Both the position numbers and the translations under genes were made by a program. DNA of 64,000 bases from Rhynchopus sp. YZ270_cl-10 (taxonomy: Eukaryota > Euglenozoa > Diplonemea > Diplonemida > Diplonemidae), in assembly GCA_964035575.1 (NCBI GenBank), contig OZ037844.1:1700501-1764500 (forward strand). The letters are read 5' to 3'. The notes beneath the pieces are model-generated. The model had not been told where the DNA came from and did not search any database. It saw only the letters and a list, made by a program, of their open reading frames with translations. Numbering within the stretch: position 1 is the stretch's first letter; every line of letters begins with the position of its first letter. Below are positions 1-64,000 of this stretch, in pieces.

Positions 1-656
1 ATAGGGTGAACGTTGTTCCTTTGCCTGTGGTGTTCTGGTGCAGACCATTTATTTCAGTGTACTTTGGGACTGAATAAAACCGGTCATGTACCAAAACGTA
101 CACTTGTCACGAACGGGCTGCTTTATTTCAAGTCAACTTTATATTGTGAGGTTTCTGTGCACAAATTTCTGTTCGGCTTTTTGGTTGCTTTTTTTAAAAT
201 GTCAACTCCAGTCATATTGACGTAGTAAGTTAAAGACGATCCACCAACAGAAGAACATGAGGATGTACGTGGGGTGTCATAGGTATTATCTCTTCCACTC
301 ACAGATGAGTCCCGGCCCCTTTCGTGGCAAAAAATATAACCAAAAAAAGAAGAAAAAAACTGCAAAAAAAGGGGGAGCAAAGGAAACAAAAAAAATTAAC
401 TTTGTGGGTGTGGGGTAAAAAAAGGAAGCAATTACAAAATAAACAAAAATACTACCCAAAGAACTAAAAGGGTGGCCACCCTCTCTCCCTCTTCCCAAAC
501 AAACAAACAAAAAAAAAACAATTAAAAAACGCAAAAAAAAATTACATAAATTACAAACAAAAAATTGGTTGCTGTGTTCTGTTTTTATGCCGCTGCCCTC
601 TCTCTCCTCTCTCCCCGCTGTACAACTACACACCAGTTATCCTTCACAACCAAAAA
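1..656. other. AT-rich flank without a convincing gene
   Basis: Poly-A-rich intergenic DNA upstream of the first WD40 gene. No open frame here has convincing composition or domain content. It is not visibly related to the flanks upstream of genes 2 and 4; only the last dozen or so bases before the ATG match them. Confidence 0.6.
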
Positions 657-1886
657 ATGAGGCCCATGTGTGCGATGCTACTGGGTGCCCTCTCACTCAG
701 CAGAGGTGCCACTGCACAGGATACGTTGACCATGACGTTGACGTTGACTGGCACTGCGACAGAGACACTGCCGCTCCCAGCTATGCCAACCGCCGTTCCC
801 ACAGCACAACCTACTTCAGTGCCAACAGCACAGCCCACAGCAATTCCTACATCAGTCCCAACAGCAACCCCGACAGCGCAGCCCACAGCTGTTCCACCAT
901 TCATGCCCACTGCAGTGCCGACAAGCGCCCCTTCTACGTGCACAGACAAGGACACGATTAAGACAACGTGCCCACGGAGCCTGCCTGACACATGCCGCTT
1001 CAAGGTGCAGCACCAAGAGAGGGTGCTCTCTGTTGCCTTCTCGAGCGACGGCACGCACTTTGCCACTGGCAGCGACGACGGTGTGCGTGTGTTTGAGATT
1101 GCAACAGGCGCGCAGACGCTGAAGCTTGCGTGTGCAGACTTTGCTGTGCACGACGTTGTGTTCTCGCCGGACGCACTGTCGGTTGCAGTTGCAGGTGCGG
1201 GTGGACGTGCTGTGGTGTGCGATGTGGCAACGGGAGCACTGCGGTACGTCCTGCACAACCTGGGGAGCAAAAGCACGCCGATACGCAAGGTAGCGTACTC
1301 GCGTGTGGGTGGCCTGCTTGCGGGTGGGGGTGGGAACGCGCCAAGCACACGTGTTGTGCGTGCAGACGACGGTGCCTTGGACCTTGTCATCCATGCGCAT
1401 GCGCGCAACGTGGCGTTTTCGCCTGACGGAAGTCTGCTGGCAACTGTGGTGGGGAGCGAGGTGGACGAGATTGTGCAGATATGGGACGTTGCGACAGGTG
1501 CGAAGGTGGGCACTGTTGTCTCTGAGGGTGCACGCGTGGTGTCTGTGGCGTTCCTGTCTGGCGGTGAGCTGCTGCGTGGGATGGACAGCGGTGCCGTCCT
1601 TATGACGCGTTGGGCAAGCGGGACTGTCGGTGTGGGTGTCGCGACAGTGTCAGCAGCAGTGTCGATGCCCTCTCACGTGCTGCACCACGCTACGCCCTCT
1701 GCAGACGGGCAGCTCTTTGCTGCTGCAGGCCCTGCTGAGGTCGTCGTGTGGACGGCAGCAGGCACTGTGCACACACGCCTTGCAGGCCTCGACTCAATTG
1801 TGGCTCAGGTGTCCTTCTCCCCCGACAGCAGCCTTCTTGCCACTGCCGGGCACGACGGGTCGCTCCTTGTGTGGTCTCTTGTGTGA
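657..1886 (+). CDS. Secreted Pro-Thr-linker WD40 propeller protein (paralog 1)
   Basis: A 409-residue protein. Residues 1-21 look like a signal peptide ending at ATAQ, so it should enter the secretory route and act outside the cell or in a vesicle. A short Thr-rich stretch follows, then a Pro-Thr linker (about 42-93) of PTAVPT/PTSVPT/PTAQPT units, a small Cys-containing segment, and seven WD40-like repeats (about 121-409) with recurrent VAFSPDG and WD/WT-x-ATG motifs. A seven-blade beta-propeller normally binds proteins; no partner can be named. Unlike paralogs 2 and 4 it has no CAP domain, and unlike paralog 3 no Cys-rich module, so it is the minimal form. The ATG was chosen because the same Met-Arg-Pro start with the same signal peptide opens paralogs 2 and 4. 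The long antisense frame over this gene is a composition artefact. Confidence 0.85.
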   Translation: MRPMCAMLLGALSLSRGATAQDTLTMTLTLTGTATETLPLPAMPTAVPTAQPTSVPTAQPTAIPTSVPTATPTAQPTAVPPFMPTAVPTSAPSTCTDKDTIKTTCPRSLPDTCRFKVQHQERVLSVAFSSDGTHFATGSDDGVRVFEIATGAQTLKLACADFAVHDVVFSPDALSVAVAGAGGRAVVCDVATGALRYVLHNLGSKSTPIRKVAYSRVGGLLAGGGGNAPSTRVVRADDGALDLVIHAHARNVAFSPDGSLLATVVGSEVDEIVQIWDVATGAKVGTVVSEGARVVSVAFLSGGELLRGMDSGAVLMTRWASGTVGVGVATVSAAVSMPSHVLHHATPSADGQLFAAAGPAEVVVWTAAGTVHTRLAGLDSIVAQVSFSPDSSLLATAGHDGSLLVWSLV

Positions 1887-2124
1887 TGCTGAGGCACAAG
1901 GTGCAACCGGCTAGGGTTAGTTTTGCACCGCAGCAGTACACCGTTTTGAGAGGACAGGTCATCAGTTTCTGTCGTGTAGACGGAATTTCTTCACTGTCAG
2001 GGAGGGATTTGTATTTCAACTCAGCTTTCTTTTCTCTAGTGTGTGATGCGCGACACGTTCATCTTTCAGTTTCTTTTGTTCTTTGTTTTAATAGTTGACT
2101 AGGCACGAGAGGCTTGGTATCATG
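1887..2124. repeat. 3' flank shared by the WD40 genes, left of the hAT-like insertion
   Basis: Sequence after the stop matches the flanks after genes 3 and 4 (15301-15535 and 18233-18430) with small indels. It ends in TATCATG at 2118-2124, the left target-site copy of the adjacent insertion. Just after the stop, GGTGCAA and TTGCACC form a 7-bp inverted pair, a possible 3'-end structure. Confidence 0.6.
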
Positions 2125-2143
2125 CAGGGTCCTAGCTCAGTAG

Positions 2144-2172
2144 AACGGAAAAGGTGGCCCACCTTTTCCGTT
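2144..2172. repeat. 29-bp perfect palindrome followed by T-runs
   Basis: Two 14-bp arms (2144-2157 and 2159-2172) around one central base, directly followed by long T tracts (about 2175-2228). It lies in the subterminal part of the hAT-like element. The other end (about 4014-4028) carries one arm only. It could be a transposase-binding or fold-back structure. It also resembles a hairpin plus T-run terminator, but nothing indicates transcription. Confidence 0.7.
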
Positions 2173-2940
2173 GTTTTTTTTTTTTTTTTTGGGATTTTTT
2201 TTTTTTTTTTTTTTTGGGTTTTTTTTTTGTATACAACAGACGAAGCGGTACGCGTACGGTTGTAAAGAAATAATACAGACCGAAATGTTTGGGCGTCTTC
2301 GGTTCGAATGATTGGAATTGTGTGTGTAGTTCAGACATAAATACTGGCTCTTCTATCTTGTTCTTTTATTCATTGTTTTCCTTTCATTGCCCTTTGCTTG
2401 TGCTCCCCGACTCCAATTCAACCAACACTTACAGAGGGGGGTCAAAAAGTTATTAGCGTTTTTCATTTAAAAAAAAAAAAAAAAAAAAAAGAAAGAAGGA
2501 AAAGAGATAATTGGCGTTATTGTTGTTATTGGGATTTACAGTCTCACATTGTCTTTTTCGTTCGTTGTTCTATTTAGACACGTTGGGCCTAATGCGCCTG
2601 CACTGTTCGATGCTAGTATGTAAGCACAGAGCACCTAGGGTCTGACTATTACGCGCAGTACCGTCGAGGGACGTACTGTTGCAACGAACTTCACACCATT
2701 TCTCCGACTGTTTAGGTAGCCGCTTACATACAGCTCACAGGCGTCGCATCTGGGCAGTTTTTCACGTGGCGTTCGCCCTCACTCTTTGTCTTCCGACTCA
2801 GCAGCCATGGCGCGGGTCGTTTTACGAATTTTGAGGGAATAAGCTACAGTTTTGTTGAATTGAATTGGAGAAGGGGATGCGTCCAATGAAAATCACGTCG
2901 TGTAGAAGAGTTCAAGAATGTAGGTTTTATTATTTATAGG

Positions 2941-3215
2941 GGGGTGGGGGATAAAACAATTATCCCCCGTTTTTTCTCCCCCATTTTATTTTATTTTATC
3001 CCCCACTACAGTTATCCCCCACTTCCCACACCGCGTTTTTGGTGTGGATTTTCCTTGGGGATGGGGATATTCAGGTGGGAAAAAAGAGAGATATTTTTTT
3101 TTATCCCCCACTACAACTATCCCCCATTTTTTGAGAAGAACAAACTGGCGATATTTTTTATTTTATCCGCCATTCTACAGTTATCCCCCACTACAATTAT
3201 CCCTCCCCCCCCTTT
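2941..3215. repeat. Degenerate TATCCCCCA-rich repeat
   Basis: Many irregular copies of TATCCCCCA/TTATCCCCCACTAC spaced by AT-rich filler, inside the hAT-like element. Frames through it encode only low-complexity sequence and are not counted as genes. Confidence 0.6.
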
Positions 3216-3526
3216 ACACGGTGCAAAAAACCGGTTGGCCAAGGAGGTCCTCAGTGTCGTCAGCCAGTCCCCTTTGCTGTTAAAAACAGCGACTTGGCGT
3301 GGTCAATTTTTCCGCGCGAACAGGGATTACGCTCCACGTGTGGAACGTATGGAAATCCATACGTGAATTGTTTTTGAAAAGGTGGAATCCATACGTGTCC
3401 ATACGTAGGTAATTTGGGTTTTGGATTGGGCTGGGGTGGGGTAGGTGAGGAGTGGGGCTCCGCCCCCACCTCTCACCTACCCCCTACAGAATTCTATTTG
3501 TAGGAGACAATTTTCTATTTTACCGG

Positions 3527-3668
3527 AAAAGGAGCATGCAGCATGGCGAAAGAAAAAAGTAGCGTACCGTGCGCCTGCGGCGCTAGATTGCAATACACCC
3601 TTCCCATGACATAATAGGCAATTTTAAGCGCAATTTTTAGAAATGTTGCGTACCGTGGCTTCGCCAGA
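3527..3668 (+). repeat. Dispersed repeat, first arm of an inverted pair with 8028-8200
   Basis: About 140 bp that reappears in reverse orientation near 8028-8200. Shared landmarks are GCATGCAGCATGGCGAAAG, the hairpin GCGCCTGCGGCGC, CCCATGACATA and GCGTACCGTGGCTTCGCCAG. The last block occurs again at about 3765-3785. It lies inside the hAT-like element, so this repeat was already mobile or was carried by it. Confidence 0.6.
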
Positions 3669-4427
3669 AACTTTCGTTTTAGCAAAATATGGAAGTAAAG
3701 TTTACGGAACTGGACCATAATTACCAACGAAAGTGCCATTTTATGTCAAGATTTTTTAAAAATGTTGCGTACCGTGGCTTCGCCAGGAACATTTGGATGC
3801 CATGACTGATGATTTCTCCAGTTCTTCGAACTTTCACAACCCTTCTCAACCAACTTTGCCAGGGAGAGCGCGCGCGAAGCGCGCGCGAAGCGCGCGCGGT
3901 TTTTAATTGTTTTTTGCTTAGAATTGTACGTGTTGAAAATCCATACGTACTTTTTTTATTTTTGGGGGAGCTGCGTAATCCCTGCGCGCGAAGCGCAGAA
4001 AAATTTTTTTTGAGCCACCTTTTCCGTTTCTTTTTTTTTTCTTCTGAGCTAGAACCCTGTATCATGTTATAAACATTTCTTTGTTTTTGCACATTGCTCT
4101 CATTGTGACATGACATTGTTTTCACTATGATGGATCTTTGAAGTTTGCGGAAGATCTTTCCAGAAATTGTGAATTTGTTGGGGATTTTCACACATCTGGA
4201 CGATCATGTTATTTGTGTGGGTTTTTCTTATTCCACACACATCTTTTGAGGGGAGAAGAAAACGATCTCTTCCACAAGCTCTGATCCTTTTTGATATTAT
4301 CACTGAATAGCATTTTTCAACGCGTTTTGTGAACTCGGAACAGATTTATTTCTGTGAAAGTGTCGGGATGTGTGAGCTCGCAAATGGCACATCCTGTATC
4401 ACACAATAGACCTGTTGCGAGACACAG

Positions 4428-4480
4428 CCAACACTGACTCCTCAACTGGTAAAAGAGCCTGTCGAGAGGGTCAGTGTTGG
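4428..4480 (+). ncRNA. Conserved 11-bp-stem hairpin in the flank module
   Basis: CCAACACTGAC (4428-4438) pairs perfectly with GTCAGTGTTGG (4470-4480) around a 31-nt loop. The same hairpin stands at 9203-9255 and 15895-15947 and is missing from the truncated module after gene 4. It could be a 5'-UTR structure, a small RNA or an insulator. No Sm site or box motif was recognised. Confidence 0.35.
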
Positions 4481-4655
4481 TGCTTTCGTTTCTTCTTCCG
4501 TTGCGATGTGCGTCCGTATGGTGTCAGGCGGTCTACCTGGCCTGAAATACACATAGCTTTTTAGAAGCTGACCAGCACGGCGAGTGTGGTGCGAAACACA
4601 TTCATTTTTATTGATGTTCTTTTATTATCCAGTGCCTGCGTCCCGCCGTTGAACG

Positions 4656-4732
4656 GTGAGTCGTTTGCACTTTCAACTTTTCTTTATTGTTTCCCTCTCC
4701 CCCCGTTAAAACCGTTTCAACGTTCTTTGCAG
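4656..4732 (+). other. Probable 5'-UTR intron of gene 2
   Basis: GAACG|GTGAGT donor and a pyrimidine-rich tract ending TTCTTTGCAG|AAAAC. The same donor and acceptor are kept in the modules near 9431-9507 and 16123-16199. The 77-nt length fits the other introns of the window. No transcript data are available. Confidence 0.45.
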
Positions 4733-4871
4733 AAAACCCCGTTTGCAAAAGAAGAAGCTCAAATCCCTAAATCAACAAAATGAAATACCCCCCCCATTCG
4801 TCGTTTGTTGTGTGTTGATCGCATACGTCCAACCAATGATTTCCACAACAGTTTTCCTTAATCACCAAAAA

Positions 4872-6740
4872 ATGAGGCCAATGTGTGCGATGCTACTGGG
4901 TGCCTTCTCACTCAGCAGAGGTGCCACTGCGCAGTGTACCTCAACGCATCCGTGGTGCGATCCTTTCATGCCTGTTCTGGCACCCAGCGACGTGATAGAC
5001 CCTTGTCACGTGCTAGCCCTATCGTGCCAGGTTCGTCCGCTGGACTGGCAAGTGGAACGTATACTGGAGCAGCACAACCTGTACAGGGAAAAGCACGGAG
5101 CATGCCCCATGAAGTACAGCACAGCCATTGAACACTACGTTATGACCAGCGCCGGCTTCCAGGGCACCTGCAACACCGGCAGCCTCACGTATAACAACGG
5201 TAATGCCTATGGCGAGAACATTGCCATGGTGGCTACTTCCGATCCTACAAGGATTGCCAAATGGGATGCGGCCGAGGCTGTGAAGAACTGGTACTGTTTT
5301 GAGGAGAACTGCTACAGTTACGATGGTGCATTCTCGTCACAGATCCTGCGCTTCTCTCAGGTGGTGTGGAAGGATTCAGTCGAGGTCGGGTGTGGTCTGT
5401 GCTCTATCGACGGTACCCGCATGTACATCATGTGCAATTATCAAGTGAAAGGGAACCACGTTTCGGAGTTCGGGAGCCAGATCGGAGCACCAGGGTCAAC
5501 AGCGACAGGGTGTGCAGTGACTACATCTGTGCCAACCTCCGTTCCCACTTCAGCCCCAACAGCAATCCCGACAGCGCAGCCCACAGCAGTACCCACAACT
5601 GTTCCGACATCCATGCCCACTGCAGTGCCCACAGCTGTGCCAACCTCCGTTCCCACAGCACAACCTACTTCAATGCCAACAGCACAGCCCACAGCAATTC
5701 CTACATCAGTCCCAACAGCAACCCCGACAGCGCAGCCCACAGCTGTTCCACCATTCATGCCCACTGCAGTGCCGACAAGCGCCCCTTCTACGTGCACAGA
5801 CAAGGACACGATTAAGACAACGTGCCCACGGAGCCTGCCTGACACATGCCGCTTCAAGGTGCAGCACCAAGAGAGGGTGCTCTCTGTTGCCTTCTCGAGC
5901 GACGGCACGCACTTTGCCACTGGCAGCGACGACGGTGTGCGTGTGTTTGAGATTGCAACAGGCATGCAGACGCTGAAGCTTGCGTGTGCAGACTTTGCTG
6001 TGCACGACGTTGTGTTCTCGCCGGACGCACTGTCGGTTGCAGTTGCAGGTGCGGGTGGACGTGCTGTGGTGTGCGATGTGGCAACGGGAGCACTGCGGTA
6101 CGTCCTGCACAACCTGGGGAGCAGAAGCACGCCGATACGCAAGGTCGCGTATTCGCGTGTGGGTGGCCTGCTTGCGGGTGGGGGTGGGAACGCGCCAAGC
6201 ACACGTGTTGTGCGTGCAGACGACGGTGCCTTGGACCTTGTCATCCATGCGCATGCGCGCAACGTGGCGTTTTCGCCTGACGGAAGTCTGCTGGCAACTG
6301 TGGTGGGGAGTGAGGTGGACGAGATTGTGCAGATATGGGACGTTGCGACGGGTGCGAAGGTGGGCACTGTTGTCTCTGAGGGTGCGCGTGTGGTGTCTGT
6401 GGCGTTCCTGTCTGGCGGTGAGCTGCTGCGTGGGATGGACAGCGGTGCCGTCCTTATGACGCGTTGGGCAAGCGGGACTGTCGGTGTGGGTGTCGCGACA
6501 GTGTCAGCAGCAGTGTCGATGCCCTCTCACGTGCTGCACCACGCTACGCCCTCTGCAGACGGGCAGCTCTTTGCTGCTGCAGGCCCTGCTGAGGTCGTCG
6601 TGTGGACGGCAGCAGGCACTGTGCACACACGCCTTGCAGGCCTCGACTCAATTGTGGCTCAGGTGTCCTTCTCCCCCGACAGCAGCCTTCTTGCCACTGC
6701 CGGGCACGACGGGTCGCTCCTTGTGTGGTCTCTTGTGTGA
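4872..6740 (+). CDS. Secreted CAP/SCP-domain protein with WD40 propeller (paralog 2)
   Basis: A 622-residue protein with the same signal peptide as paralog 1, a CAP (CRISP/antigen 5/PR-1) domain at about 56-200, a Pro-Thr linker (about 218-306), and the shared seven-blade WD40 cassette. CAP landmarks are EQHNLYR (His68), GENIAM (114-119), FSQVVWKDS (161-169) and the paired Cys of CGLC and YIMCNY. In classical CAP proteins the FSQVVW block starts with His; here Arg takes that place, so the usual metal-binding cavity is probably incomplete. CAP proteins are extracellular and often bind lipids or act in defence or host contact; no substrate can be assigned. The in-frame extension upstream of Met4872 lacks the conserved start context and was excluded. 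The WD40 part matches paralog 3 almost base for base. Confidence 0.85.
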   Translation: MRPMCAMLLGAFSLSRGATAQCTSTHPWCDPFMPVLAPSDVIDPCHVLALSCQVRPLDWQVERILEQHNLYREKHGACPMKYSTAIEHYVMTSAGFQGTCNTGSLTYNNGNAYGENIAMVATSDPTRIAKWDAAEAVKNWYCFEENCYSYDGAFSSQILRFSQVVWKDSVEVGCGLCSIDGTRMYIMCNYQVKGNHVSEFGSQIGAPGSTATGCAVTTSVPTSVPTSAPTAIPTAQPTAVPTTVPTSMPTAVPTAVPTSVPTAQPTSMPTAQPTAIPTSVPTATPTAQPTAVPPFMPTAVPTSAPSTCTDKDTIKTTCPRSLPDTCRFKVQHQERVLSVAFSSDGTHFATGSDDGVRVFEIATGMQTLKLACADFAVHDVVFSPDALSVAVAGAGGRAVVCDVATGALRYVLHNLGSRSTPIRKVAYSRVGGLLAGGGGNAPSTRVVRADDGALDLVIHAHARNVAFSPDGSLLATVVGSEVDEIVQIWDVATGAKVGTVVSEGARVVSVAFLSGGELLRGMDSGAVLMTRWASGTVGVGVATVSAAVSMPSHVLHHATPSADGQLFAAAGPAEVVVWTAAGTVHTRLAGLDSIVAQVSFSPDSSLLATAGHDGSLLVWSLV

Positions 6741-8027
6741 CGATGCGTTCTGTCGTGCATAAGGCAAGAAACATCCTGCATCCTTTATTTTGTGTGAGGA
6801 ATGTGGGAAGATATACTTTTGGTGAGTTTTCTTTTTCTTTTCTCTTCAGAGTCAGCAGTGTTTCCGCGCTCCTTCATTGGGTACGATTTTTGATGAAGAA
6901 TCGTGATTTTGTACATAAAAGGTAAATACGTCCCGAGCCCGGCGCGCTACGCGCGCCGGAAGTTAACGCAAGTTCAGGGCCTCCGGCGGAGAAACTAGAG
7001 TTCTGGCCCAAAACACGCGTCCCAGCGCAGTCCCTGAGATCAAGCATGTCCTTAAATCCAAAACAAACTTACAAGAGGCCGCCCCGTACCCCCTCCAGGC
7101 AAATAAAAAGTAAAAGAATGCCCTTCCTCAGTCCGGAAGTATCGCCTCAACCGGTCACCTGCCGTAAAAGAGAGAGAGGTTACAGTAAATCCGGGAAAAA
7201 TCAGGATTTTTCTGATTTTTAAATCTCAAAATTTTCTTATAGAAAAAAAATTTTTCGCGCTGCGCGCGAAAATTTTTCACGCACAACAGGAGAAGATATT
7301 TTTTTGTTGTTGTAGGCCCGCAGTGCGGGGCGGTCACATTTTTCTCCCCACCACAGTGCCTTATCCAAGAATCAGATTTCAAGATTTTTGGGGTCAGTTT
7401 GTGTTTCCCCCAAGATGTTTTTAAGTTCTGACCAGCGAAGACATTGGAAACATAGGGAACTGTATTGTATTTTCCTTTTGCGGAGCAAAAGGAATAACAC
7501 AAAATGGCGCCGCAGGCGAAAAAATAATAGGGTACGGTGTAAAATGTAGCTTTTTACACTACAGAGTCAGTCAACAAACCCTTTTTTGCGGAGCAAAAAA
7601 GTAATAAATAATGGCGCCGCAGGCAAAAAAAATTAGGGGACAGCCTGGGATTTCACGGTGCGGTCAGTAACTCAGTTCCCCAGGGTACTCCCGTGGTTCA
7701 ACCACTGTTCTACCAGGAAATTATTCCGACCTCCCTAAAAAAGACACTGCCCCATATCCATATGAAAATTTTTTCACCGGCAAAAATAAAATTTTCTTAT
7801 AAAATTTTCTTATAGAAAATCCTGAATCCTAAATCCGATTTAGAGGACAGCATGCCTGAGATTTCCAAAAAATAAAATAAAAAAGCGCGGTCGAGCCCGA
7901 CCCGGAATGAGAGAATTCCTCGGGTATCCAACTGAGGAGTTCAACTTGATTGATATTTGCACCAGACACACGAATTCTCAGTAACCTCAGTACGTGTACA
8001 AAAAGAAACGGTGGTCATAGCATCAAG
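6741..8027. other. Intergenic DNA rich in tiny hairpins
   Basis: No gene is supported. The stretch holds many short stems with three-base loops: CTTTTGC-GGA-GCAAAAG near 7479, a second T-rich one near 7575, and CCGGCGCG/CGCGCCGG near 6939. ATGGCGCCGCAGGC occurs twice (about 7504 and 7611). Long A/T runs alternate with GC-rich stems, as in the interior of the hAT-like element. Confidence 0.55.
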
Positions 8028-8200
8028 GCTCCTGGCGAAGCCACGGTACGCAACATTTCAAAAAATTGCGCTGAAAATTGCACATTTTTACAGCCAAACT
8101 ATGTCATGGGAAGGTGGGTTGCAAACTTGCGCCGCAGGCGCACGGTACGCGACTTTTTTCCTTTCGCCATGCTGCATGTTTCCTTTTCGTTCGGCGTTTG
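8028..8200 (-). repeat. Dispersed repeat, second arm of an inverted pair with 3527-3668
   Basis: Reverse-complement relative of 3527-3668. It contains CTGGCGAAGCCACGGTACGC, TATGTCATGGGAAGG, the stem TGCGCC-GCA-GGCGCA and TTTCGCCATGCTGCATG in the expected reverse order. Divergence is moderate, with indels. No coding capacity. Confidence 0.6.
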
Positions 8201-8819
8201 ATCAATTGAGTCGCGTTCTGGCTGTGACGGGGTCACTTTGTTCATGAGGCCAGTTCTGGTCACTCTCAGAGGCTTATGTGGGGGATTTTTTTTTTTTCCG
8301 GGAATTTTTTTTATTTTTATTTTTTTCCAATGAAGAATTCTTCACTGGAAAATTTTTTTTTTTCGGGATTTTTTTTTTTTTTTCGAAGAATTCTTCATCG
8401 GATTCTTCAGCGCGGAAAGTCTGAGAGTCAGACCAGCTTACATCCAGGGACACCCTTCTTCAGCCAGGTGGAGAATGCTGCCCCAGCCCCCACCCCCTCT
8501 ACACTGTCCGCGTAGATCCCCCCATTCGTAAGGAGTCATCTGATGCCGCAAGGCAAATCGCCCCCACAGCGATGGTATTGGATGGCACGTGCGCGTTTAC
8601 GAAGCGATATTGCCCTTAGGGTCCCCCGCTATGCTCCCCACGGTACCACGTACAAAGGTATAGTAGGCCTTTCGAAAAGGCTGGGGTATAAAGAGGTCAC
8701 GCGAGTGGAACTGCTGATGTTCTCTTACGGTGCACACCACTCACGTCTCGCCCTTTGCATGAGCTCGACTGAGATGCGTTTTAGCACGTTTCAACGACTC
8801 TTTTTCTGTCGGCACGTTT
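8201..8819. other. Intergenic DNA, nothing recognised
   Basis: T-rich tracts with GAAGAATTCTTC fold-back motifs (about 8333-8400), then GC-balanced sequence without a convincing frame. From about 8790 the sequence resembles the 3' flanks of the WD40 genes (TTTCAGTTTCTTTTGTTC), marking the edge of the next duplicated flank. Confidence 0.45.
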
Positions 8820-9600
8820 ATGTTTCAGTTTCTTTTGTTCTTTTCTTTTGTTTTTTGTACATCGGTCTCATCATTACGTGACATTGTTTTCACTATGATG
8901 GATCTTTGAAGTTTGCGGAAGATCTTTCCAGAAATTGTGAATTTGTTGGGGATTTTCACACATCTGGACGATCATGTTATTTGTGTGGGGTTTTCTTACA
9001 CACACATTTTCTGTGAAGAGACAAAAAGATCTCTTCCACAAACTATGATCATATATGATTTTTATTGAATAGCATTTTTCCACGCGTTTTGTGTATTTTG
9101 TGAACTCGGAACAGGTTTATTTCTGTGAAAGTGTCGGGATGTGTCAGCTAACTCGCAAATGGCACATCCCGTATCACACAATAGACCTGTTGCGAGACAC
9201 AGCCAACACTGACTCCTCAACTGGTAAAAGAGCCTGTCGAGAGGGTCAGTGTTGGTGCTTTCGTTTCTTCTTCCGTTGCGATGTGCGTCCGTATGGTGTC
9301 AGGCGGTCTACCTGGCCTGAAATACACATAGCTTTTTAGAAGCTGACCAACACGGCGAGTGTGGTGCGAAACACATTCATTTTTATTGATGTTCTTTTAT
9401 TATCCAGTGCCTGCGTCCCGCCGTTGAACGGTGAGTCGTTTGCACTTTCAACTTTTCTTTATTGTTTCCCTCTCCCCCCGTTAAAACCGTTTCAACGTTC
9501 TTTGCAGAAAACCCCGTTTGCAAAAGAAGAAGCTCAAATCCCTAAATCAACAAAATGAAATACCCCCCCATTCGTCGTTTGTTGTTTGTTGATCGCACAT
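8820..9600 (+). promoter_or_regulatory. Orphan copy of the CAP-WD40 5'-flank module
   Basis: Matches 4067-4790 closely, including the 11-bp-stem hairpin (9203-9255) and the UTR-intron signals. Where genes 2 and 4 would begin their coding region, this copy runs into unrelated palindromic DNA at about 9605. No CAP or WD40 sequence follows, so the gene it once served was lost or displaced. Confidence 0.6.
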
Positions 9601-9629
9601 GTCAACGAAAATTTATTACCGTAATCGTA

Positions 9630-9945
9630 AGAATTCTGGGGCGTAAAATTTTTAGGACGTAAATATTCTGGGACGTAACAAAACCGGGACATTTTGGACT
9701 TTTTTAAACTTGGGACATTTTTACGTCCCAGAATATTTACGTCCCAGAATTGTCTGTGTGACCTTCCCCCCTCACCCATGCACTTCGGTGCAAACCCAAA
9801 CATGTCCAACAAACAAACAAAATATACATACTTGGGCCGGCTATGATCCCTCCACCAACCAGCCGCACCCAACCACCCACACCCCCAAAAATTGACAAGT
9901 ACCTGGAAAACCGCCCGAACAATTCTGGGACGTAACAAAACTGGG
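9630..9945. repeat. Palindromic GGGACGTAA repeat cluster
   Basis: GGACGTAAATATTCTGGGAC (from about 9655) is mirrored by its reverse complement near 9724-9745. TTCTGGGACGTAACAAAAC recurs at about 9668 and 9924. The arrangement suggests a small fold-back element, but no clean target duplication was found. Confidence 0.5.
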
Positions 9946-10119
9946 ACAATTGGGGAAAAATCTGAAACTTGATAATCCCTACAACTTAATAATTAATTGT
10001 CTCAGATCTCCCGTGGTGCGAACTGAGAACTGTTCGCACTAAGATCATGGCCCCTTTGTGCTGGCAACCCACCTCACTCCAGATAAATTATGTACCCTTT
10101 GCAACACACTCTCCACACC

Positions 10120-11054
10120 ATGTATTCAGTTCTTGTGGCAGCAATGGCGTTGCACGCTGGTGTGCGCAACCTTGACAATAGCAGCGGGATTGTGGACATG
10201 CTGCTTGCCACCGAAATAGCCGACACGGTCTGTTTCCTGTGACGGTGCGTTTGTGGTGCAGTACTTGAACGACTTTGCTGGCGACTTCATCATCATGAAC
10301 AACGGGAATGAGGAGTCACGTGTCCCCGGAGCGCGTAGTACCGTCACTACACAGAGCTTTGTTGCACAGACACGTGTCACTATGATTGCGAGTGTGAAGT
10401 GGGTGTCTGGGAACAAGAAGGTTCTGTTCTCCTGGCGCTGTGCCTGCTGCTCTTCCATCAACACTGAACACTGCTGGGGATGTGAGCCACATGAAGTACG
10501 GGCCAAATGAGCAGAAGTACTGGATTCTGCAGTGTCAGGAAGAAGAAGAAGTGAACATCAAATGGACGTCTTTCAACATTGGCAACGACTCTCTGTGGAT
10601 GGGTCAGAGAGAGAACCGTGTCTGGTCCACCTTCTTCAACGCATCTGGTTTGGACACTGCTGAGGACTTCACCTTCCCTTCGAACAACAGAACAGGGGTT
10701 GCATACGTGTTCTACAGTAGTGAGGTTGACAGTGATGGTGGTGACTTTGCCTTCCGTTACGAGTGTCTGTCCCCTCCCACAGCAGAACCAACAGCACTGC
10801 CGGAAGGACACACCCTAGTGCCAACAACAGAAGCACCAAGCAGCGCAGCTATGACGTGGTGCACCTCTGATGCACAGTGCAAACAGCACGGCGACACTGC
10901 GGCAACATGCAAGGATAACGGACATTGCGCGCGTGGGGACGGCTTCGTGAAGCCCTTTGACGTTGATAGCGGACGCCGTGCACACATCTGTGTGACCAGC
11001 GAGACGAGGGTGTCGGATGTGGTGTACGTATCGTATAAAATACTACGCAGTTGA
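10120..11054 (+). pseudogene. Broken secreted CUB-like protein with Pro-Thr linker
   Basis: A signal-peptide-like start (MYSVLVAAMALHAG, 10120) is followed by protein-like sequence that changes frame at least twice. One part lies in the frame of 10253-10510 and the next in the frame of 10440-11054. Their translations continue in sense (NGNEESRV..., then ...KYGPNEQKYWILQC and VAYVFYSSEVDSDGGDFAFRY), resembling the end of a CUB domain. A short linker of the cluster's type (PTAEPTALPE) and a Cys-rich tail follow, but no WD40 cassette. No GT-AG introns restore one frame at the shifts, so decay is likelier than splicing. Sequencing error at two places would also explain it. Confidence 0.5.
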
Positions 11055-11664
11055 GTCTCCTTGGGATCGAGCGAGCTCAACGACAGTGGTAAACTGGACC
11101 CAGCACTTTGTGTGCCTTGGCTGCCATAGTTTCTTTTGCACTTTCAACTTCACTTTTTTATCGTTTCATAATTTGATTCCGCCCCACCCACTGCACCCCA
11201 CCCCACCCCATTCCTCCGAACAGTGTTCGGTTGTTTTGAAAGACGTGTCAGTCAGCACAGACCGTCTTTTTGTTGTCGCATTTAGGATGTGCAAAAAGAG
11301 CGCATTCAGTTTAGAGATTTTTCTTGTTTTTGTTTTCTTTCAACCTGCAAAGCAACACAGTCCGAAGAGGGTGTTCGATAACCCCACGGAGTCTCACTGC
11401 TGCTTATCGGAGACGTTTTTGCACCTTTTCCACCCAATATTTCCCCCTGTCGGAATGGCCCACTAGGCAGGGAAGAGACCTCAGTCTCTTCCCTACTTAG
11501 TCTGTGGCCTGATTTTACGTACTTTCGTCATTTCTTTACAGAATATCCCCACAAGCGAGGATCCTCCCCATCCCCCACCTCCACACTGTTTTTGATAACC
11601 ACTGCGATTCCCACCAGTCTCGCGCACCACAACACTGCACCACCTCAGCTTACCACCTGACAAC
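11055..11664. other. Intergenic DNA, nothing recognised
   Basis: Contains CCCCACCCCA-type low-complexity sequence near 11185-11210 and a fold-back pair GGGAAGAGACC/CTCTTCCC around 11470-11493. No gene supported. Confidence 0.4.
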
Positions 11665-12147
11665 ATGGGTGACACACACGACCTGCATGGACTGGCGAAG
11701 ACCTCCGGTGGTGTGCGTCGTGCACGCTTGGGTGACGACAAGGTGCGTGCCTTGGGGCGGTGTCATAAGTACCTGCGGTGGACGGGGTGCATTCCTCCGG
11801 ATGCGGAGATCGAGGCGATGACATGTCGCAAGAGGCACGATATTTTGGTGAAGACAACGGGGTCTGCTGCTGTCTCGTGTGCAACATATGACCGTATTGC
11901 ACGCACACGGCGCAGGGCAGCGCCTGCAGCAGATGTGACCTGCACCGGTGCCTATCAGGGAATGACGCACCGTATCAGCACCATGGTCGACAACGCAGCA
12001 CCGTGGAGCCATCACAAAGTAAAAGGCAAGCGCGGTCGCAACAGAACACGCCCCCAAAAATACTCCGATGGGTCGTGCAAGTACTGGAACCGCATGTGTG
12101 CCAGCAGGGTTAACCGCGCAGAGGCAGTCGAAGAAGGCAGTCGATGA
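11665..12147 (+). CDS. Small basic protein of unknown function
   Basis: A 160-residue open frame from an ATG in the context ACAACATGG. It is Arg/Lys/His-rich with several Cys (GRCHKYLRW, MTCRKRH, SCATYDRIARTRRR, GSCKYWNRMC) and an acidic C-terminal end. There is no signal peptide or membrane segment, so it differs from its secreted neighbours. The basic stretches would suit nucleic-acid binding or a nuclear location, but no known domain was recognised. Base composition matches the surrounding GC-richer genes. It could be a diverged fragment of a larger gene. Confidence 0.45.
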   Translation: MGDTHDLHGLAKTSGGVRRARLGDDKVRALGRCHKYLRWTGCIPPDAEIEAMTCRKRHDILVKTTGSAAVSCATYDRIARTRRRAAPAADVTCTGAYQGMTHRISTMVDNAAPWSHHKVKGKRGRNRTRPQKYSDGSCKYWNRMCASRVNRAEAVEEGSR

Positions 12148-12649
12148 CCAACCTCGTTCGGGCGGAAAACTGTGTGTCTGGATTGTGGTGTGAAGTGTCT
12201 AGACTGTGATGTGTCTCGGTGTTTGTGTGTTTGAAAAAGATTGCTTCCATGATATGTGTATGTGTGTGCATCGTGGTTGTTTTGTTCTATTTATTTTGAA
12301 GGGTGTGTACAAAGCCACATCTATCCTGCCTGCTTCATTTTTCCCTTGGGTTTAGCATTTGCAGCTTCCATTTTTTTAGCCGTGACTGAAGTCCGTGAGT
12401 CTGAGGTTTACATCAACGTTTCTCTTTTTTTGACACTTTTGACGTGTCTTGAGTGGAACCTCCACTCAAGTGTACCCTGCAACGCTAACCCAGCAGCGGT
12501 CCTCGACTGCACAGTAAAGCGCAAGAGAGACCTGTTCCCGTACTTTTGTTTCTCTGGAAAACAACTTTGCACCTCTCCCACCGCCCTTCACGTGGACAAC
12601 ACCACCTGCACAACAGGCAAACGAAACACATACGAAACACCTTTACACC

Positions 12650-15300
12650 ATGAAGCAGATCGTGGCAGCTGTGCTTCTGGCAGCAACTGCTGTCAACGGG
12701 CAGTGCAACTTCAACGACATGACGGTCAACCTTGGCGCTCAGACCCTCAAAGGAGCGTATGTACTATGTTTGCATGTCTCAACCATTTCCCTTTCAACAG
12801 GAGTTTGGCTGGTGCCGGTGTGACGGTTTCCCCTCATTGCCTTGGATTTGTTTGGACGACCGGCCCGTGTAGCCTGCATGCCGCGAACTACAACGGCGGT
12901 GTGCCAATCACCGTGACTTGCACAGGGACGACGTGGGGACCAGCGGTGCTGTCTGCTGATCCGTGTGCACCGATGCCAATTGTTGCGAACGCTGGTACCA
13001 TCACAGGTAACGAGGGGGACACAAAGCCTGTCGTGTGCAACTCAGGTTACACGTGCGACCAGGCCACTTGCAATGTGATGTGCACGAACAATGCATTCAC
13101 CTTCGTAGCACAGACGCCGGCAGTGACGGCCATCCCGACTTGCATTCGTATGTAACACATGTCGCCACTCACACACCACCTACCCCTTATCCACAGAGGA
13201 CTGCACACTCCCCCCCATCTTTGGAGCAACGCTGAGCGGCTGCACGGCAGGAGGTGGCCTTGTTGACATGAGCACCCCCGGAGCACCGGCCTGCACATGG
13301 AACGTAGACGCTGGATTTGAGTGTGGTGGCATGACCACTGGCGTGATCACTTGCACTGCAGGTACGTTTGCTGGAGTACCCACGTGTGTAGAGAATGTGT
13401 GTGCTGTGTACGATCTTGGAACTGCACCTGCAGGTGTCATTGCTGGCCCGAACCAGGGAATGGTGCTCCCGTGCACTGCGATGACTGTGCTGACGGCAGT
13501 GACCCAGCCTTCGTGCAGTCTGCAGTGCGACAGTGCTGCAGGGTACACCACAAACACTGGTCTCCTGAACTGTGACGCACTGAACATGGGAACAGGAGTA
13601 CTTCCAACACCCAGTATCGCGTGCGCACCAGTGGAGTGCCTGCAGCCCTTCGACCACGCAGCAGCTGGCATTGTCGACCCCGCAATGACCCTGCCATCGT
13701 GCAACAATGTGTTTGCGACTCCGTGCTCGCTTGTGTGTGACGGCAATGGTTTCGCACAGGGTGGTGCTGCACCGGCTCTGACGTGCACACAGGACAGTTC
13801 AAACCCCGATGTTGGGAACTGGGTGCTGACGAACCCTTGCCTCGGACCTGCCACATGTGCGATCTACACCTGTCCCCATGGGTATGTTGGTTTCTTGCTT
13901 TATGTTAAGAAAGATGCACGCCAGGCATATTCATCTTACAACTATTCTTGATATGGTGTGACTCATTTTTCACGGGAGAAAAGTGGGGGATTTTTCTGGG
14001 TGATTTTTACCAAAAGAAAGAGTGAGGGACTTGGGGATACTTATAGGAAGTATTTGAACATGTCTTGCATTTACTGTCTGAGAAAATCAAAACAGCCAGC
14101 CTGTTGTAATAATACCATACCACTCACCCCACCTACAGACTTGTGCTTGACGCAAACCCGACTGCTATCAACTGCCCGCAGGTGACAAGAGGCGGGACTC
14201 CAATTGCCGCCATCTGCTCAGCCCTGCACGCCGACAACACAGCAGCATGCTGCCTGAACCCCACCTCCGTCCCAACAGCAACCCCGACAGCGCAGCCCAC
14301 AGCTGTTCCACCATTCATGCCCACTGCAGTGCCGACAAGCGCCCCTTCTACGTGCACAGACAAGGACACGATTAAGACAACGTGCCCACGGAGCCTGCCT
14401 GACACATGCCGCTTCAAGGTGCAGCACCAAGAGAGGGTGCTCTCTGTTGCCTTCTCGAGCGACGGCACGCACTTTGCCACTGGCAGCGACGACGGTGTGC
14501 GTGTGTTTGAGATTGCAACAGGCATGCAGACGCTGAAGCTTGCGTGTGCAGACTTTGCTGTGCACGACGTTGTGTTCTCGCCGGACGCACTGTCGGTTGC
14601 AGTTGCAGGTGCGGGTGGACGTGCTGTGGTGTGCGATGTGGCAACGGGAGCACTGCGGTACGTCCTGCACAACCTGGGGAGCAGAAGCACGCCGATACGC
14701 AAGGTCGCGTATTCGCGTGTGGGTGGCCTGCTTGCGGGTGGGGGTGGGAACGCGCCAAGCACACGTGTTGTGCGTGCAGACGACGGTGCCTTGGACCTTG
14801 TCATCCATGCGCATGCGCGCAACGTGGCGTTTTCGCCTGACGGAAGTCTGCTGGCAACTGTGGTGGGGAGTGAGGTGGACGAGATTGTGCAGATATGGGA
14901 CGTTGCGACGGGTGCGAAGGTGGGCACTGTTGTCTCTGAGGGTGCGCGTGTGGTGTCTGTGGCGTTCCTGTCTGGCGGTGAGCTGCTGCGTGGGATGGAC
15001 AGCGGTGCCGTCCTTATGACGCGTTGGGCAAGCGGGACTGTCGGTGTGGGTGTCGCGACAGTGTCAGCAGCAGTGTCGATGCCCTCTCACGTGCTGCACC
15101 ACGCTACGCCCTCTGCAGACGGGCAGCTCTTTGCTGCTGCAGGCCCTGCTGAGGTCGTCGTGTGGACGGCAGCAGGCACTGTGCACACACGCCTTGCAGG
15201 CCTCGACTCAATTGTGGCTCAGGTGTCCTTCTCCCCCGACAGCAGCCTTCTTGCCACTGCCGGGCACGATGGGTCGCTCCTTGTGTGGTCTCTTGTGTGA
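12650..15300 (+). CDS. Secreted Cys-rich (CCP-like) protein with WD40 propeller (paralog 3)
   Basis: Spliced gene with exons 12650-12756, 12801-13147, 13197-13881 and 14139-15300. Donors are GTATGT and acceptors CAACAG, CCACAG and CTACAG; phases agree at every junction and give 766 residues. Residues 1-18 form a signal peptide (MKQIVAAVLLAATAVNGQ). The next 400 or so residues carry repeated Cys patterns of the type C-x(n)-GY-x(n)-C-x(n)-W/F-x(n)-C, resembling complement-control (sushi) modules. Exon 4 starts with one more Cys-rich segment, then a short Pro-Thr linker and the shared seven-blade WD40 cassette. Exon boundaries fall between modules, which suits exon shuffling onto the cassette. 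The WD40 part is almost identical to paralog 2. CCP-like modules usually mediate extracellular protein contacts. The domain name is from pattern only. Confidence 0.75.
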
Positions 15301-16348
15301 TGCTGAGGCAGCCGCAGCAATACACCGTTTTGTATTTCAAGTGAGATGTTTGTATTCACCGAAATAAATCCATGGTGGTTGACACCCTCTCAGGCATATG
15401 TTGCTTCAGGAGTATATAGTTATTTCTCCTCTGATGCTCTTTTTCTCTGATGTGTGATGCGCGACACGTTCATCTTTCAGTTTCTTTTGTTCTTTGTTTT
15501 AATAGTTGACTAGGCACGAGAGGCTTGGTATCATGTTATAAACATTTCTTTGTTTTTGCACATTGCTCTCATCGTTTCATGACATTGTTTTCACTATGAT
15601 GGATCTTTGAAGTTTGCGGAAGATCTTTCCAGAAATTGTGAATTTGTTTGAGATTTTCACACATCTGGACGATCATGTTATTTGTGTGGGTTTTTCGTAT
15701 TCCAGACACATCTTTTGAGGGGAAAAAAACGATCTCTTCCACAAGCTCTGATCCTTTTTGATATTATCACTGAATAGCATTTTTCAACGCGTTTTGTGAA
15801 CTCGGAACAGGTTTATTTCTGTGAAAGTGTCGGGATGTGTGAGCTCGCAAATGGCACATCTCGTATCACACAATAGACCTGTTGCGAGACACAGCCAACA
15901 CTGACTCCTCAACTGGTAAAAGAGCCTGTCGAGAGGGTCAGTGTTGGTGCTTTCGTTTCTTCTTCCGTTGCGATGTGCGTCCGTATGGTGTCAGGCGGTC
16001 TACCTGGCCTGAAATACACGTAGCTTTTTAGAAGCTGACCAACACGGCGAGTGTGGTGCGAAACACATTCATTTTTATTGATGTTCTTTTATTATCCAGT
16101 GCCTGCGTCCCGCCGTTGAACGGTGAGTCGTTTGCACTTTCAACTTTTCTTTATTGTTTCCCTCTCCCCCCGTTAAAACCGTTTCAACGTTCTTTGCAGA
16201 AAACCCCGTTTGCAAAAGAAAAAAAGGTTCGGTGTCTACTTTCTAGAAATAAGCAGAATGAAATACCCCCCATTTGTCGTTTGTTGTTTGTTGTTCGCAT
16301 ACATCCTACAAAAATTTCCACACAGCATTTTTCCTTAACAACCAACAA
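15301..16348 (+). promoter_or_regulatory. Flank between genes 3 and 4 with empty insertion site
   Basis: Colinear with the gene 1 to gene 2 flank once the hAT-like element is removed: 15480-15535 matches 2063-2124 and 15536-16260 matches 4067-4790. TATCATG occurs once (15529-15535). The 11-bp-stem hairpin (15895-15947) and UTR-intron signals (about 16123-16199) are present. It should carry the terminator of gene 3 and the promoter of gene 4. Confidence 0.6.
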
Positions 16349-18232
16349 ATGAGGCCCATGTGTGCGATGCTACTGGGTGCCCTCTCACTCAGCAGAGGTG
16401 CCACTGCGCAGTGTACCTCAACGCAACCGTGGTGCAGTGCATTCACGCCTGTTCCGGCACCAGGCGGCGTGTTAGGGGCCCTGTGTACACTATCCCCAAC
16501 TTGCCAGACTCGTCCGCTGGACTGGCAAGTGGAACGTGTTCTGGAGCAGCACAACCTGTACAGGGAAAAGCACGGAGCATGCCCCATGACGTACAGCACA
16601 GCCATTGAAGACTACGTTATGACCAGCCCCGCCTTCCAAGACATCTGCAACACCGGCAGCCTCAAGCACAACACCGGCAATTCCTATGGCGAGAACATTG
16701 CCATGGTGGGTACTTCCGGTGCTACGAACATTGGTCTGTGGGATGCGGCTGAGGCTGTGAAGAACTGGTACTGCTTGGAGGAGAACTGCTATGATGGTGC
16801 ATTCTGGTCACAGATCCTGCGCTTCTCTCAGGTGGTGTGGAAGGATTCACTCCAGATCGGGTGTGGTCTGTGCTCTGTCGACACCCGCATGTACATCATG
16901 TGCAATTATCATGTGAAAGGGAACCACGTTTCGCAGTTCGGGAGCCAGGTCGGAGCACCAGGGTCAACAGCGACAGGGTGTGCAGTGCCTACAGCTGTGC
17001 CAACCTTCGTTCCCACAGCACAACCAACTTCAGTGCCGACAGCTGTTCCCACTTCAGTTCCAACAGCAATCCCGAGAGCAGTACCCACAACTGTTCCGAC
17101 ATCCATGCCCACTGCAGTGCCCACAGCTGTGCCAACCTCCGTTCCCACAGCACAACCTACTTCAATGCCAACAGCACAGCCCACAGCAATTCCTACATCA
17201 GTCCCAACAGCAACCCCGACAGCGCAGCCCACAGCTGTTCCACCATTCATGCCCACTGCAGTGCCGACAAGCGCCCCTTCTACGTGCACAGACAAGGACA
17301 CGATTAAGACAACGTGCCCACGGAGCCTGCCTGACACATGCCGCTTCAAGGTGCAGCACCAAGAGAGGGTGCTCTCTGTTGCCTTCTCGAGCGACGGCAC
17401 GCACTTTGCCACTGGCAGCGACGACGGTGTGCGTGTGTTTGAGATTGCAACAGGCATGCAGACGCTGAAGCTTGCGTGTGCAGACTTTGCTGTGCACGAC
17501 GTTGTGTTCTCGCCGGACGCACTGTCGGTTGCAGTTGCAGGTGCGGGTGGACGTGCTGTGGTGTGCGATGTGGCAACGGGAGCACTGCGGTACGTCCTGC
17601 ACAACCTGGGGAGCAAAAGCACGCCGATACGCAAGGTAGCGTACTCGCGTGTGGGTGGCCTGCTTGCGGGTGGGGGTGGGAACGCGCCAAGCACACGTGT
17701 TGTGCGTGCAGACGACGGTGCCTTGGACCTTGTCATCCATGCGCATGCGCGCAACGTGGCGTTTTCGCCTGACGGAAGTCTGCTGGCAACTGTGGTGGGG
17801 AGTGAGGTGGACGAGATTGTGCAGATATGGGACGTTGCGACAGGTGCGAAGGTGGGCACTGTTGTCTCTGAGGGTGCGCGTGTGGTGTCTGTGGCGTTCC
17901 TCTCTGGCGGTGAGCTGCTGCGTGGGATGGACAGTGGTGCCGTCCTTATGACGCGTTGGGCAAGCGGGACTGTCGGTGTGGGTGTCGCGACAGTGTCAGC
18001 AGCAGTGTCGATGCCCTCTCACGTGTTGCACCACGCTACGCCCTCTGCAGACGGGCAGCTCTTTGCTGCTGCAGGCCCTGCTGAGGTCGTCGTGTGGACG
18101 GCAGCAGGCACTGTGCACACACGCCTTGCAGGCCTCGACTCAATTGTGGCTCAGGTGTCCTTCTCCCCCGACAGCAGCCTTCTTGCCACTGCCGGGCACG
18201 ATGGGTCGCTCCTTGTGTGGTCTCTTGTGTGA
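16349..18232 (+). CDS. Secreted CAP/SCP-domain protein with WD40 propeller (paralog 4)
   Basis: A 627-residue relative of paralog 2: signal peptide (1-21), CAP domain with EQHNLYR, GENIAM, FSQVVWKDS and CGLC, Pro-Thr linker, seven-blade WD40 cassette. The CAP half has clearly diverged from paralog 2 (for example NTGSLKHNTGN against NTGSLTYNNGN), while the WD40 half is nearly identical in all four genes. The WD40 half is a patchwork: it agrees with paralogs 2 and 3 at some variable sites (ATGMQ) and with paralog 1 at others (LGSKST). As in paralog 2, Arg replaces the His expected before FSQVVW. Start chosen at Met16349 by alignment with paralogs 1 and 2. Confidence 0.85.
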   Translation: MRPMCAMLLGALSLSRGATAQCTSTQPWCSAFTPVPAPGGVLGALCTLSPTCQTRPLDWQVERVLEQHNLYREKHGACPMTYSTAIEDYVMTSPAFQDICNTGSLKHNTGNSYGENIAMVGTSGATNIGLWDAAEAVKNWYCLEENCYDGAFWSQILRFSQVVWKDSLQIGCGLCSVDTRMYIMCNYHVKGNHVSQFGSQVGAPGSTATGCAVPTAVPTFVPTAQPTSVPTAVPTSVPTAIPRAVPTTVPTSMPTAVPTAVPTSVPTAQPTSMPTAQPTAIPTSVPTATPTAQPTAVPPFMPTAVPTSAPSTCTDKDTIKTTCPRSLPDTCRFKVQHQERVLSVAFSSDGTHFATGSDDGVRVFEIATGMQTLKLACADFAVHDVVFSPDALSVAVAGAGGRAVVCDVATGALRYVLHNLGSKSTPIRKVAYSRVGGLLAGGGGNAPSTRVVRADDGALDLVIHAHARNVAFSPDGSLLATVVGSEVDEIVQIWDVATGAKVGTVVSEGARVVSVAFLSGGELLRGMDSGAVLMTRWASGTVGVGVATVSAAVSMPSHVLHHATPSADGQLFAAAGPAEVVVWTAAGTVHTRLAGLDSIVAQVSFSPDSSLLATAGHDGSLLVWSLV

Positions 18233-19373
18233 TGCTGAGGCACAAGGTGCAACCGGCTAGGGTTAGTTTTGCACCGTTTTGAGAGGAATCAGTTTTTGTC
18301 GTGTAGACGACATTTCTTCACTGTCAGGAGAGGGATTTGCATTTCAACTCAACGTTCTTTTCTCTGATGTGTGATGCGACACGTTCATCTTTCAGTTTCT
18401 TTTGTTCTTTTATTTTGTTTTGTACATTGCTCTCATTGTTACATGAGATTGTTTTCACTATGATGGTCTTGAAGTTTGCGGAAGATCTTTCCAGAAATTG
18501 TGAATTTGTGGATTTTCACACATCTGGAGGATCATGTTATTTGTGTGGGTTTTTCATATTGTTCACACATTTTATGTGACAAAAAGATCTCTTCCACAAG
18601 CTATGATCATATATGATTATTATTGAATAGCATTTTTCCACGCGTTTTGTGAAGTCGTGATACGTTTATTTCTGTGGTGGGAAGTGTCCTGTATCACAAT
18701 AGCTTCCTGCCCTTCGAGAGTAGCTTTTTAGAAGCTTACTAACACGGCGAGTGTGCTGCGAAGCACAGTCATTTTGTTGATTTCTTTTTATTTTCCAGTG
18801 CCTGCGTCCGCTGTTGAACGGTGAGTCGTTTGCACTTTCAACTTTTCTTTATTGTTTCCCTCCCCCCCAAAACCGTTTCAGCGTTCTTTGCAAAAAAAAA
18901 AAAATAGTGAAGACTGCCTGAATGGCAGCTACACTAAACAAACAAATTACGAAGAAAAAAAAAAAATCTCGCACACGTCCAACCAAAAATTTATTATTTC
19001 CTCGCTCATGTGTCACCCTGGGAATGTGGAACGTTCCCCAAGCTGCTTTCGGTATGACGAATCACGCCATACCTTCCAGGGCAAAGGCTTCGGCCAACAT
19101 TGCCCCTGTGATCTACTGAGGTGGGTGCTGTGTCGACAACGAACCAGTGCCTGACGTTGAGGGTTCCCGCAACTTCCAAAATACGACCATTTTACCTTAT
19201 GGCGGCTTCCTACCCTTCCCAACACAACACAACCCCTCCAGAAAACGTACACGGCGGTCTGTTATTTAAACTACTAACGAGTGTTCTCGCTTTAGCCGTT
19301 AAATTGTTTATTTTTCTTCTTTTCTCGGGGCTGTGCGTCATCTGGCAAGCTTTCTTTCCCCTCATCCAAAGCA
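18233..19373. repeat. Truncated flank module after gene 4
   Basis: The first 200 bp match the 3' flank of gene 1. About 18440-18900 is a shortened copy of the 5'-flank module that lacks the hairpin block. It leads to no CAP gene. The stretch from 18900 to 19373 holds a poly-A tract and a weak 65-codon frame (18922-19119, basic start) that I do not count as a gene. Confidence 0.5.
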
Positions 19374-22292
19374 ATGCCGCGGGTGCACGTGCCTGTTCTG
19401 GGTGTGATCGTTGTGGCAACACTGCTGAGCACATCAGCATCGCTTGCGGGTGGGCTGTTGTTGTACTTTGAAGGCCTCAACTCACTGGAGGCGTCTGTGA
19501 AGGAGACAAGCAGCGGTGAGCTGCACGCACTGCACGAGAGCACACATGTCCTGCTAGCGCAGACGCAGGAGTTCCTCTCCGTCGCGCACACATTCCTCTT
19601 CTCGCACGAGCGCGTGCACGGCACTGACCCAGAGGGCTGGGCAGACACGACACGCCTGCTGTGGCAGGCACAGCTAGCAGGGTCTGCGTTCCTCTACCAC
19701 TGCACTGTGCACGTACACCCACAACCACACGACAACAGCAGCGCTTTCTTTTCTCGTGTATGGGGCGACGTGGATGACGGTGTGCGTATCGTGCGCCACG
19801 CGCGCCTGGAGGAGGACCACGTGGCCAGGGCGTATGCACTCGACCCTGAGACAGGCTTGGGTGCGGCTGTGGTGGGTGAGTGGGACGAGGAAGCGTCCTT
19901 TGCGCAGTACCCCGTGACGCTACTCAACCCTGCTGCGGGTGTGTACCCGGACCTGGCTGGGAGTGCTGCGGACGTGGCAGGTGCGGCAGTGTCGTGGTGG
20001 GGTGCAGCAGTCACACACCGTCGCTCTGACAGTCACGTTGGTGCGCACTCAGACCTGGTTGCGGTGTTTGCCCCGCCACCCGCACCACATCCGTGGAGTG
20101 CACACCGTGCGGTTGTGCTGCAGGTGGGCTTCCTCTACGACGCGATGAGGCCTGCGTTCAGTGCGTACAATCGCGCACGGCCCGACACCACCGTGATTGT
20201 TGTGTGCACTGCAACAGGAGCTGTCCTAGCCACCACTGCAGGAGTGCCTGTCGTGCCGCAGTGGTGCCAGGGACACGACACACCACCCCACAGCGACATC
20301 ACGCAAGCGGCAGGCGCCTGTATGCACAACATCTCAGCACTCACGGGCGTGGAGCGTGCAGCGTACGAGCACCTCACAGAGGCATGGGGCAGGTGGGACT
20401 TCAAGCGTGCAGACCTCAACGGTGATGCGTACTACATGCGTCGTGCGCGATTTGGGCACAACTGGGAATTTCTCTGGCTGCGCCCTGTCGCAAGCGTGGA
20501 GGGGAAGGTGCAGGATGCTTTAGTGCTGCTCATCGTCTTCACAGTGTTGGTGCTTGTGTTCGACGCGTCGATCTCGGTAACGGAGGTGGGCTTCATCGCC
20601 CTGCCTGTGCGTCGTCTTGCTGCGTCTGTAGCGGCGGCAGGGAATATGAACACAGAGGAGGCTGCCCAGGCGATCGCAGGCTATGAGTCGCGGTGTGTGA
20701 TGGTGACGGAGATGCGACAGCTGATGAGCGGGATGGCTGTTGCTGTGGAGCAGTTGCGTGTGTACAAGGCTTTTATCCCTGAGGCTGTGTTCGCAGACGG
20801 CCACAACACACCGCACGTCGCGCACGTGGTACGGCACAGTTCCTTGCATGCTAACAGCTCCGTTGTGCCTGGTACAGGGTCCAGCGAGGCAGCAGTCGTG
20901 TTCACCGACATCAAGGGCTCGACGCTGCTGTGGGAAACCGTGCATGACAGCATGCGTCTGGGCCTACAGCGCCACAACGAGGTGGTGCGAGCGTGCATCG
21001 CTGACTGGGGTGGCTACGAGGTCAAGACGATAGGAGACGCGTTCATGGTCGCCTTCGACACGCTTGACAGTGCGGTGCTGTTTGCACTGGCTGTGCATGA
21101 ACGCCTTGCCTGTGTCGAGTGGCCAGCGCAGCTCCTGGAGGCGAACGGCGGGGAGGGTCTCGTCCTGCGCGTAGGTGTTAGCCACGGTGCGGTGTCCGTG
21201 GAGTACCAGGAGGCGTGGGCGTGCCACGACTTCTTCGGCACTACCGTACACAAGGCTGCACAGCTTGAGGCGATGTGCGTGCCAGGTGCAGTCGCGGTGG
21301 CGACGGAGTGTCTCGACAGCGTAGCTTCCCTGCTCCCGAAGTTTGAGGTCCTGGACATGGGAACCCGCACTCTGCGCGGGCTTGTGGACCCGATGGCAAT
21401 ATCGTTTCTCATACCACGTTCTCTTCCCGCCAGAGCAGAGGAAGTGAAGCGCTCTGCGCAAGGCCGCAACCCTCTCTGCGGGCGTGCCTGCAAGAAGCCC
21501 CTCAGGGCGAAGAGCATGAAGAGCCTCAATCACGCGAAGGACGTTCTCGAAGTGGCCGAGTCTGCAACCACTGGGCACCTCGAGCACCTTGTCCCAGGGG
21601 ATACCTCGTACGAGGTGACTGTTGTGCTCAATGCAGCGCTCGTGAAAACAATGGCCAGTCTTGAGCGGAGTGACGGGAAGATCATCACCGTGCTTGGGTC
21701 GGCAGTGTACATGGGGTGGAACGTGCTGCAGGCGTGCTGCAGCCACACGGAGAAGGCCTTCAGGTTCGTCGGGCTCATCACAAAGAATTCAGGAGAGACA
21801 AGGATACGTTGCGGGATAAGCTCTGGTGGGCGTGTGATGGCTGGGAAGATCGGCACTCGTGGGCAGGGCTTCTTCACTGCTATCGGGGTTCCCATGAGGC
21901 AATGTTCCTGGCTCCTGTGCAGGTGCGAGGCCTTTGGAGCTGACTTCCTGTACACGTCGGCATCGCAGCTTGCGGTACAACAGCTGTGCCTCAAGGGGCG
22001 TATCCGTCCCCTGGAGGACACAGCGCTCATGGGCATGCAGTTTCGCGTGCACGAGGTGCACTGCAGAAGGATACGTGAATGGTGCAGAGATAAGTCGGGT
22101 GCGTTGCTGTCCACGGGTGCGAACACCGGTGCCGTCATCGACACCACCGAGGACGGGTCGTACACACATGAGACGTGCTGGTCTGCGACGTACATGAGGG
22201 CCTTCGACGAAATGAACATGTCTGTGCTCTCTTCCTTAGCAGGCATCGACCCCGTCATCGATAAGGTGTACCAGAGACTCATAAGAAGGTAG
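19374..22292 (+). CDS. Membrane class III adenylate/guanylate cyclase
   Basis: A 972-residue protein: N-terminal hydrophobic segment (about 7-30), large extracellular region (about 35-378), a second membrane span (about 383-405), a HAMP-like start (PVRR), then a class III cyclase domain (about 505-650) and a second, weaker cyclase-like region (about 735-900). In the first domain the metal-binding Asp residues are Asp512 (FTDIKG) and Asp555 (TIGDAF). Lys551 (EVKT) is at the purine-selecting place and favours ATP. The helix that normally reads VN-x-AAR reads VHKAAQ here (His626, Gln630), so the usual transition-state Asn and Arg are replaced. The second region has ITVLGSAVYM and RIRCGISSGG but lacks both metal Asp. 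This suggests either an unusual catalytic site or a receptor-type regulator. The layout resembles single-pass receptor cyclases of trypanosomes. Confidence 0.85.
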   Translation: MPRVHVPVLGVIVVATLLSTSASLAGGLLLYFEGLNSLEASVKETSSGELHALHESTHVLLAQTQEFLSVAHTFLFSHERVHGTDPEGWADTTRLLWQAQLAGSAFLYHCTVHVHPQPHDNSSAFFSRVWGDVDDGVRIVRHARLEEDHVARAYALDPETGLGAAVVGEWDEEASFAQYPVTLLNPAAGVYPDLAGSAADVAGAAVSWWGAAVTHRRSDSHVGAHSDLVAVFAPPPAPHPWSAHRAVVLQVGFLYDAMRPAFSAYNRARPDTTVIVVCTATGAVLATTAGVPVVPQWCQGHDTPPHSDITQAAGACMHNISALTGVERAAYEHLTEAWGRWDFKRADLNGDAYYMRRARFGHNWEFLWLRPVASVEGKVQDALVLLIVFTVLVLVFDASISVTEVGFIALPVRRLAASVAAAGNMNTEEAAQAIAGYESRCVMVTEMRQLMSGMAVAVEQLRVYKAFIPEAVFADGHNTPHVAHVVRHSSLHANSSVVPGTGSSEAAVVFTDIKGSTLLWETVHDSMRLGLQRHNEVVRACIADWGGYEVKTIGDAFMVAFDTLDSAVLFALAVHERLACVEWPAQLLEANGGEGLVLRVGVSHGAVSVEYQEAWACHDFFGTTVHKAAQLEAMCVPGAVAVATECLDSVASLLPKFEVLDMGTRTLRGLVDPMAISFLIPRSLPARAEEVKRSAQGRNPLCGRACKKPLRAKSMKSLNHAKDVLEVAESATTGHLEHLVPGDTSYEVTVVLNAALVKTMASLERSDGKIITVLGSAVYMGWNVLQACCSHTEKAFRFVGLITKNSGETRIRCGISSGGRVMAGKIGTRGQGFFTAIGVPMRQCSWLLCRCEAFGADFLYTSASQLAVQQLCLKGRIRPLEDTALMGMQFRVHEVHCRRIREWCRDKSGALLSTGANTGAVIDTTEDGSYTHETCWSATYMRAFDEMNMSVLSSLAGIDPVIDKVYQRLIRR

Positions 22293-23375
22293 GAAACTTC
22301 TGCATAGTACCAACCTGCTTGAGAGTTTTTAGCCCGTCACCTAAATGTGAGCATGCCAGAAGAAATATTTCAGTGTTCACGAAGGTGTTCTTAGTCCGCA
22401 CTACATAAGCGCAGCGGAGGCTTCGACACTTTTTCTGGGTTACCTATCTGCGCTGCGAGGGTCTTTGGGGTTTCAAACAATGTTGTGATGTTGTGTCTAT
22501 CTGTTCGTCTTGCCCTGCGACACTGCCCCTCATGTACTATTATACACCACACTGACGTGGCATTGGACACGCCGACCTAAGTGTTCTGTCCCAGAATAGT
22601 TCCTATTACGGCATTTCTTCGTGTGAACGAGTGTCACATTTGTCGTCATTTTTTTTTTTGTCCATTTGCGTTGGGGTTGGCAGTTTTTTGAGCCTTAGCG
22701 TGAAATCAACAAGCGCTGCTGCGACAACGGCACGTTAATATCTTGTTCTATTGTTCTGTTCTTTCATTCATCCCACAAGGATTTTTGAGTAAATCGGATA
22801 TTTAGTCACTACATTCTTTTGGGCTAATTCGCGCCAACTTTGTGTTTTATGCTTGCTGCGTATTTTTGAGATTACTGTTGTTAGCTGTTTCCAAAAGCTG
22901 GGGAATTTTGCCCTCCTTTTTTCTCACGTTTTCGGGTTTTCGGTTTTGTTTCCCACAATTTCCCACCCCCCTCACAGTTTTCTGGAGTAGCCCTGCGATT
23001 TCAGCGAATTTCACAGTGTCTCACACACCCTGTGGTGCCGGTGTTCCTTCTGCCCCGTTTGTGTTATTGTTGTTCCATTTGTTTTTCTTTTCAGTTTCTT
23101 TTCAGTGGATGATAATGTCTGTAGTCGCCCCAGTGCCTCTTAGTCATTTTCTACCTCTTACCCTCACTTTCATCTGGAAAGGGTTATCCACTGTGCTTTA
23201 TTTCCCCATCGCGTTTCCTTCCCACCACCCTCACAACAAAAACTCTAAGCCTTGTAAAAAAAAAAAAAAAAATAGTAGGATCGGTAGGTAAGTAAAAGGA
23301 AAAAAGGTTTTTTTCGTTGATTGCACCCCTAACCCCCTGGGACTGCTCTGCACAGAGCTGAATACTCGGAGTCCT
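22293..23375. other. Intergenic DNA, nothing recognised
   Basis: T-rich and pyrimidine-rich DNA with a poly-A tract at about 23256-23272. A 149-codon frame at 22842-23291 has only low-complexity hydrophobic content and is not supported as a gene. Confidence 0.5.
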
Positions 23376-23860
23376 GATAAAGATGCTTCAAATCTGTTTC
23401 GCCCACTGACTTATCCAGCGTGGCCGCGGCGTCACCGCCGGAGACGTCGTTTGCGACATCTAATTCTTTATAGTCGCTCGTGGCGACTTTCACTGTTTTC
23501 GCCCAGTGTGGCCGCGGCGTCACCGCCGGAGACGTCATTAGCGACACCTTATTCTTTATAGTCGCTCGTGGCGACTTTCACTGTTTTCGCCCAGTGTGGC
23601 CGCGGCGTCACCGCCGGAGACGTCATTAGCGACACCTTATTCTTTATAGTCGCTCGTGGCGACTTTCACTGTTTTCGCCCAGTGTGGCCGCGGCGTCACC
23701 GCCGGAGACGTCGTTAGCGACACCTTATTCTTTATAGTCGCTCGTGGCGACTTTCAGTGTTTGGCCGACGGTTGTCCCTACATGTCGTTCTTTATAGTCG
23801 CCCGTAGCGACTTTGTAGTTCTTTATAGTCGCCCGTAGCGACTTTCGTAGGGGGGTCCGA
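23376..23860. repeat. 88-bp tandem hairpin repeats
   Basis: TTCTTTATAGTCGCTCGTGG starts at 23464, 23552, 23640 and 23728, an exact 88-bp period, with degraded half units at both ends. Each unit has a perfect stem AGTCGC-TCGTG-GCGACT and a GC-rich block (GGCCGCGGCGTCACCGCC, then GACGTC). The array lies just beyond the 3' end of the minus-strand retroelement and may be its terminal repeat region or older satellite DNA. Confidence 0.7.
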
Positions 23861-23897
23861 CGCACCAACACAGTTACTTCGTCTTCTTTCTTTCTTT

Positions 23898-23931
<34 letters not shown>

Positions 23932-23992
23932 AAATCCACCCGAATGCTGATGATGATGATAATGATACCCAAAAAAAAATAAAAAATATATA

Positions 23993-25756
23993 CTACATCC
24001 AGAGTGAGTCCATCAGAACTTCAATGTGGTGCGGCAAATCCCCCTGTACGTAATCTCTTCCCTTGCTCGGGTCTGCCACCAAAAAAGGGCTAGTTTGGCC
24101 CCTCGTGAGCCCATCCGCCCGTTGTTCGCCTGTCGGAACCCATGTAGCGGATGCTGTCAACTGCGCTGCTTCACACGTACGGTACAGCGCGCTGAGAATG
24201 AGGTTTGCCGCGTGGTTCTTCGAGTGACCCTTGTTGATGGCGGCCACCACAGCAGCATTGTCTATCATCAGGTTTACGCAGGCTCCCCGCACTTCAACCA
24301 CTTCGACAGTTAAGCACACCACACGGAAAGCCGCCAAAAGTTCTTTTAAAAAGATATGTGTGGACTTAGCCTGGCTGAAAAGACCCTTCAACGCCCACTC
24401 CTTTCGGCCTGCTCCGGGGTTCTCCACAATACACCCCCATGCCGGCGTGCTTGCATCGGACCACGCGGTGATGGTGTGAGTAGGTGTCGATGCGGCTGGG
24501 CGGTATGCGTTCTCCCGACACTTGTACCAGAAAGCGTCCAGTTCATCGCGCACGCACCTTGTGAGGGTAATATCCTTGTCCCACAGTGTCACGTCCACCG
24601 CCAGTTTACGGGCCAGTGCGCTCAGGAACGAAAGTAGGCCGCTGTAGACACACAGTCTGTGAGTTTTGCAGTAAGAACACCACACCAGCGATCCCAGCGT
24701 CTTGTAGAATTGTCGCGCTGTGCATATGCCTGATTTTGCCGCTTCGAGGTGCTTTGACTGCGAGAGTTTACACAGCCACTTCTCCGACATACGAAAGGTT
24801 CCGTTCTGCAGATCGAACTCCAGGCCCAGTGCTACAAAACGCTGCAGCGGTCTGCCGAACTCCGGGTCCGAATTTAACTCCAAACGTATGTTCTTGCAGC
24901 GCTGGTCAAACACCTCGAAACGGGCCCTGCATTGTTCTTCCGAATCACCAAGGATGAACACGTTGTCGATCCAGACGATTGCGTAAGGCCCTGCCAAAAG
25001 AAGAATTGCCCGCTGGACGATGCACGGTGCGAACTTCCATCCCATGGGCAAGACCTTCATCTGCATGGTACGGTGGTGGCCCCTCTGTCCGCCTAGTTTC
25101 ATCGCAAAATAGGGGCGGATGTCCGTTGACAATTCAAACTGGAAGAAAGCGCTTTTGACGTCCGTCATAGCCACCCACTTTGCATCCAGCATACGTTTGA
25201 TGACCCCCGGCATAGTTGGTAAGTTGCAAGGAGGCGGGCGGACCATTTTGTCGTTTAGAGCTGTGCAGTTCAAGATGAAACGCCCCCCCCCCCGAGCTTT
25301 TCTCCACTACAAAAGCCGGCATGGCCAGTACCGGTTTTTCAGAAAACTCCGCCACATCGTATTTACGGAGGTCATTTACGTGCTGTCGCATGTGCTTGGA
25401 CACAACATTTACCGTCGGCGCGTCTTCATCAGGTAAGAACAGGGATAAGAATTTGTCTTTGTCTCGCAAAACATCCAGCGTTCCCTCAAGTGCGTTATCA
25501 GTGTCCAGAGCCTTCAGAGCGTCCAAATCGATCCTGTTCATGCTGATGGGAGCCAGAGCCAGGTCAGAGGGCAGGTGCGGCGCTTGGACATCCCGTATAC
25601 ATCCATCGTACCCCGGTTCCACAAAAGGTCCAAACGTATATTTATCGTCGTCCTCATCTGCGGGTACGGCGTAACGCACTTGACGCAGGGCATCCACCAC
25701 GTCGGTCCCAATCTTCCGGCCTGTGGCGTGAGCGAAATGAGGGGTCAGAGACAAGC
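23993..25756 (-). mobile_element. Reverse transcriptase and RNase H region of the DIRS/VIPER-like element
   Basis: RT landmarks are MTDVKSAFFQFEL, LPMGWKFAP and VWIDNVFILG. RNase H follows, with AWSDASTPAWG, LKELLAAFRV and LMIDNAAVVAAIN. The family resemblance is to DIRS-type RT-RNase H rather than to LINE or Ty elements. Described as a fossil region only. Confidence 0.7.
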
Positions 25757-26701
25757 TCACAGGGACAGGGCCTTCGAAAGTCTGGCTGTCTCGGTGTTGA
25801 TCTCCAAAAGCGCGGAAGGCGCGTAGTGGAGCAAGCTCTTCAATGTTTTGTGTCTCGTCAACGACATTATCTCCTCCAAGCTGTGACCGCCCTGGATCAG
25901 GCAGACTACTGCTCCTCTTCGCAGCGAGTGTCCCTGCAGACTGGCATTTGTTTTTCTCATGTGTCGTATCAGGCGTTCCTTCGGGTCCGGAAAAAGAGGC
26001 GAGAGCGGCGTTGTCGCCGCGCACAACAGAGCAAGCTGTGACCGGGCTGGCTCGCCCAGGCGTACCCCCGTCGTCATCCCCTCGCGGAAGGGGTCGCTCT
26101 TGCTTCCGCTCCAGTCGATGCACACGAACTCCTCCCCCTCTGGAAAGGTGAGGTTCTCGCGAGTCAGACGCAGAGTATCTCCGAGCCTGGCCGCTGCAGT
26201 CCACGTGATTTGTAACGCTAGTCGTATATGTTGGCTTGTGCAGGTCTCCAGAATGTTCCGCATCTCCTCTTTTGTAACAGGAGGGGCCTGTTTGTGTGGT
26301 CGAAGAGCGCCCCCCCGCTTGAGACTTCGCTGCAGGTCCCTTAGCACCACCGAGGATGCCTCCAGCAACCCTCTTCGTCGCCCCCAAGCGAGGCATGTGT
26401 TTGAGTATTGCAGCCGTGACGATGGTTTTATATGCCCTTGACGTACTATCCAAGTGGCGATGGTTATGTCCCACGGTAGCAGTTGCCCTGTCGCTTCCTG
26501 CCACTGCGTCCGGAATAGTTCCACCCTCCGTCCGACACTCCGTTGTTGGGCCCATGTGCTTGGTGCCAATGCTCCGCCGAGTTGTGTCTGCAGCATCATC
26601 GTCAGTTTTTCGGCTTCGGTCTCTGTGACTGTCGGCTCCACGAGGCATGGACGTCCTCGCAGGTTCTTGGGGGTGGGTTCCAGAATACGAGACAGGGGCA
26701 T
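25757..26701 (-). CDS. Tyrosine recombinase of the DIRS/VIPER-like element
   Basis: The C-terminal half shows the catalytic pattern of tyrosine recombinases: Arg in AARLGDTLRL, HSLRRG as the H-x-x-R block, a later LTRHKTLKSLLHY with the second His and the nucleophilic Tyr. The N-terminal half (STWAQQRSVGRRVELF) resembles a core-binding domain. The enzyme would integrate a circular DNA intermediate without making target duplications. Met at 26701 gives a recombinase-sized protein. Confidence 0.75.
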   Translation of the reverse strand: MPLSRILEPTPKNLRGRPCLVEPTVTETEAEKLTMMLQTQLGGALAPSTWAQQRSVGRRVELFRTQWQEATGQLLPWDITIATWIVRQGHIKPSSRLQYSNTCLAWGRRRGLLEASSVVLRDLQRSLKRGGALRPHKQAPPVTKEEMRNILETCTSQHIRLALQITWTAAARLGDTLRLTRENLTFPEGEEFVCIDWSGSKSDPFREGMTTGVRLGEPARSQLALLCAATTPLSPLFPDPKERLIRHMRKTNASLQGHSLRRGAVVCLIQGGHSLEEIMSLTRHKTLKSLLHYAPSALLEINTETARLSKALSL

Positions 26702-26772
26702 TGTGTTGGGAAAGGGAGGGGATTGGGAGGGGTTGAGTAGGGGGAAGGGAGGGGGGGACAACGTTGTGGAGA

Positions 26773-27210
26773 TTACTTGGTTCCTTTTCCACCCTTTCCG
26801 CCCTTTCCGCCCTTCCCTTGCCTGCGAAACGGACGCTGTTTTGCTCCTCCGTGGGGGTTGTTCTTTTCCCTTCTGCGGGCTTCTCGGTGGGCGCTGCGCA
26901 GGTACTCCGGCTGGTCGGTCCCGCCACACACTTCGTTTTCCACGATGAGCGCTGCATCCCATCTGCCTTCCATATTGCCCATCTTCAGTGCCTCCAGACG
27001 CCCAAATGCAGCTTCGCCGATGTCCTGCAAAACCTTGTCGGCAGCGTCGCCATCGTCCGTCAGACCGATGTGTGTTGCTACCATCCCGAGGATTCTGAGG
27101 AGGCTGTTGGTTTCTCCCTTGGCTGCCTTCGAGCAAGGACCCTCGGTCAGGCACCTGAATTCCTCTCGGAAAGGAATCAGGCCCCGTTGGGGTTCATTTA
27201 CGGGGTTCAT
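26773..27210 (-). CDS. Gag-like frame of the DIRS/VIPER-like element
   Basis: A 145-residue frame whose start (MNPVNEPQRG) is embedded in the short tandem repeats at the element's 5' side. It has an acidic helical middle and a Lys/Arg/Gly-rich tail (KGGKGGKGGKG) that would suit nucleic-acid binding. Assignment as gag rests on position and composition, not on a recognised domain. Confidence 0.45.
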   Translation of the reverse strand: MNPVNEPQRGLIPFREEFRCLTEGPCSKAAKGETNSLLRILGMVATHIGLTDDGDAADKVLQDIGEAAFGRLEALKMGNMEGRWDAALIVENEVCGGTDQPEYLRSAHREARRREKNNPHGGAKQRPFRRQGKGGKGGKGGKGTK

Positions 27211-27306
27211 TTTTTTTTACGGGGTTCATTTTTTTTTACAAAAGGGGTTCATTTTTTTTTACAAAGGGGTTCATTTTTTTTTACAAAGGGGTTCATTTTT
27301 TTTTAC
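27190..27306. repeat. Short tandem repeat GGGGTTCAT(T)nACAAA
   Basis: About five units of 20-24 bp, ending where retroposon copy A begins its unique part. Read on the minus strand each unit contains AAAAATGAACCCC, and the gag-like start codon of the retroelement uses one of them. Copy B of the retroposon family carries a single unit at its 5' end. Confidence 0.6.
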
Positions 27307-28247
27307 ACAAAAAACTATGTTAAGACGAAATCCTACCGATGTGCCTACATGGGGCGTCCCCCGTCAGTAGTGCGCCAGATGAGGGGCATGAAGCGAAATG
27401 CGGTGAAAGGTGCAGGCCTGTTCGCAGCAGGTCTGGAGAGTTGTGGCAACTCGTCTGCTGAGCGTGTGAAGTATCAAGGCAGAGGTTCGCTGTCCAAGTA
27501 AAACCTACCCTGGTCATCCTCTGCCTGTCTTGTTCTCTGTTGTGATTGTTTGTGTTTGTGGGCGGGATCAGATGGGTGGAGGGTGTTTACTTTGTGTTTA
27601 GCTCGGAGAAGTGGCTTACCCGCCCACTCTCTGTTATTTATTCAGTGTCATTTTTTCATTCATCCCCAAAGTTTGTAGACAGAGTCAAGGCCACCTTGGC
27701 CAAAAGGGTTTTTTCACCACACTTTTCTTTTGCTTCCATTCGTGGAAGTCTTGTTTTTCTTCTGTTCCTGGCCTGACGTGTGTTCAACAGGTGTGCTATT
27801 TTTACCAAGTGGAATCCATTTTTCTTTTTCCAGGGGAGGCACTAAAACAAACCATTCTGCAGACAACAAAGCAAAGGCAATGTGTTTTTTATTCTCCCTT
27901 CCCTTCTTTTAAGTAAGGAGGATTAGGTCTTCTTTTTTTTCCTTTTTTTGCCCCAGAAGTGTGACGCCTGTGTATTCAAATTGATTAAAAAGAATAAAAA
28001 ACAAACACATAATGCAGTTTCTTGTTTTGTATAAAATTCTGTTGGCTCTTCCGTACTCTTCGCCCGCCTTTTATACAAAACTTGAAACACCGACCATTTT
28101 TGGTCATCATTTTTTCCTTTTCATTTTTCCATTTCCTTTTTCCTTTTCCATTTCCTGTTCATTTTATTGTCTTTATTGTCTTCTCCATTTCTTCCTTTTT
28201 CCTTTCTATTCTCATAAAAAACTAGTCCAAGTACAAAAAAGAGAAAA
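27296..28247 (+). mobile_element. Poly(A)-tailed retroposon family, copy A
   Basis: About 950 bp nearly identical to copy B (29320-30287) and, in its 3' half, to copy C. It ends in GTACAAAAAAGAG plus an A-run. There is no RT and no long frame; a short open stretch near 27350-27501 has no recognised domain. Its 5' side abuts the VIPER-like element, and no target duplication was found for this copy. It could be a SINE-like element, a 5'-truncated LINE or a retrocopy of a host RNA. Confidence 0.65.
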
Positions 28248-29319
28248 AAAAAGAAGTCATCGAGCAGCACCTGACGATAGCAGCAACTCCAGCGGCGGCA
28301 GCAAAGGCGGCGGCAGCACCACCTTCAGAGGTATCGGCTACTACTACTACAGCTGCAGTAGTGGCAGCTTCAGCTCGAGCACGGGCACTGAAAGCAGCGG
28401 CAAGCAGAGCTGGGGAAGTAACCCCAGTGGGGTCAGCGGCAACGGGACCTACTACAGCAGCGCCAAAAGCAGTGGCTATTTTTTGCGGGATAGTGGCGGG
28501 GATGTGGGACGCTCTGATAGCAGTGGTAGAGGTGGCAGCAGCAGCAGCAGCAGAAACAGCAACCACAGTAACAGCAGCAACAGCTACTACAACAGCAGCT
28601 GCTACAGTTTCGGCTACAGCAACTGCTACAATTACTACTGCAGCAAGAGCGAGAGCACCTGCAACTGCAACTGCAACGACTACGGCATGAACAACAACAG
28701 CAACTGCTACAGCAACAGCCATCACTGCTGCAAGAGCACCAGCAACAGCACCAACAACTGCACCTGCAACAACCGCAAGAGCTACAACTACAGCAGTTAC
28801 AGCAACTGCAGCAGCCAAGGCTGGAGTGAGAGAGTGGGTGCAGGCGGTGCCGGGCATGGTGGAGGCTCAGTCAGGAGTGGGTATGGAGTTTTAGACGGCG
28901 ACGATGATGGCCCCCGCCCCCCCGGCAGCAGCAGCTCCTTCAGCCACAAGAACCTCAGCAACAGTCTCCTCAGCGGTGGCAGCGGGAGCCCCCTTCCCCC
29001 CCATTATTACCCCATAAAGAGGCCTTTTGAGCCCAACAACCCAAGCAGCTACAGCTTTGATAGCAGTAACAAAAATTTTTGTGGAGGCAACACAGCAAAA
29101 AACTGTTGTCATTATAGACCACACCCCCCTCCCCCCCATGATAACCCCAAAAAGAGGCACGGTATGCCCAACCATTTCAGTGGCTGCAACTGTGATAGCA
29201 GCAAAAACGTACTCCTCGGAGTCCTGGGTAGGGTCCCGGTATCACCCCTGGCGTGCAGCAGCGGTAGCAGCACCACCTACAGCATCAGCAACTGCAGCAG
29301 CAATAGCACAAGTGTATCT

Positions 29320-30287
29320 TTTTTTAGGGGTTCATTTTTTTTTACACAAAAAAATATGTTAAGACGAAATCCTACCGATGTGCCTACATGGGGCGTCCCC
29401 CGTCAGTAGTGCGCCAGATGAGGGGCACGAAGCGAAATGCGGTGAAAGGTGCAGGCCTGTTTTGCAGCAGGTCTGGAGAGTTGTGGCAACTCGTCTGCTG
29501 AGCGTGTGAAGTATCAAGGCAGAGGTTCGCTGTTCAAGTAAAACCTACCCTGGTCATCCTCTGCCTGTCTTGGTTTCTGTCGTGATTGTTTGTGTTTGTG
29601 GGCGGGATCAGATGGGTGGAGGGTGTTTACTTTGTGTTTAGCTCGGAGAAGTGGCTTACCCGCCCACTCTCTGTTATTTATTCAGTGTCATTTTTTCATT
29701 CATCCCCAAAGTTTGTAGACAGAGTCAAGACCACCTTGGCCAAAAGGGTTTTTTCACCACACTTTTCTTTTGCTTCCATTCGTGGAAGCGTTTGCTTTTC
29801 TTCTGTTCCTGGCCTGACGTGTGTTCAACAGGTGTGCTATTTTTACCAAGTGGAATCCATTTTTCTTTTTCCAGGGGAGGCACTAAAACAAACCATTCTG
29901 CAGACAACAAAGCAAAGGCAATGTGTTTTTTATTCTCCCTTCCCTTCTTTTAAGTAAGGAGGATTAGGTCTTCTTTTTTTCCTTTTTTTGCCCCAGAAGT
30001 GTGACGCCTGTGTATTCAAATTGATCAAAAAGAATAAAAAACAAACACATAATGCAGTTTCTTGTTTTGTATAAAACTCTGTTGGCTCTACCGTACTCTT
30101 CGCCCGCCTTTTATACAAAACTTGAAACACCGACCATTTTTGGTCATCATTTTTTCCTTTTCATTTTTCCATTTCCTTTTTCCTTTTCCATTTCCTGTTC
30201 ATTTTATTGTCTTTATTGTCTTCTCCATTTCTTCCTTTTTCCTTTCTAATCTCATAAAAAACTAGACCAAGTACAAAAAAAAAAAAA
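29320..30287 (+). mobile_element. Poly(A)-tailed retroposon family, copy B, with 12-bp target duplication
   Basis: Inserted into the LINE. ACAAGTGTATCT stands immediately before it (29308-29319) and again after its A-tail (30288-30299). At about 970 bp, and nearly identical to copy A, it looks like the full-length form of the family with one GGGGTTCAT unit at the 5' end. The A-tail plus duplication show target-primed reverse transcription by a LINE enzyme supplied in trans. Confidence 0.85.
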
Positions 30288-31482
30288 ACAAGTGTATCTA
30301 TAGGCGCCTACAGCAACACCAGCTCCTGCAGCGACGCCAACAGCAACAGCAATGACTACAGCAGCTGCAGCATCAACATCATGGGTGACGGTGTGAGAGG
30401 TATGCTGGTGTTCGGGGACAGCCTTGAGGGGCTTGAGGGTCAGAGTTGCTGTGTGACGATGCGGGTGTGGCGGACCTTTCTCACCCCCACTTTCCAAAAG
30501 GGGAACGTAAAGTTAGAGCTATGGTTCGACTGGTGGTGCAACCTCTGGGAGGTCTTCACCTCCTTGCGCCAACCAGACCCCTGCTGGGTAGCCGAGGCAC
30601 CTGAGTGGGGAGTGTTTGTGTCTTTCGCGGTCCTGGATCTGTGGAAGGACAGACGCGCCCCCACCCTCAGTCTCCTCCTTTTGTGGCTGGTGGGTAGGAG
30701 GAGGCCCAGGAGGTTGTGCAGGGGTCCCCGGTCTTTGAACTGGGCCAAAGCACAGGCGGGTAAGCTCCGTCGGCGCAAGCTCCGTCGGCGCAAGGCGCCC
30801 TGCAATCGTCCGCCCTCTCCGTTCGCACCCGCAGGTTCCCGCAGTTTCAGGGGTGCTGACGCTGTGAGAGGGGCAGTGCAGTGTGCGGCCATCTGGGTAC
30901 TGGTGGTTGTGGGCTCTGAGCTTGGGAGGTCAGCGCCACATGCTTTGGGTTGTGTGCTGTTTCGGGACGCGGAGTTGCTGGGGGTGGGGCTGCTGCGGGG
31001 ACTGTGCAGATTACGCAGGGGAGGGCGGTGGCTGGAAGGGGTGAGCGAGCGAGTGCGCCGATGGACCGGAGGGATCCGAGTGGCTGCCAGCTTGGTGAGG
31101 GCCAGTGTGCTGAGGGTGAGTCAGTTTTCGGTGAGTGCGGCCGGGTGGGTTTGGGTTGCATGGTCCGCAGGCGGTTTTTTGGCGGGTGTTGTGGCACTGG
31201 TCGGTGTCGCGCGCCCACTTGGCTGGGTTCTTCTCTTGGAGGTGTACCGTGTGGCAACACTCATGTGGACTCGTAGGATCGGGATGGCTTTTGGCATGCT
31301 GGCCTTATCCCTACTGGTCTTGCTGTCACTGTTGTGGCGAGCGGTGACGCCCTGGGACCTGCTCCCTGCCCCTGCTGATCCGAAGCACCCGATAGGCTTG
31401 TCCCCGTACGCTTTGTCGGGCGGCTGTGCGAATAGGGAGTCGCCTGCGTACCATGCCGACGCCGTGGTAGTGGACAGAGTCC

Positions 31483-32015
31483 GCAAACCCTTTCTTTTGC
31501 TTCCATTCGTGGAAGCGTTTGCTTTTCTTCTGTTCCTGGCCTGACGTGTGTTCAACAGGTGTGCTATTTTTACTGAGTGGAATCCATTTTTCTTTTTCCA
31601 GGTGAGGCACTAAAACAAGACATCCTGCAGACAACGAAACAATGGGCACGTGTGTTTTTTATTCTCCCTTCCCTTCTTTTAAGTAAGGAGGATTAGGTCT
31701 TCTTTTTTTCCTTTTTTTGCCCCATAAGTGTGACGCCTGTGTATTCAAATTGATTAAAAAGAATAAAAAACAAACACACGATGCAGTTTCTTGTTTTGTT
31801 TAGGAGGAAGTGGCCACTTACTTTACTTTACCGCCCACCTTTTATACTAAAACTTGAAACACCGACCTTTTTTGGTCATCATTTTTTCATTTCCTTTTTC
31901 CTTTTCCATTTTCCTGTTCATTTTATTGTCTTTATTGTTTACTCCATTCTTCCTTTTTCCTTTCTTCTATTCTCACATACAAAAAAAGACCAAGTACATA
32001 AAAGAGAAAAAAAAA
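31483..32015 (+). mobile_element. Poly(A)-tailed retroposon family, copy C, 5'-truncated, with 11-bp target duplication
   Basis: Flanked by GGACAGAGTCC at 31472-31482 and 32016-32026. About 530 bp remain of the family's 3' half. The first eight inserted bases, GCAAACCC, are not from the family but equal the unit of the 8-bp array downstream; family homology starts right after (TTTCTTTTGCTTCCATTCG). It interrupts the LINE frame upstream of the protease-like motif. Confidence 0.85.
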
Positions 32016-32016
32016 G

Positions 32017-35000
32017 GACAGAGTCCTGACCAGATACGGAGCCCAGCGGAACGTCACCTCCTCCACCAACGACTGCGGATACCTGGCGTTGCATTACTGG
32101 GATAGCGTAGCTCAGCCGGACGTTAAGGCCCTGCGCAAGGTGGTTGTGGATGCCGCTACGTCGGTGCCCGATAGGATGGTTCAGGTTTTGGGAAGTGGAC
32201 TGGCCGTCACGGAGTTTGTAAACGGTGTTTCAGGCACTGCTCACCTAAATCACATGGGGCTCCAGCTCTTCGCCACTTCGCAGCAGAAGAACATCGTGGT
32301 GGTGCAGGCTAGTGAGGACGACCCGCTGGTGCTCATCTCCCCGGGGTGCCGTTTCCTGACGGCCGCGGCCATTGCTAAGTTCCAAGACACGTTGGATACA
32401 GTGGTCATCAGCCTCTGCGGCTCGCATTTCGAATACGTGTCCGTAGGGGCGGACAACGCGAATTCGAAGGAGTCCGTCGCATGGAAGATGCGTAAGGCTG
32501 CGCGAGACGCCGTTTTGGACCCGGCCCAGAAGATCGGCCCCATCCCCACCACCACCAGGACGACGGCGCCCCTATCAACTAAGTTGGGGAACATCAACGC
32601 CGAGCGAGTGTTCTGCCCCTTCGACAAGTGCCGCCAGGGAATCCTGTCATCCTTCAAGGGTGAGGGGCTGTGCAGGAAGAGCATCCTGGACCACATGCGC
32701 CGGCACCAAGCAGAGGACTCTTATGTGTCGGACGACCTCCTCGGACACCTCGGGATGGCCCGCTGCGCCAATGATCAATGCGACAAAATCATCCCAGGTT
32801 CTAGAGAGTGGTGCAACCTATGTGAGGTGGCTTTTGGCGAGGCGGGTTTCACGGCCCCGGACCGACGTGATCGGGGCGGACTCACGGCCGAAGATGACCT
32901 CCCTACTTTCGAGGCTATTGGCACCACGCGTGTGCAACTCAAAGGGGGCTGTCCGGAGGCTTACCTTGAGCAGTATTCGCGACTTTTCCTGAAGGTTTTG
33001 CTGGACATACTGTCACACCAGGACGAGCTCGCGTGGAAAAAATTTGCTTTGTTTTTCACGGTCCTCCACAGAGTGCGGTCGGATCGAGGGGGGGAGGGGC
33101 AGGCCAAGCGTCATTCTCGCGGTTGGGCGAAGGATTTGCAGCTCTGGGAAGAAGGGAAATTCGTCACTTTGTGGAACGACACCGTTGAGGGCCGCAAACC
33201 TCCTGCTGCGTGGACTGACGGCGATACCGTAGAGGGGAAGAAGAAGCGAGCGGTGGCGAAGGCAAGGGCGGGTCTGCCAAGCCAGGCCATGACGAGCGCC
33301 ACCAGCGCGGGTGTTGCCCCCCACACGAAGGTGACTTTGGAGAAGCTGGAGGCCAAGCACCCCTCACCCGACGCCGATCCGGGGGTTTTCGATTGGCCGG
33401 ATACAGTTGACGTTCCGCCTGTGACGCCGCTTGAGTTGATGAAGGCCATGCGCAGCATGCCGCGATCGTCCGCAGCTGGCCCCTCCCACGTCACGGGAGC
33501 TCACCTCCGTACCCTCTGTTTGCAGCGTCGGGCTGGGTCTAAGGGCGCTCTAGGGGCCTTGGCGGCTGTACTCTCCTCGCTGGCCAAAGGGGAGGCCCCG
33601 CCTGAGGTGTCCCATTTCCTGGCAGGGGCGAACCTGGTTGCTTTACGGAAGTTGGCAAAGACTCCCGATCAGGAGGAGGATGTGCGGCCCATTGCCGTTG
33701 GAGACACGCTCAGACGGCTGGTGGGCAAGATCCTGGCGACTCGGGTGCGTACTCAGTCCCGTTCCATCTTCCTCAGGGGGAACCAAGTGGGAGTGGCAAT
33801 GCCCAGGGGTACTTCAGCGGCGGCGGATGTCATTGCGCAGTACGCAGAGCGCCACAAGGAGGATGACAAGGTAATCCTCAAAATAGATTACCGCAATGCC
33901 TTTAACAGCATTGATCGGACCGAGATGCTTCGCGCCGTGGATGCACACCTCCCCGAGCTGGCTCCCTGGGTGAGGTGGTGTTACATGTCTCCATCTTGCC
34001 TTTTCTTCGGCGAGGCCATCGTGAGGTCACAGAGGGGGGCTCAGCAAGGGGACCCCCTCGGTCCTCTGCTGTTTGCCCTCACCATACACCAAATGACGTT
34101 GGAGCTCCGTAGTGTGCCGGACTTGGATGGTACGTTGTGGTACCTGGACGACGGCTCCTTGCGTGGCCCCCCAGAGGCGGTGTACAAGGCATACCAGATT
34201 CTGCTAGAACGCAGTGTCCGCCTGGGTCTGGAGGTGAACGAGAGTAAGTGTGAGCTCGTTGCGATGGGGGGTCTGACGGCGCAACAACTTGGACAGGTCG
34301 GCTTTGTGATCCGGGACGATAAGCAGCAGGGAGGGGAGGGTTTCAAGCTGCTAAGCCACACGGGTTTCGAATTTTTGGGTCTGCCGATTGGAACCAGTGC
34401 GTATTGTGAGGAGTACATGCTGGTAAAGATGGAGACAACGCGGTCTAACCTCAGGGCCCTCATCGAACTGGATGACGCGCAGGTGGCGTACTACATCCTG
34501 CGTTACTGCGAAGGCTTCTGCCGCATGGTTTTTTACATGCGTGGGGTGACGGTGGTGGCCACAAAGTACCTGGGGATTTTCGACGAGGAGATCGGCAAGT
34601 GCCTCGCTGCCCTCCTGCACGACGCTCACGGTAGCCTTCCGCAGCTCGCCAGGGACCAGGCTGCCCTCCCCATTGCAATGGGAGGTCTAGGGATACGCAG
34701 AACCCGGGATCACTGGTCGGCAGCAGCTCTTGCGTCCCAAGCTGGGAACTTCCAGTTGGCGCAAACCCTCGACCCACAGTACGCCTGGGATGCTCTGAGA
34801 TGGAAGCATGCTGTTTCAGACTACAACGAGAGGGTGGACCTGAAGTACAAACTCAACACAGACCAGCCCACCCAGCTCCCTGTCCAGCAGAAGCTCTCGG
34901 CGGCTATTGTTGATGCGCAGGCAGACAAGCTCATGCTGGCCTTGAGCACGAGGGACCGTGCCCGCATGAAGTCCCTTCTCCTCCCCATGTCCGGGGCGTA

Positions 35001-35892
35001 CCTCACAGCGATCCCCTCCAACGCCAACATGTTGGAGAGCACCACCTTTGCGGCGGTGACGCGTTTCCGGCTAGGAGTGGCCATCCATGTGCCGGACTCC
35101 GTCTGCTCTTGTTGCTCTGGTGCGGGGACGCAACTTAAGATGGACGCGTATGGGGACCACTCCTTCGCCTGTTCCCACAGGGGATGCAGAATCCGCCGGC
35201 ATGATGCCCTGAAACTTGCTCTGGGGGAGGCCGCGACAGGTGCTGGTCTAGGCCCGGTGATCGAGCAGCGTACAGGGGAACCAGGTGAGGGTGGCCAGCG
35301 ACCAGCTGACATTTACCTGCCAGGAGGCGTATCTGAGAGCGCGCCGCGGTGTTTGGATGTGACCCATGTCGCCCCGACCCTGCCCTCCTACCGCCGGCCC
35401 GCTGCGAAGTTTATTGGGTGGACGGCGAAGACTCAAGGTCAGAGGAAGAGGGAGAAGCACGAGTTGTACTGCCGGCAGCACAGGATGTCCTTTTCGCCGG
35501 TGGTGTTTGAGGCCTTTGGCGGAGCTGGGGACGAGGCGAATTTGCTGTTAGCTCAGCTGGGTGGTCTGGCAAAAGATGTGTCTTCCCGTCTGGTGGGGTC
35601 GGCTGAGACGCGTATCCGCGAGCGGGTAGCTATTCGCTATCAGAAAGAAGTCGGTGCCTCTTTCCTGCGTAGGGGGGCTTTGTGCTTGGGGATTTCGACC
35701 ATTGGTTCCCACAAGGAAAGCGGAACCCCGGAAGAGACGGACCCACAAACCCGCAAACCCGCAAACCCGCAAACCCGCAAACCCGCAAACCCGCAAACCC
35801 GCAAACCCGTAAACCCGCAAACCCGCAAACCCGCAAACCCGCAAACCCGCAAACCCGCAAACCCGCAAACCCGCAAACCCGCAAACCCGTAA
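32017..35892 (+). CDS. LINE protein: OTU-like protease, zinc fingers, reverse transcriptase, restriction-like endonuclease
   Basis: No ATG opens this part, because copy C cut it from its upstream half. A protease-like motif NDCGYLAL (Cys at 32074) with a later GSHFEYVSV (His at 32425) fits an OTU-type cysteine protease. C2H2-like fingers follow (CPFDKC ... HMRRH; CANDQC). RT motifs are RPIAVGDTLRRLVGK, LKIDYRNAFNS, GAQQGDPLGPLL and WYLDDG (Asp-Asp at 34147-34152). A C-terminal CCHC finger (from about 35104) and a PD-(D/E)xK-like pair (Asp at 35308 in RPADIY, Asp at 35356 in LDVTHV) identify a restriction-like endonuclease, as in R2/Dong/NeSL-type LINEs. The catalytic RT residues are all present. 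The last 50 residues are translated GCAAACCC repeats, ended by a TAA from a GTAAACCC variant. Confidence 0.85.
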   Translation, partial: DRVLTRYGAQRNVTSSTNDCGYLALHYWDSVAQPDVKALRKVVVDAATSVPDRMVQVLGSGLAVTEFVNGVSGTAHLNHMGLQLFATSQQKNIVVVQASEDDPLVLISPGCRFLTAAAIAKFQDTLDTVVISLCGSHFEYVSVGADNANSKESVAWKMRKAARDAVLDPAQKIGPIPTTTRTTAPLSTKLGNINAERVFCPFDKCRQGILSSFKGEGLCRKSILDHMRRHQAEDSYVSDDLLGHLGMARCANDQCDKIIPGSREWCNLCEVAFGEAGFTAPDRRDRGGLTAEDDLPTFEAIGTTRVQLKGGCPEAYLEQYSRLFLKVLLDILSHQDELAWKKFALFFTVLHRVRSDRGGEGQAKRHSRGWAKDLQLWEEGKFVTLWNDTVEGRKPPAAWTDGDTVEGKKKRAVAKARAGLPSQAMTSATSAGVAPHTKVTLEKLEAKHPSPDADPGVFDWPDTVDVPPVTPLELMKAMRSMPRSSAAGPSHVTGAHLRTLCLQRRAGSKGALGALAAVLSSLAKGEAPPEVSHFLAGANLVALRKLAKTPDQEEDVRPIAVGDTLRRLVGKILATRVRTQSRSIFLRGNQVGVAMPRGTSAAADVIAQYAERHKEDDKVILKIDYRNAFNSIDRTEMLRAVDAHLPELAPWVRWCYMSPSCLFFGEAIVRSQRGAQQGDPLGPLLFALTIHQMTLELRSVPDLDGTLWYLDDGSLRGPPEAVYKAYQILLERSVRLGLEVNESKCELVAMGGLTAQQLGQVGFVIRDDKQQGGEGFKLLSHTGFEFLGLPIGTSAYCEEYMLVKMETTRSNLRALIELDDAQVAYYILRYCEGFCRMVFYMRGVTVVATKYLGIFDEEIGKCLAALLHDAHGSLPQLARDQAALPIAMGGLGIRRTRDHWSAAALASQAGNFQLAQTLDPQYAWDALRWKHAVSDYNERVDLKYKLNTDQPTQLPVQQKLSAAIVDAQADKLMLALSTRDRARMKSLLLPMSGAYLTAIPSNANMLESTTFAAVTRFRLGVAIHVPDSVCSCCSGAGTQLKMDAYGDHSFACSHRGCRIRRHDALKLALGEAATGAGLGPVIEQRTGEPGEGGQRPADIYLPGGVSESAPRCLDVTHVAPTLPSYRRPAAKFIGWTAKTQGQRKREKHELYCRQHRMSFSPVVFEAFGGAGDEANLLLAQLGGLAKDVSSRLVGSAETRIRERVAIRYQKEVGASFLRRGALCLGISTIGSHKESGTPEETDPQTRKPANPQTRKPANPQTRKPVNPQTRKPANPQTRKPANPQTRKPANP

Positions 35893-36666
35893 ACCCGCAA
35901 ACCCGCAAACCCGCAAACCCGCAAACCCGCAAACCCGCAAACCCGCAAACCCGCAAACCCGCAAACCCGCAAACCCGCAAACCCGCAAACCCGCAAACCC
36001 GCAAACCCGCAAACCCGCAAACCCGCAAACCCGCAAACCCGCAAACCCGTAAACCCGCAAACCCGCAAACCCGCAAACCCGCAAACCCGCAAACCCGCAA
36101 ACCCGCAAACCCGCAAACCCGCAAACCCGCAAACCCGCAAACCCGCAAACCCGCAAACCCGCAAACCCGCAAACCCGCAAACCCGCAAACCCGCAAACCC
36201 GCAAACCCGCAAACCCGCAAACCCGCAAACCCGCAAACCCGCAAACCCGCAAACCCGCAAACCCGCAAACCCGCAAACCCGCAAACCCGCAAACCCGTAA
36301 ACCCGCAAACCCGCAAACCCGCAAACCCGCAAACCCGCAAACCCGCAAACCCGCAAACCCGCAAACCCGCAAACCCGCAAACCCGCAAACCCGCAAACCC
36401 GCAAACCCGCAAACCCGCAAACCCGCAAACCCGCAAACCCGCAAACCCGCAAACCCGCAAACCCGCAAACCCGCAAACCCGCAAACCCGCAAACCCGCAA
36501 ACCCGCAAACCCGCAAACCCGCAAACCCGCAAACCCGCAAACCCGCAAACCCGCAAACCCGCAAACCCGCAAACCCGCAAACCCGCAAACCCGCAAACCC
36601 GCAAACCCGCAAACCCGCAAACCCGCAAACCCGCAAACCCGCAAACCCGCAAACCCGCAAACCCGC
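35745..36666. repeat. (GCAAACCC)n array, about 115 units
   Basis: Nearly perfect 8-bp tandem repeat, with rare GTAAACCC units near 35810, 35890, 36050 and 36298. It starts exactly where the LINE protein ends and stops at CACTAGAAG. Its strand bias (C-rich top, G-rich GGGTTTGC bottom) is telomere-like. It may be the LINE's 3' tail, its insertion target, or an interstitial telomere-type satellite. Frames on both strands through it are artefacts. Confidence 0.9.
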
Positions 36667-36877
36667 ACTAGAAGAAAGCTCGCTAAAATGTAGGAGGCTG
36701 GTGTGGTTGTGAACAGAATTTTTTTTTTATTGTATGAAGGTTTTGCATTTTTACAAATGTGAAAGCCGAAAAAATTGAATAGAAAAATGAATTGAACTTG
36801 GCTCACCCCTCATTTCTCTTTTCATAGCATTTGTGTACTCACACACCAAAAACAGGTGAACTATTTCTCAAGAAACT

Positions 36878-37442
36878 ATGAACACCATGAAGATTAAGCG
36901 GAAGCCAGTGCCCTTTGTGCAGAAGAAAGATGCACCAAGCATGTTGCCGGTGTTCAATGTGCAGGATCAAGCTCCTCATGAGAGTGAGGAATTGCCACCA
37001 ATTCCAGTGTGCTCCCAGAAGAAGGAGACAGTACTAACGAAGGTACAGGAGCAAGGCGTTAAAACAGAGGAGCAAACTCAGAAGGAATCTGTGCTTCCGT
37101 CAGAACAGGCCGCAGCATTGGAAATTCCTGTTTCTGCAGAAAGCTTTTCCTCAGTGACTGAAGAGCTGAAAGAGGTGAAACAGACTGTCTCAGATCTCAA
37201 GAAACAGCTGAACGAAGTGTTCCTTCTGTGTCAGGACATGAAAAAGGTATGTATCAACTTTTCAAGTATCACTTTCAACAACTGAAACTCAACAGGAGCT
37301 AGACAGAAAGAGAAAGCGCGAAGCAGCAGAAGACGAAAAAATGGAAAAGATGTGTTATGCTCACGAATGCTCTAGTACTTGGAGGGGAAGGGAATTTCAA
37401 CACAAAGGTGCTCTTTTCCAGCACAATAAAGCACATCATTAG
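36878..37442 (+). CDS. Small spliced coiled-coil / zinc-finger protein
   Basis: Exon 1 36878-37246 (123 codons), a 49-bp intron 37247-37295 (GTATGT ... AACAG), exon 2 37296-37442; 171 residues. The N-terminal part is Lys/Gln/Glu-rich. A heptad-like segment (SVTEELKEVKQTVSDLKKQL) suggests a coiled coil. The C-terminus reads CYAHEC ... HKGALFQHNKAHH, a C2H2-like finger. Dimerising nucleic-acid binding is plausible. Base composition is clearly more AT-rich than in the genes of the first 22 kb. It sits 210 bp after the GCAAACCC array and in the same direction as the next gene, also a zinc-finger gene. Confidence 0.65.
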
Positions 37443-37768
37443 AGAATAATTTATTTTTTTTTTCGTTTGGGGGTATTTCTTATCGCAGAGAATGTGCAAA
37501 TTACTTCTTCCTGCGCAAAAATATGGGTTCCCCTTTTTTATATGCACATGCAGATTGGTTTTAATTTTGTCAAAATTTTCAAGATCATTTTTTAATTATT
37601 TTTTTTTGAAAACTTAGTTGTGAGACTTTTTTATTTTCCTTCTTGAAAACGCAAAACTTTCTCCCACCCACCATTTTATATTTTCTACAATACAATTTCT
37701 AGCAATTTATCACAACTATTCAAAACTCACATAACAGTGGTCTGGGTACTTTACTTTTTGCAAAAAAA

Positions 37769-38758
37769 ATGAAAAGACAACGAAGCGAGGAAAGATCTGA
37801 TGATGGGCACACTAAGAAGAAGGCTAATACAAAGACAACAGAAGCTGAAGAGGGAAACACTTCCCCAAAACGAAAGAGAGATGATGAGGGATTTATGTGC
37901 GACCATTGTGGCTCATACTTTACACATGAAAAGCAGAGCAAGAATCACAAACAGACAAAGAAGTGCAAAGAAACTTGCCCAAAGTGCCGAGTGAGGTTTC
38001 CGTCTAAGAATGCTAGATACAAACACCAAAAGACCTGTGCAGGAGAATGTCAGACAGCCCCACCCCAGAAGAAACCCAAGATGGAAGCTGATAAAAAAAA
38101 TAACCGTTTTACATGTTCGCAATGTGATGCTTCGTACAAAAATGTATGGAAACTAAATGAGCACCTTGAAAAATGTGTGAAGGTGTGCATATTGTGTAGA
38201 CGGGAGTGTGAAGAAAACCATATGTGCTTAGGGAAGATCTGCTGTCAGCACTGTGGTGAAGAGTTTGATGATGTGAAAAACCTTACTGCACATGAGGCTA
38301 CATGCAAAACACAATGCCAGTATTGCTATTATCAATTTACAGATATGAGATCACTCCAAAATCATACACCATTCTGCATCCGGTTCAGAGTTCTGAACGG
38401 AAAGTCCCGCTATAAGTCCGACATATTTCTCCAAGCAGATGAGGCTACATTAGCACTTCCGCACCACAAAACGAATTCTTCTACACCTGCAGAGTCCGCT
38501 TTAATTGCAGCTGCATTGTGTTTGACAGCAGCAGAATTGCCAAGAGCTCTTCACATGGACGGCAGCCCATTATCCTCCTGGACGTTTCATACAGCAGAAA
38601 TGTTTCGCGTTTCTGGGCAGAAGACTTCTGCACGACCTCACTATGCCACACAGCAGAATCTGATAAAGTTCCAAATTGTTCTGCTGTGGTGTCATAAGAA
38701 TGTGCAGAAGAAGGCGCTCACTTTGGCCGGTGAGAGTATTGTCATGCCACAAAAATAA
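37769..38758 (+). CDS. Multi-zinc-finger protein
   Basis: A 329-residue intron-less frame. Residues 1-40 are charged with Lys/Arg clusters (KRQRSEER, PKRKRDDE) that could serve nuclear import. Five or six C2H2/C2HC-type fingers follow: MCDHCGSYF, CPKCRVRF, CSQCDASYK, CILCRRE, CQHCGEEF and CQYCYYQF, most ending in Cys rather than the second His. The C-terminal 120 residues hold no recognised domain. A DNA- or RNA-binding role is likely. It shares the AT-rich composition of the gene before it; the two may be cargo or regulators of one element inserted between the two GCAAACCC arrays. Confidence 0.7.
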   Translation: MKRQRSEERSDDGHTKKKANTKTTEAEEGNTSPKRKRDDEGFMCDHCGSYFTHEKQSKNHKQTKKCKETCPKCRVRFPSKNARYKHQKTCAGECQTAPPQKKPKMEADKKNNRFTCSQCDASYKNVWKLNEHLEKCVKVCILCRRECEENHMCLGKICCQHCGEEFDDVKNLTAHEATCKTQCQYCYYQFTDMRSLQNHTPFCIRFRVLNGKSRYKSDIFLQADEATLALPHHKTNSSTPAESALIAAALCLTAAELPRALHMDGSPLSSWTFHTAEMFRVSGQKTSARPHYATQQNLIKFQIVLLWCHKNVQKKALTLAGESIVMPQK

Positions 38759-40170
38759 AGATCAAAAAAAGAAAAAAAGGGAAAACAGAATATTTCTGTA
38801 GTAAAAACGCACAAAAGAATCGATCCACCTAGTTTTCCAGTTGTAAATTACTTACCAATCAACCCAACTGTCCTACAGGAACTTACACAAAAACCAAAAA
38901 ACATGTAAAAACTGATACATGCATTTTAGGTCAAAAATACCCATTTCTCAGCGCAAATTGACCCCATCACTGCACGCACAGACTCCGGAGAGCCAAAATC
39001 AAAATTTTTTTTTTTCGATTTTTTGTAGGCAAAAATTGGTGGGAAAATTTTTTTTGGTCAAAAATCCTGGTTTTTGGGTCTCATACATGTGTATGACCAA
39101 ATTTCAGGTGGTCAAAAGTGGAGTCTGACCCCCATGTCCAGGTTATGGAAATGTCCTATGAAGCCATTGCCGAAGGAATTTTGTACTTTTGAGCATCAGA
39201 AATTAGGTACTGACCAAAAAACCCACACAAAACCCAAAAACACCAAAAATCATGTAAAAACTGATACATGCATTTTAGGTCAAAAATACCCATTTCTCAG
39301 CGCAAATTGACCCCACCACAGCACGCACAGACTCCGGAGAGCCAAAATCAAAAATTTTTTTTTTCGATTTTTTGTAGGCAAAAATTGCTGGGAAATTTTT
39401 TTTGGTCAAAAATCCTGGTTTTTGGGTCTCATACATGTGTATGACCAAATTTTAGGTGGTCAAAAGTGGAGTCTGACCCCCATGTCCAGGTTATGGAAAT
39501 GTCCTATGAAGCCATTCCCGAAGGAATTTTGTACTTTTGAGCATCAGAAATTAGGTACTGAAAAATTTTTCCACACAAATTTGACCTGGTACTCAAGGTC
39601 AATTTGACCTTGGGTTTTCTCTCAGGGTCTTGTGACCAATTTTAATCATGTTAAAAATGGAATCTGACCCCCATGTCCAGGTCATAAAAATGCCCAATGA
39701 GTCATTTAAAGCCACTGATTTGACCTTTTGAGCAGTTGTAGTTATATGTGGCCCAATTTTCCCAGCCAGAAAATGACCCCAAAAATCACGAAAAAAAATA
39801 TTTTAAAGCCGATACTCTTACACACCTAAATTTGGCCCTAAGTGTCAAAAGTGGGCCTCCAGGGTCGCAATAGCCTCATTTTATGGGGATACTGGCCATA
39901 TTCATGGTTATCTCGTTTTTGAAATATTTATAACATATACACCCAGTACCTCAGAAACACAAAATATCGCAATTTTACTCACAAAAATAGCCGTGAAATG
40001 CCGCACACATTTTAGATATTCCCAGATCCTGGGGACTGAGGCCCCCGGTCGGGGCTGTCGTTTCTGGGCCCCATACTACTGGAGTATCATATCAGAATCA
40101 CTCGGAAGTAGCAAACCGCCATGAAAGATGAGATGCCAAAAGCAAGCCCTCTATTCCGTAATAACTAGAA
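38759..40170. repeat. AT-rich satellite with 349-bp period
   Basis: CATGTAAAAACTGATACATG recurs at 38902 and 39251, and the sequence between is nearly identical in the two copies. A third, diverged copy runs from about 39600 to 39740, recognisable by CTGACCCCCATGTCCAGG. From 39740 to 40170 nothing is recognised. The sequence then enters the second GCAAACCC array. Confidence 0.65.
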
Positions 40171-40887
40171 ACCCCCGCAAACCCCCGCAAACCCGCAAAC
40201 CCGCAAACCCGCAAACCCGCAAACCCGCAAACCCGCAAACCCGCAAACCGCAAACCCGCAAACCCGCAAACCCGCAAACCCGCAAACCCGCAAACCCGCA
40301 ACCCGCAAACCCGCAAACCCGCAAACCCGCAAACCCGCAAACCCGCAAACCCGCAACCCGCAAACCCGTAAACCGCAAACCCGCAAACCCGCAAACCCGC
40401 AAACCCGTAAACCCGCAAACCGCAAACCCGCAAACCGCAAACCCGCAAACCCGCAAACCCGCAAACCCGCAAACCCGCAAACCCGCAAACCCGCAAACCC
40501 GCAAACCCGCAACCCGCAAACCCGCAAACCCGCAAACCCGCAAACCCGCAAACCCGCAACCCGCAAACCCGCAAACCCGTAAACCCGCAAACCCGCAAAC
40601 CGCAAACCCGCAAACCCGCAAACCCGCAAACCCGCAAACCCGCAAACCCGCAAACCCGCAAACCCGCAAACCCGCAAACCCGCAAACCCGCAAACCCGCA
40701 AACCCGCAAACCCGCAAACCCGCAAACCCGCAAACCCGCAAACCCGCAAACCCGCAAACCCGCAAACCCGCAAACCCGCAAACCCGCAAACCCGCAAACC
40801 CGCAAACCCGCAAACCCGCAAACCCGCAAACCCGCAAACCCGCAAACCCGCAAACCCGCAAACCCGCAAACCCGCACAAACCCGCAA
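40171..40887. repeat. Second (GCAAACCC)n array, degenerate at its left
   Basis: Same 8-mer and orientation as the array at 35745. The first 440 bp contain many one-base-shorter units (GCAACCC, GCAAACC) and some GTAAACCC; the last 270 bp are near perfect. It ends at an assembly gap, so its true length is unknown. Confidence 0.9.
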
Positions 40888-41087
40888 NNNNNNNNNNNNN
40901 NNNNNNNNNNNNNNNNNNNNNNNNNNNNNNNNNNNNNNNNNNNNNNNNNNNNNNNNNNNNNNNNNNNNNNNNNNNNNNNNNNNNNNNNNNNNNNNNNNNN
41001 NNNNNNNNNNNNNNNNNNNNNNNNNNNNNNNNNNNNNNNNNNNNNNNNNNNNNNNNNNNNNNNNNNNNNNNNNNNNNNNNNNNNNNN
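40888..41087. other. Assembly gap of 200 N
   Basis: Exactly 200 N, a common placeholder length, between the GCAAACCC array and the tandem 7-kb units. The true distance and even the linkage are unproven. Confidence 0.95.
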
Positions 41088-41510
41088 GAGGCGGAGGCGG
41101 AGGCGGGGTCGGCTCATACGCCACCCCCCCTCCTGGGACAATCCTCAGTCCCAGCAGCAGCGAAGGAGACGGAGAAGACAACAGCGGTATGTAACTTTTA
41201 CCCCTTTTTATTACTTTTTCTTCGTATGTCATTTCAACACTCCGGATTCTCGGCTCATGATGCCTCCTTACAAGAGGCGCAAACTCTGCTTAGCCGCATG
41301 GGTCCGCTCCCACCGCAGCTCCGCATCCTTCACGCGTACCGGTCAGTCATGCACGCACATCCCACACGACGTCTTTCCTTCACCTATGTGAACGTCCACG
41401 AAGATGTTGGGTCTTCCTTGCTATCCTCCGCAGCAGCACGCTTCGCGCCTACTCCTCCGCCCGCACCATGGGAAGGGTGCCAGCATCAGTGTCACCTAGG
41501 TCCGTCATGA
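41088..41510 (+). CDS. Frame A, copy 1 (5' end missing)
   Basis: Same as the copy at 48591 but lacking its first codons, which fall in the assembly gap. Confidence 0.35.
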   Translation, partial: EAEAEAGSAHTPPPLLGQSSVPAAAKETEKTTAVCNFYPFLLLFLRMSFQHSGFSAHDASLQEAQTLLSRMGPLPPQLRILHAYRSVMHAHPTRRLSFTYVNVHEDVGSSLLSSAAARFAPTPPPAPWEGCQHQCHLGPS

Positions 41511-41770
41511 ACAGGTCCCTCTCGGGCTTGTTTTTCTATTTCAGCCTGTTCACAGGCTTAACCTTGTTAGTTCCTCATTCTCTTTGTTTTTTTTTTATTT
41601 TTTGCAAATACGAAGTGTAACCCAGGTGAGGTGTGCACTGGCTGTGCATGCAGGAGGAGGAGTAAGAGGTGCTATGGTGTGCGGAACGCACAGGTGAGGT
41701 GTGCACTGACTGTGCATGCAGGAGGAGGAGTAAGAGGTGCTGTGGGGTGCGGAACGTAGGGTATCGTGTT

Positions 41771-44192
41771 ACGTGCGCATGTAGTGTATGGTGATACATG
41801 CGCACGCTGTGTATAGTGTACTGTGCGCACGTAGTGTATAGTGATACGTGCGCACGTGGTGCGCACGCTGTGTATAGTGTTCCGTGCGCACGTAGTGAAG
41901 AGTTTACTGTGCGCACGTGGTGCGCACGCTGTGTAGAGTGTACTGTGCGCACGCTGTGAAGAGTGTACTGTGCGCACGTGGTGCGCACGCTGTGTATAGT
42001 GTACTGTGCGCACGTAGTGTATGGTGTACTGTGCGCACGTAGTGAAGAGTGAACTGTGCGCACGCTGTGTATGGTGTACTGTGCGCACGTAGTGAAGACT
42101 GAACTGTGCGCACGCTGTGAAGAGAGTACTGTGCGCACACTGTGTATGGTGTACTATGCGCACGTAGTGAAGACTGAACTGTGCGCACGCTGTGTATAGA
42201 GTACTGTGCGCACACTGTGTATAGTTTACTGTGCGCACGCTGTGTATGGTGTACTGTGCGCACGTAGTGAAGAGTGAACTGTGCGCACGCTGTGTATAGT
42301 TTACTGTGCGCACGCTGTGTATGGTGTACTATGCGCACGTAGTGAAGACTGAACTGTGCGCACGCTGTGTATAGAGTACTGTGCGCACACTGTGTATAGT
42401 TTACTGTGCGCACGCTGTGTATGGTGTACTGTGCGCACGTAGTGAAGAGTGAACTGTGCGCACGCTGTGTATAGCGTACTGTGCGCACACTGTGTATAGT
42501 TTACTGTGCGCACGCTGTGTATGGTGTACTATGCGCACGTAGTGAAGACTGAACTGTGCGCACGCTGTGTATAGAGTACTGTGCGCACACTGTGTATAGT
42601 TTACTGTGCGCACGCTGTGTATGGTGTACTGTGCGCACGTAGTGAAGAGTGAACTGTGCGCACGCTGTGTATAGCGTACTGTGCGCACACTGTGTATAGT
42701 TTACTGTGCGCACGCTGTGTATGGTGTACTGTGCGCACGCTGTGTATGGTGAACTGTGCGCACGTAGTGTATAGAGTACTGTGCGCACACTGTGTATAGT
42801 GTACTGTGCGCACGCTGTGTATGGTGAACTGTGCGCACGTAGTGAAGAGTGAACTGTGCGCACACTGTGTATGGTGTACTGTGCGCGCGTAATGTATAGA
42901 GTACAGTGCGCACGTGGTGCGCACGTATCACTACACTACGTGCGCACAGTACACTATACACAGTGTGCGCACAGTTCACTCTTCACTACGTGCGCACAGT
43001 TCACCATACACTACGTGCGCACAGTTCACCATACACAGCGTGCGCACAGTTCACTCTTCACTACGTGCGCACAGTTCACCATACACTACGTGCGCACAGT
43101 TCACCATACACAGCGTGCACACAGTTCACTCTTCACTACGTGCGCACAGTACACCATACACTACGTGCGCACAGTTCACCATACACAGCGTGCGCACAGT
43201 ACACTACACACAGTGTGCGCATAGTTCACTGTGTGCACAGTTCACTCTTCACTACGTGCGCACAGTACACCATACACTACGTGCGCACAGTTCACCGTAC
43301 ACAGCGTGCGCACAGTACACTACACACAGTGTGCGCACAGCTCACTCTTCACTACGTGCGCACAGTACACCATACACTACGTGCGCACAGTTCACCATAC
43401 ACAGCATGCGCACAGTACACATAACACAGCGTGCGCACAGTTCACTCTTCACTACGTGCGCACCACGTGCGCACGGAACACTAGACACAGCGTGCGCACC
43501 ACGTGCGCACAGTACTCTATGCACGACGTGCGCACGTATCACTAAACACTACGTGCGCACAGTAAACTCTTCACTACGTGCGCACAGAACACTATAGACA
43601 GCGTGCGCACCACGTGCGCACGTATCACTATACACTACGTGCGCACCACGTGCGCACAGTAAACTCTTCACTACGTGCGCACGGAACACTATACACAGCG
43701 TGCGCACCACGTGCGCACGTATCACTATACACTACGTGCGCACCACGTGCGCACAGTAAACTCTTCACTACGTGCGCACGGAACACTATACACAGCGTGC
43801 GCACCACGTGCGCACGTATCATTATACACTACGTGCGCACCACGTGCGCACGTATCACTATACACTACGTGCGCACCACGTGCGCACAGTAAACTCTTCA
43901 CTACGTGCGCACAGAACACTATACACAGCGTGCGCACCACGTGCGCACGTATCACTATACACTACGTGCGCACCACGTGCGCACAGTAAACTCTTCACTA
44001 CGTGCGCACAGAACACTATACACTACGTGCGCACCACGTGCGCACAGTAAACTCTTCACTACGTGCGCACGGAACACTGTACACAGCGTGCGCACCACGT
44101 GCGCACGTATCACTATACACTACGTGCGCACCACGTGCGCACAGTACACTATACACTACGTGCGCACGTAGCACTCCTCACTACATGCGCAT
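41771..44192. repeat. Inverted array of 25-bp repeats, copy 1
   Basis: Units such as CTGTGCGCACGTAGTG plus a 9-bp variable tail repeat every 25 bp, all on one strand up to about 42905 and all on the other from about 42926. The two arms form a 2.4-kb imperfect palindrome. Each unit itself contains the palindrome GTGCGCAC. Variants of the tail (TATAGTGTA, AAGAGTGAA, TATGGTGAA) alternate in higher-order patterns. Frames through the array on both strands are by-products. Confidence 0.9.
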
Positions 44193-44323
44193 GGAAGCGT
44201 TGATATATTATTCAAGTGACAATGTTCTAATTATAGGTTATACACATTCTATTATTTGATAAATATTACAGCAATACCATAATAATTGGTCTATACTCTA
44301 TGTACTACTAAACAACATTACAG

Positions 44324-45828
44324 GTGACCCCGTCATAGCGATACGGAAGGTGTACCGCACGCTGAACAAGAAGGTGGAATACTACGAGCAGCAAGGAGTA
44401 CTGCTCCGGCTAGTAGACGGAGTGCTGGCGGATCGGTCCACCGAGCGCAACAGGAAGAAGGGGGATCCGTACGAGGTATGAATATACACTAAGTACCACA
44501 TATATAATTCATACTACTTTTTACAGCGCGAGGAGTACGGACCCCAGGGGGAGCAGCCGCCGCCGAGCTGCCTGGAATTTGAGTTCCAGGCAGCACTCGA
44601 CCACTCCGAGAATGGAGTGGTCGAGGAGGCGTGGCGACCCCACCTCCAGCGTAGGCTGGAGCTGGCGTGCCGACCGGCACGACAGGCGAAGAGGGAGTAC
44701 GAGCTCCGTATGTCTTATTATACATTACCTATGCGTTTCCTCATATTTATATTATTCCCCCTTACTACAGCTCCCGAGGTCCGCAGCCTCGGATTTGGGA
44801 CGTACGTCCCAACCGCACAGGAGGAGAAGCAGCAGAGGGAAGACGCGAAACGCGTCGTCGCGAACGGTCGGAGGATCGTCGCGACCCTCATGCTGTCGTC
44901 AGAGCTGATCATCAGCGACGACAGCAAGGTATGTGCTCAAACCTCCCACCTTCTATATTACTATACCAAAACATCACAGATCCATTCACTGTTGACGGAC
45001 ACACTGAAACGCCCAGAGGACGAGGACACGCAGCGCGCGTCAGGGTCCGTGAGCGTGAGCGGACCGGGAGAGCCGCAGCCGCCCCCCGACAGCCACCCCC
45101 ACGCCGGGCCGTCCGAGCTGACGTTCCCCCACGCCACCATGTCGGTTCCGTGGGCCCGTCTCCGGACGGCCCTGTGGGTGGCAGGAGGGGTGCGGGGCCT
45201 CCCCGAGCTCGAGGCTGCGGTAGAGGCGGAAAAAAACAGAGAAAAAAAAGCAAAGAAAAGGAGGGGTAAACCCCAGGACCAGTTCCAGGCGTGGTCCGAG
45301 GGAAAGGACTCCCAGTCCCAGGAGTGGGACTGGGTGTATACGGAAACGAATAGGCCGGGAAGAAAAAGAAAAAGGGAAACAGGACAACCCAGGCGCGAGA
45401 ACACCACCACCTCGCCCTCCCCCTGCCTCCCACCCCAGATGTACGCACTGCCGTACGACACCCCCCCCAGCTCCGCACAAAATAGTGAAAAAAAAAGAAG
45501 GGTAGGATGTGATATAAAAAAAACAGAAACCAAAAAGGAAAGCGAAGAAGAAACCAAAAAAGAAAAAAAAGTAGAAACAAAAAAACAGACCAAAAGAGAG
45601 AGAGAAGAAGCCGCTGCTAAAAAGCAGTGGCTTGATGCCTACCAAAAAATGGGCACGGAGGAAAAAAAGCAGTGGTGCATGGAGTGCGGCTTTAATTGCT
45701 GCGCTTCATGCACCACTCTTGTGGCATGCCATAACAGCTGCCACAAGAGAATACCCTCCAAATGGAAACAACGAAAAGAAGGGCGTGCAGTGCACGCAAG
45801 CGCCAAAATCATGCATAAAGCGAGATAA
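44324..45828 (+). CDS. Gene B, copy 1
   Basis: Exons 44324-44475, 44527-44707, 44771-44928 and 44980-45828; same product as the copy at 51664. Confidence 0.6.
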
Positions 45829-46038
45829 GCACTATTTTTATATATTTTTGTTTTGTTTACTAAATTTTTATTTTTCAGACATGTCCCCCTAGATCACCTC
45901 CAGCCTCCCCCCTCTCTTCCAAATAATGTTTGAGCTAAATGAAATATAAAGAACCCCTATACCCTCCCCTTTTTACTTTAGTTTATCATCAGATACACTT
46001 TTTAATCCTCATCACATCCCATCAGACGTACACACACA

Positions 46039-47131
46039 ATGAGGGTGAAGATGGCGCGGAGACGGCCGGTCCCAGCCCCACCCCCAATGGCGGCGATTCA
46101 GGCCCCAGCCCCAGCCCCAAAGGCGGCGACGAGAAGGAAGAGGAAGCGCAAGCGGGCGGCGACAGTGTCCTCCGCGTCCGCCGGGGGGTCGTCGGTGGGG
46201 AATATGTCCTCATTCTCCCCCGGCGCCCCCGGCGCCCCCGACGCCCCCACCTCCGTCATGCCGCGGAGCCCCACCACCACCACCAACACTGCCTCAGGTA
46301 TGTATTCCCTCATACATTATTACATCGTTTTTAATTAAGTACGTAGTTATTAATCCCCCATCACAGAGACCGCCACCAGACAACGCCTGTCAGTGGTGAA
46401 GGTGCAGGCGAAGGCGCGGCTAGAAGCCGCCATGCAGGCAACGGAGGAGCCACCGAGGGTATGTTATATAATTCTCCCCTATATTAGCTCCCCCTTTATC
46501 CCAAGAATTACAACACTATACAGGAGAGTATGTCCCTCAGATTCGAAGTTGAGGCTACGGTAAGCTCAGAAGAAGAACCCGAGTGGAAAGAAAAAGTATG
46601 TATTTTAATTGTATTGTACCTATTTTTGTCATGCTATTTTATTTTTCTCAGAAACAGGCGATCCTGGCCAGGACACGCCAAATCCAGCATAAAATGCTGG
46701 AGGCGTACGCCGGGAAGGAGGACACGGACACGGACTGGAGAGAGTCCGTGTCGTCGCAGGGAGCCGGCAGCGACGAGGAGTACGAGGAAAAGGGGGGAGA
46801 GGGGGGGAGGGGCAAAGAGGTGGAGGTGGCATCGGGGAGGTGGGTGAGTGTAAGGGTGGGGGTTAGGGGGGAGGGGGTTAAGGGGGAGGGGGTTAAGGGG
46901 GAGGGGTATGGGGTCGCAACCGACGGTTGCGTCCCATACGAGGTGGGAACGGGGGAGGTGCCAAACGCAGACCAACTTAAAATGTTGGCTACTGCGGGCA
47001 TCGCCCCCGGGGACGAGGGACTAGTCCCGCTCCCCCACAAGCACGACACCAGACAGACATGTCTGGTGCTCGTGACGAGAACAGAGGGGGGGGGGGTCTC
47101 TGTTACCCCCCCCTCCAAAAAAGGCAGCTGA
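46039..47131 (+). CDS. Gene C, copy 1
   Basis: Exons 46039-46297, 46367-46458, 46524-46595 and 46652-47131; same product as the copy at 53379. Confidence 0.6.
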
Positions 47132-47933
47132 CACCCCAGTCAGCTGCCCCCAGAGGCTCCTAACGACTAGGAGCCTCTGGTGCCACAACCACCTTACGCG
47201 TGTGCGTGGTGGCACAGGGGGCAGAACGCAGCGCGTCCTCGCTAACGAGGAGAACGACAGGAGACGCGCCTACGCTAATGCGTGGGAAAGACGCCACAAC
47301 GCAGAACAGGGCAGCGCCCTTGCTTTTGTGCCTCCAGTAGCGGCTAAAGCTACTCTGGTCATCGCTGCGTTCCTGGAAACGGAGGTGGCTGTCACCATCT
47401 ACTCTACGAGTAGCGATGGTGACAGCATCCTGACTGCAGTCAGGATGCTACCACACCCCAGCCTCGCGCAAGTGAGGTCGAACGGCGCTCTGCGCCGTTC
47501 CTTGTTCAACGAGCCCCTGTGGCTGAGTACAGGCACACCTGACGTGTGCTTTATTCGGCTGAAGGCTGCTCTGAACAAGAAAAAACACGGGGAGTGGGTG
47601 GACTTCGCAAGGAGACAAACAAAAGCGCAGGCTCGACTGGAGGAAGAGGGAATCAAGCTGATCGTGATGCTTTATCATGTTGGAATCATAATAATCCATC
47701 ACGAGCAGATTGATGGCCTCTCCACCTTCAAACGAGCCACGGAGTACCACGCCACTGCTCAACAGGACAGCCTGTCGTACTCGAAGACGGGGCTAGTGAT
47801 CCTCCTTGACGAGGGGGATCACTACTCCAGAATCAAGAACAAAAGCGACGCTGACCGCGTCGCGTTCGCAAACTGGTATCAAACGTCCATGTCAGGTAGA
47901 GTAACGGTTCATCAGAACTTGGCTAGACCTTAA
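47076..47933 (+). CDS. Frame D, copy 1
   Basis: Same as the copy at 54416. Confidence 0.45.
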   Translation, partial: REQRGGGSLLPPPPKKAADTPVSCPQRLLTTRSLWCHNHLTRVRGGTGGRTQRVLANEENDRRRAYANAWERRHNAEQGSALAFVPPVAAKATLVIAAFLETEVAVTIYSTSSDGDSILTAVRMLPHPSLAQVRSNGALRRSLFNEPLWLSTGTPDVCFIRLKAALNKKKHGEWVDFARRQTKAQARLEEEGIKLIVMLYHVGIIIIHHEQIDGLSTFKRATEYHATAQQDSLSYSKTGLVILLDEGDHYSRIKNKSDADRVAFANWYQTSMSGRVTVHQNLARP

Positions 47934-48590
47934 GGCCACTAGTATTTCTTATAGTGACCTTCAGGTGTAATCAAAATTCTCATGAACGTGTACTACACGT
48001 GACATGCCTTAGTAATACCAGTTGTAGAATTCAATATTTCCTCCTTTATCTATTGTTAATGTGATTTAGCAGGGAAAGCATTTTCCCTCATAAGTATTTT
48101 CCTTTTACAAAGACATTTTTCAGCGAAAGAATACATTTTGTTAAATATTTACAGCATTTTCTGTACAGTAGAATGCATATTTTATGTGTCGTGTAGACTT
48201 CTTCGAGATCAGCCGTTTTCCGTAACTCACGCGTCCTTTGCGTGCAATTAGATCACTTCTTACGGAAAACGTCATTTCTCTTGAGTAATAAAAAATATTT
48301 TGGGCCCAGCACAGACTGGCCCAAGAAGGCAAGGAACGAACTGTAAAAACTAACGAAATATAGAGAAAGAAAGGCCATATGGGGGGGTTCCACATAGATA
48401 TCGAAAGCAAATAACGCAAGAAGGGAAAAAAGACAGTATAAATAACAGAACGAAAAAAAAGAGGTCTACCTCACCTGCACCCCATTTCTATTTAATCTGC
48501 TTTCATATCCCACCTCCACCACTCTCCTCACCACAGATTACACAATACAATGACTTGCCTAACTCCCTAAAAAAAATAAAAGCAAGTAAA

Positions 48591-49025
48591 ATGATGGAGG
48601 CGGAGGCGGAGGCGGAGGCGGGGTCGGCTCATACGCCACCCCCCCTCCTGGGACAATCCTCAGTCCCAGCAGCAGCGAAGGAGACGGAGAAGACAACAGC
48701 GGTATGTAACTTTTACCCCTTTTTATTACTTTTTCTTCGTATGTCATTTCAACACTCCGGATTCTCGGCTCATGATGCCTCCTTACAAGAGGCGCAAACT
48801 CTGCTTAGCCGCATGGGTCCGCTCCCACCGCAGCTCCGCATCCTTCACGCGTACCGGTCAGTCATGCACGCACATCCCACACGACGTCTTTCCTTCACCT
48901 ATGTGAACGTCCACGAAGATGTTGGGTCTTCCTTGCTATCCTCCGCAGCAGCACGCTTCGCGCCTACTCCTCCGCCCGCACCATGGGAAGGGTGCCAGCA
49001 TCAGTGTCACCTAGGTCCGTCATGA
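48591..49025 (+). CDS. Frame A of the 7-kb unit (copy 2)
   Basis: The ATG opens a (GAGGCG)n stretch coding Glu-Ala repeats, then a Pro-rich segment; a single frame of 144 residues reaches the stop. A consensus donor GTATGT at 48702 suggests that only the first 37 codons are exon 1. A possible next exon starts after TTACAAG at about 48790 (RRKLCLAAWV...) and could end at ACCG|GTCAGT. That phase would fit gene B's first visible exon, making A and B one gene with the inverted array in an intron. Unspliced, A is a stand-alone small protein. No domain recognised. The exon contains the stem CTGGGAC/GTCCCAG. Confidence 0.4.
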   Translation: MMEAEAEAEAGSAHTPPPLLGQSSVPAAAKETEKTTAVCNFYPFLLLFLRMSFQHSGFSAHDASLQEAQTLLSRMGPLPPQLRILHAYRSVMHAHPTRRLSFTYVNVHEDVGSSLLSSAAARFAPTPPPAPWEGCQHQCHLGPS

Positions 49026-49285
49026 ACAGGTCCCTCTCGGGCTTGTTTTTCTATTTCAGCCTGTTCACAGGCTTAACCTTGTTAGTTCCTCATTCTCTTT
49101 GTTTTTTTTTTATTTTTTGCAAATACGAAGTGTAACCCAGGTGAGGTGTGCACTGGCTGTGCATGCAGGAGGAGGAGTAAGAGGTGCTATGGTGTGCGGA
49201 ACGCACAGGTGAGGTGTGCACTGACTGTGCATGCAGGAGGAGGAGTAAGAGGTGCTGTGGGGTGCGGAACGTAGGGTATCGTGTT

Positions 49286-51532
49286 ACGTGCGCATGTAGT
49301 GTATGGTGATACATGCGCACGCTGTGTATAGTGTACTGTGCGCACGTAGTGTATAGTGATACGTGCGCACGTGGTGCGCACGCTGTGTATAGTGTTCCGT
49401 GCGCACGTAGTGAAGAGTTTACTGTGCGCACGTGGTGCGCACGCTGTGTAGAGTGTACTGTGCGCACGCTGTGAAGAGTGTACTGTGCGCACGTGGTGCG
49501 CACGCTGTGTATAGTGTACTGTGCGCACGTAGTGTATGGTGTACTGTGCGCACGTAGTGAAGAGTGAACTGTGCGCACGCTGTGTATGGTGTACTGTGCG
49601 CACGTAGTGAAGACTGAACTGTGCGCACGCTGTGAAGAGAGTACTGTGCGCACACTGTGTATGGTGTACTATGCGCACGTAGTGAAGACTGAACTGTGCG
49701 CACGCTGTGTATAGAGTACTGTGCGCACACTGTGTATAGTTTACTGTGCGCACGCTGTGTATGGTGTACTGTGCGCACGTAGTGAAGAGTGAACTGTGCG
49801 CACGCTGTGTATAGCGTACTGTGCGCACACTGTGTATAGTTTACTGTGCGCACGCTGTGTATGGTGTACTGTGCGCACGCTGTGTATGGTGAACTGTGCG
49901 CACGTAGTGTATAGAGTACTGTGCGCACACTGTGTATAGTGTACTGTGCGCACGCTGTGTATGGTGAACTGTGCGCACGTAGTGAAGAGTGAACTGTGCG
50001 CACACTGTGTATGGTGTACTGTGCGCGCGTAATGTATAGAGTACAGTGCGCACGTGGTGCGCACGTATCACTACACTACGTGCGCACAGTACACTATACA
50101 CAGTGTGCGCACAGTTCACTCTTCACTACGTGCGCACAGTTCACCATACACTACGTGCGCACAGTTCACCATACACAGCGTGCGCACAGTTCACTCTTCA
50201 CTACGTGCGCACAGTTCACCATACACTACGTGCGCACAGTTCACCATACACAGCGTGCACACAGTTCACTCTTCACTACGTGCGCACAGTACACCATACA
50301 CTACGTGCGCACAGTTCACCATACACAGCGTGCGCACAGTTCACTCTTCACTACGTGCGCACAGTTCACCATACACAGCGTGCACACAGTTCACTCTTCA
50401 CTACGTGCGCACAGTACACCATACACTACGTGCGCACAGTTCACCATACACAGCGTGCGCACAGTTCACTCTTCACTACGTGCGCACAGTACACCATACA
50501 CTACGTGCGCACAGTTCACCATACACAGCGTGCGCACAGTACACTACACACAGTGTGCGCATAGTTCACTGTGTGCACAGTTCACTCTTCACTACGTGCG
50601 CACAGTACACCATACACTACGTGCGCACAGTTCACCGTACACAGCGTGCGCACAGTACACTACACACAGTGTGCGCACAGCTCACTCTTCACTACGTGCG
50701 CACAGTACACCATACACTACGTGCGCACAGTTCACCATACACAGCATGCGCACAGTACACATAACACAGCGTGCGCACAGTTCACTCTTCACTACGTGCG
50801 CACCACGTGCGCACGGAACACTAAACACAGCGTGCGCACCACGTGCGCACAGTACTCTATGCACGACGTGCGCACGTATCACTAAACACTACGTGCGCAC
50901 AGTAAACTCTTCACTACGTGCGCACAGAACACTATAGACAGCGTGCGCACCACGTGCGCACGTATCACTATACACTACGTGCGCACCACGTGCGCACAGT
51001 AAACTCTTCACTACGTGCGCACGGAACACTATACACAGCGTGCGCACCACGTGCGCACGTATCACTATACACTACGTGCGCACCACGTGCGCACAGTAAA
51101 CTCTTCACTACGTGCGCACGGAACACTATACACAGCGTGCGCACCACGTGCGCACGTATCATTATACACTACGTGCGCACCACGTGCGCACGTATCACTA
51201 TACACTACGTGCGCACCACGTGCGCACAGTAAACTCTTCACTACGTGCGCACAGAACACTATACACAGCGTGCGCACCACGTGCGCACGTATCACTATAC
51301 ACTACGTGCGCACCACGTGCGCACAGTAAACTCTTCACTACGTGCGCACAGAACACTATACACTACGTGCGCACCACGTGCGCACAGTAAACTCTTCACT
51401 ACGTGCGCACGGAACACTGTACACAGCGTGCGCACCACGTGCGCACGTATCACTATACACTACGTGCGCACCACGTGCGCACAGTACACTATACACTACG
51501 TGCGCACGTAGCACTCCTCACTACATGCGCAT
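49286..51532. repeat. Inverted array of 25-bp repeats, copy 2
   Basis: As copy 1, with the centre near 50045-50066. Left arm 375 bp shorter and right arm 200 bp longer than in copy 1 (15 and 8 units). Confidence 0.9.
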
Positions 51533-51663
51533 GGAAGCGTTGATATATTATTCAAGTGACAATGTTCTAATTATAGGTTATACACATTCTATTATTTGAT
51601 AAATATTACAGCAATACCATAATAATTGGTCTATACTCTATGTACTACTAAACAACATTACAG

Positions 51664-53168
51664 GTGACCCCGTCATAGCGATACGGAAGGTGTACCGCAC
51701 GCTGAACAAGAAGGTGGAATACTACGAGCAGCAAGGAGTACTGCTCCGGCTAGTAGACGGAGTGCTGGCGGATCGGTCCACCGAGCGCAACAGGAAGAAG
51801 GGGGATCCGTACGAGGTATGAATATACACTAAGTACCACATATATAATTCATACTACTTTTTACAGCGCGAGGAGTACGGACCCCAGGGGGAGCAGCCGC
51901 CGCCGAGCTGCCTGGAATTTGAGTTCCAGGCAGCACTCGACCACTCCGAGAATGGAGTGGTCGAGGAGGCGTGGCGACCCCACCTCCAGCGTAGGCTGGA
52001 GCTGGCGTGCCGACCGGCACGACAGGCGAAGAGGGAGTACGAGCTCCGTATGTCTTATTATACATTACCTATGCGTTTCCTCATATTTATATTATTCCCC
52101 CTTACTACAGCTCCCGAGGTCCGCAGCCTCGGATTTGGGACGTACGTCCCAACCGCACAGGAGGAGAAGCAGCAGAGGGAAGACGCGAAACGCGTCGTCG
52201 CGAACGGTCGGAGGATCGTCGCGACCCTCATGCTGTCGTCAGAGCTGATCATCAGCGACGACAGCAAGGTATGTGCTCAAACCTCCCACCTTCTATATTA
52301 CTATACCAAAACATCACAGATCCATTCACTGTTGACGGACACACTGAAACGCCCAGAGGACGAGGACACGCAGCGCGCGTCAGGGTCCGTGAGCGTGAGC
52401 GGACCGGGAGAGCCGCAGCCGCCCCCCGACAGCCACCCCCACGCCGGGCCGTCCGAGCTGACGTTCCCCCACGCCACCATGTCGGTTCCGTGGGCCCGTC
52501 TCCGGACGGCCCTGTGGGTGGCAGGAGGGGTGCGGGGCCTCCCCGAGCTCGAGGCTGCGGTAGAGGCGGAAAAAAACAGAGAAAAAAAAGCAAAGAAAAG
52601 GAGGGGTAAACCCCAGGACCAGTTCCAGGCGTGGTCCGAGGGAAAGGACTCCCAGTCCCAGGAGTGGGACTGGGTGTATACGGAAACGAATAGGCCGGGA
52701 AGAAAAAGAAAAAGGGAAACAGGACAACCCAGGCGCGAGAACACCACCACCTCGCCCTCCCCCTGCCTCCCACCCCAGATGTACGCACTGCCGTACGACA
52801 CCCCCCCCAGCTCCGCACAAAATAGTGAAAAAAAAAGAAGGGTAGGATGTGATATAAAAAAAACAGAAACCAAAAAGGAAAGCGAAGAAGAAACCAAAAA
52901 AGAAAAAAAAGTAGAAACAAAAAAACAGACCAAAAGAGAGAGAGAAGAAGCCGCTGCTAAAAAGCAGTGGCTTGATGCCTACCAAAAAATGGGCACGGAG
53001 GAAAAAAAGCAGTGGTGCATGGAGTGCGGCTTTAATTGCTGCGCTTCATGCACCACTCTTGTGGCATGCCATAACAGCTGCCACAAGAGAATACCCTCCA
53101 AATGGAAACAACGAAAAGAAGGGCGTGCAGTGCACGCAAGCGCCAAAATCATGCATAAAGCGAGATAA
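51664..53168 (+). CDS. Gene B of the 7-kb unit (copy 2): spliced Lys-rich protein with Cys-rich C-terminus
   Basis: Exons 51664-51815, 51867-52047, 52111-52268 and 52320-53168 keep one frame; introns of 51, 63 and 51 bp have GTATGA/GTATGT donors and TACAG/CACAG acceptors. An upstream exon must exist, because the first exon follows an acceptor (ACATTACAG) and starts in mid-codon. The visible part is 445 residues: a charged helical N-terminal region, a Pro/Ser-rich middle, a long Lys/Glu tract (KKTETKKESEEETKKEKK) and a Cys cluster of the form C-x2-C-x3-CC-x2-C-x6-C-x3-C near the end, possibly zinc-binding. The basic tracts would suit a nuclear protein. No family recognised. Its exons are crowded with perfect inverted repeats. 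Confidence 0.6.
53011..53089 (+). repeat. Two stems over the Cys-rich codons of gene B (copy 2)
   Basis: Arms 53011-53030 and 53038-53057 give a 20-bp stem with loop TTTAATT; 17 pairs are Watson-Crick and three are G-U wobbles. The next stem, 53056-53066 with 53079-53089, has 11 perfect pairs. Equivalent positions are 45671-45749 and 60126-60204. Wobble pairs preserved at this length suggest that folding of the RNA, not only DNA symmetry, matters. Confidence 0.85.
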
Positions 53169-53378
53169 GCACTATTTTTATATATTTTTGTTTTGTTTAC
53201 TAAATTTTTATTTTTCAGACATGTCCCCCTAGATCACCTCCAGCCTCCCCCCTCTCTTCCAAATAATGTTTGAGCTAAATGAAATATAAAGAACCCCTAT
53301 ACCCTCCCCTTTTTACTTTAGTTTATCATCAGATACACTTTTTAATCCTCATCACATCCCATCAGACGTACACACACA

Positions 53379-54471
53379 ATGAGGGTGAAGATGGCGCGGA
53401 GACGGCCGGTCCCAGCCCCACCCCCAATGGCGGCGATTCAGGCCCCAGCCCCAGCCCCAAAGGCGGCGACGAGAAGGAAGAGGAAGCGCAAGCGGGCGGC
53501 GACAGTGTCCTCCGCGTCCGCCGGGGGGTCGTCGGTGGGGAATATGTCCTCATTCTCCCCCGGCGCCCCCGGCGCCCCCGACGCCCCCACCTCCGTCATG
53601 CCGCGGAGCCCCACCACCACCACCAACACTGCCTCAGGTATGTATTCCCTCATACATTATTACATCGTTTTTAATTAAGTACGTAGTTATTAATCCCCCA
53701 TCACAGAGACCGCCACCAGACAACGCCTGTCAGTGGTGAAGGTGCAGGCGAAGGCGCGGCTAGAAGCCGCCATGCAGGCAACGGAGGAGCCACCGAGGGT
53801 ATGTTATATAATTCTCCCCTATATTAGCTCCCCCTTTATCCCAAGAATTACAACACTATACAGGAGAGTATGTCCCTCAGATTCGAAGTTGAGGCTACGG
53901 TAAGCTCAGAAGAAGAACCCGAGTGGAAAGAAAAAGTATGTATTTTAATTGTATTGTACCTATTTTTGTCATGCTATTTTATTTTTCTCAGAAACAGGCG
54001 ATCCTGGCCAGGACACGCCAAATCCAGCATAAAATGCTGGAGGCGTACGCCGGGAAGGAGGACACGGACACGGACTGGAGAGAGTCCGTGTCGTCGCAGG
54101 GAGCCGGCAGCGACGAGGAGTACGAGGAAAAGGGGGGAGAGGGGGGGAGGGGCAAAGAGGTGGAGGTGGCATCGGGGAGGTGGGTGAGTGTAAGGGTGGG
54201 GGTTAGGGGGGAGGGGGTTAAGGGGGAGGGGGTTAAGGGGGAGGGGTATGGGGTCGCAACCGACGGTTGCGTCCCATACGAGGTGGGAACGGGGGAGGTG
54301 CCAAACGCAGACCAACTTAAAATGTTGGCTACTGCGGGCATCGCCCCCGGGGACGAGGGACTAGTCCCGCTCCCCCACAAGCACGACACCAGACAGACAT
54401 GTCTGGTGCTCGTGACGAGAACAGAGGGGGGGGGGGTCTCTGTTACCCCCCCCTCCAAAAAAGGCAGCTGA
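53379..54471 (+). CDS. Gene C of the 7-kb unit (copy 2): spliced basic protein
   Basis: Exons 53379-53637, 53707-53798, 53864-53935 and 53992-54471; donors GTATGT, acceptors CACAG, TACAG and CTCAG; phases agree and give 300 residues. The N-terminus is basic and Ala/Pro-rich with a strong nuclear-localisation-like cluster (TRRKRKRKR, about 32-40). The middle is helical and charged; the C-terminal third is Gly/Val-rich (GVKGEG repeated) and ends SKKGS. No domain recognised. A GTGAGT donor at 54184 offers an alternative splice that could join frame D. The stop codon lies inside a perfect 10-bp stem. A TATA-less, pyrimidine-rich region precedes the ATG, which follows CACACACA. Confidence 0.6.
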
Positions 54472-55273
54472 CACCCCAGTCAGCTGCCCCCAGAGGCTCC
54501 TAACGACTAGGAGCCTCTGGTGCCACAACCACCTTACGCGTGTGCGTGGTGGCACAGGGGGCAGAACGCAGCGCGTCCTCGCTAACGAGGAGAACGACAG
54601 GAGACGCGCCTACGCTAATGCGTGGGAAAGACGCCACAACGCAGAACAGGGCAGCGCCCTTGCTTTTGTGCCTCCAGTAGCGGCTAAAGCTACTCTGGTC
54701 ATCGCTGCGTTCCTGGAAACGGAGGTGGCTGTCACCATCTACTCTACGAGTAGCGATGGTGACAGCATCCTGACTGCAGTCAGGATGCTACCACACCCCA
54801 GCCTCGCGCAAGTGAGGTCGAACGGCGCTCTGCGCCGTTCCTTGTTCAACGAGCCCCTGTGGCTGAGTACAGGCACACCTGACGTGTGCTTTATTCGGCT
54901 GAAGGCTGCTCTGAACAAGAAAAAACACGGGGAGTGGGTGGACTTCGCAAGGAGACAAACAAAAGCGCAGGCTCGACTGGAGGAAGAGGGAATCAAGCTG
55001 ATCGTGATGCTTTATCATGTTGGAATCATAATAATCCATCACGAGCAGATTGATGGCCTCTCCACCTTCAAACGAGCCACGGAGTACCACGCCACTGCTC
55101 AACAGGACAGCCTGTCGTACTCGAAGACGGGGCTAGTGATCCTCCTTGACGAGGGGGATCACTACTCCAGAATCAAGAACAAAAGCGACGCTGACCGCGT
55201 CGCGTTCGCAAACTGGTATCAAACGTCCATGTCAGGTAGAGTAACGGTTCATCAGAACTTGGCTAGACCTTAA
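54416..55273 (+). CDS. Frame D of the 7-kb unit (copy 2): ATG-less frame overlapping the end of C
   Basis: Open for 285 codons from inside the 3' end of gene C, one base ahead of C's frame. The first in-frame ATG is far inside (54785), so it is probably reached by splicing from C (donor GTGAGT at 54184) or by recoding near C's stop. The product has an Arg-rich N-terminal part (ENDRRRAYANAWERRHN), hydrophobic strands (TLVIAAFLETEVAVTIYS; LIVMLYHVGIIIIHH) and an acidic turn (LLDEGDHYSR). The mixed alpha/beta look suggests a folded, perhaps enzymatic, domain, but I recognise no family. The DNA underneath is the most hairpin-dense part of the unit. Confidence 0.45.
   Translation, partial: REQRGGGSLLPPPPKKAADTPVSCPQRLLTTRSLWCHNHLTRVRGGTGGRTQRVLANEENDRRRAYANAWERRHNAEQGSALAFVPPVAAKATLVIAAFLETEVAVTIYSTSSDGDSILTAVRMLPHPSLAQVRSNGALRRSLFNEPLWLSTGTPDVCFIRLKAALNKKKHGEWVDFARRQTKAQARLEEEGIKLIVMLYHVGIIIIHHEQIDGLSTFKRATEYHATAQQDSLSYSKTGLVILLDEGDHYSRIKNKSDADRVAFANWYQTSMSGRVTVHQNLARP
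54463..54840 (+). repeat. Consecutive hairpins at the C/D junction (copy 2)
   Basis: Successive stems with almost no spacer: 54463-54472/54479-54488 (10 bp), 54490-54502/54508-54520 (13 bp), a bulged stem 54519-54552, CCTCG/CGAGG and GCGCGT/ACGCGC near 54570-54610, 54729-54739/54755-54765 (11 bp, with an inner 5-bp stem), a perfect 26-bp palindrome 54764-54789, and 54820-54828/54832-54840 (9 bp, 3-base loop). The same blocks lie 7,340 bp upstream in copy 1 and 7,115 bp downstream in copy 3. More stems follow in frame D, for example GCGACGC/GCGTCGC near 55187-55205. Confidence 0.9.
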
Positions 55274-55930
55274 GGCCACTAGTATTTCTTATAGTGACCT
55301 TCAGGTGTAATCAAAATTCTCATGAACGTGTACTACACGTGACATGCCTTAGTAATACCAGTTGTAGAATTCAATATTTCCTCCTTTATCTATTGTTAAT
55401 GTGATTTAGCAGGGAAAGCATTTTCCCTCATAAGTATTTTCCTTTTACAAAGACATTTTTCAGCGAAAGAATACATTTTGTTAAATATTTACAGCATTTT
55501 CTGTACAGTAGAATGCATATTTTATGTGTCGTGTAGACTTCTTCGAGATCAGCCGTTTTCCGTAACTCACGCGTCCTTTGCGTGCAATTAGATCACTTCT
55601 TACGGAAAACGTCATTTCTCTTGAGTAATAAAAAATATTTTGGGCCCAGCACAGACTGGCCCAAGAAGGCAAGGAACGAACTGTAAAAACTAACGAAATA
55701 TAGAGAAAGAAAGGCCATATGGGGGGGTTCCACATAGATATCGAAAGCAAATAACGCAAGAAGGGAAAAAAGACAGTATAAATAACAGAACGAAAAAAAA
55801 GAGGTCTACCTCACCTGCACCCCATTTCTATTTAATCTGCTTTCATATCCCACCTCCACCACTCTCCTCACCACAGATTACACAATACAATGACTTGCCT
55901 AACTCCCTAAAAAAAATAAAAGCAAGTAAA
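55274..55930. other. Structured non-coding tail of the unit (copy 2)
   Basis: No gene. It holds AAGG-CACTA/TAGTG-CCTT, ACGTGTA-C-TACACGT, GGGAAA/TTTCCC, an 11-bp stem GTTTTCCGTAA/TTACGGAAAAC enclosing CACGC/GCGTG (about 55555-55612), and TTGGGCC/GGCCCAA. The last 130 bp before frame A are pyrimidine-rich and probably promoter or 5'-UTR. Copies: 47934-48590 and 62389-63045. Confidence 0.65.
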
Positions 55931-56365
55931 ATGATGGAGGCGGAGGCGGAGGCGGAGGCGGGGTCGGCTCATACGCCACCCCCCCTCCTGGGACAATCCT
56001 CAGTCCCAGCAGCAGCGAAGGAGACGGAGAAGACAACAGCGGTATGTAACTTTTACCCCTTTTTATTACTTTTTCTTCGTATGTCATTTCAACACTCCGG
56101 ATTCTCGGCTCATGATGCCTCCTTACAAGAGGCGCAAACTCTGCTTAGCCGCATGGGTCCGCTCCCACCGCAGCTCCGCATCCTTCACGCGTACCGGTCA
56201 GTCATGCACGCACATCCCACACGACGTCTTTCCTTCACCTATGTGAACGTCCACGAAGATGTTGGGTCTTCCTTGCTATCCTCCGCAGCAGCACGCTTCG
56301 CGCCTACTCCTCCGCCCGCACCATGGGAAGGGTGCCAGCATCAGTGTCACCTAGGTCCGTCATGA
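55931..56365 (+). CDS. Frame A, copy 3
   Basis: Same as the copy at 48591; possible donor at 56042. Confidence 0.4.
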   Translation: MMEAEAEAEAGSAHTPPPLLGQSSVPAAAKETEKTTAVCNFYPFLLLFLRMSFQHSGFSAHDASLQEAQTLLSRMGPLPPQLRILHAYRSVMHAHPTRRLSFTYVNVHEDVGSSLLSSAAARFAPTPPPAPWEGCQHQCHLGPS

Positions 56366-56625
56366 ACAGGTCCCTCTCGGGCTTGTTTTTCTATTTCAGC
56401 CTGTTCACAGGCTTAACCTTGTTAGTTCCTCATTCTCTTTGTTTTTTTTTTATTTTTTGCAAATACGAAGTGTAACCCAGGTGAGGTGTGCACTGGCTGT
56501 GCATGCAGGAGGAGGAGTAAGAGGTGCTATGGTGTGCGGAACGCACAGGTGAGGTGTGCACTGACTGTGCATGCAGGAGGAGGAGTAAGAGGTGCTGTGG
56601 GGTGCGGAACGTAGGGTATCGTGTT

Positions 56626-58647
56626 ACGTGCGCATGTAGTGTATGGTGATACATGCGCACGCTGTGTATAGTGTACTGTGCGCACGTAGTGTATAGTGAT
56701 ACGTGCGCACGTGGTGCGCACGCTGTGTATAGTGTTCCGTGCGCACGTAGTGAAGAGTTTACTGTGCGCACGTGGTGCGCACGCTGTGTAGAGTGTACTG
56801 TGCGCACGCTGTGAAGAGTGTACTGTGCGCACGTGGTGCGCACGCTGTGTATAGTGTACTGTGCGCACGTAGTGTATGGTGTACTGTGCGCACGTAGTGA
56901 AGAGTGAACTGTGCGCACGCTGTGTATGGTGTACTGTGCGCACGTAGTGAAGACTGAACTGTGCGCACGCTGTGAAGAGAGTACTGTGCGCACACTGTGT
57001 ATGGTGTACTATGCGCACGTAGTGAAGACTGAACTGTGCGCACGCTGTGTATAGAGTACTGTGCGCACACTGTGTATAGTTTACTGTGCGCACGCTGTGT
57101 ATGGTGTACTGTGCGCACGCTGTGTATGGTGAACTGTGCGCACGTAGTGTATAGAGTACTGTGCGCACACTGTGTATAGTGTACTGTGCGCACGCTGTGT
57201 ATGGTGAACTGTGCGCACGTAGTGAAGAGTGAACTGTGCGCACACTGTGTATGGTGTACTGTGCGCGCGTAATGTATAGAGTACAGTGCGCACGTGGTGC
57301 GCACGTATCACTACACTACGTGCGCACAGTACACTATACACAGTGTGCGCACAGTTCACTCTTCACTACGTGCGCACAGTTCACCATACACTACGTGCGC
57401 ACAGTTCACCATACACAGCGTGCGCACAGTTCACTCTTCACTACGTGCGCACAGTTCACCATACACTACGTGCGCACAGTTCACCATACACAGCGTGCAC
57501 ACAGTTCACTCTTCACTACGTGCGCACAGTACACCATACACTACGTGCGCACAGTTCACCATACACAGCGTGCGCACAGTTCACTCTTCACTACGTGCGC
57601 ACAGTACACCATACACTACGTGCGCACAGTTCACCATACACAGCGTGCGCACAGTACACTACACACAGTGTGCGCATAGTTCACTGTGTGCACAGTTCAC
57701 TCTTCACTACGTGCGCACAGTACACCATACACTACGTGCGCACAGTTCACCGTACACAGCGTGCGCACAGTACACTACACACAGTGTGCGCACAGCTCAC
57801 TCTTCACTACGTGCGCACAGTACACCATACACTACGTGCGCACAGTTCACCATACACAGCATGCGCACAGTACACATAACACAGCGTGCGCACAGTTCAC
57901 TCTTCACTACGTGCGCACCACGTGCGCACGGAACACTAAACACAGCGTGCGCACCACGTGCGCACAGTACTCTATGCACGACGTGCGCACGTATCACTAA
58001 ACACTACGTGCGCACAGTAAACTCTTCACTACGTGCGCACAGAACACTATAGACAGCGTGCGCACCACGTGCGCACGTATCACTATACACTACGTGCGCA
58101 CCACGTGCGCACAGTAAACTCTTCACTACGTGCGCACGGAACACTATACACAGCGTGCGCACCACGTGCGCACGTATCACTATACACTACGTGCGCACCA
58201 CGTGCGCACAGTAAACTCTTCACTACGTGCGCACGGAACACTATACACAGCGTGCGCACCACGTGCGCACGTATCATTATACACTACGTGCGCACCACGT
58301 GCGCACGTATCACTATACACTACGTGCGCACCACGTGCGCACAGTAAACTCTTCACTACGTGCGCACAGAACACTATACACAGCGTGCGCACCACGTGCG
58401 CACGTATCACTATACACTACGTGCGCACCACGTGCGCACAGTAAACTCTTCACTACGTGCGCACAGAACACTATACACTACGTGCGCACCACGTGCGCAC
58501 AGTAAACTCTTCACTACGTGCGCACGGAACACTGTACACAGCGTGCGCACCACGTGCGCACGTATCACTATACACTACGTGCGCACCACGTGCGCACAGT
58601 ACACTATACACTACGTGCGCACGTAGCACTCCTCACTACATGCGCAT
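56626..58647. repeat. Inverted array of 25-bp repeats, copy 3
   Basis: As copy 2 but 4 units shorter on the left and 5 units shorter on the right; centre near 57285-57306. Confidence 0.9.
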
Positions 58648-58778
58648 GGAAGCGTTGATATATTATTCAAGTGACAATGTTCTAATTATAGGTTATACAC
58701 ATTCTATTATTTGATAAATATTACAGCAATACCATAATAATTGGTCTATACTCTATGTACTACTAAACAACATTACAG

Positions 58779-60283
58779 GTGACCCCGTCATAGCGATACG
58801 GAAGGTGTACCGCACGCTGAACAAGAAGGTGGAATACTACGAGCAGCAAGGAGTACTGCTCCGGCTAGTAGACGGAGTGCTGGCGGATCGGTCCACCGAG
58901 CGCAACAGGAAGAAGGGGGATCCGTACGAGGTATGAATATACACTAAGTACCACATATATAATTCATACTACTTTTTACAGCGCGAGGAGTACGGACCCC
59001 AGGGGGAGCAGCCGCCGCCGAGCTGCCTGGAATTTGAGTTCCAGGCAGCACTCGACCACTCCGAGAATGGAGTGGTCGAGGAGGCGTGGCGACCCCACCT
59101 CCAGCGTAGGCTGGAGCTGGCGTGCCGACCGGCACGACAGGCGAAGAGGGAGTACGAGCTCCGTATGTCTTATTATACATTACCTATGCGTTTCCTCATA
59201 TTTATATTATTCCCCCTTACTACAGCTCCCGAGGTCCGCAGCCTCGGATTTGGGACGTACGTCCCAACCGCACAGGAGGAGAAGCAGCAGAGGGAAGACG
59301 CGAAACGCGTCGTCGCGAACGGTCGGAGGATCGTCGCGACCCTCATGCTGTCGTCAGAGCTGATCATCAGCGACGACAGCAAGGTATGTGCTCAAACCTC
59401 CCACCTTCTATATTACTATACCAAAACATCACAGATCCATTCACTGTTGACGGACACACTGAAACGCCCAGAGGACGAGGACACGCAGCGCGCGTCAGGG
59501 TCCGTGAGCGTGAGCGGACCGGGAGAGCCGCAGCCGCCCCCCGACAGCCACCCCCACGCCGGGCCGTCCGAGCTGACGTTCCCCCACGCCACCATGTCGG
59601 TTCCGTGGGCCCGTCTCCGGACGGCCCTGTGGGTGGCAGGAGGGGTGCGGGGCCTCCCCGAGCTCGAGGCTGCGGTAGAGGCGGAAAAAAACAGAGAAAA
59701 AAAAGCAAAGAAAAGGAGGGGTAAACCCCAGGACCAGTTCCAGGCGTGGTCCGAGGGAAAGGACTCCCAGTCCCAGGAGTGGGACTGGGTGTATACGGAA
59801 ACGAATAGGCCGGGAAGAAAAAGAAAAAGGGAAACAGGACAACCCAGGCGCGAGAACACCACCACCTCGCCCTCCCCCTGCCTCCCACCCCAGATGTACG
59901 CACTGCCGTACGACACCCCCCCCAGCTCCGCACAAAATAGTGAAAAAAAAAGAAGGGTAGGATGTGATATAAAAAAAACAGAAACCAAAAAGGAAAGCGA
60001 AGAAGAAACCAAAAAAGAAAAAAAAGTAGAAACAAAAAAACAGACCAAAAGAGAGAGAGAAGAAGCCGCTGCTAAAAAGCAGTGGCTTGATGCCTACCAA
60101 AAAATGGGCACGGAGGAAAAAAAGCAGTGGTGCATGGAGTGCGGCTTTAATTGCTGCGCTTCATGCACCACTCTTGTGGCATGCCATAACAGCTGCCACA
60201 AGAGAATACCCTCCAAATGGAAACAACGAAAAGAAGGGCGTGCAGTGCACGCAAGCGCCAAAATCATGCATAAAGCGAGATAA
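58779..60283 (+). CDS. Gene B, copy 3
   Basis: Exons 58779-58930, 58982-59162, 59226-59383 and 59435-60283; same product as the copy at 51664. Confidence 0.6.
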
Positions 60284-60493
60284 GCACTATTTTTATATAT
60301 TTTTGTTTTGTTTACTAAATTTTTATTTTTCAGACATGTCCCCCTAGATCACCTCCAGCCTCCCCCCTCTCTTCCAAATAATGTTTGAGCTAAATGAAAT
60401 ATAAAGAACCCCTATACCCTCCCCTTTTTACTTTAGTTTATCATCAGATACACTTTTTAATCCTCATCACATCCCATCAGACGTACACACACA

Positions 60494-61586
60494 ATGAGGG
60501 TGAAGATGGCGCGGAGACGGCCGGTCCCAGCCCCACCCCCAATGGCGGCGATTCAGGCCCCAGCCCCAGCCCCAAAGGCGGCGACGAGAAGGAAGAGGAA
60601 GCGCAAGCGGGCGGCGACAGTGTCCTCCGCGTCCGCCGGGGGGTCGTCGGTGGGGAATATGTCCTCATTCTCCCCCGGCGCCCCCGGCGCCCCCGACGCC
60701 CCCACCTCCGTCATGCCGCGGAGCCCCACCACCACCACCAACACTGCCTCAGGTATGTATTCCCTCATACATTATTACATCGTTTTTAATTAAGTACGTA
60801 GTTATTAATCCCCCATCACAGAGACCGCCACCAGACAACGCCTGTCAGTGGTGAAGGTGCAGGCGAAGGCGCGGCTAGAAGCCGCCATGCAGGCAACGGA
60901 GGAGCCACCGAGGGTATGTTATATAATTCTCCCCTATATTAGCTCCCCCTTTATCCCAAGAATTACAACACTATACAGGAGAGTATGTCCCTCAGATTCG
61001 AAGTTGAGGCTACGGTAAGCTCAGAAGAAGAACCCGAGTGGAAAGAAAAAGTATGTATTTTAATTGTATTGTACCTATTTTTGTCATGCTATTTTATTTT
61101 TCTCAGAAACAGGCGATCCTGGCCAGGACACGCCAAATCCAGCATAAAATGCTGGAGGCGTACGCCGGGAAGGAGGACACGGACACGGACTGGAGAGAGT
61201 CCGTGTCGTCGCAGGGAGCCGGCAGCGACGAGGAGTACGAGGAAAAGGGGGGAGAGGGGGGGAGGGGCAAAGAGGTGGAGGTGGCATCGGGGAGGTGGGT
61301 GAGTGTAAGGGTGGGGGTTAGGGGGGAGGGGGTTAAGGGGGAGGGGGTTAAGGGGGAGGGGTATGGGGTCGCAACCGACGGTTGCGTCCCATACGAGGTG
61401 GGAACGGGGGAGGTGCCAAACGCAGACCAACTTAAAATGTTGGCTACTGCGGGCATCGCCCCCGGGGACGAGGGACTAGTCCCGCTCCCCCACAAGCACG
61501 ACACCAGACAGACATGTCTGGTGCTCGTGACGAGAACAGAGGGGGGGGGGGTCTCTGTTACCCCCCCCTCCAAAAAAGGCAGCTGA
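60494..61586 (+). CDS. Gene C, copy 3
   Basis: Exons 60494-60752, 60822-60913, 60979-61050 and 61107-61586; same product as the copy at 53379. Confidence 0.6.
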
Positions 61587-62388
61587 CACCCCAGTCAGCT
61601 GCCCCCAGAGGCTCCTAACGACTAGGAGCCTCTGGTGCCACAACCACCTTACGCGTGTGCGTGGTGGCACAGGGGGCAGAACGCAGCGCGTCCTCGCTAA
61701 CGAGGAGAACGACAGGAGACGCGCCTACGCTAATGCGTGGGAAAGACGCCACAACGCAGAACAGGGCAGCGCCCTTGCTTTTGTGCCTCCAGTAGCGGCT
61801 AAAGCTACTCTGGTCATCGCTGCGTTCCTGGAAACGGAGGTGGCTGTCACCATCTACTCTACGAGTAGCGATGGTGACAGCATCCTGACTGCAGTCAGGA
61901 TGCTACCACACCCCAGCCTCGCGCAAGTGAGGTCGAACGGCGCTCTGCGCCGTTCCTTGTTCAACGAGCCCCTGTGGCTGAGTACAGGCACACCTGACGT
62001 GTGCTTTATTCGGCTGAAGGCTGCTCTGAACAAGAAAAAACACGGGGAGTGGGTGGACTTCGCAAGGAGACAAACAAAAGCGCAGGCTCGACTGGAGGAA
62101 GAGGGAATCAAGCTGATCGTGATGCTTTATCATGTTGGAATCATAATAATCCATCACGAGCAGATTGATGGCCTCTCCACCTTCAAACGAGCCACGGAGT
62201 ACCACGCCACTGCTCAACAGGACAGCCTGTCGTACTCGAAGACGGGGCTAGTGATCCTCCTTGACGAGGGGGATCACTACTCCAGAATCAAGAACAAAAG
62301 CGACGCTGACCGCGTCGCGTTCGCAAACTGGTATCAAACGTCCATGTCAGGTAGAGTAACGGTTCATCAGAACTTGGCTAGACCTTAA
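61531..62388 (+). CDS. Frame D, copy 3
   Basis: Same as the copy at 54416. Confidence 0.45.
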   Translation, partial: REQRGGGSLLPPPPKKAADTPVSCPQRLLTTRSLWCHNHLTRVRGGTGGRTQRVLANEENDRRRAYANAWERRHNAEQGSALAFVPPVAAKATLVIAAFLETEVAVTIYSTSSDGDSILTAVRMLPHPSLAQVRSNGALRRSLFNEPLWLSTGTPDVCFIRLKAALNKKKHGEWVDFARRQTKAQARLEEEGIKLIVMLYHVGIIIIHHEQIDGLSTFKRATEYHATAQQDSLSYSKTGLVILLDEGDHYSRIKNKSDADRVAFANWYQTSMSGRVTVHQNLARP

Positions 62389-63045
62389 GGCCACTAGTAT
62401 TTCTTATAGTGACCTTCAGGTGTAATCAAAATTCTCATGAACGTGTACTACACGTGACATGCCTTAGTAATACCAGTTGTAGAATTCAATATTTCCTCCT
62501 TTATCTATTGTTAATGTGATTTAGCAGGGAAAGCATTTTCCCTCATAAGTATTTTCCTTTTACAAAGACATTTTTCAGCGAAAGAATACATTTTGTTAAA
62601 TATTTACAGCATTTTCTGTACAGTAGAATGCATATTTTATGTGTCGTGTAGACTTCTTCGAGATCAGCCGTTTTCCGTAACTCACGCGTCCTTTGCGTGC
62701 AATTAGATCACTTCTTACGGAAAACGTCATTTCTCTTGAGTAATAAAAAATATTTTGGGCCCAGCACAGACTGGCCCAAGAAGGCAAGGAACGAACTGTA
62801 AAAACTAACGAAATATAGAGAAAGAAAGGCCATATGGGGGGGTTCCACATAGATATCGAAAGCAAATAACGCAAGAAGGGAAAAAAGACAGTATAAATAA
62901 CAGAACGAAAAAAAAGAGGTCTACCTCACCTGCACCCCATTTCTATTTAATCTGCTTTCATATCCCACCTCCACCACTCTCCTCACCACAGATTACACAA
63001 TACAATGACTTGCCTAACTCCCTAAAAAAAATAAAAGCAAGTAAA

Positions 63046-63480
63046 ATGATGGAGGCGGAGGCGGAGGCGGAGGCGGGGTCGGCTCATACGCCACCCCCCC
63101 TCCTGGGACAATCCTCAGTCCCAGCAGCAGCGAAGGAGACGGAGAAGACAACAGCGGTATGTAACTTTTACCCCTTTTTATTACTTTTTCTTCGTATGTC
63201 ATTTCAACACTCCGGATTCTCGGCTCATGATGCCTCCTTACAAGAGGCGCAAACTCTGCTTAGCCGCATGGGTCCGCTCCCACCGCAGCTCCGCATCCTT
63301 CACGCGTACCGGTCAGTCATGCACGCACATCCCACACGACGTCTTTCCTTCACCTATGTGAACGTCCACGAAGATGTTGGGTCTTCCTTGCTATCCTCCG
63401 CAGCAGCACGCTTCGCGCCTACTCCTCCGCCCGCACCATGGGAAGGGTGCCAGCATCAGTGTCACCTAGGTCCGTCATGA
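63046..63480 (+). CDS. Frame A, copy 4
   Basis: Same as the copy at 48591; possible donor at 63157. The rest of this unit is outside the window. Confidence 0.4.
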   Translation: MMEAEAEAEAGSAHTPPPLLGQSSVPAAAKETEKTTAVCNFYPFLLLFLRMSFQHSGFSAHDASLQEAQTLLSRMGPLPPQLRILHAYRSVMHAHPTRRLSFTYVNVHEDVGSSLLSSAAARFAPTPPPAPWEGCQHQCHLGPS

Positions 63481-63740
63481 ACAGGTCCCTCTCGGGCTTG
63501 TTTTTCTATTTCAGCCTGTTCACAGGCTTAACCTTGTTAGTTCCTCATTCTCTTTGTTTTTTTTTTATTTTTTGCAAATACGAAGTGTAACCCAGGTGAG
63601 GTGTGCACTGGCTGTGCATGCAGGAGGAGGAGTAAGAGGTGCTATGGTGTGCGGAACGCACAGGTGAGGTGTGCACTGACTGTGCATGCAGGAGGAGGAG
63701 TAAGAGGTGCTGTGGGGTGCGGAACGTAGGGTATCGTGTT

Positions 63741-64000
63741 ACGTGCGCATGTAGTGTATGGTGATACATGCGCACGCTGTGTATAGTGTACTGTGCGCAC
63801 GTAGTGTATAGTGATACGTGCGCACGTGGTGCGCACGCTGTGTATAGTGTTCCGTGCGCACGTAGTGAAGAGTTTACTGTGCGCACGTGGTGCGCACGCT
63901 GTGTAGAGTGTACTGTGCGCACGCTGTGAAGAGTGTACTGTGCGCACGTGGTGCGCACGCTGTGTATAGTGTACTGTGCGCACGTAGTGTATGGTGTACT
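63741..64000. repeat. Inverted array of 25-bp repeats, copy 4 (start only)
   Basis: The first ten or so units of the left arm before the window ends. Confidence 0.9.

Follow-up and report, generated by a model that had tools for sequence, protein, structure and literature searches.

A tandem unit with predicted spliced genes near a scaffold end

The window, the whole 64,000-nucleotide stretch of Rhynchopus sp. YZ270_cl-10 DNA analysed here, carries a tandem array that sits near the end of its scaffold (C12). The original prediction had described a tandem unit of about 7 kb, and we found a 7340-bp unit with successive starts at 48591, 55931, 63046, 70646 and 78246 (extended coordinates). The features of the locus are as follows.

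40888–41087, no strand: 200-N scaffold gap, immediately preceding the first unit of the array
48591–55930, + strand: one copy of the tandem unit, 7340 bp (following units 7115, 7600 and 7600 bp)
48591–49013, + strand: putative exon A1 (donor GTCCGT assumed), open frame, no hairpin excess
49138–51531, + strand: 25-bp satellite array on the palindrome GTGCGCAC, within gene A's putative first intron
51664–51815, + strand: exon A2, open frame
51867–52047, + strand: exon A3, hairpin-dense, stems at 51907–51934, 51936–51965, 51984–52001 and 52006–52021
52111–52268, + strand: exon A4, hairpin-dense with nested stems, at 52114–52132, 52135–52152, 52182–52196, 52197–52225 and 52231–52266
52320–53168, + strand: exon A5, hairpins fewer yet significant, stems at 52651–52674, 53056–53089 and 53123–53137
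53379–53637, 53707–53798 and 53864–53935, + strand: exons B1–B3, spliced frame open, no hairpin excess
53992–54471, + strand: exon B4, hairpin-dense, ending after a G run
54416–55276, + strand: open frame T (285 codons plus stop), hairpin-dense, overlapping the end of B4 in a different frame
54463–54488, 54490–54520, 54728–54766, 54764–54789, 54820–54840, 55134–55164 and 55185–55203, + strand: stems of frame T
55277–55930, + strand: A+T-rich non-coding end, holding one copy of a dispersed hairpin repeat

The satellite array reverses its orientation once, near 50056, and so forms a single giant inverted repeat (816-bp alignment, 81%). The copy of the dispersed repeat, which is about 95 bp long, lies at 55543–55641 with a 12-bp stem at 55554–55611 and a loop of 34. 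The scaffold makes up 1.79 Mb of a 152-Mb assembly and its genes carry introns, indicating a nuclear-type rather than a mitochondrial location. Assembly error was considered; the unit itself was recovered in seven copies, whose 4399-bp non-array part is identical in six and differs by two one-base insertions in the seventh, and in part twice more on contig C52. It is doubtful that the array belongs on C12, because the 200-N gap precedes it and because the protein database assigns the unit's proteins to a 584,333-bp contig and the cyclase of the window to one of 2,712,987 bp. The G run ending B4 differs in length in one copy. The C12 units contain 12 in-frame bases (51776–51787, a 5-bp hairpin in exon A2) that are absent from the two C52 copies; this may be a hairpin deletion rather than a gain.

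The open exons are separated by six short introns, which have GTATG donors and AG acceptors, and the A5 product is Lys/Arg-rich with a Cys-rich C terminus. Protein searches by sequence found no homologue of A or T outside the organism's own genome: protein A (536 aa) matched only the window's own proteins when the 8000 most word-sharing candidates among 5.8 billion were scored, and so did frame T among 2577 candidates from 5.8 billion proteins. Pfam gave no convincing match for A, B or T, PHROG and NCBIfam none for T, A5 or B4, PDB none for T, and viral contigs, searched with T alone, no relative, in searches of domains and viruses that would miss divergent proteins. Rfam covariance models at the gathering score had no match in the window. 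Relic fragments of the unit were located on C51 (234 bp), C59 (187 bp, 77%, corresponding to 48817–49002 in exon A1), C90 (133 bp), C79 (92 bp) and C9 (83 bp), and two further places of 70–80 bp, on C83 and C23, match the lysine-rich part of A5.

We consider it unlikely that the open frames are fortuitous and that the unit is in fact a satellite, rich in palindromes but non-coding. Such a reading would agree with the missing homologues, with the aligned relics on C51, C59 and C90, in which differences show no third-position excess, and with exon B4, whose frame by itself does not exceed the longest one in shuffles (159 versus 159). However, frames A5 (282 versus 228) and T (285 versus 268 codons) exceed the longest frames in 300 shuffles, codon-position composition is coding-like (GC2 lowest, GC3 highest) in A2–A4, A5, B and T, though not in A1, the introns have regular limits between open exons, and relics without a codon signal may simply be dead copies.

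Hairpin density exceeds shuffled controls in a subset of exons

The predicted richness in hairpins was confirmed, as shuffled controls did not reach the observed density. At 51532–55930, we counted 27 inverted repeats with arms of at least 7 and loops of at most 12, compared with 2.43±1.63 (maximum 7) in 30 dinucleotide shuffles; the counts were 21 versus 1.20 for arms of at least 8 and loops of at most 20, and 12 versus 0.07 for arms of at least 10 and loops of at most 30. In the coding sequence (3411 nt, 300 synonymous-codon shuffles), 14 hairpins with arms of at least 9 and loops of at most 16 were found against 1.16±0.97 (maximum 4), and 10 with arms of at least 10 and loops of at most 30 against 0.60 (maximum 3). 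RNA folding gave z = -9.45 for 51867–52268 (100 shuffles) and z = -12.8 for 54250–54890 (20 shuffles). Four other genes of the window, taken as controls, showed no excess (0, 0, 1 and 0 at arms of at least 9; 100 shuffles each).

Individual stems were largely as predicted. The 12-bp stem at 51936–51947/51954–51965 (loop 6), the 13-bp stem at 54490–54502/54508–54520 (loop 5) and the 26-bp palindrome at 54764–54789 are present, and the stem at 52651 exists, with 10 bp and a loop of 4 (52651–52660/52665–52674) instead of the 9 bp described. Stems of up to 20 bp were not recovered, the longest perfect stem outside the satellite array being 13 bp with loops of up to 60 allowed. Nor do hairpins run nearly end to end through the unit: they crowd A2–A5, B4 and T, and A1 (48591–49010) and B1–B3 lack an excess. 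The tail, taken to be non-coding and hairpin-folded, holds a 285-codon open frame at 54416–55273, so that most of it looks coding. The non-coding parts have 4 stems versus 6.1 in shuffles at arms of at least 6, 0 versus 0.03 at arms of at least 9 (no excess), and 3 versus 1.4 at arms of at least 7 and loops of at most 12. Non-coding DNA here is A+T-rich, which may itself reduce hairpin formation, yet the coding exons B1–B3 are also hairpin-poor.

Hairpins as such occur elsewhere: window positions 1–10000 contain 26 versus about 7.6 in shuffles, and a 10-kb stretch of C90 has 14 stems with arms of at least 10 (1.4 per kb, compared with 2.7 per kb in the unit). What distinguishes the unit is their density within exons. 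That G+C-rich codons and simple repeats yield these hairpins by chance is scarcely credible; parts of the unit do reach 56–61% G+C, but dinucleotide, codon-order and synonymous-codon shuffles all fall short of the counts, which led us to reject chance, codon usage and G+C content as causes. In A2–A4, 11 stems with arms of at least 6 were observed, against 4.7 in synonymous and 2.2 in codon-order shuffles; synonymous shuffles thus retain more stems than codon-order shuffles, so that part of the signal lies in the protein itself and amino acids are linked to palindromes.

Stems keep to exons and are mostly perfect

Stems with arms of at least 6 number 50 in 3048 coding nucleotides and 4 in 1351 non-coding nucleotides, and none crosses an exon-intron boundary. 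Stems of 6–7 bp that form only after splicing were found at three of the six splice junctions (P = 0.010 when their number is compared with random joins), whereas stems of this type occur at none of the 12 exon-intron boundaries (Fisher p = 0.025), suggesting that some stems bridge splice junctions in the mature message. By summed stem length, however, the junction signal is weaker (P = 0.10), duplex energies across the six junctions are unremarkable (P from 0.11 to 0.98), single-junction shuffles gave P values of 0.03, 0.04, 0.90, 1.00, 0.12 and 1.00, and the spliced A2–A3 junction folds with a z of only -1.4.

Pairing was analysed in 55 perfect stems (arm at least 6, loop at most 20), of which four extend beyond one mismatch into at least three more pairs, compared with 0.34 in shuffles. 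Stems of at least 9 bp increase from 17 pure Watson-Crick to 27 when G-U pairs are allowed (shuffles gain 5.0) and to 32 when A-C pairs are allowed instead (shuffles gain 12.9); stems of at least 12 bp number 4, 8 and 6, respectively, versus 0, 0.35 and 0.9 in shuffles. The excess of G-U stems over shuffles is larger than that of A-C stems at arms of at least 9, 10 and 12, but not of at least 8. Most stems are perfect Watson-Crick, and G-U pairs are modestly in excess. A count of fixed windows with 0–3 mismatches, in which one-mismatch windows exceeded shuffles, was set aside, as it mixes perfect stems with their own offset windows. The plus and minus strands fold alike (mean z of -3.66 and -3.30 over 23 windows, Wilcoxon p = 0.26). 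Codon phase 1 holds 2 of 22 stems of at least 7 bp (P = 0.13 against codon-order shuffles), the stems being too short for the published trend, and phase was dropped as support for copying because codon-order shuffles give similar fractions; it speaks neither for nor against this cause.

Between the unit and the C51 relic, the sole 234-bp relic compared, changes affect 24 of 149 paired and 25 of 82 unpaired sites (Fisher p = 0.012). Among the pairs, 44 are unchanged, 12 broken, 10 A-C, 1 compensatory and 1 one-sided; the relic is probably dead, so these pair changes weigh little. The 10 A-C against 1 one-sided G-T change, a hint of strand bias that depends on polarity, was set aside.

Discussion

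Precedents for palindromes in coding sequence

That no known family has such an architecture was too strong a claim: the nearest precedent found is in Nematomorpha (hairworm) mitochondrial genes, for which Mikhailov et al. (2019, PMC6649704) describe perfect inverted repeats within coding sequence above codon-shuffled controls, as in our unit. As given there, these palindromes reach 284 bp, are mostly without imperfect repeats and favour phase 1 among long repeats, and template-switch conversion is discussed (PMC6649704). Their repeats measure tens to hundreds of bp, whereas the unit's arms of 6–13 bp fall short of long repeats, and the unit is tandem, intron-bearing, on a nuclear-type scaffold and encodes proteins without known relatives. 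A further mark of the Nematomorpha type would be arms that code for conserved, functional protein; the searches with A and T gave no homologue by which to gauge conservation. Template switching is documented to make and perfect hairpins, coding ones included, with each event deduced from ancestral sequences (PMC8794818; for coding genes of yeast, PMC8604942); one event would give a perfect stem and alter several adjacent residues. Unlike in those cited cases, dozens of stems are crowded into two genes here. Rickettsia palindromic elements are palindromes inside genes. They form mobile families whose arms gradually cease to be identical (PMC6649704). Unlike them, the unit's listed stems share no sequence by eye. 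In RNA viruses, coding RNA is folded over long stretches into genome-scale ordered structure; in our unit, no RNA-virus hallmark was found and many stems are pure Watson-Crick.

Hairpin-templated copying and its alternatives

Three causes had been proposed, namely selection on a packaged or dsRNA-processed transcript, a single-stranded DNA stage and a template-switching mutation process that copies palindromes. The quality of the stems tilts towards copying and exon confinement favours the transcript idea, while the restriction of stems to exons and the presence of some across splice junctions speak against a gene-blind DNA process. We tentatively favour hairpin-templated copying, which may have made the palindromes and kept them perfect while the exon sequence of the unit was without introns. 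Template switching while a fragile repeat region was replicated or repaired would have turned A2–A5, B4 and T into runs of short perfect palindromes, the lineage-specific proteins would have tolerated the resulting changes, and unequal exchange would subsequently have homogenised the tandem copies. The few interrupted stems, mostly Watson-Crick pairing and equal folding of both strands lean slightly to copying over RNA selection, and we also counted for it the satellite reversal, as a second palindromic product in the unit, the 12 hairpin bases that differ between C12 and C52 copies, and the amino acid-palindrome tie in A2–A4. The near absence of stems from introns and flanks counts against gene-blind copying, and the junction stems impose an extra assumption, that copying acted before introns were gained or by way of cDNA. 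The G-U excess and the C51 paired sites, which are less changed as stem constraint would give, also count against copying, and with the failed phase control they led us to weight copying down and selection on the mRNA up.

Selection for compact folding of the spliced A and B/T transcripts, whether for protection or packaging, to control translation or to escape silencing, is a serious possibility that we rate somewhat lower. Exon confinement together with junction stems favours this idea or an intron-less past, and the G-U excess, the spared paired sites of C51 and the extreme fold energies fit it. It is opposed by the weakness of the junction signal in the other measures, by the lack of plus-strand preference, by the unstructured exons A1 and B1–B3 and, with little weight, by the C51 pairs, of which 22 are broken or A-C and just one each is compensatory and one-sided. 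Less probable than fortuitous frames would be the writing of palindromes on the spliced message, by fold-back copying of RNA or cDNA whose product returned to the array by gene conversion; this would explain exon-confined, junction-bridging, mostly perfect stems. A replication stage that is virus-like or passes through single-stranded DNA and selects for hairpins, with the array as a mobile-element concatemer, is improbable: near-identical head-to-tail units, each with a palindromic array, and the symmetric strand signal would suit it, but the genes carry introns, the non-coding parts lack a hairpin excess, and no replication, capsid or other known domain was found in the unit's proteins, nor a viral-contig relative of T, by searches that would miss divergent proteins. 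Packaging and dsRNA processing likewise found nothing in their support among these domain and viral-contig searches.

Implications

The best documented coding palindromes that we found, those of hairworm mitochondria, are of unexplained origin, and a tandem, intron-bearing unit that is apparently nuclear tells the causes apart: introns should make no difference to a DNA process, but they should to an RNA-level cause. The unit shows both exon-confined stems and yet the mostly perfect pairing that copying would leave. If palindromes were written on the spliced message, a nuclear unit would be evolving through its own folded mRNA. The way in which coding palindromes arise is of interest for the origin of hairpin RNAs as well.

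Copies and genes of the unit

The window corresponds to C12:1700501-1764500 in an assembly of 152.4 Mb and 126 scaffolds, and the unit at 48591-55930 belongs to a head-to-tail series with spacings of 7340, 7115, 7600 and 7600 bp. Its 4399-bp non-array part was found in seven copies, five at the right end of scaffold C12 and two, in opposite orientation, at its left end. Six were identical, and the remaining left-end copy had one extra base at about 52800 and another in a G run at about 54425, the latter altering the reading frame. On the left C12 ends at the edge of a unit, and the right-hand series is directly preceded by a 200-N gap, so the two series may be a single array split by scaffolding. 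The same gap, together with the separate protein-database contigs of the unit's proteins and the window's cyclase, suggests that the array contig is possibly misplaced on C12. Genome DNA searches (with 51660-53170, 48591-49137, 53168-54100, 54000-55300, 54470-55280 and 55276-55930) identified, besides two partial unit copies on C52, diverged fragments of short length on C51, C59, C79, C9 and C90; relatives of gene A were sought by DNA comparison, which may miss distant ones.

Window 40888-41087: 200-N gap directly before the right-hand unit series
Gene A: putative exon A1, an intron with the 2.4-kb satellite array, and exons A2-A5 separated by introns of 51, 63 and 51 nt, drawn from exon frames
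Gene B: 300 codons when spliced, from four exons separated by introns of 69, 65 and 56 nt
Frame T: 285 codons, overlapping the end of B in a different frame

Composition by codon position was coding-like in A2-A4, A5, B and T, and less so in A1. Frame T exceeded the longest of 300 shuffles (285 vs 268 codons) and A5 likewise (282 vs at most 228), while B4 was no longer than its longest shuffled frame (159 vs 159). No known relatives were identified for the A and T proteins in the protein database (best 8000 candidates for A, 2577 for T), for A, B and T in Pfam, for T, A5 and B4 in PHROG and NCBIfam, or for T in PDB and viral contigs. In the C51 fragment, a 234-bp relic of the unit, B-like and T-like residues share one frame around the place where the unit has its G run, and T may therefore once have been the C-terminal part of B.

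Hairpin excess and its location

The original prediction held that the unit is rich in short perfect hairpins, and an excess over chance was found under every control run (dinucleotide and synonymous-codon shuffles, and genes of the window). At three thresholds, 27, 21 and 12 inverted repeats were counted, against 2.4, 1.2 and 0.07 in dinucleotide shuffles. The 3411 coding nt held 14 stems of at least 9 bp vs 1.16 in synonymous-codon shuffles, none of 300 exceeding 4.

Stems per part (arm at least 9, loop at most 16), observed vs synonymous shuffles
A1: 0 vs 0.02
A2-A4: 4 vs 0.63
A5: 2 vs 0.19
B1-B3: 0 vs 0.05
B4: 3 vs 0.20
T: 5 vs 0.10

As had been proposed for the WD40 and cyclase genes, four other genes of the window differ from the unit: stems with arms of at least 9 numbered 0 in the WD40 gene, 0 in the cyclase gene, 1 in the CAP/WD40 gene and 0 in the RT gene. 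Six 4-kb stretches elsewhere in the genome held 0, 0, 2, 2, 1 and 2 stems (arm at least 8, loop at most 20), about 0.3 per kb vs 4.8 in the unit, where arms with fewer than three letter types were dropped for the stretches and kept for the unit. Richer stretches, counted whole whatever their coding content, had 1.4 (C90), 0.8 (C12:20001-30000) and 0.6 (C52:40001-50000) stems per kb with arms of at least 10, compared with 2.7 in the unit. Hairpins had also been placed in a non-coding tail; the hairpins are there, and the tail is largely covered by frame T.

The stems are restricted to exons. Among 54 stems in 51532-55930 (arm at least 6, loop at most 16), 50 were exonic, 4 non-coding (6.1 expected from shuffles) and none straddled a boundary, with exons drawn here as 3048 nt, frame T included, and non-coding sequence as 1351 nt. 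With arms of at least 9, 17 were exonic and none non-coding (P=0.002). None of the 12 exon-intron boundaries carried a stem longer than 5 bp. The longest stems across the six spliced junctions were 7, 7, 4, none, 6 and none (below 4 bp), so that three of six had at least 6 bp (P=0.010 vs random exon joins). That stems span splice junctions is nevertheless taken as suggestive, since their summed length gave P=0.10, duplex energies across all six were unremarkable, and one junction folded alone gave z -1.4.

Neighbouring repeats

A 25-bp satellite on GTGCGCAC occupies window 49138-51531, C8:16189-18108 and C52:10878-36304, and lies near the ends of at least C8, C12 and C52 (among the first 100 of 339 pattern matches); a single reversal of its orientation was seen solely in the unit's array. 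Between the C52 arrays (C52:25015-27290), perfect inverted repeats of 10-20 bp occur. The 8-bp satellite ACCCGCAA / TTTGCGGG, at window 35741-36667 and 40174-40887, was present in nine of ten 3-kb scaffold-end stretches counted, and directly adjoins truncated satellite arrays on C12 and C52. A dispersed hairpin repeat of about 95 bp (window 55543-55641) had 10 diverged matches besides the seven unit copies, and two further matches were to the neighbouring stretch. Its stem pairs change jointly in the two copies compared with the unit: CCGTCAC/GTGACGG (C102), CCTTCAC/GTGAAGG (C12 interior) and CCGTAA/TTACGG (unit). At C59:108301-109300 lies a 187-bp fragment like exon A1 (77%), preceded by a stretch that reads like the opening helices of a voltage-gated ion channel.

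Possible origin of the stems

The nearest case found is that of hairworm mitochondrial genes (PMC6649704), which likewise have perfect palindromes in coding sequence. The unit was not classed with them, because palindrome length and genome differ and codon phase has no fair comparison there. Among the literature matches listed (organelle cases, unrelated work and a hairworm follow-up, PMC10380579), no precedent for nuclear coding palindromes appeared; one may exist in print.

We tentatively favour, at less than even confidence, a hairpin copying process with an intron-less stage. Counted for it was that few stems are interrupted (4 of 55, although shuffles gave 0.34), that the two strands fold equally well and that amino acids and palindromes are linked. 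Also counted were an in-frame indel of 12 bp, itself a hairpin, by which the C12 and C52 copies differ, and the satellite in the unit, which forms one giant inverted repeat. Selection acting on the mRNA, a reading we weigh slightly lower, would accord with the exon restriction, the stems at splice junctions and a modest surplus of G-U-containing stems: with arms of at least 9, 17 stems without G-U became 27 when G-U was allowed (shuffles, 0.2 and 5.2).

Age and maintenance of the structure

In the C51 fragment, 68 pairs were comparable with the unit (7 on gaps and 17 beyond the aligned part being left out): 44 were kept, 12 broken, 10 A-C, 1 one-sided and 1 compensatory. Changes were fewer at paired sites (24 of 149) than at unpaired sites (25 of 82; p=0.012), and the fold z over the matching stretch was -3.8 vs -10.9 in the unit. 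The fragment showed no sign of coding constraint. Pair retention, the fewer changes at paired sites and the fold z indicate that the structure probably predates the split between C51 and the unit, and is weaker in this copy. Judged against this one relic, the stems of the living unit seem to be kept by something, either selection or conversion.
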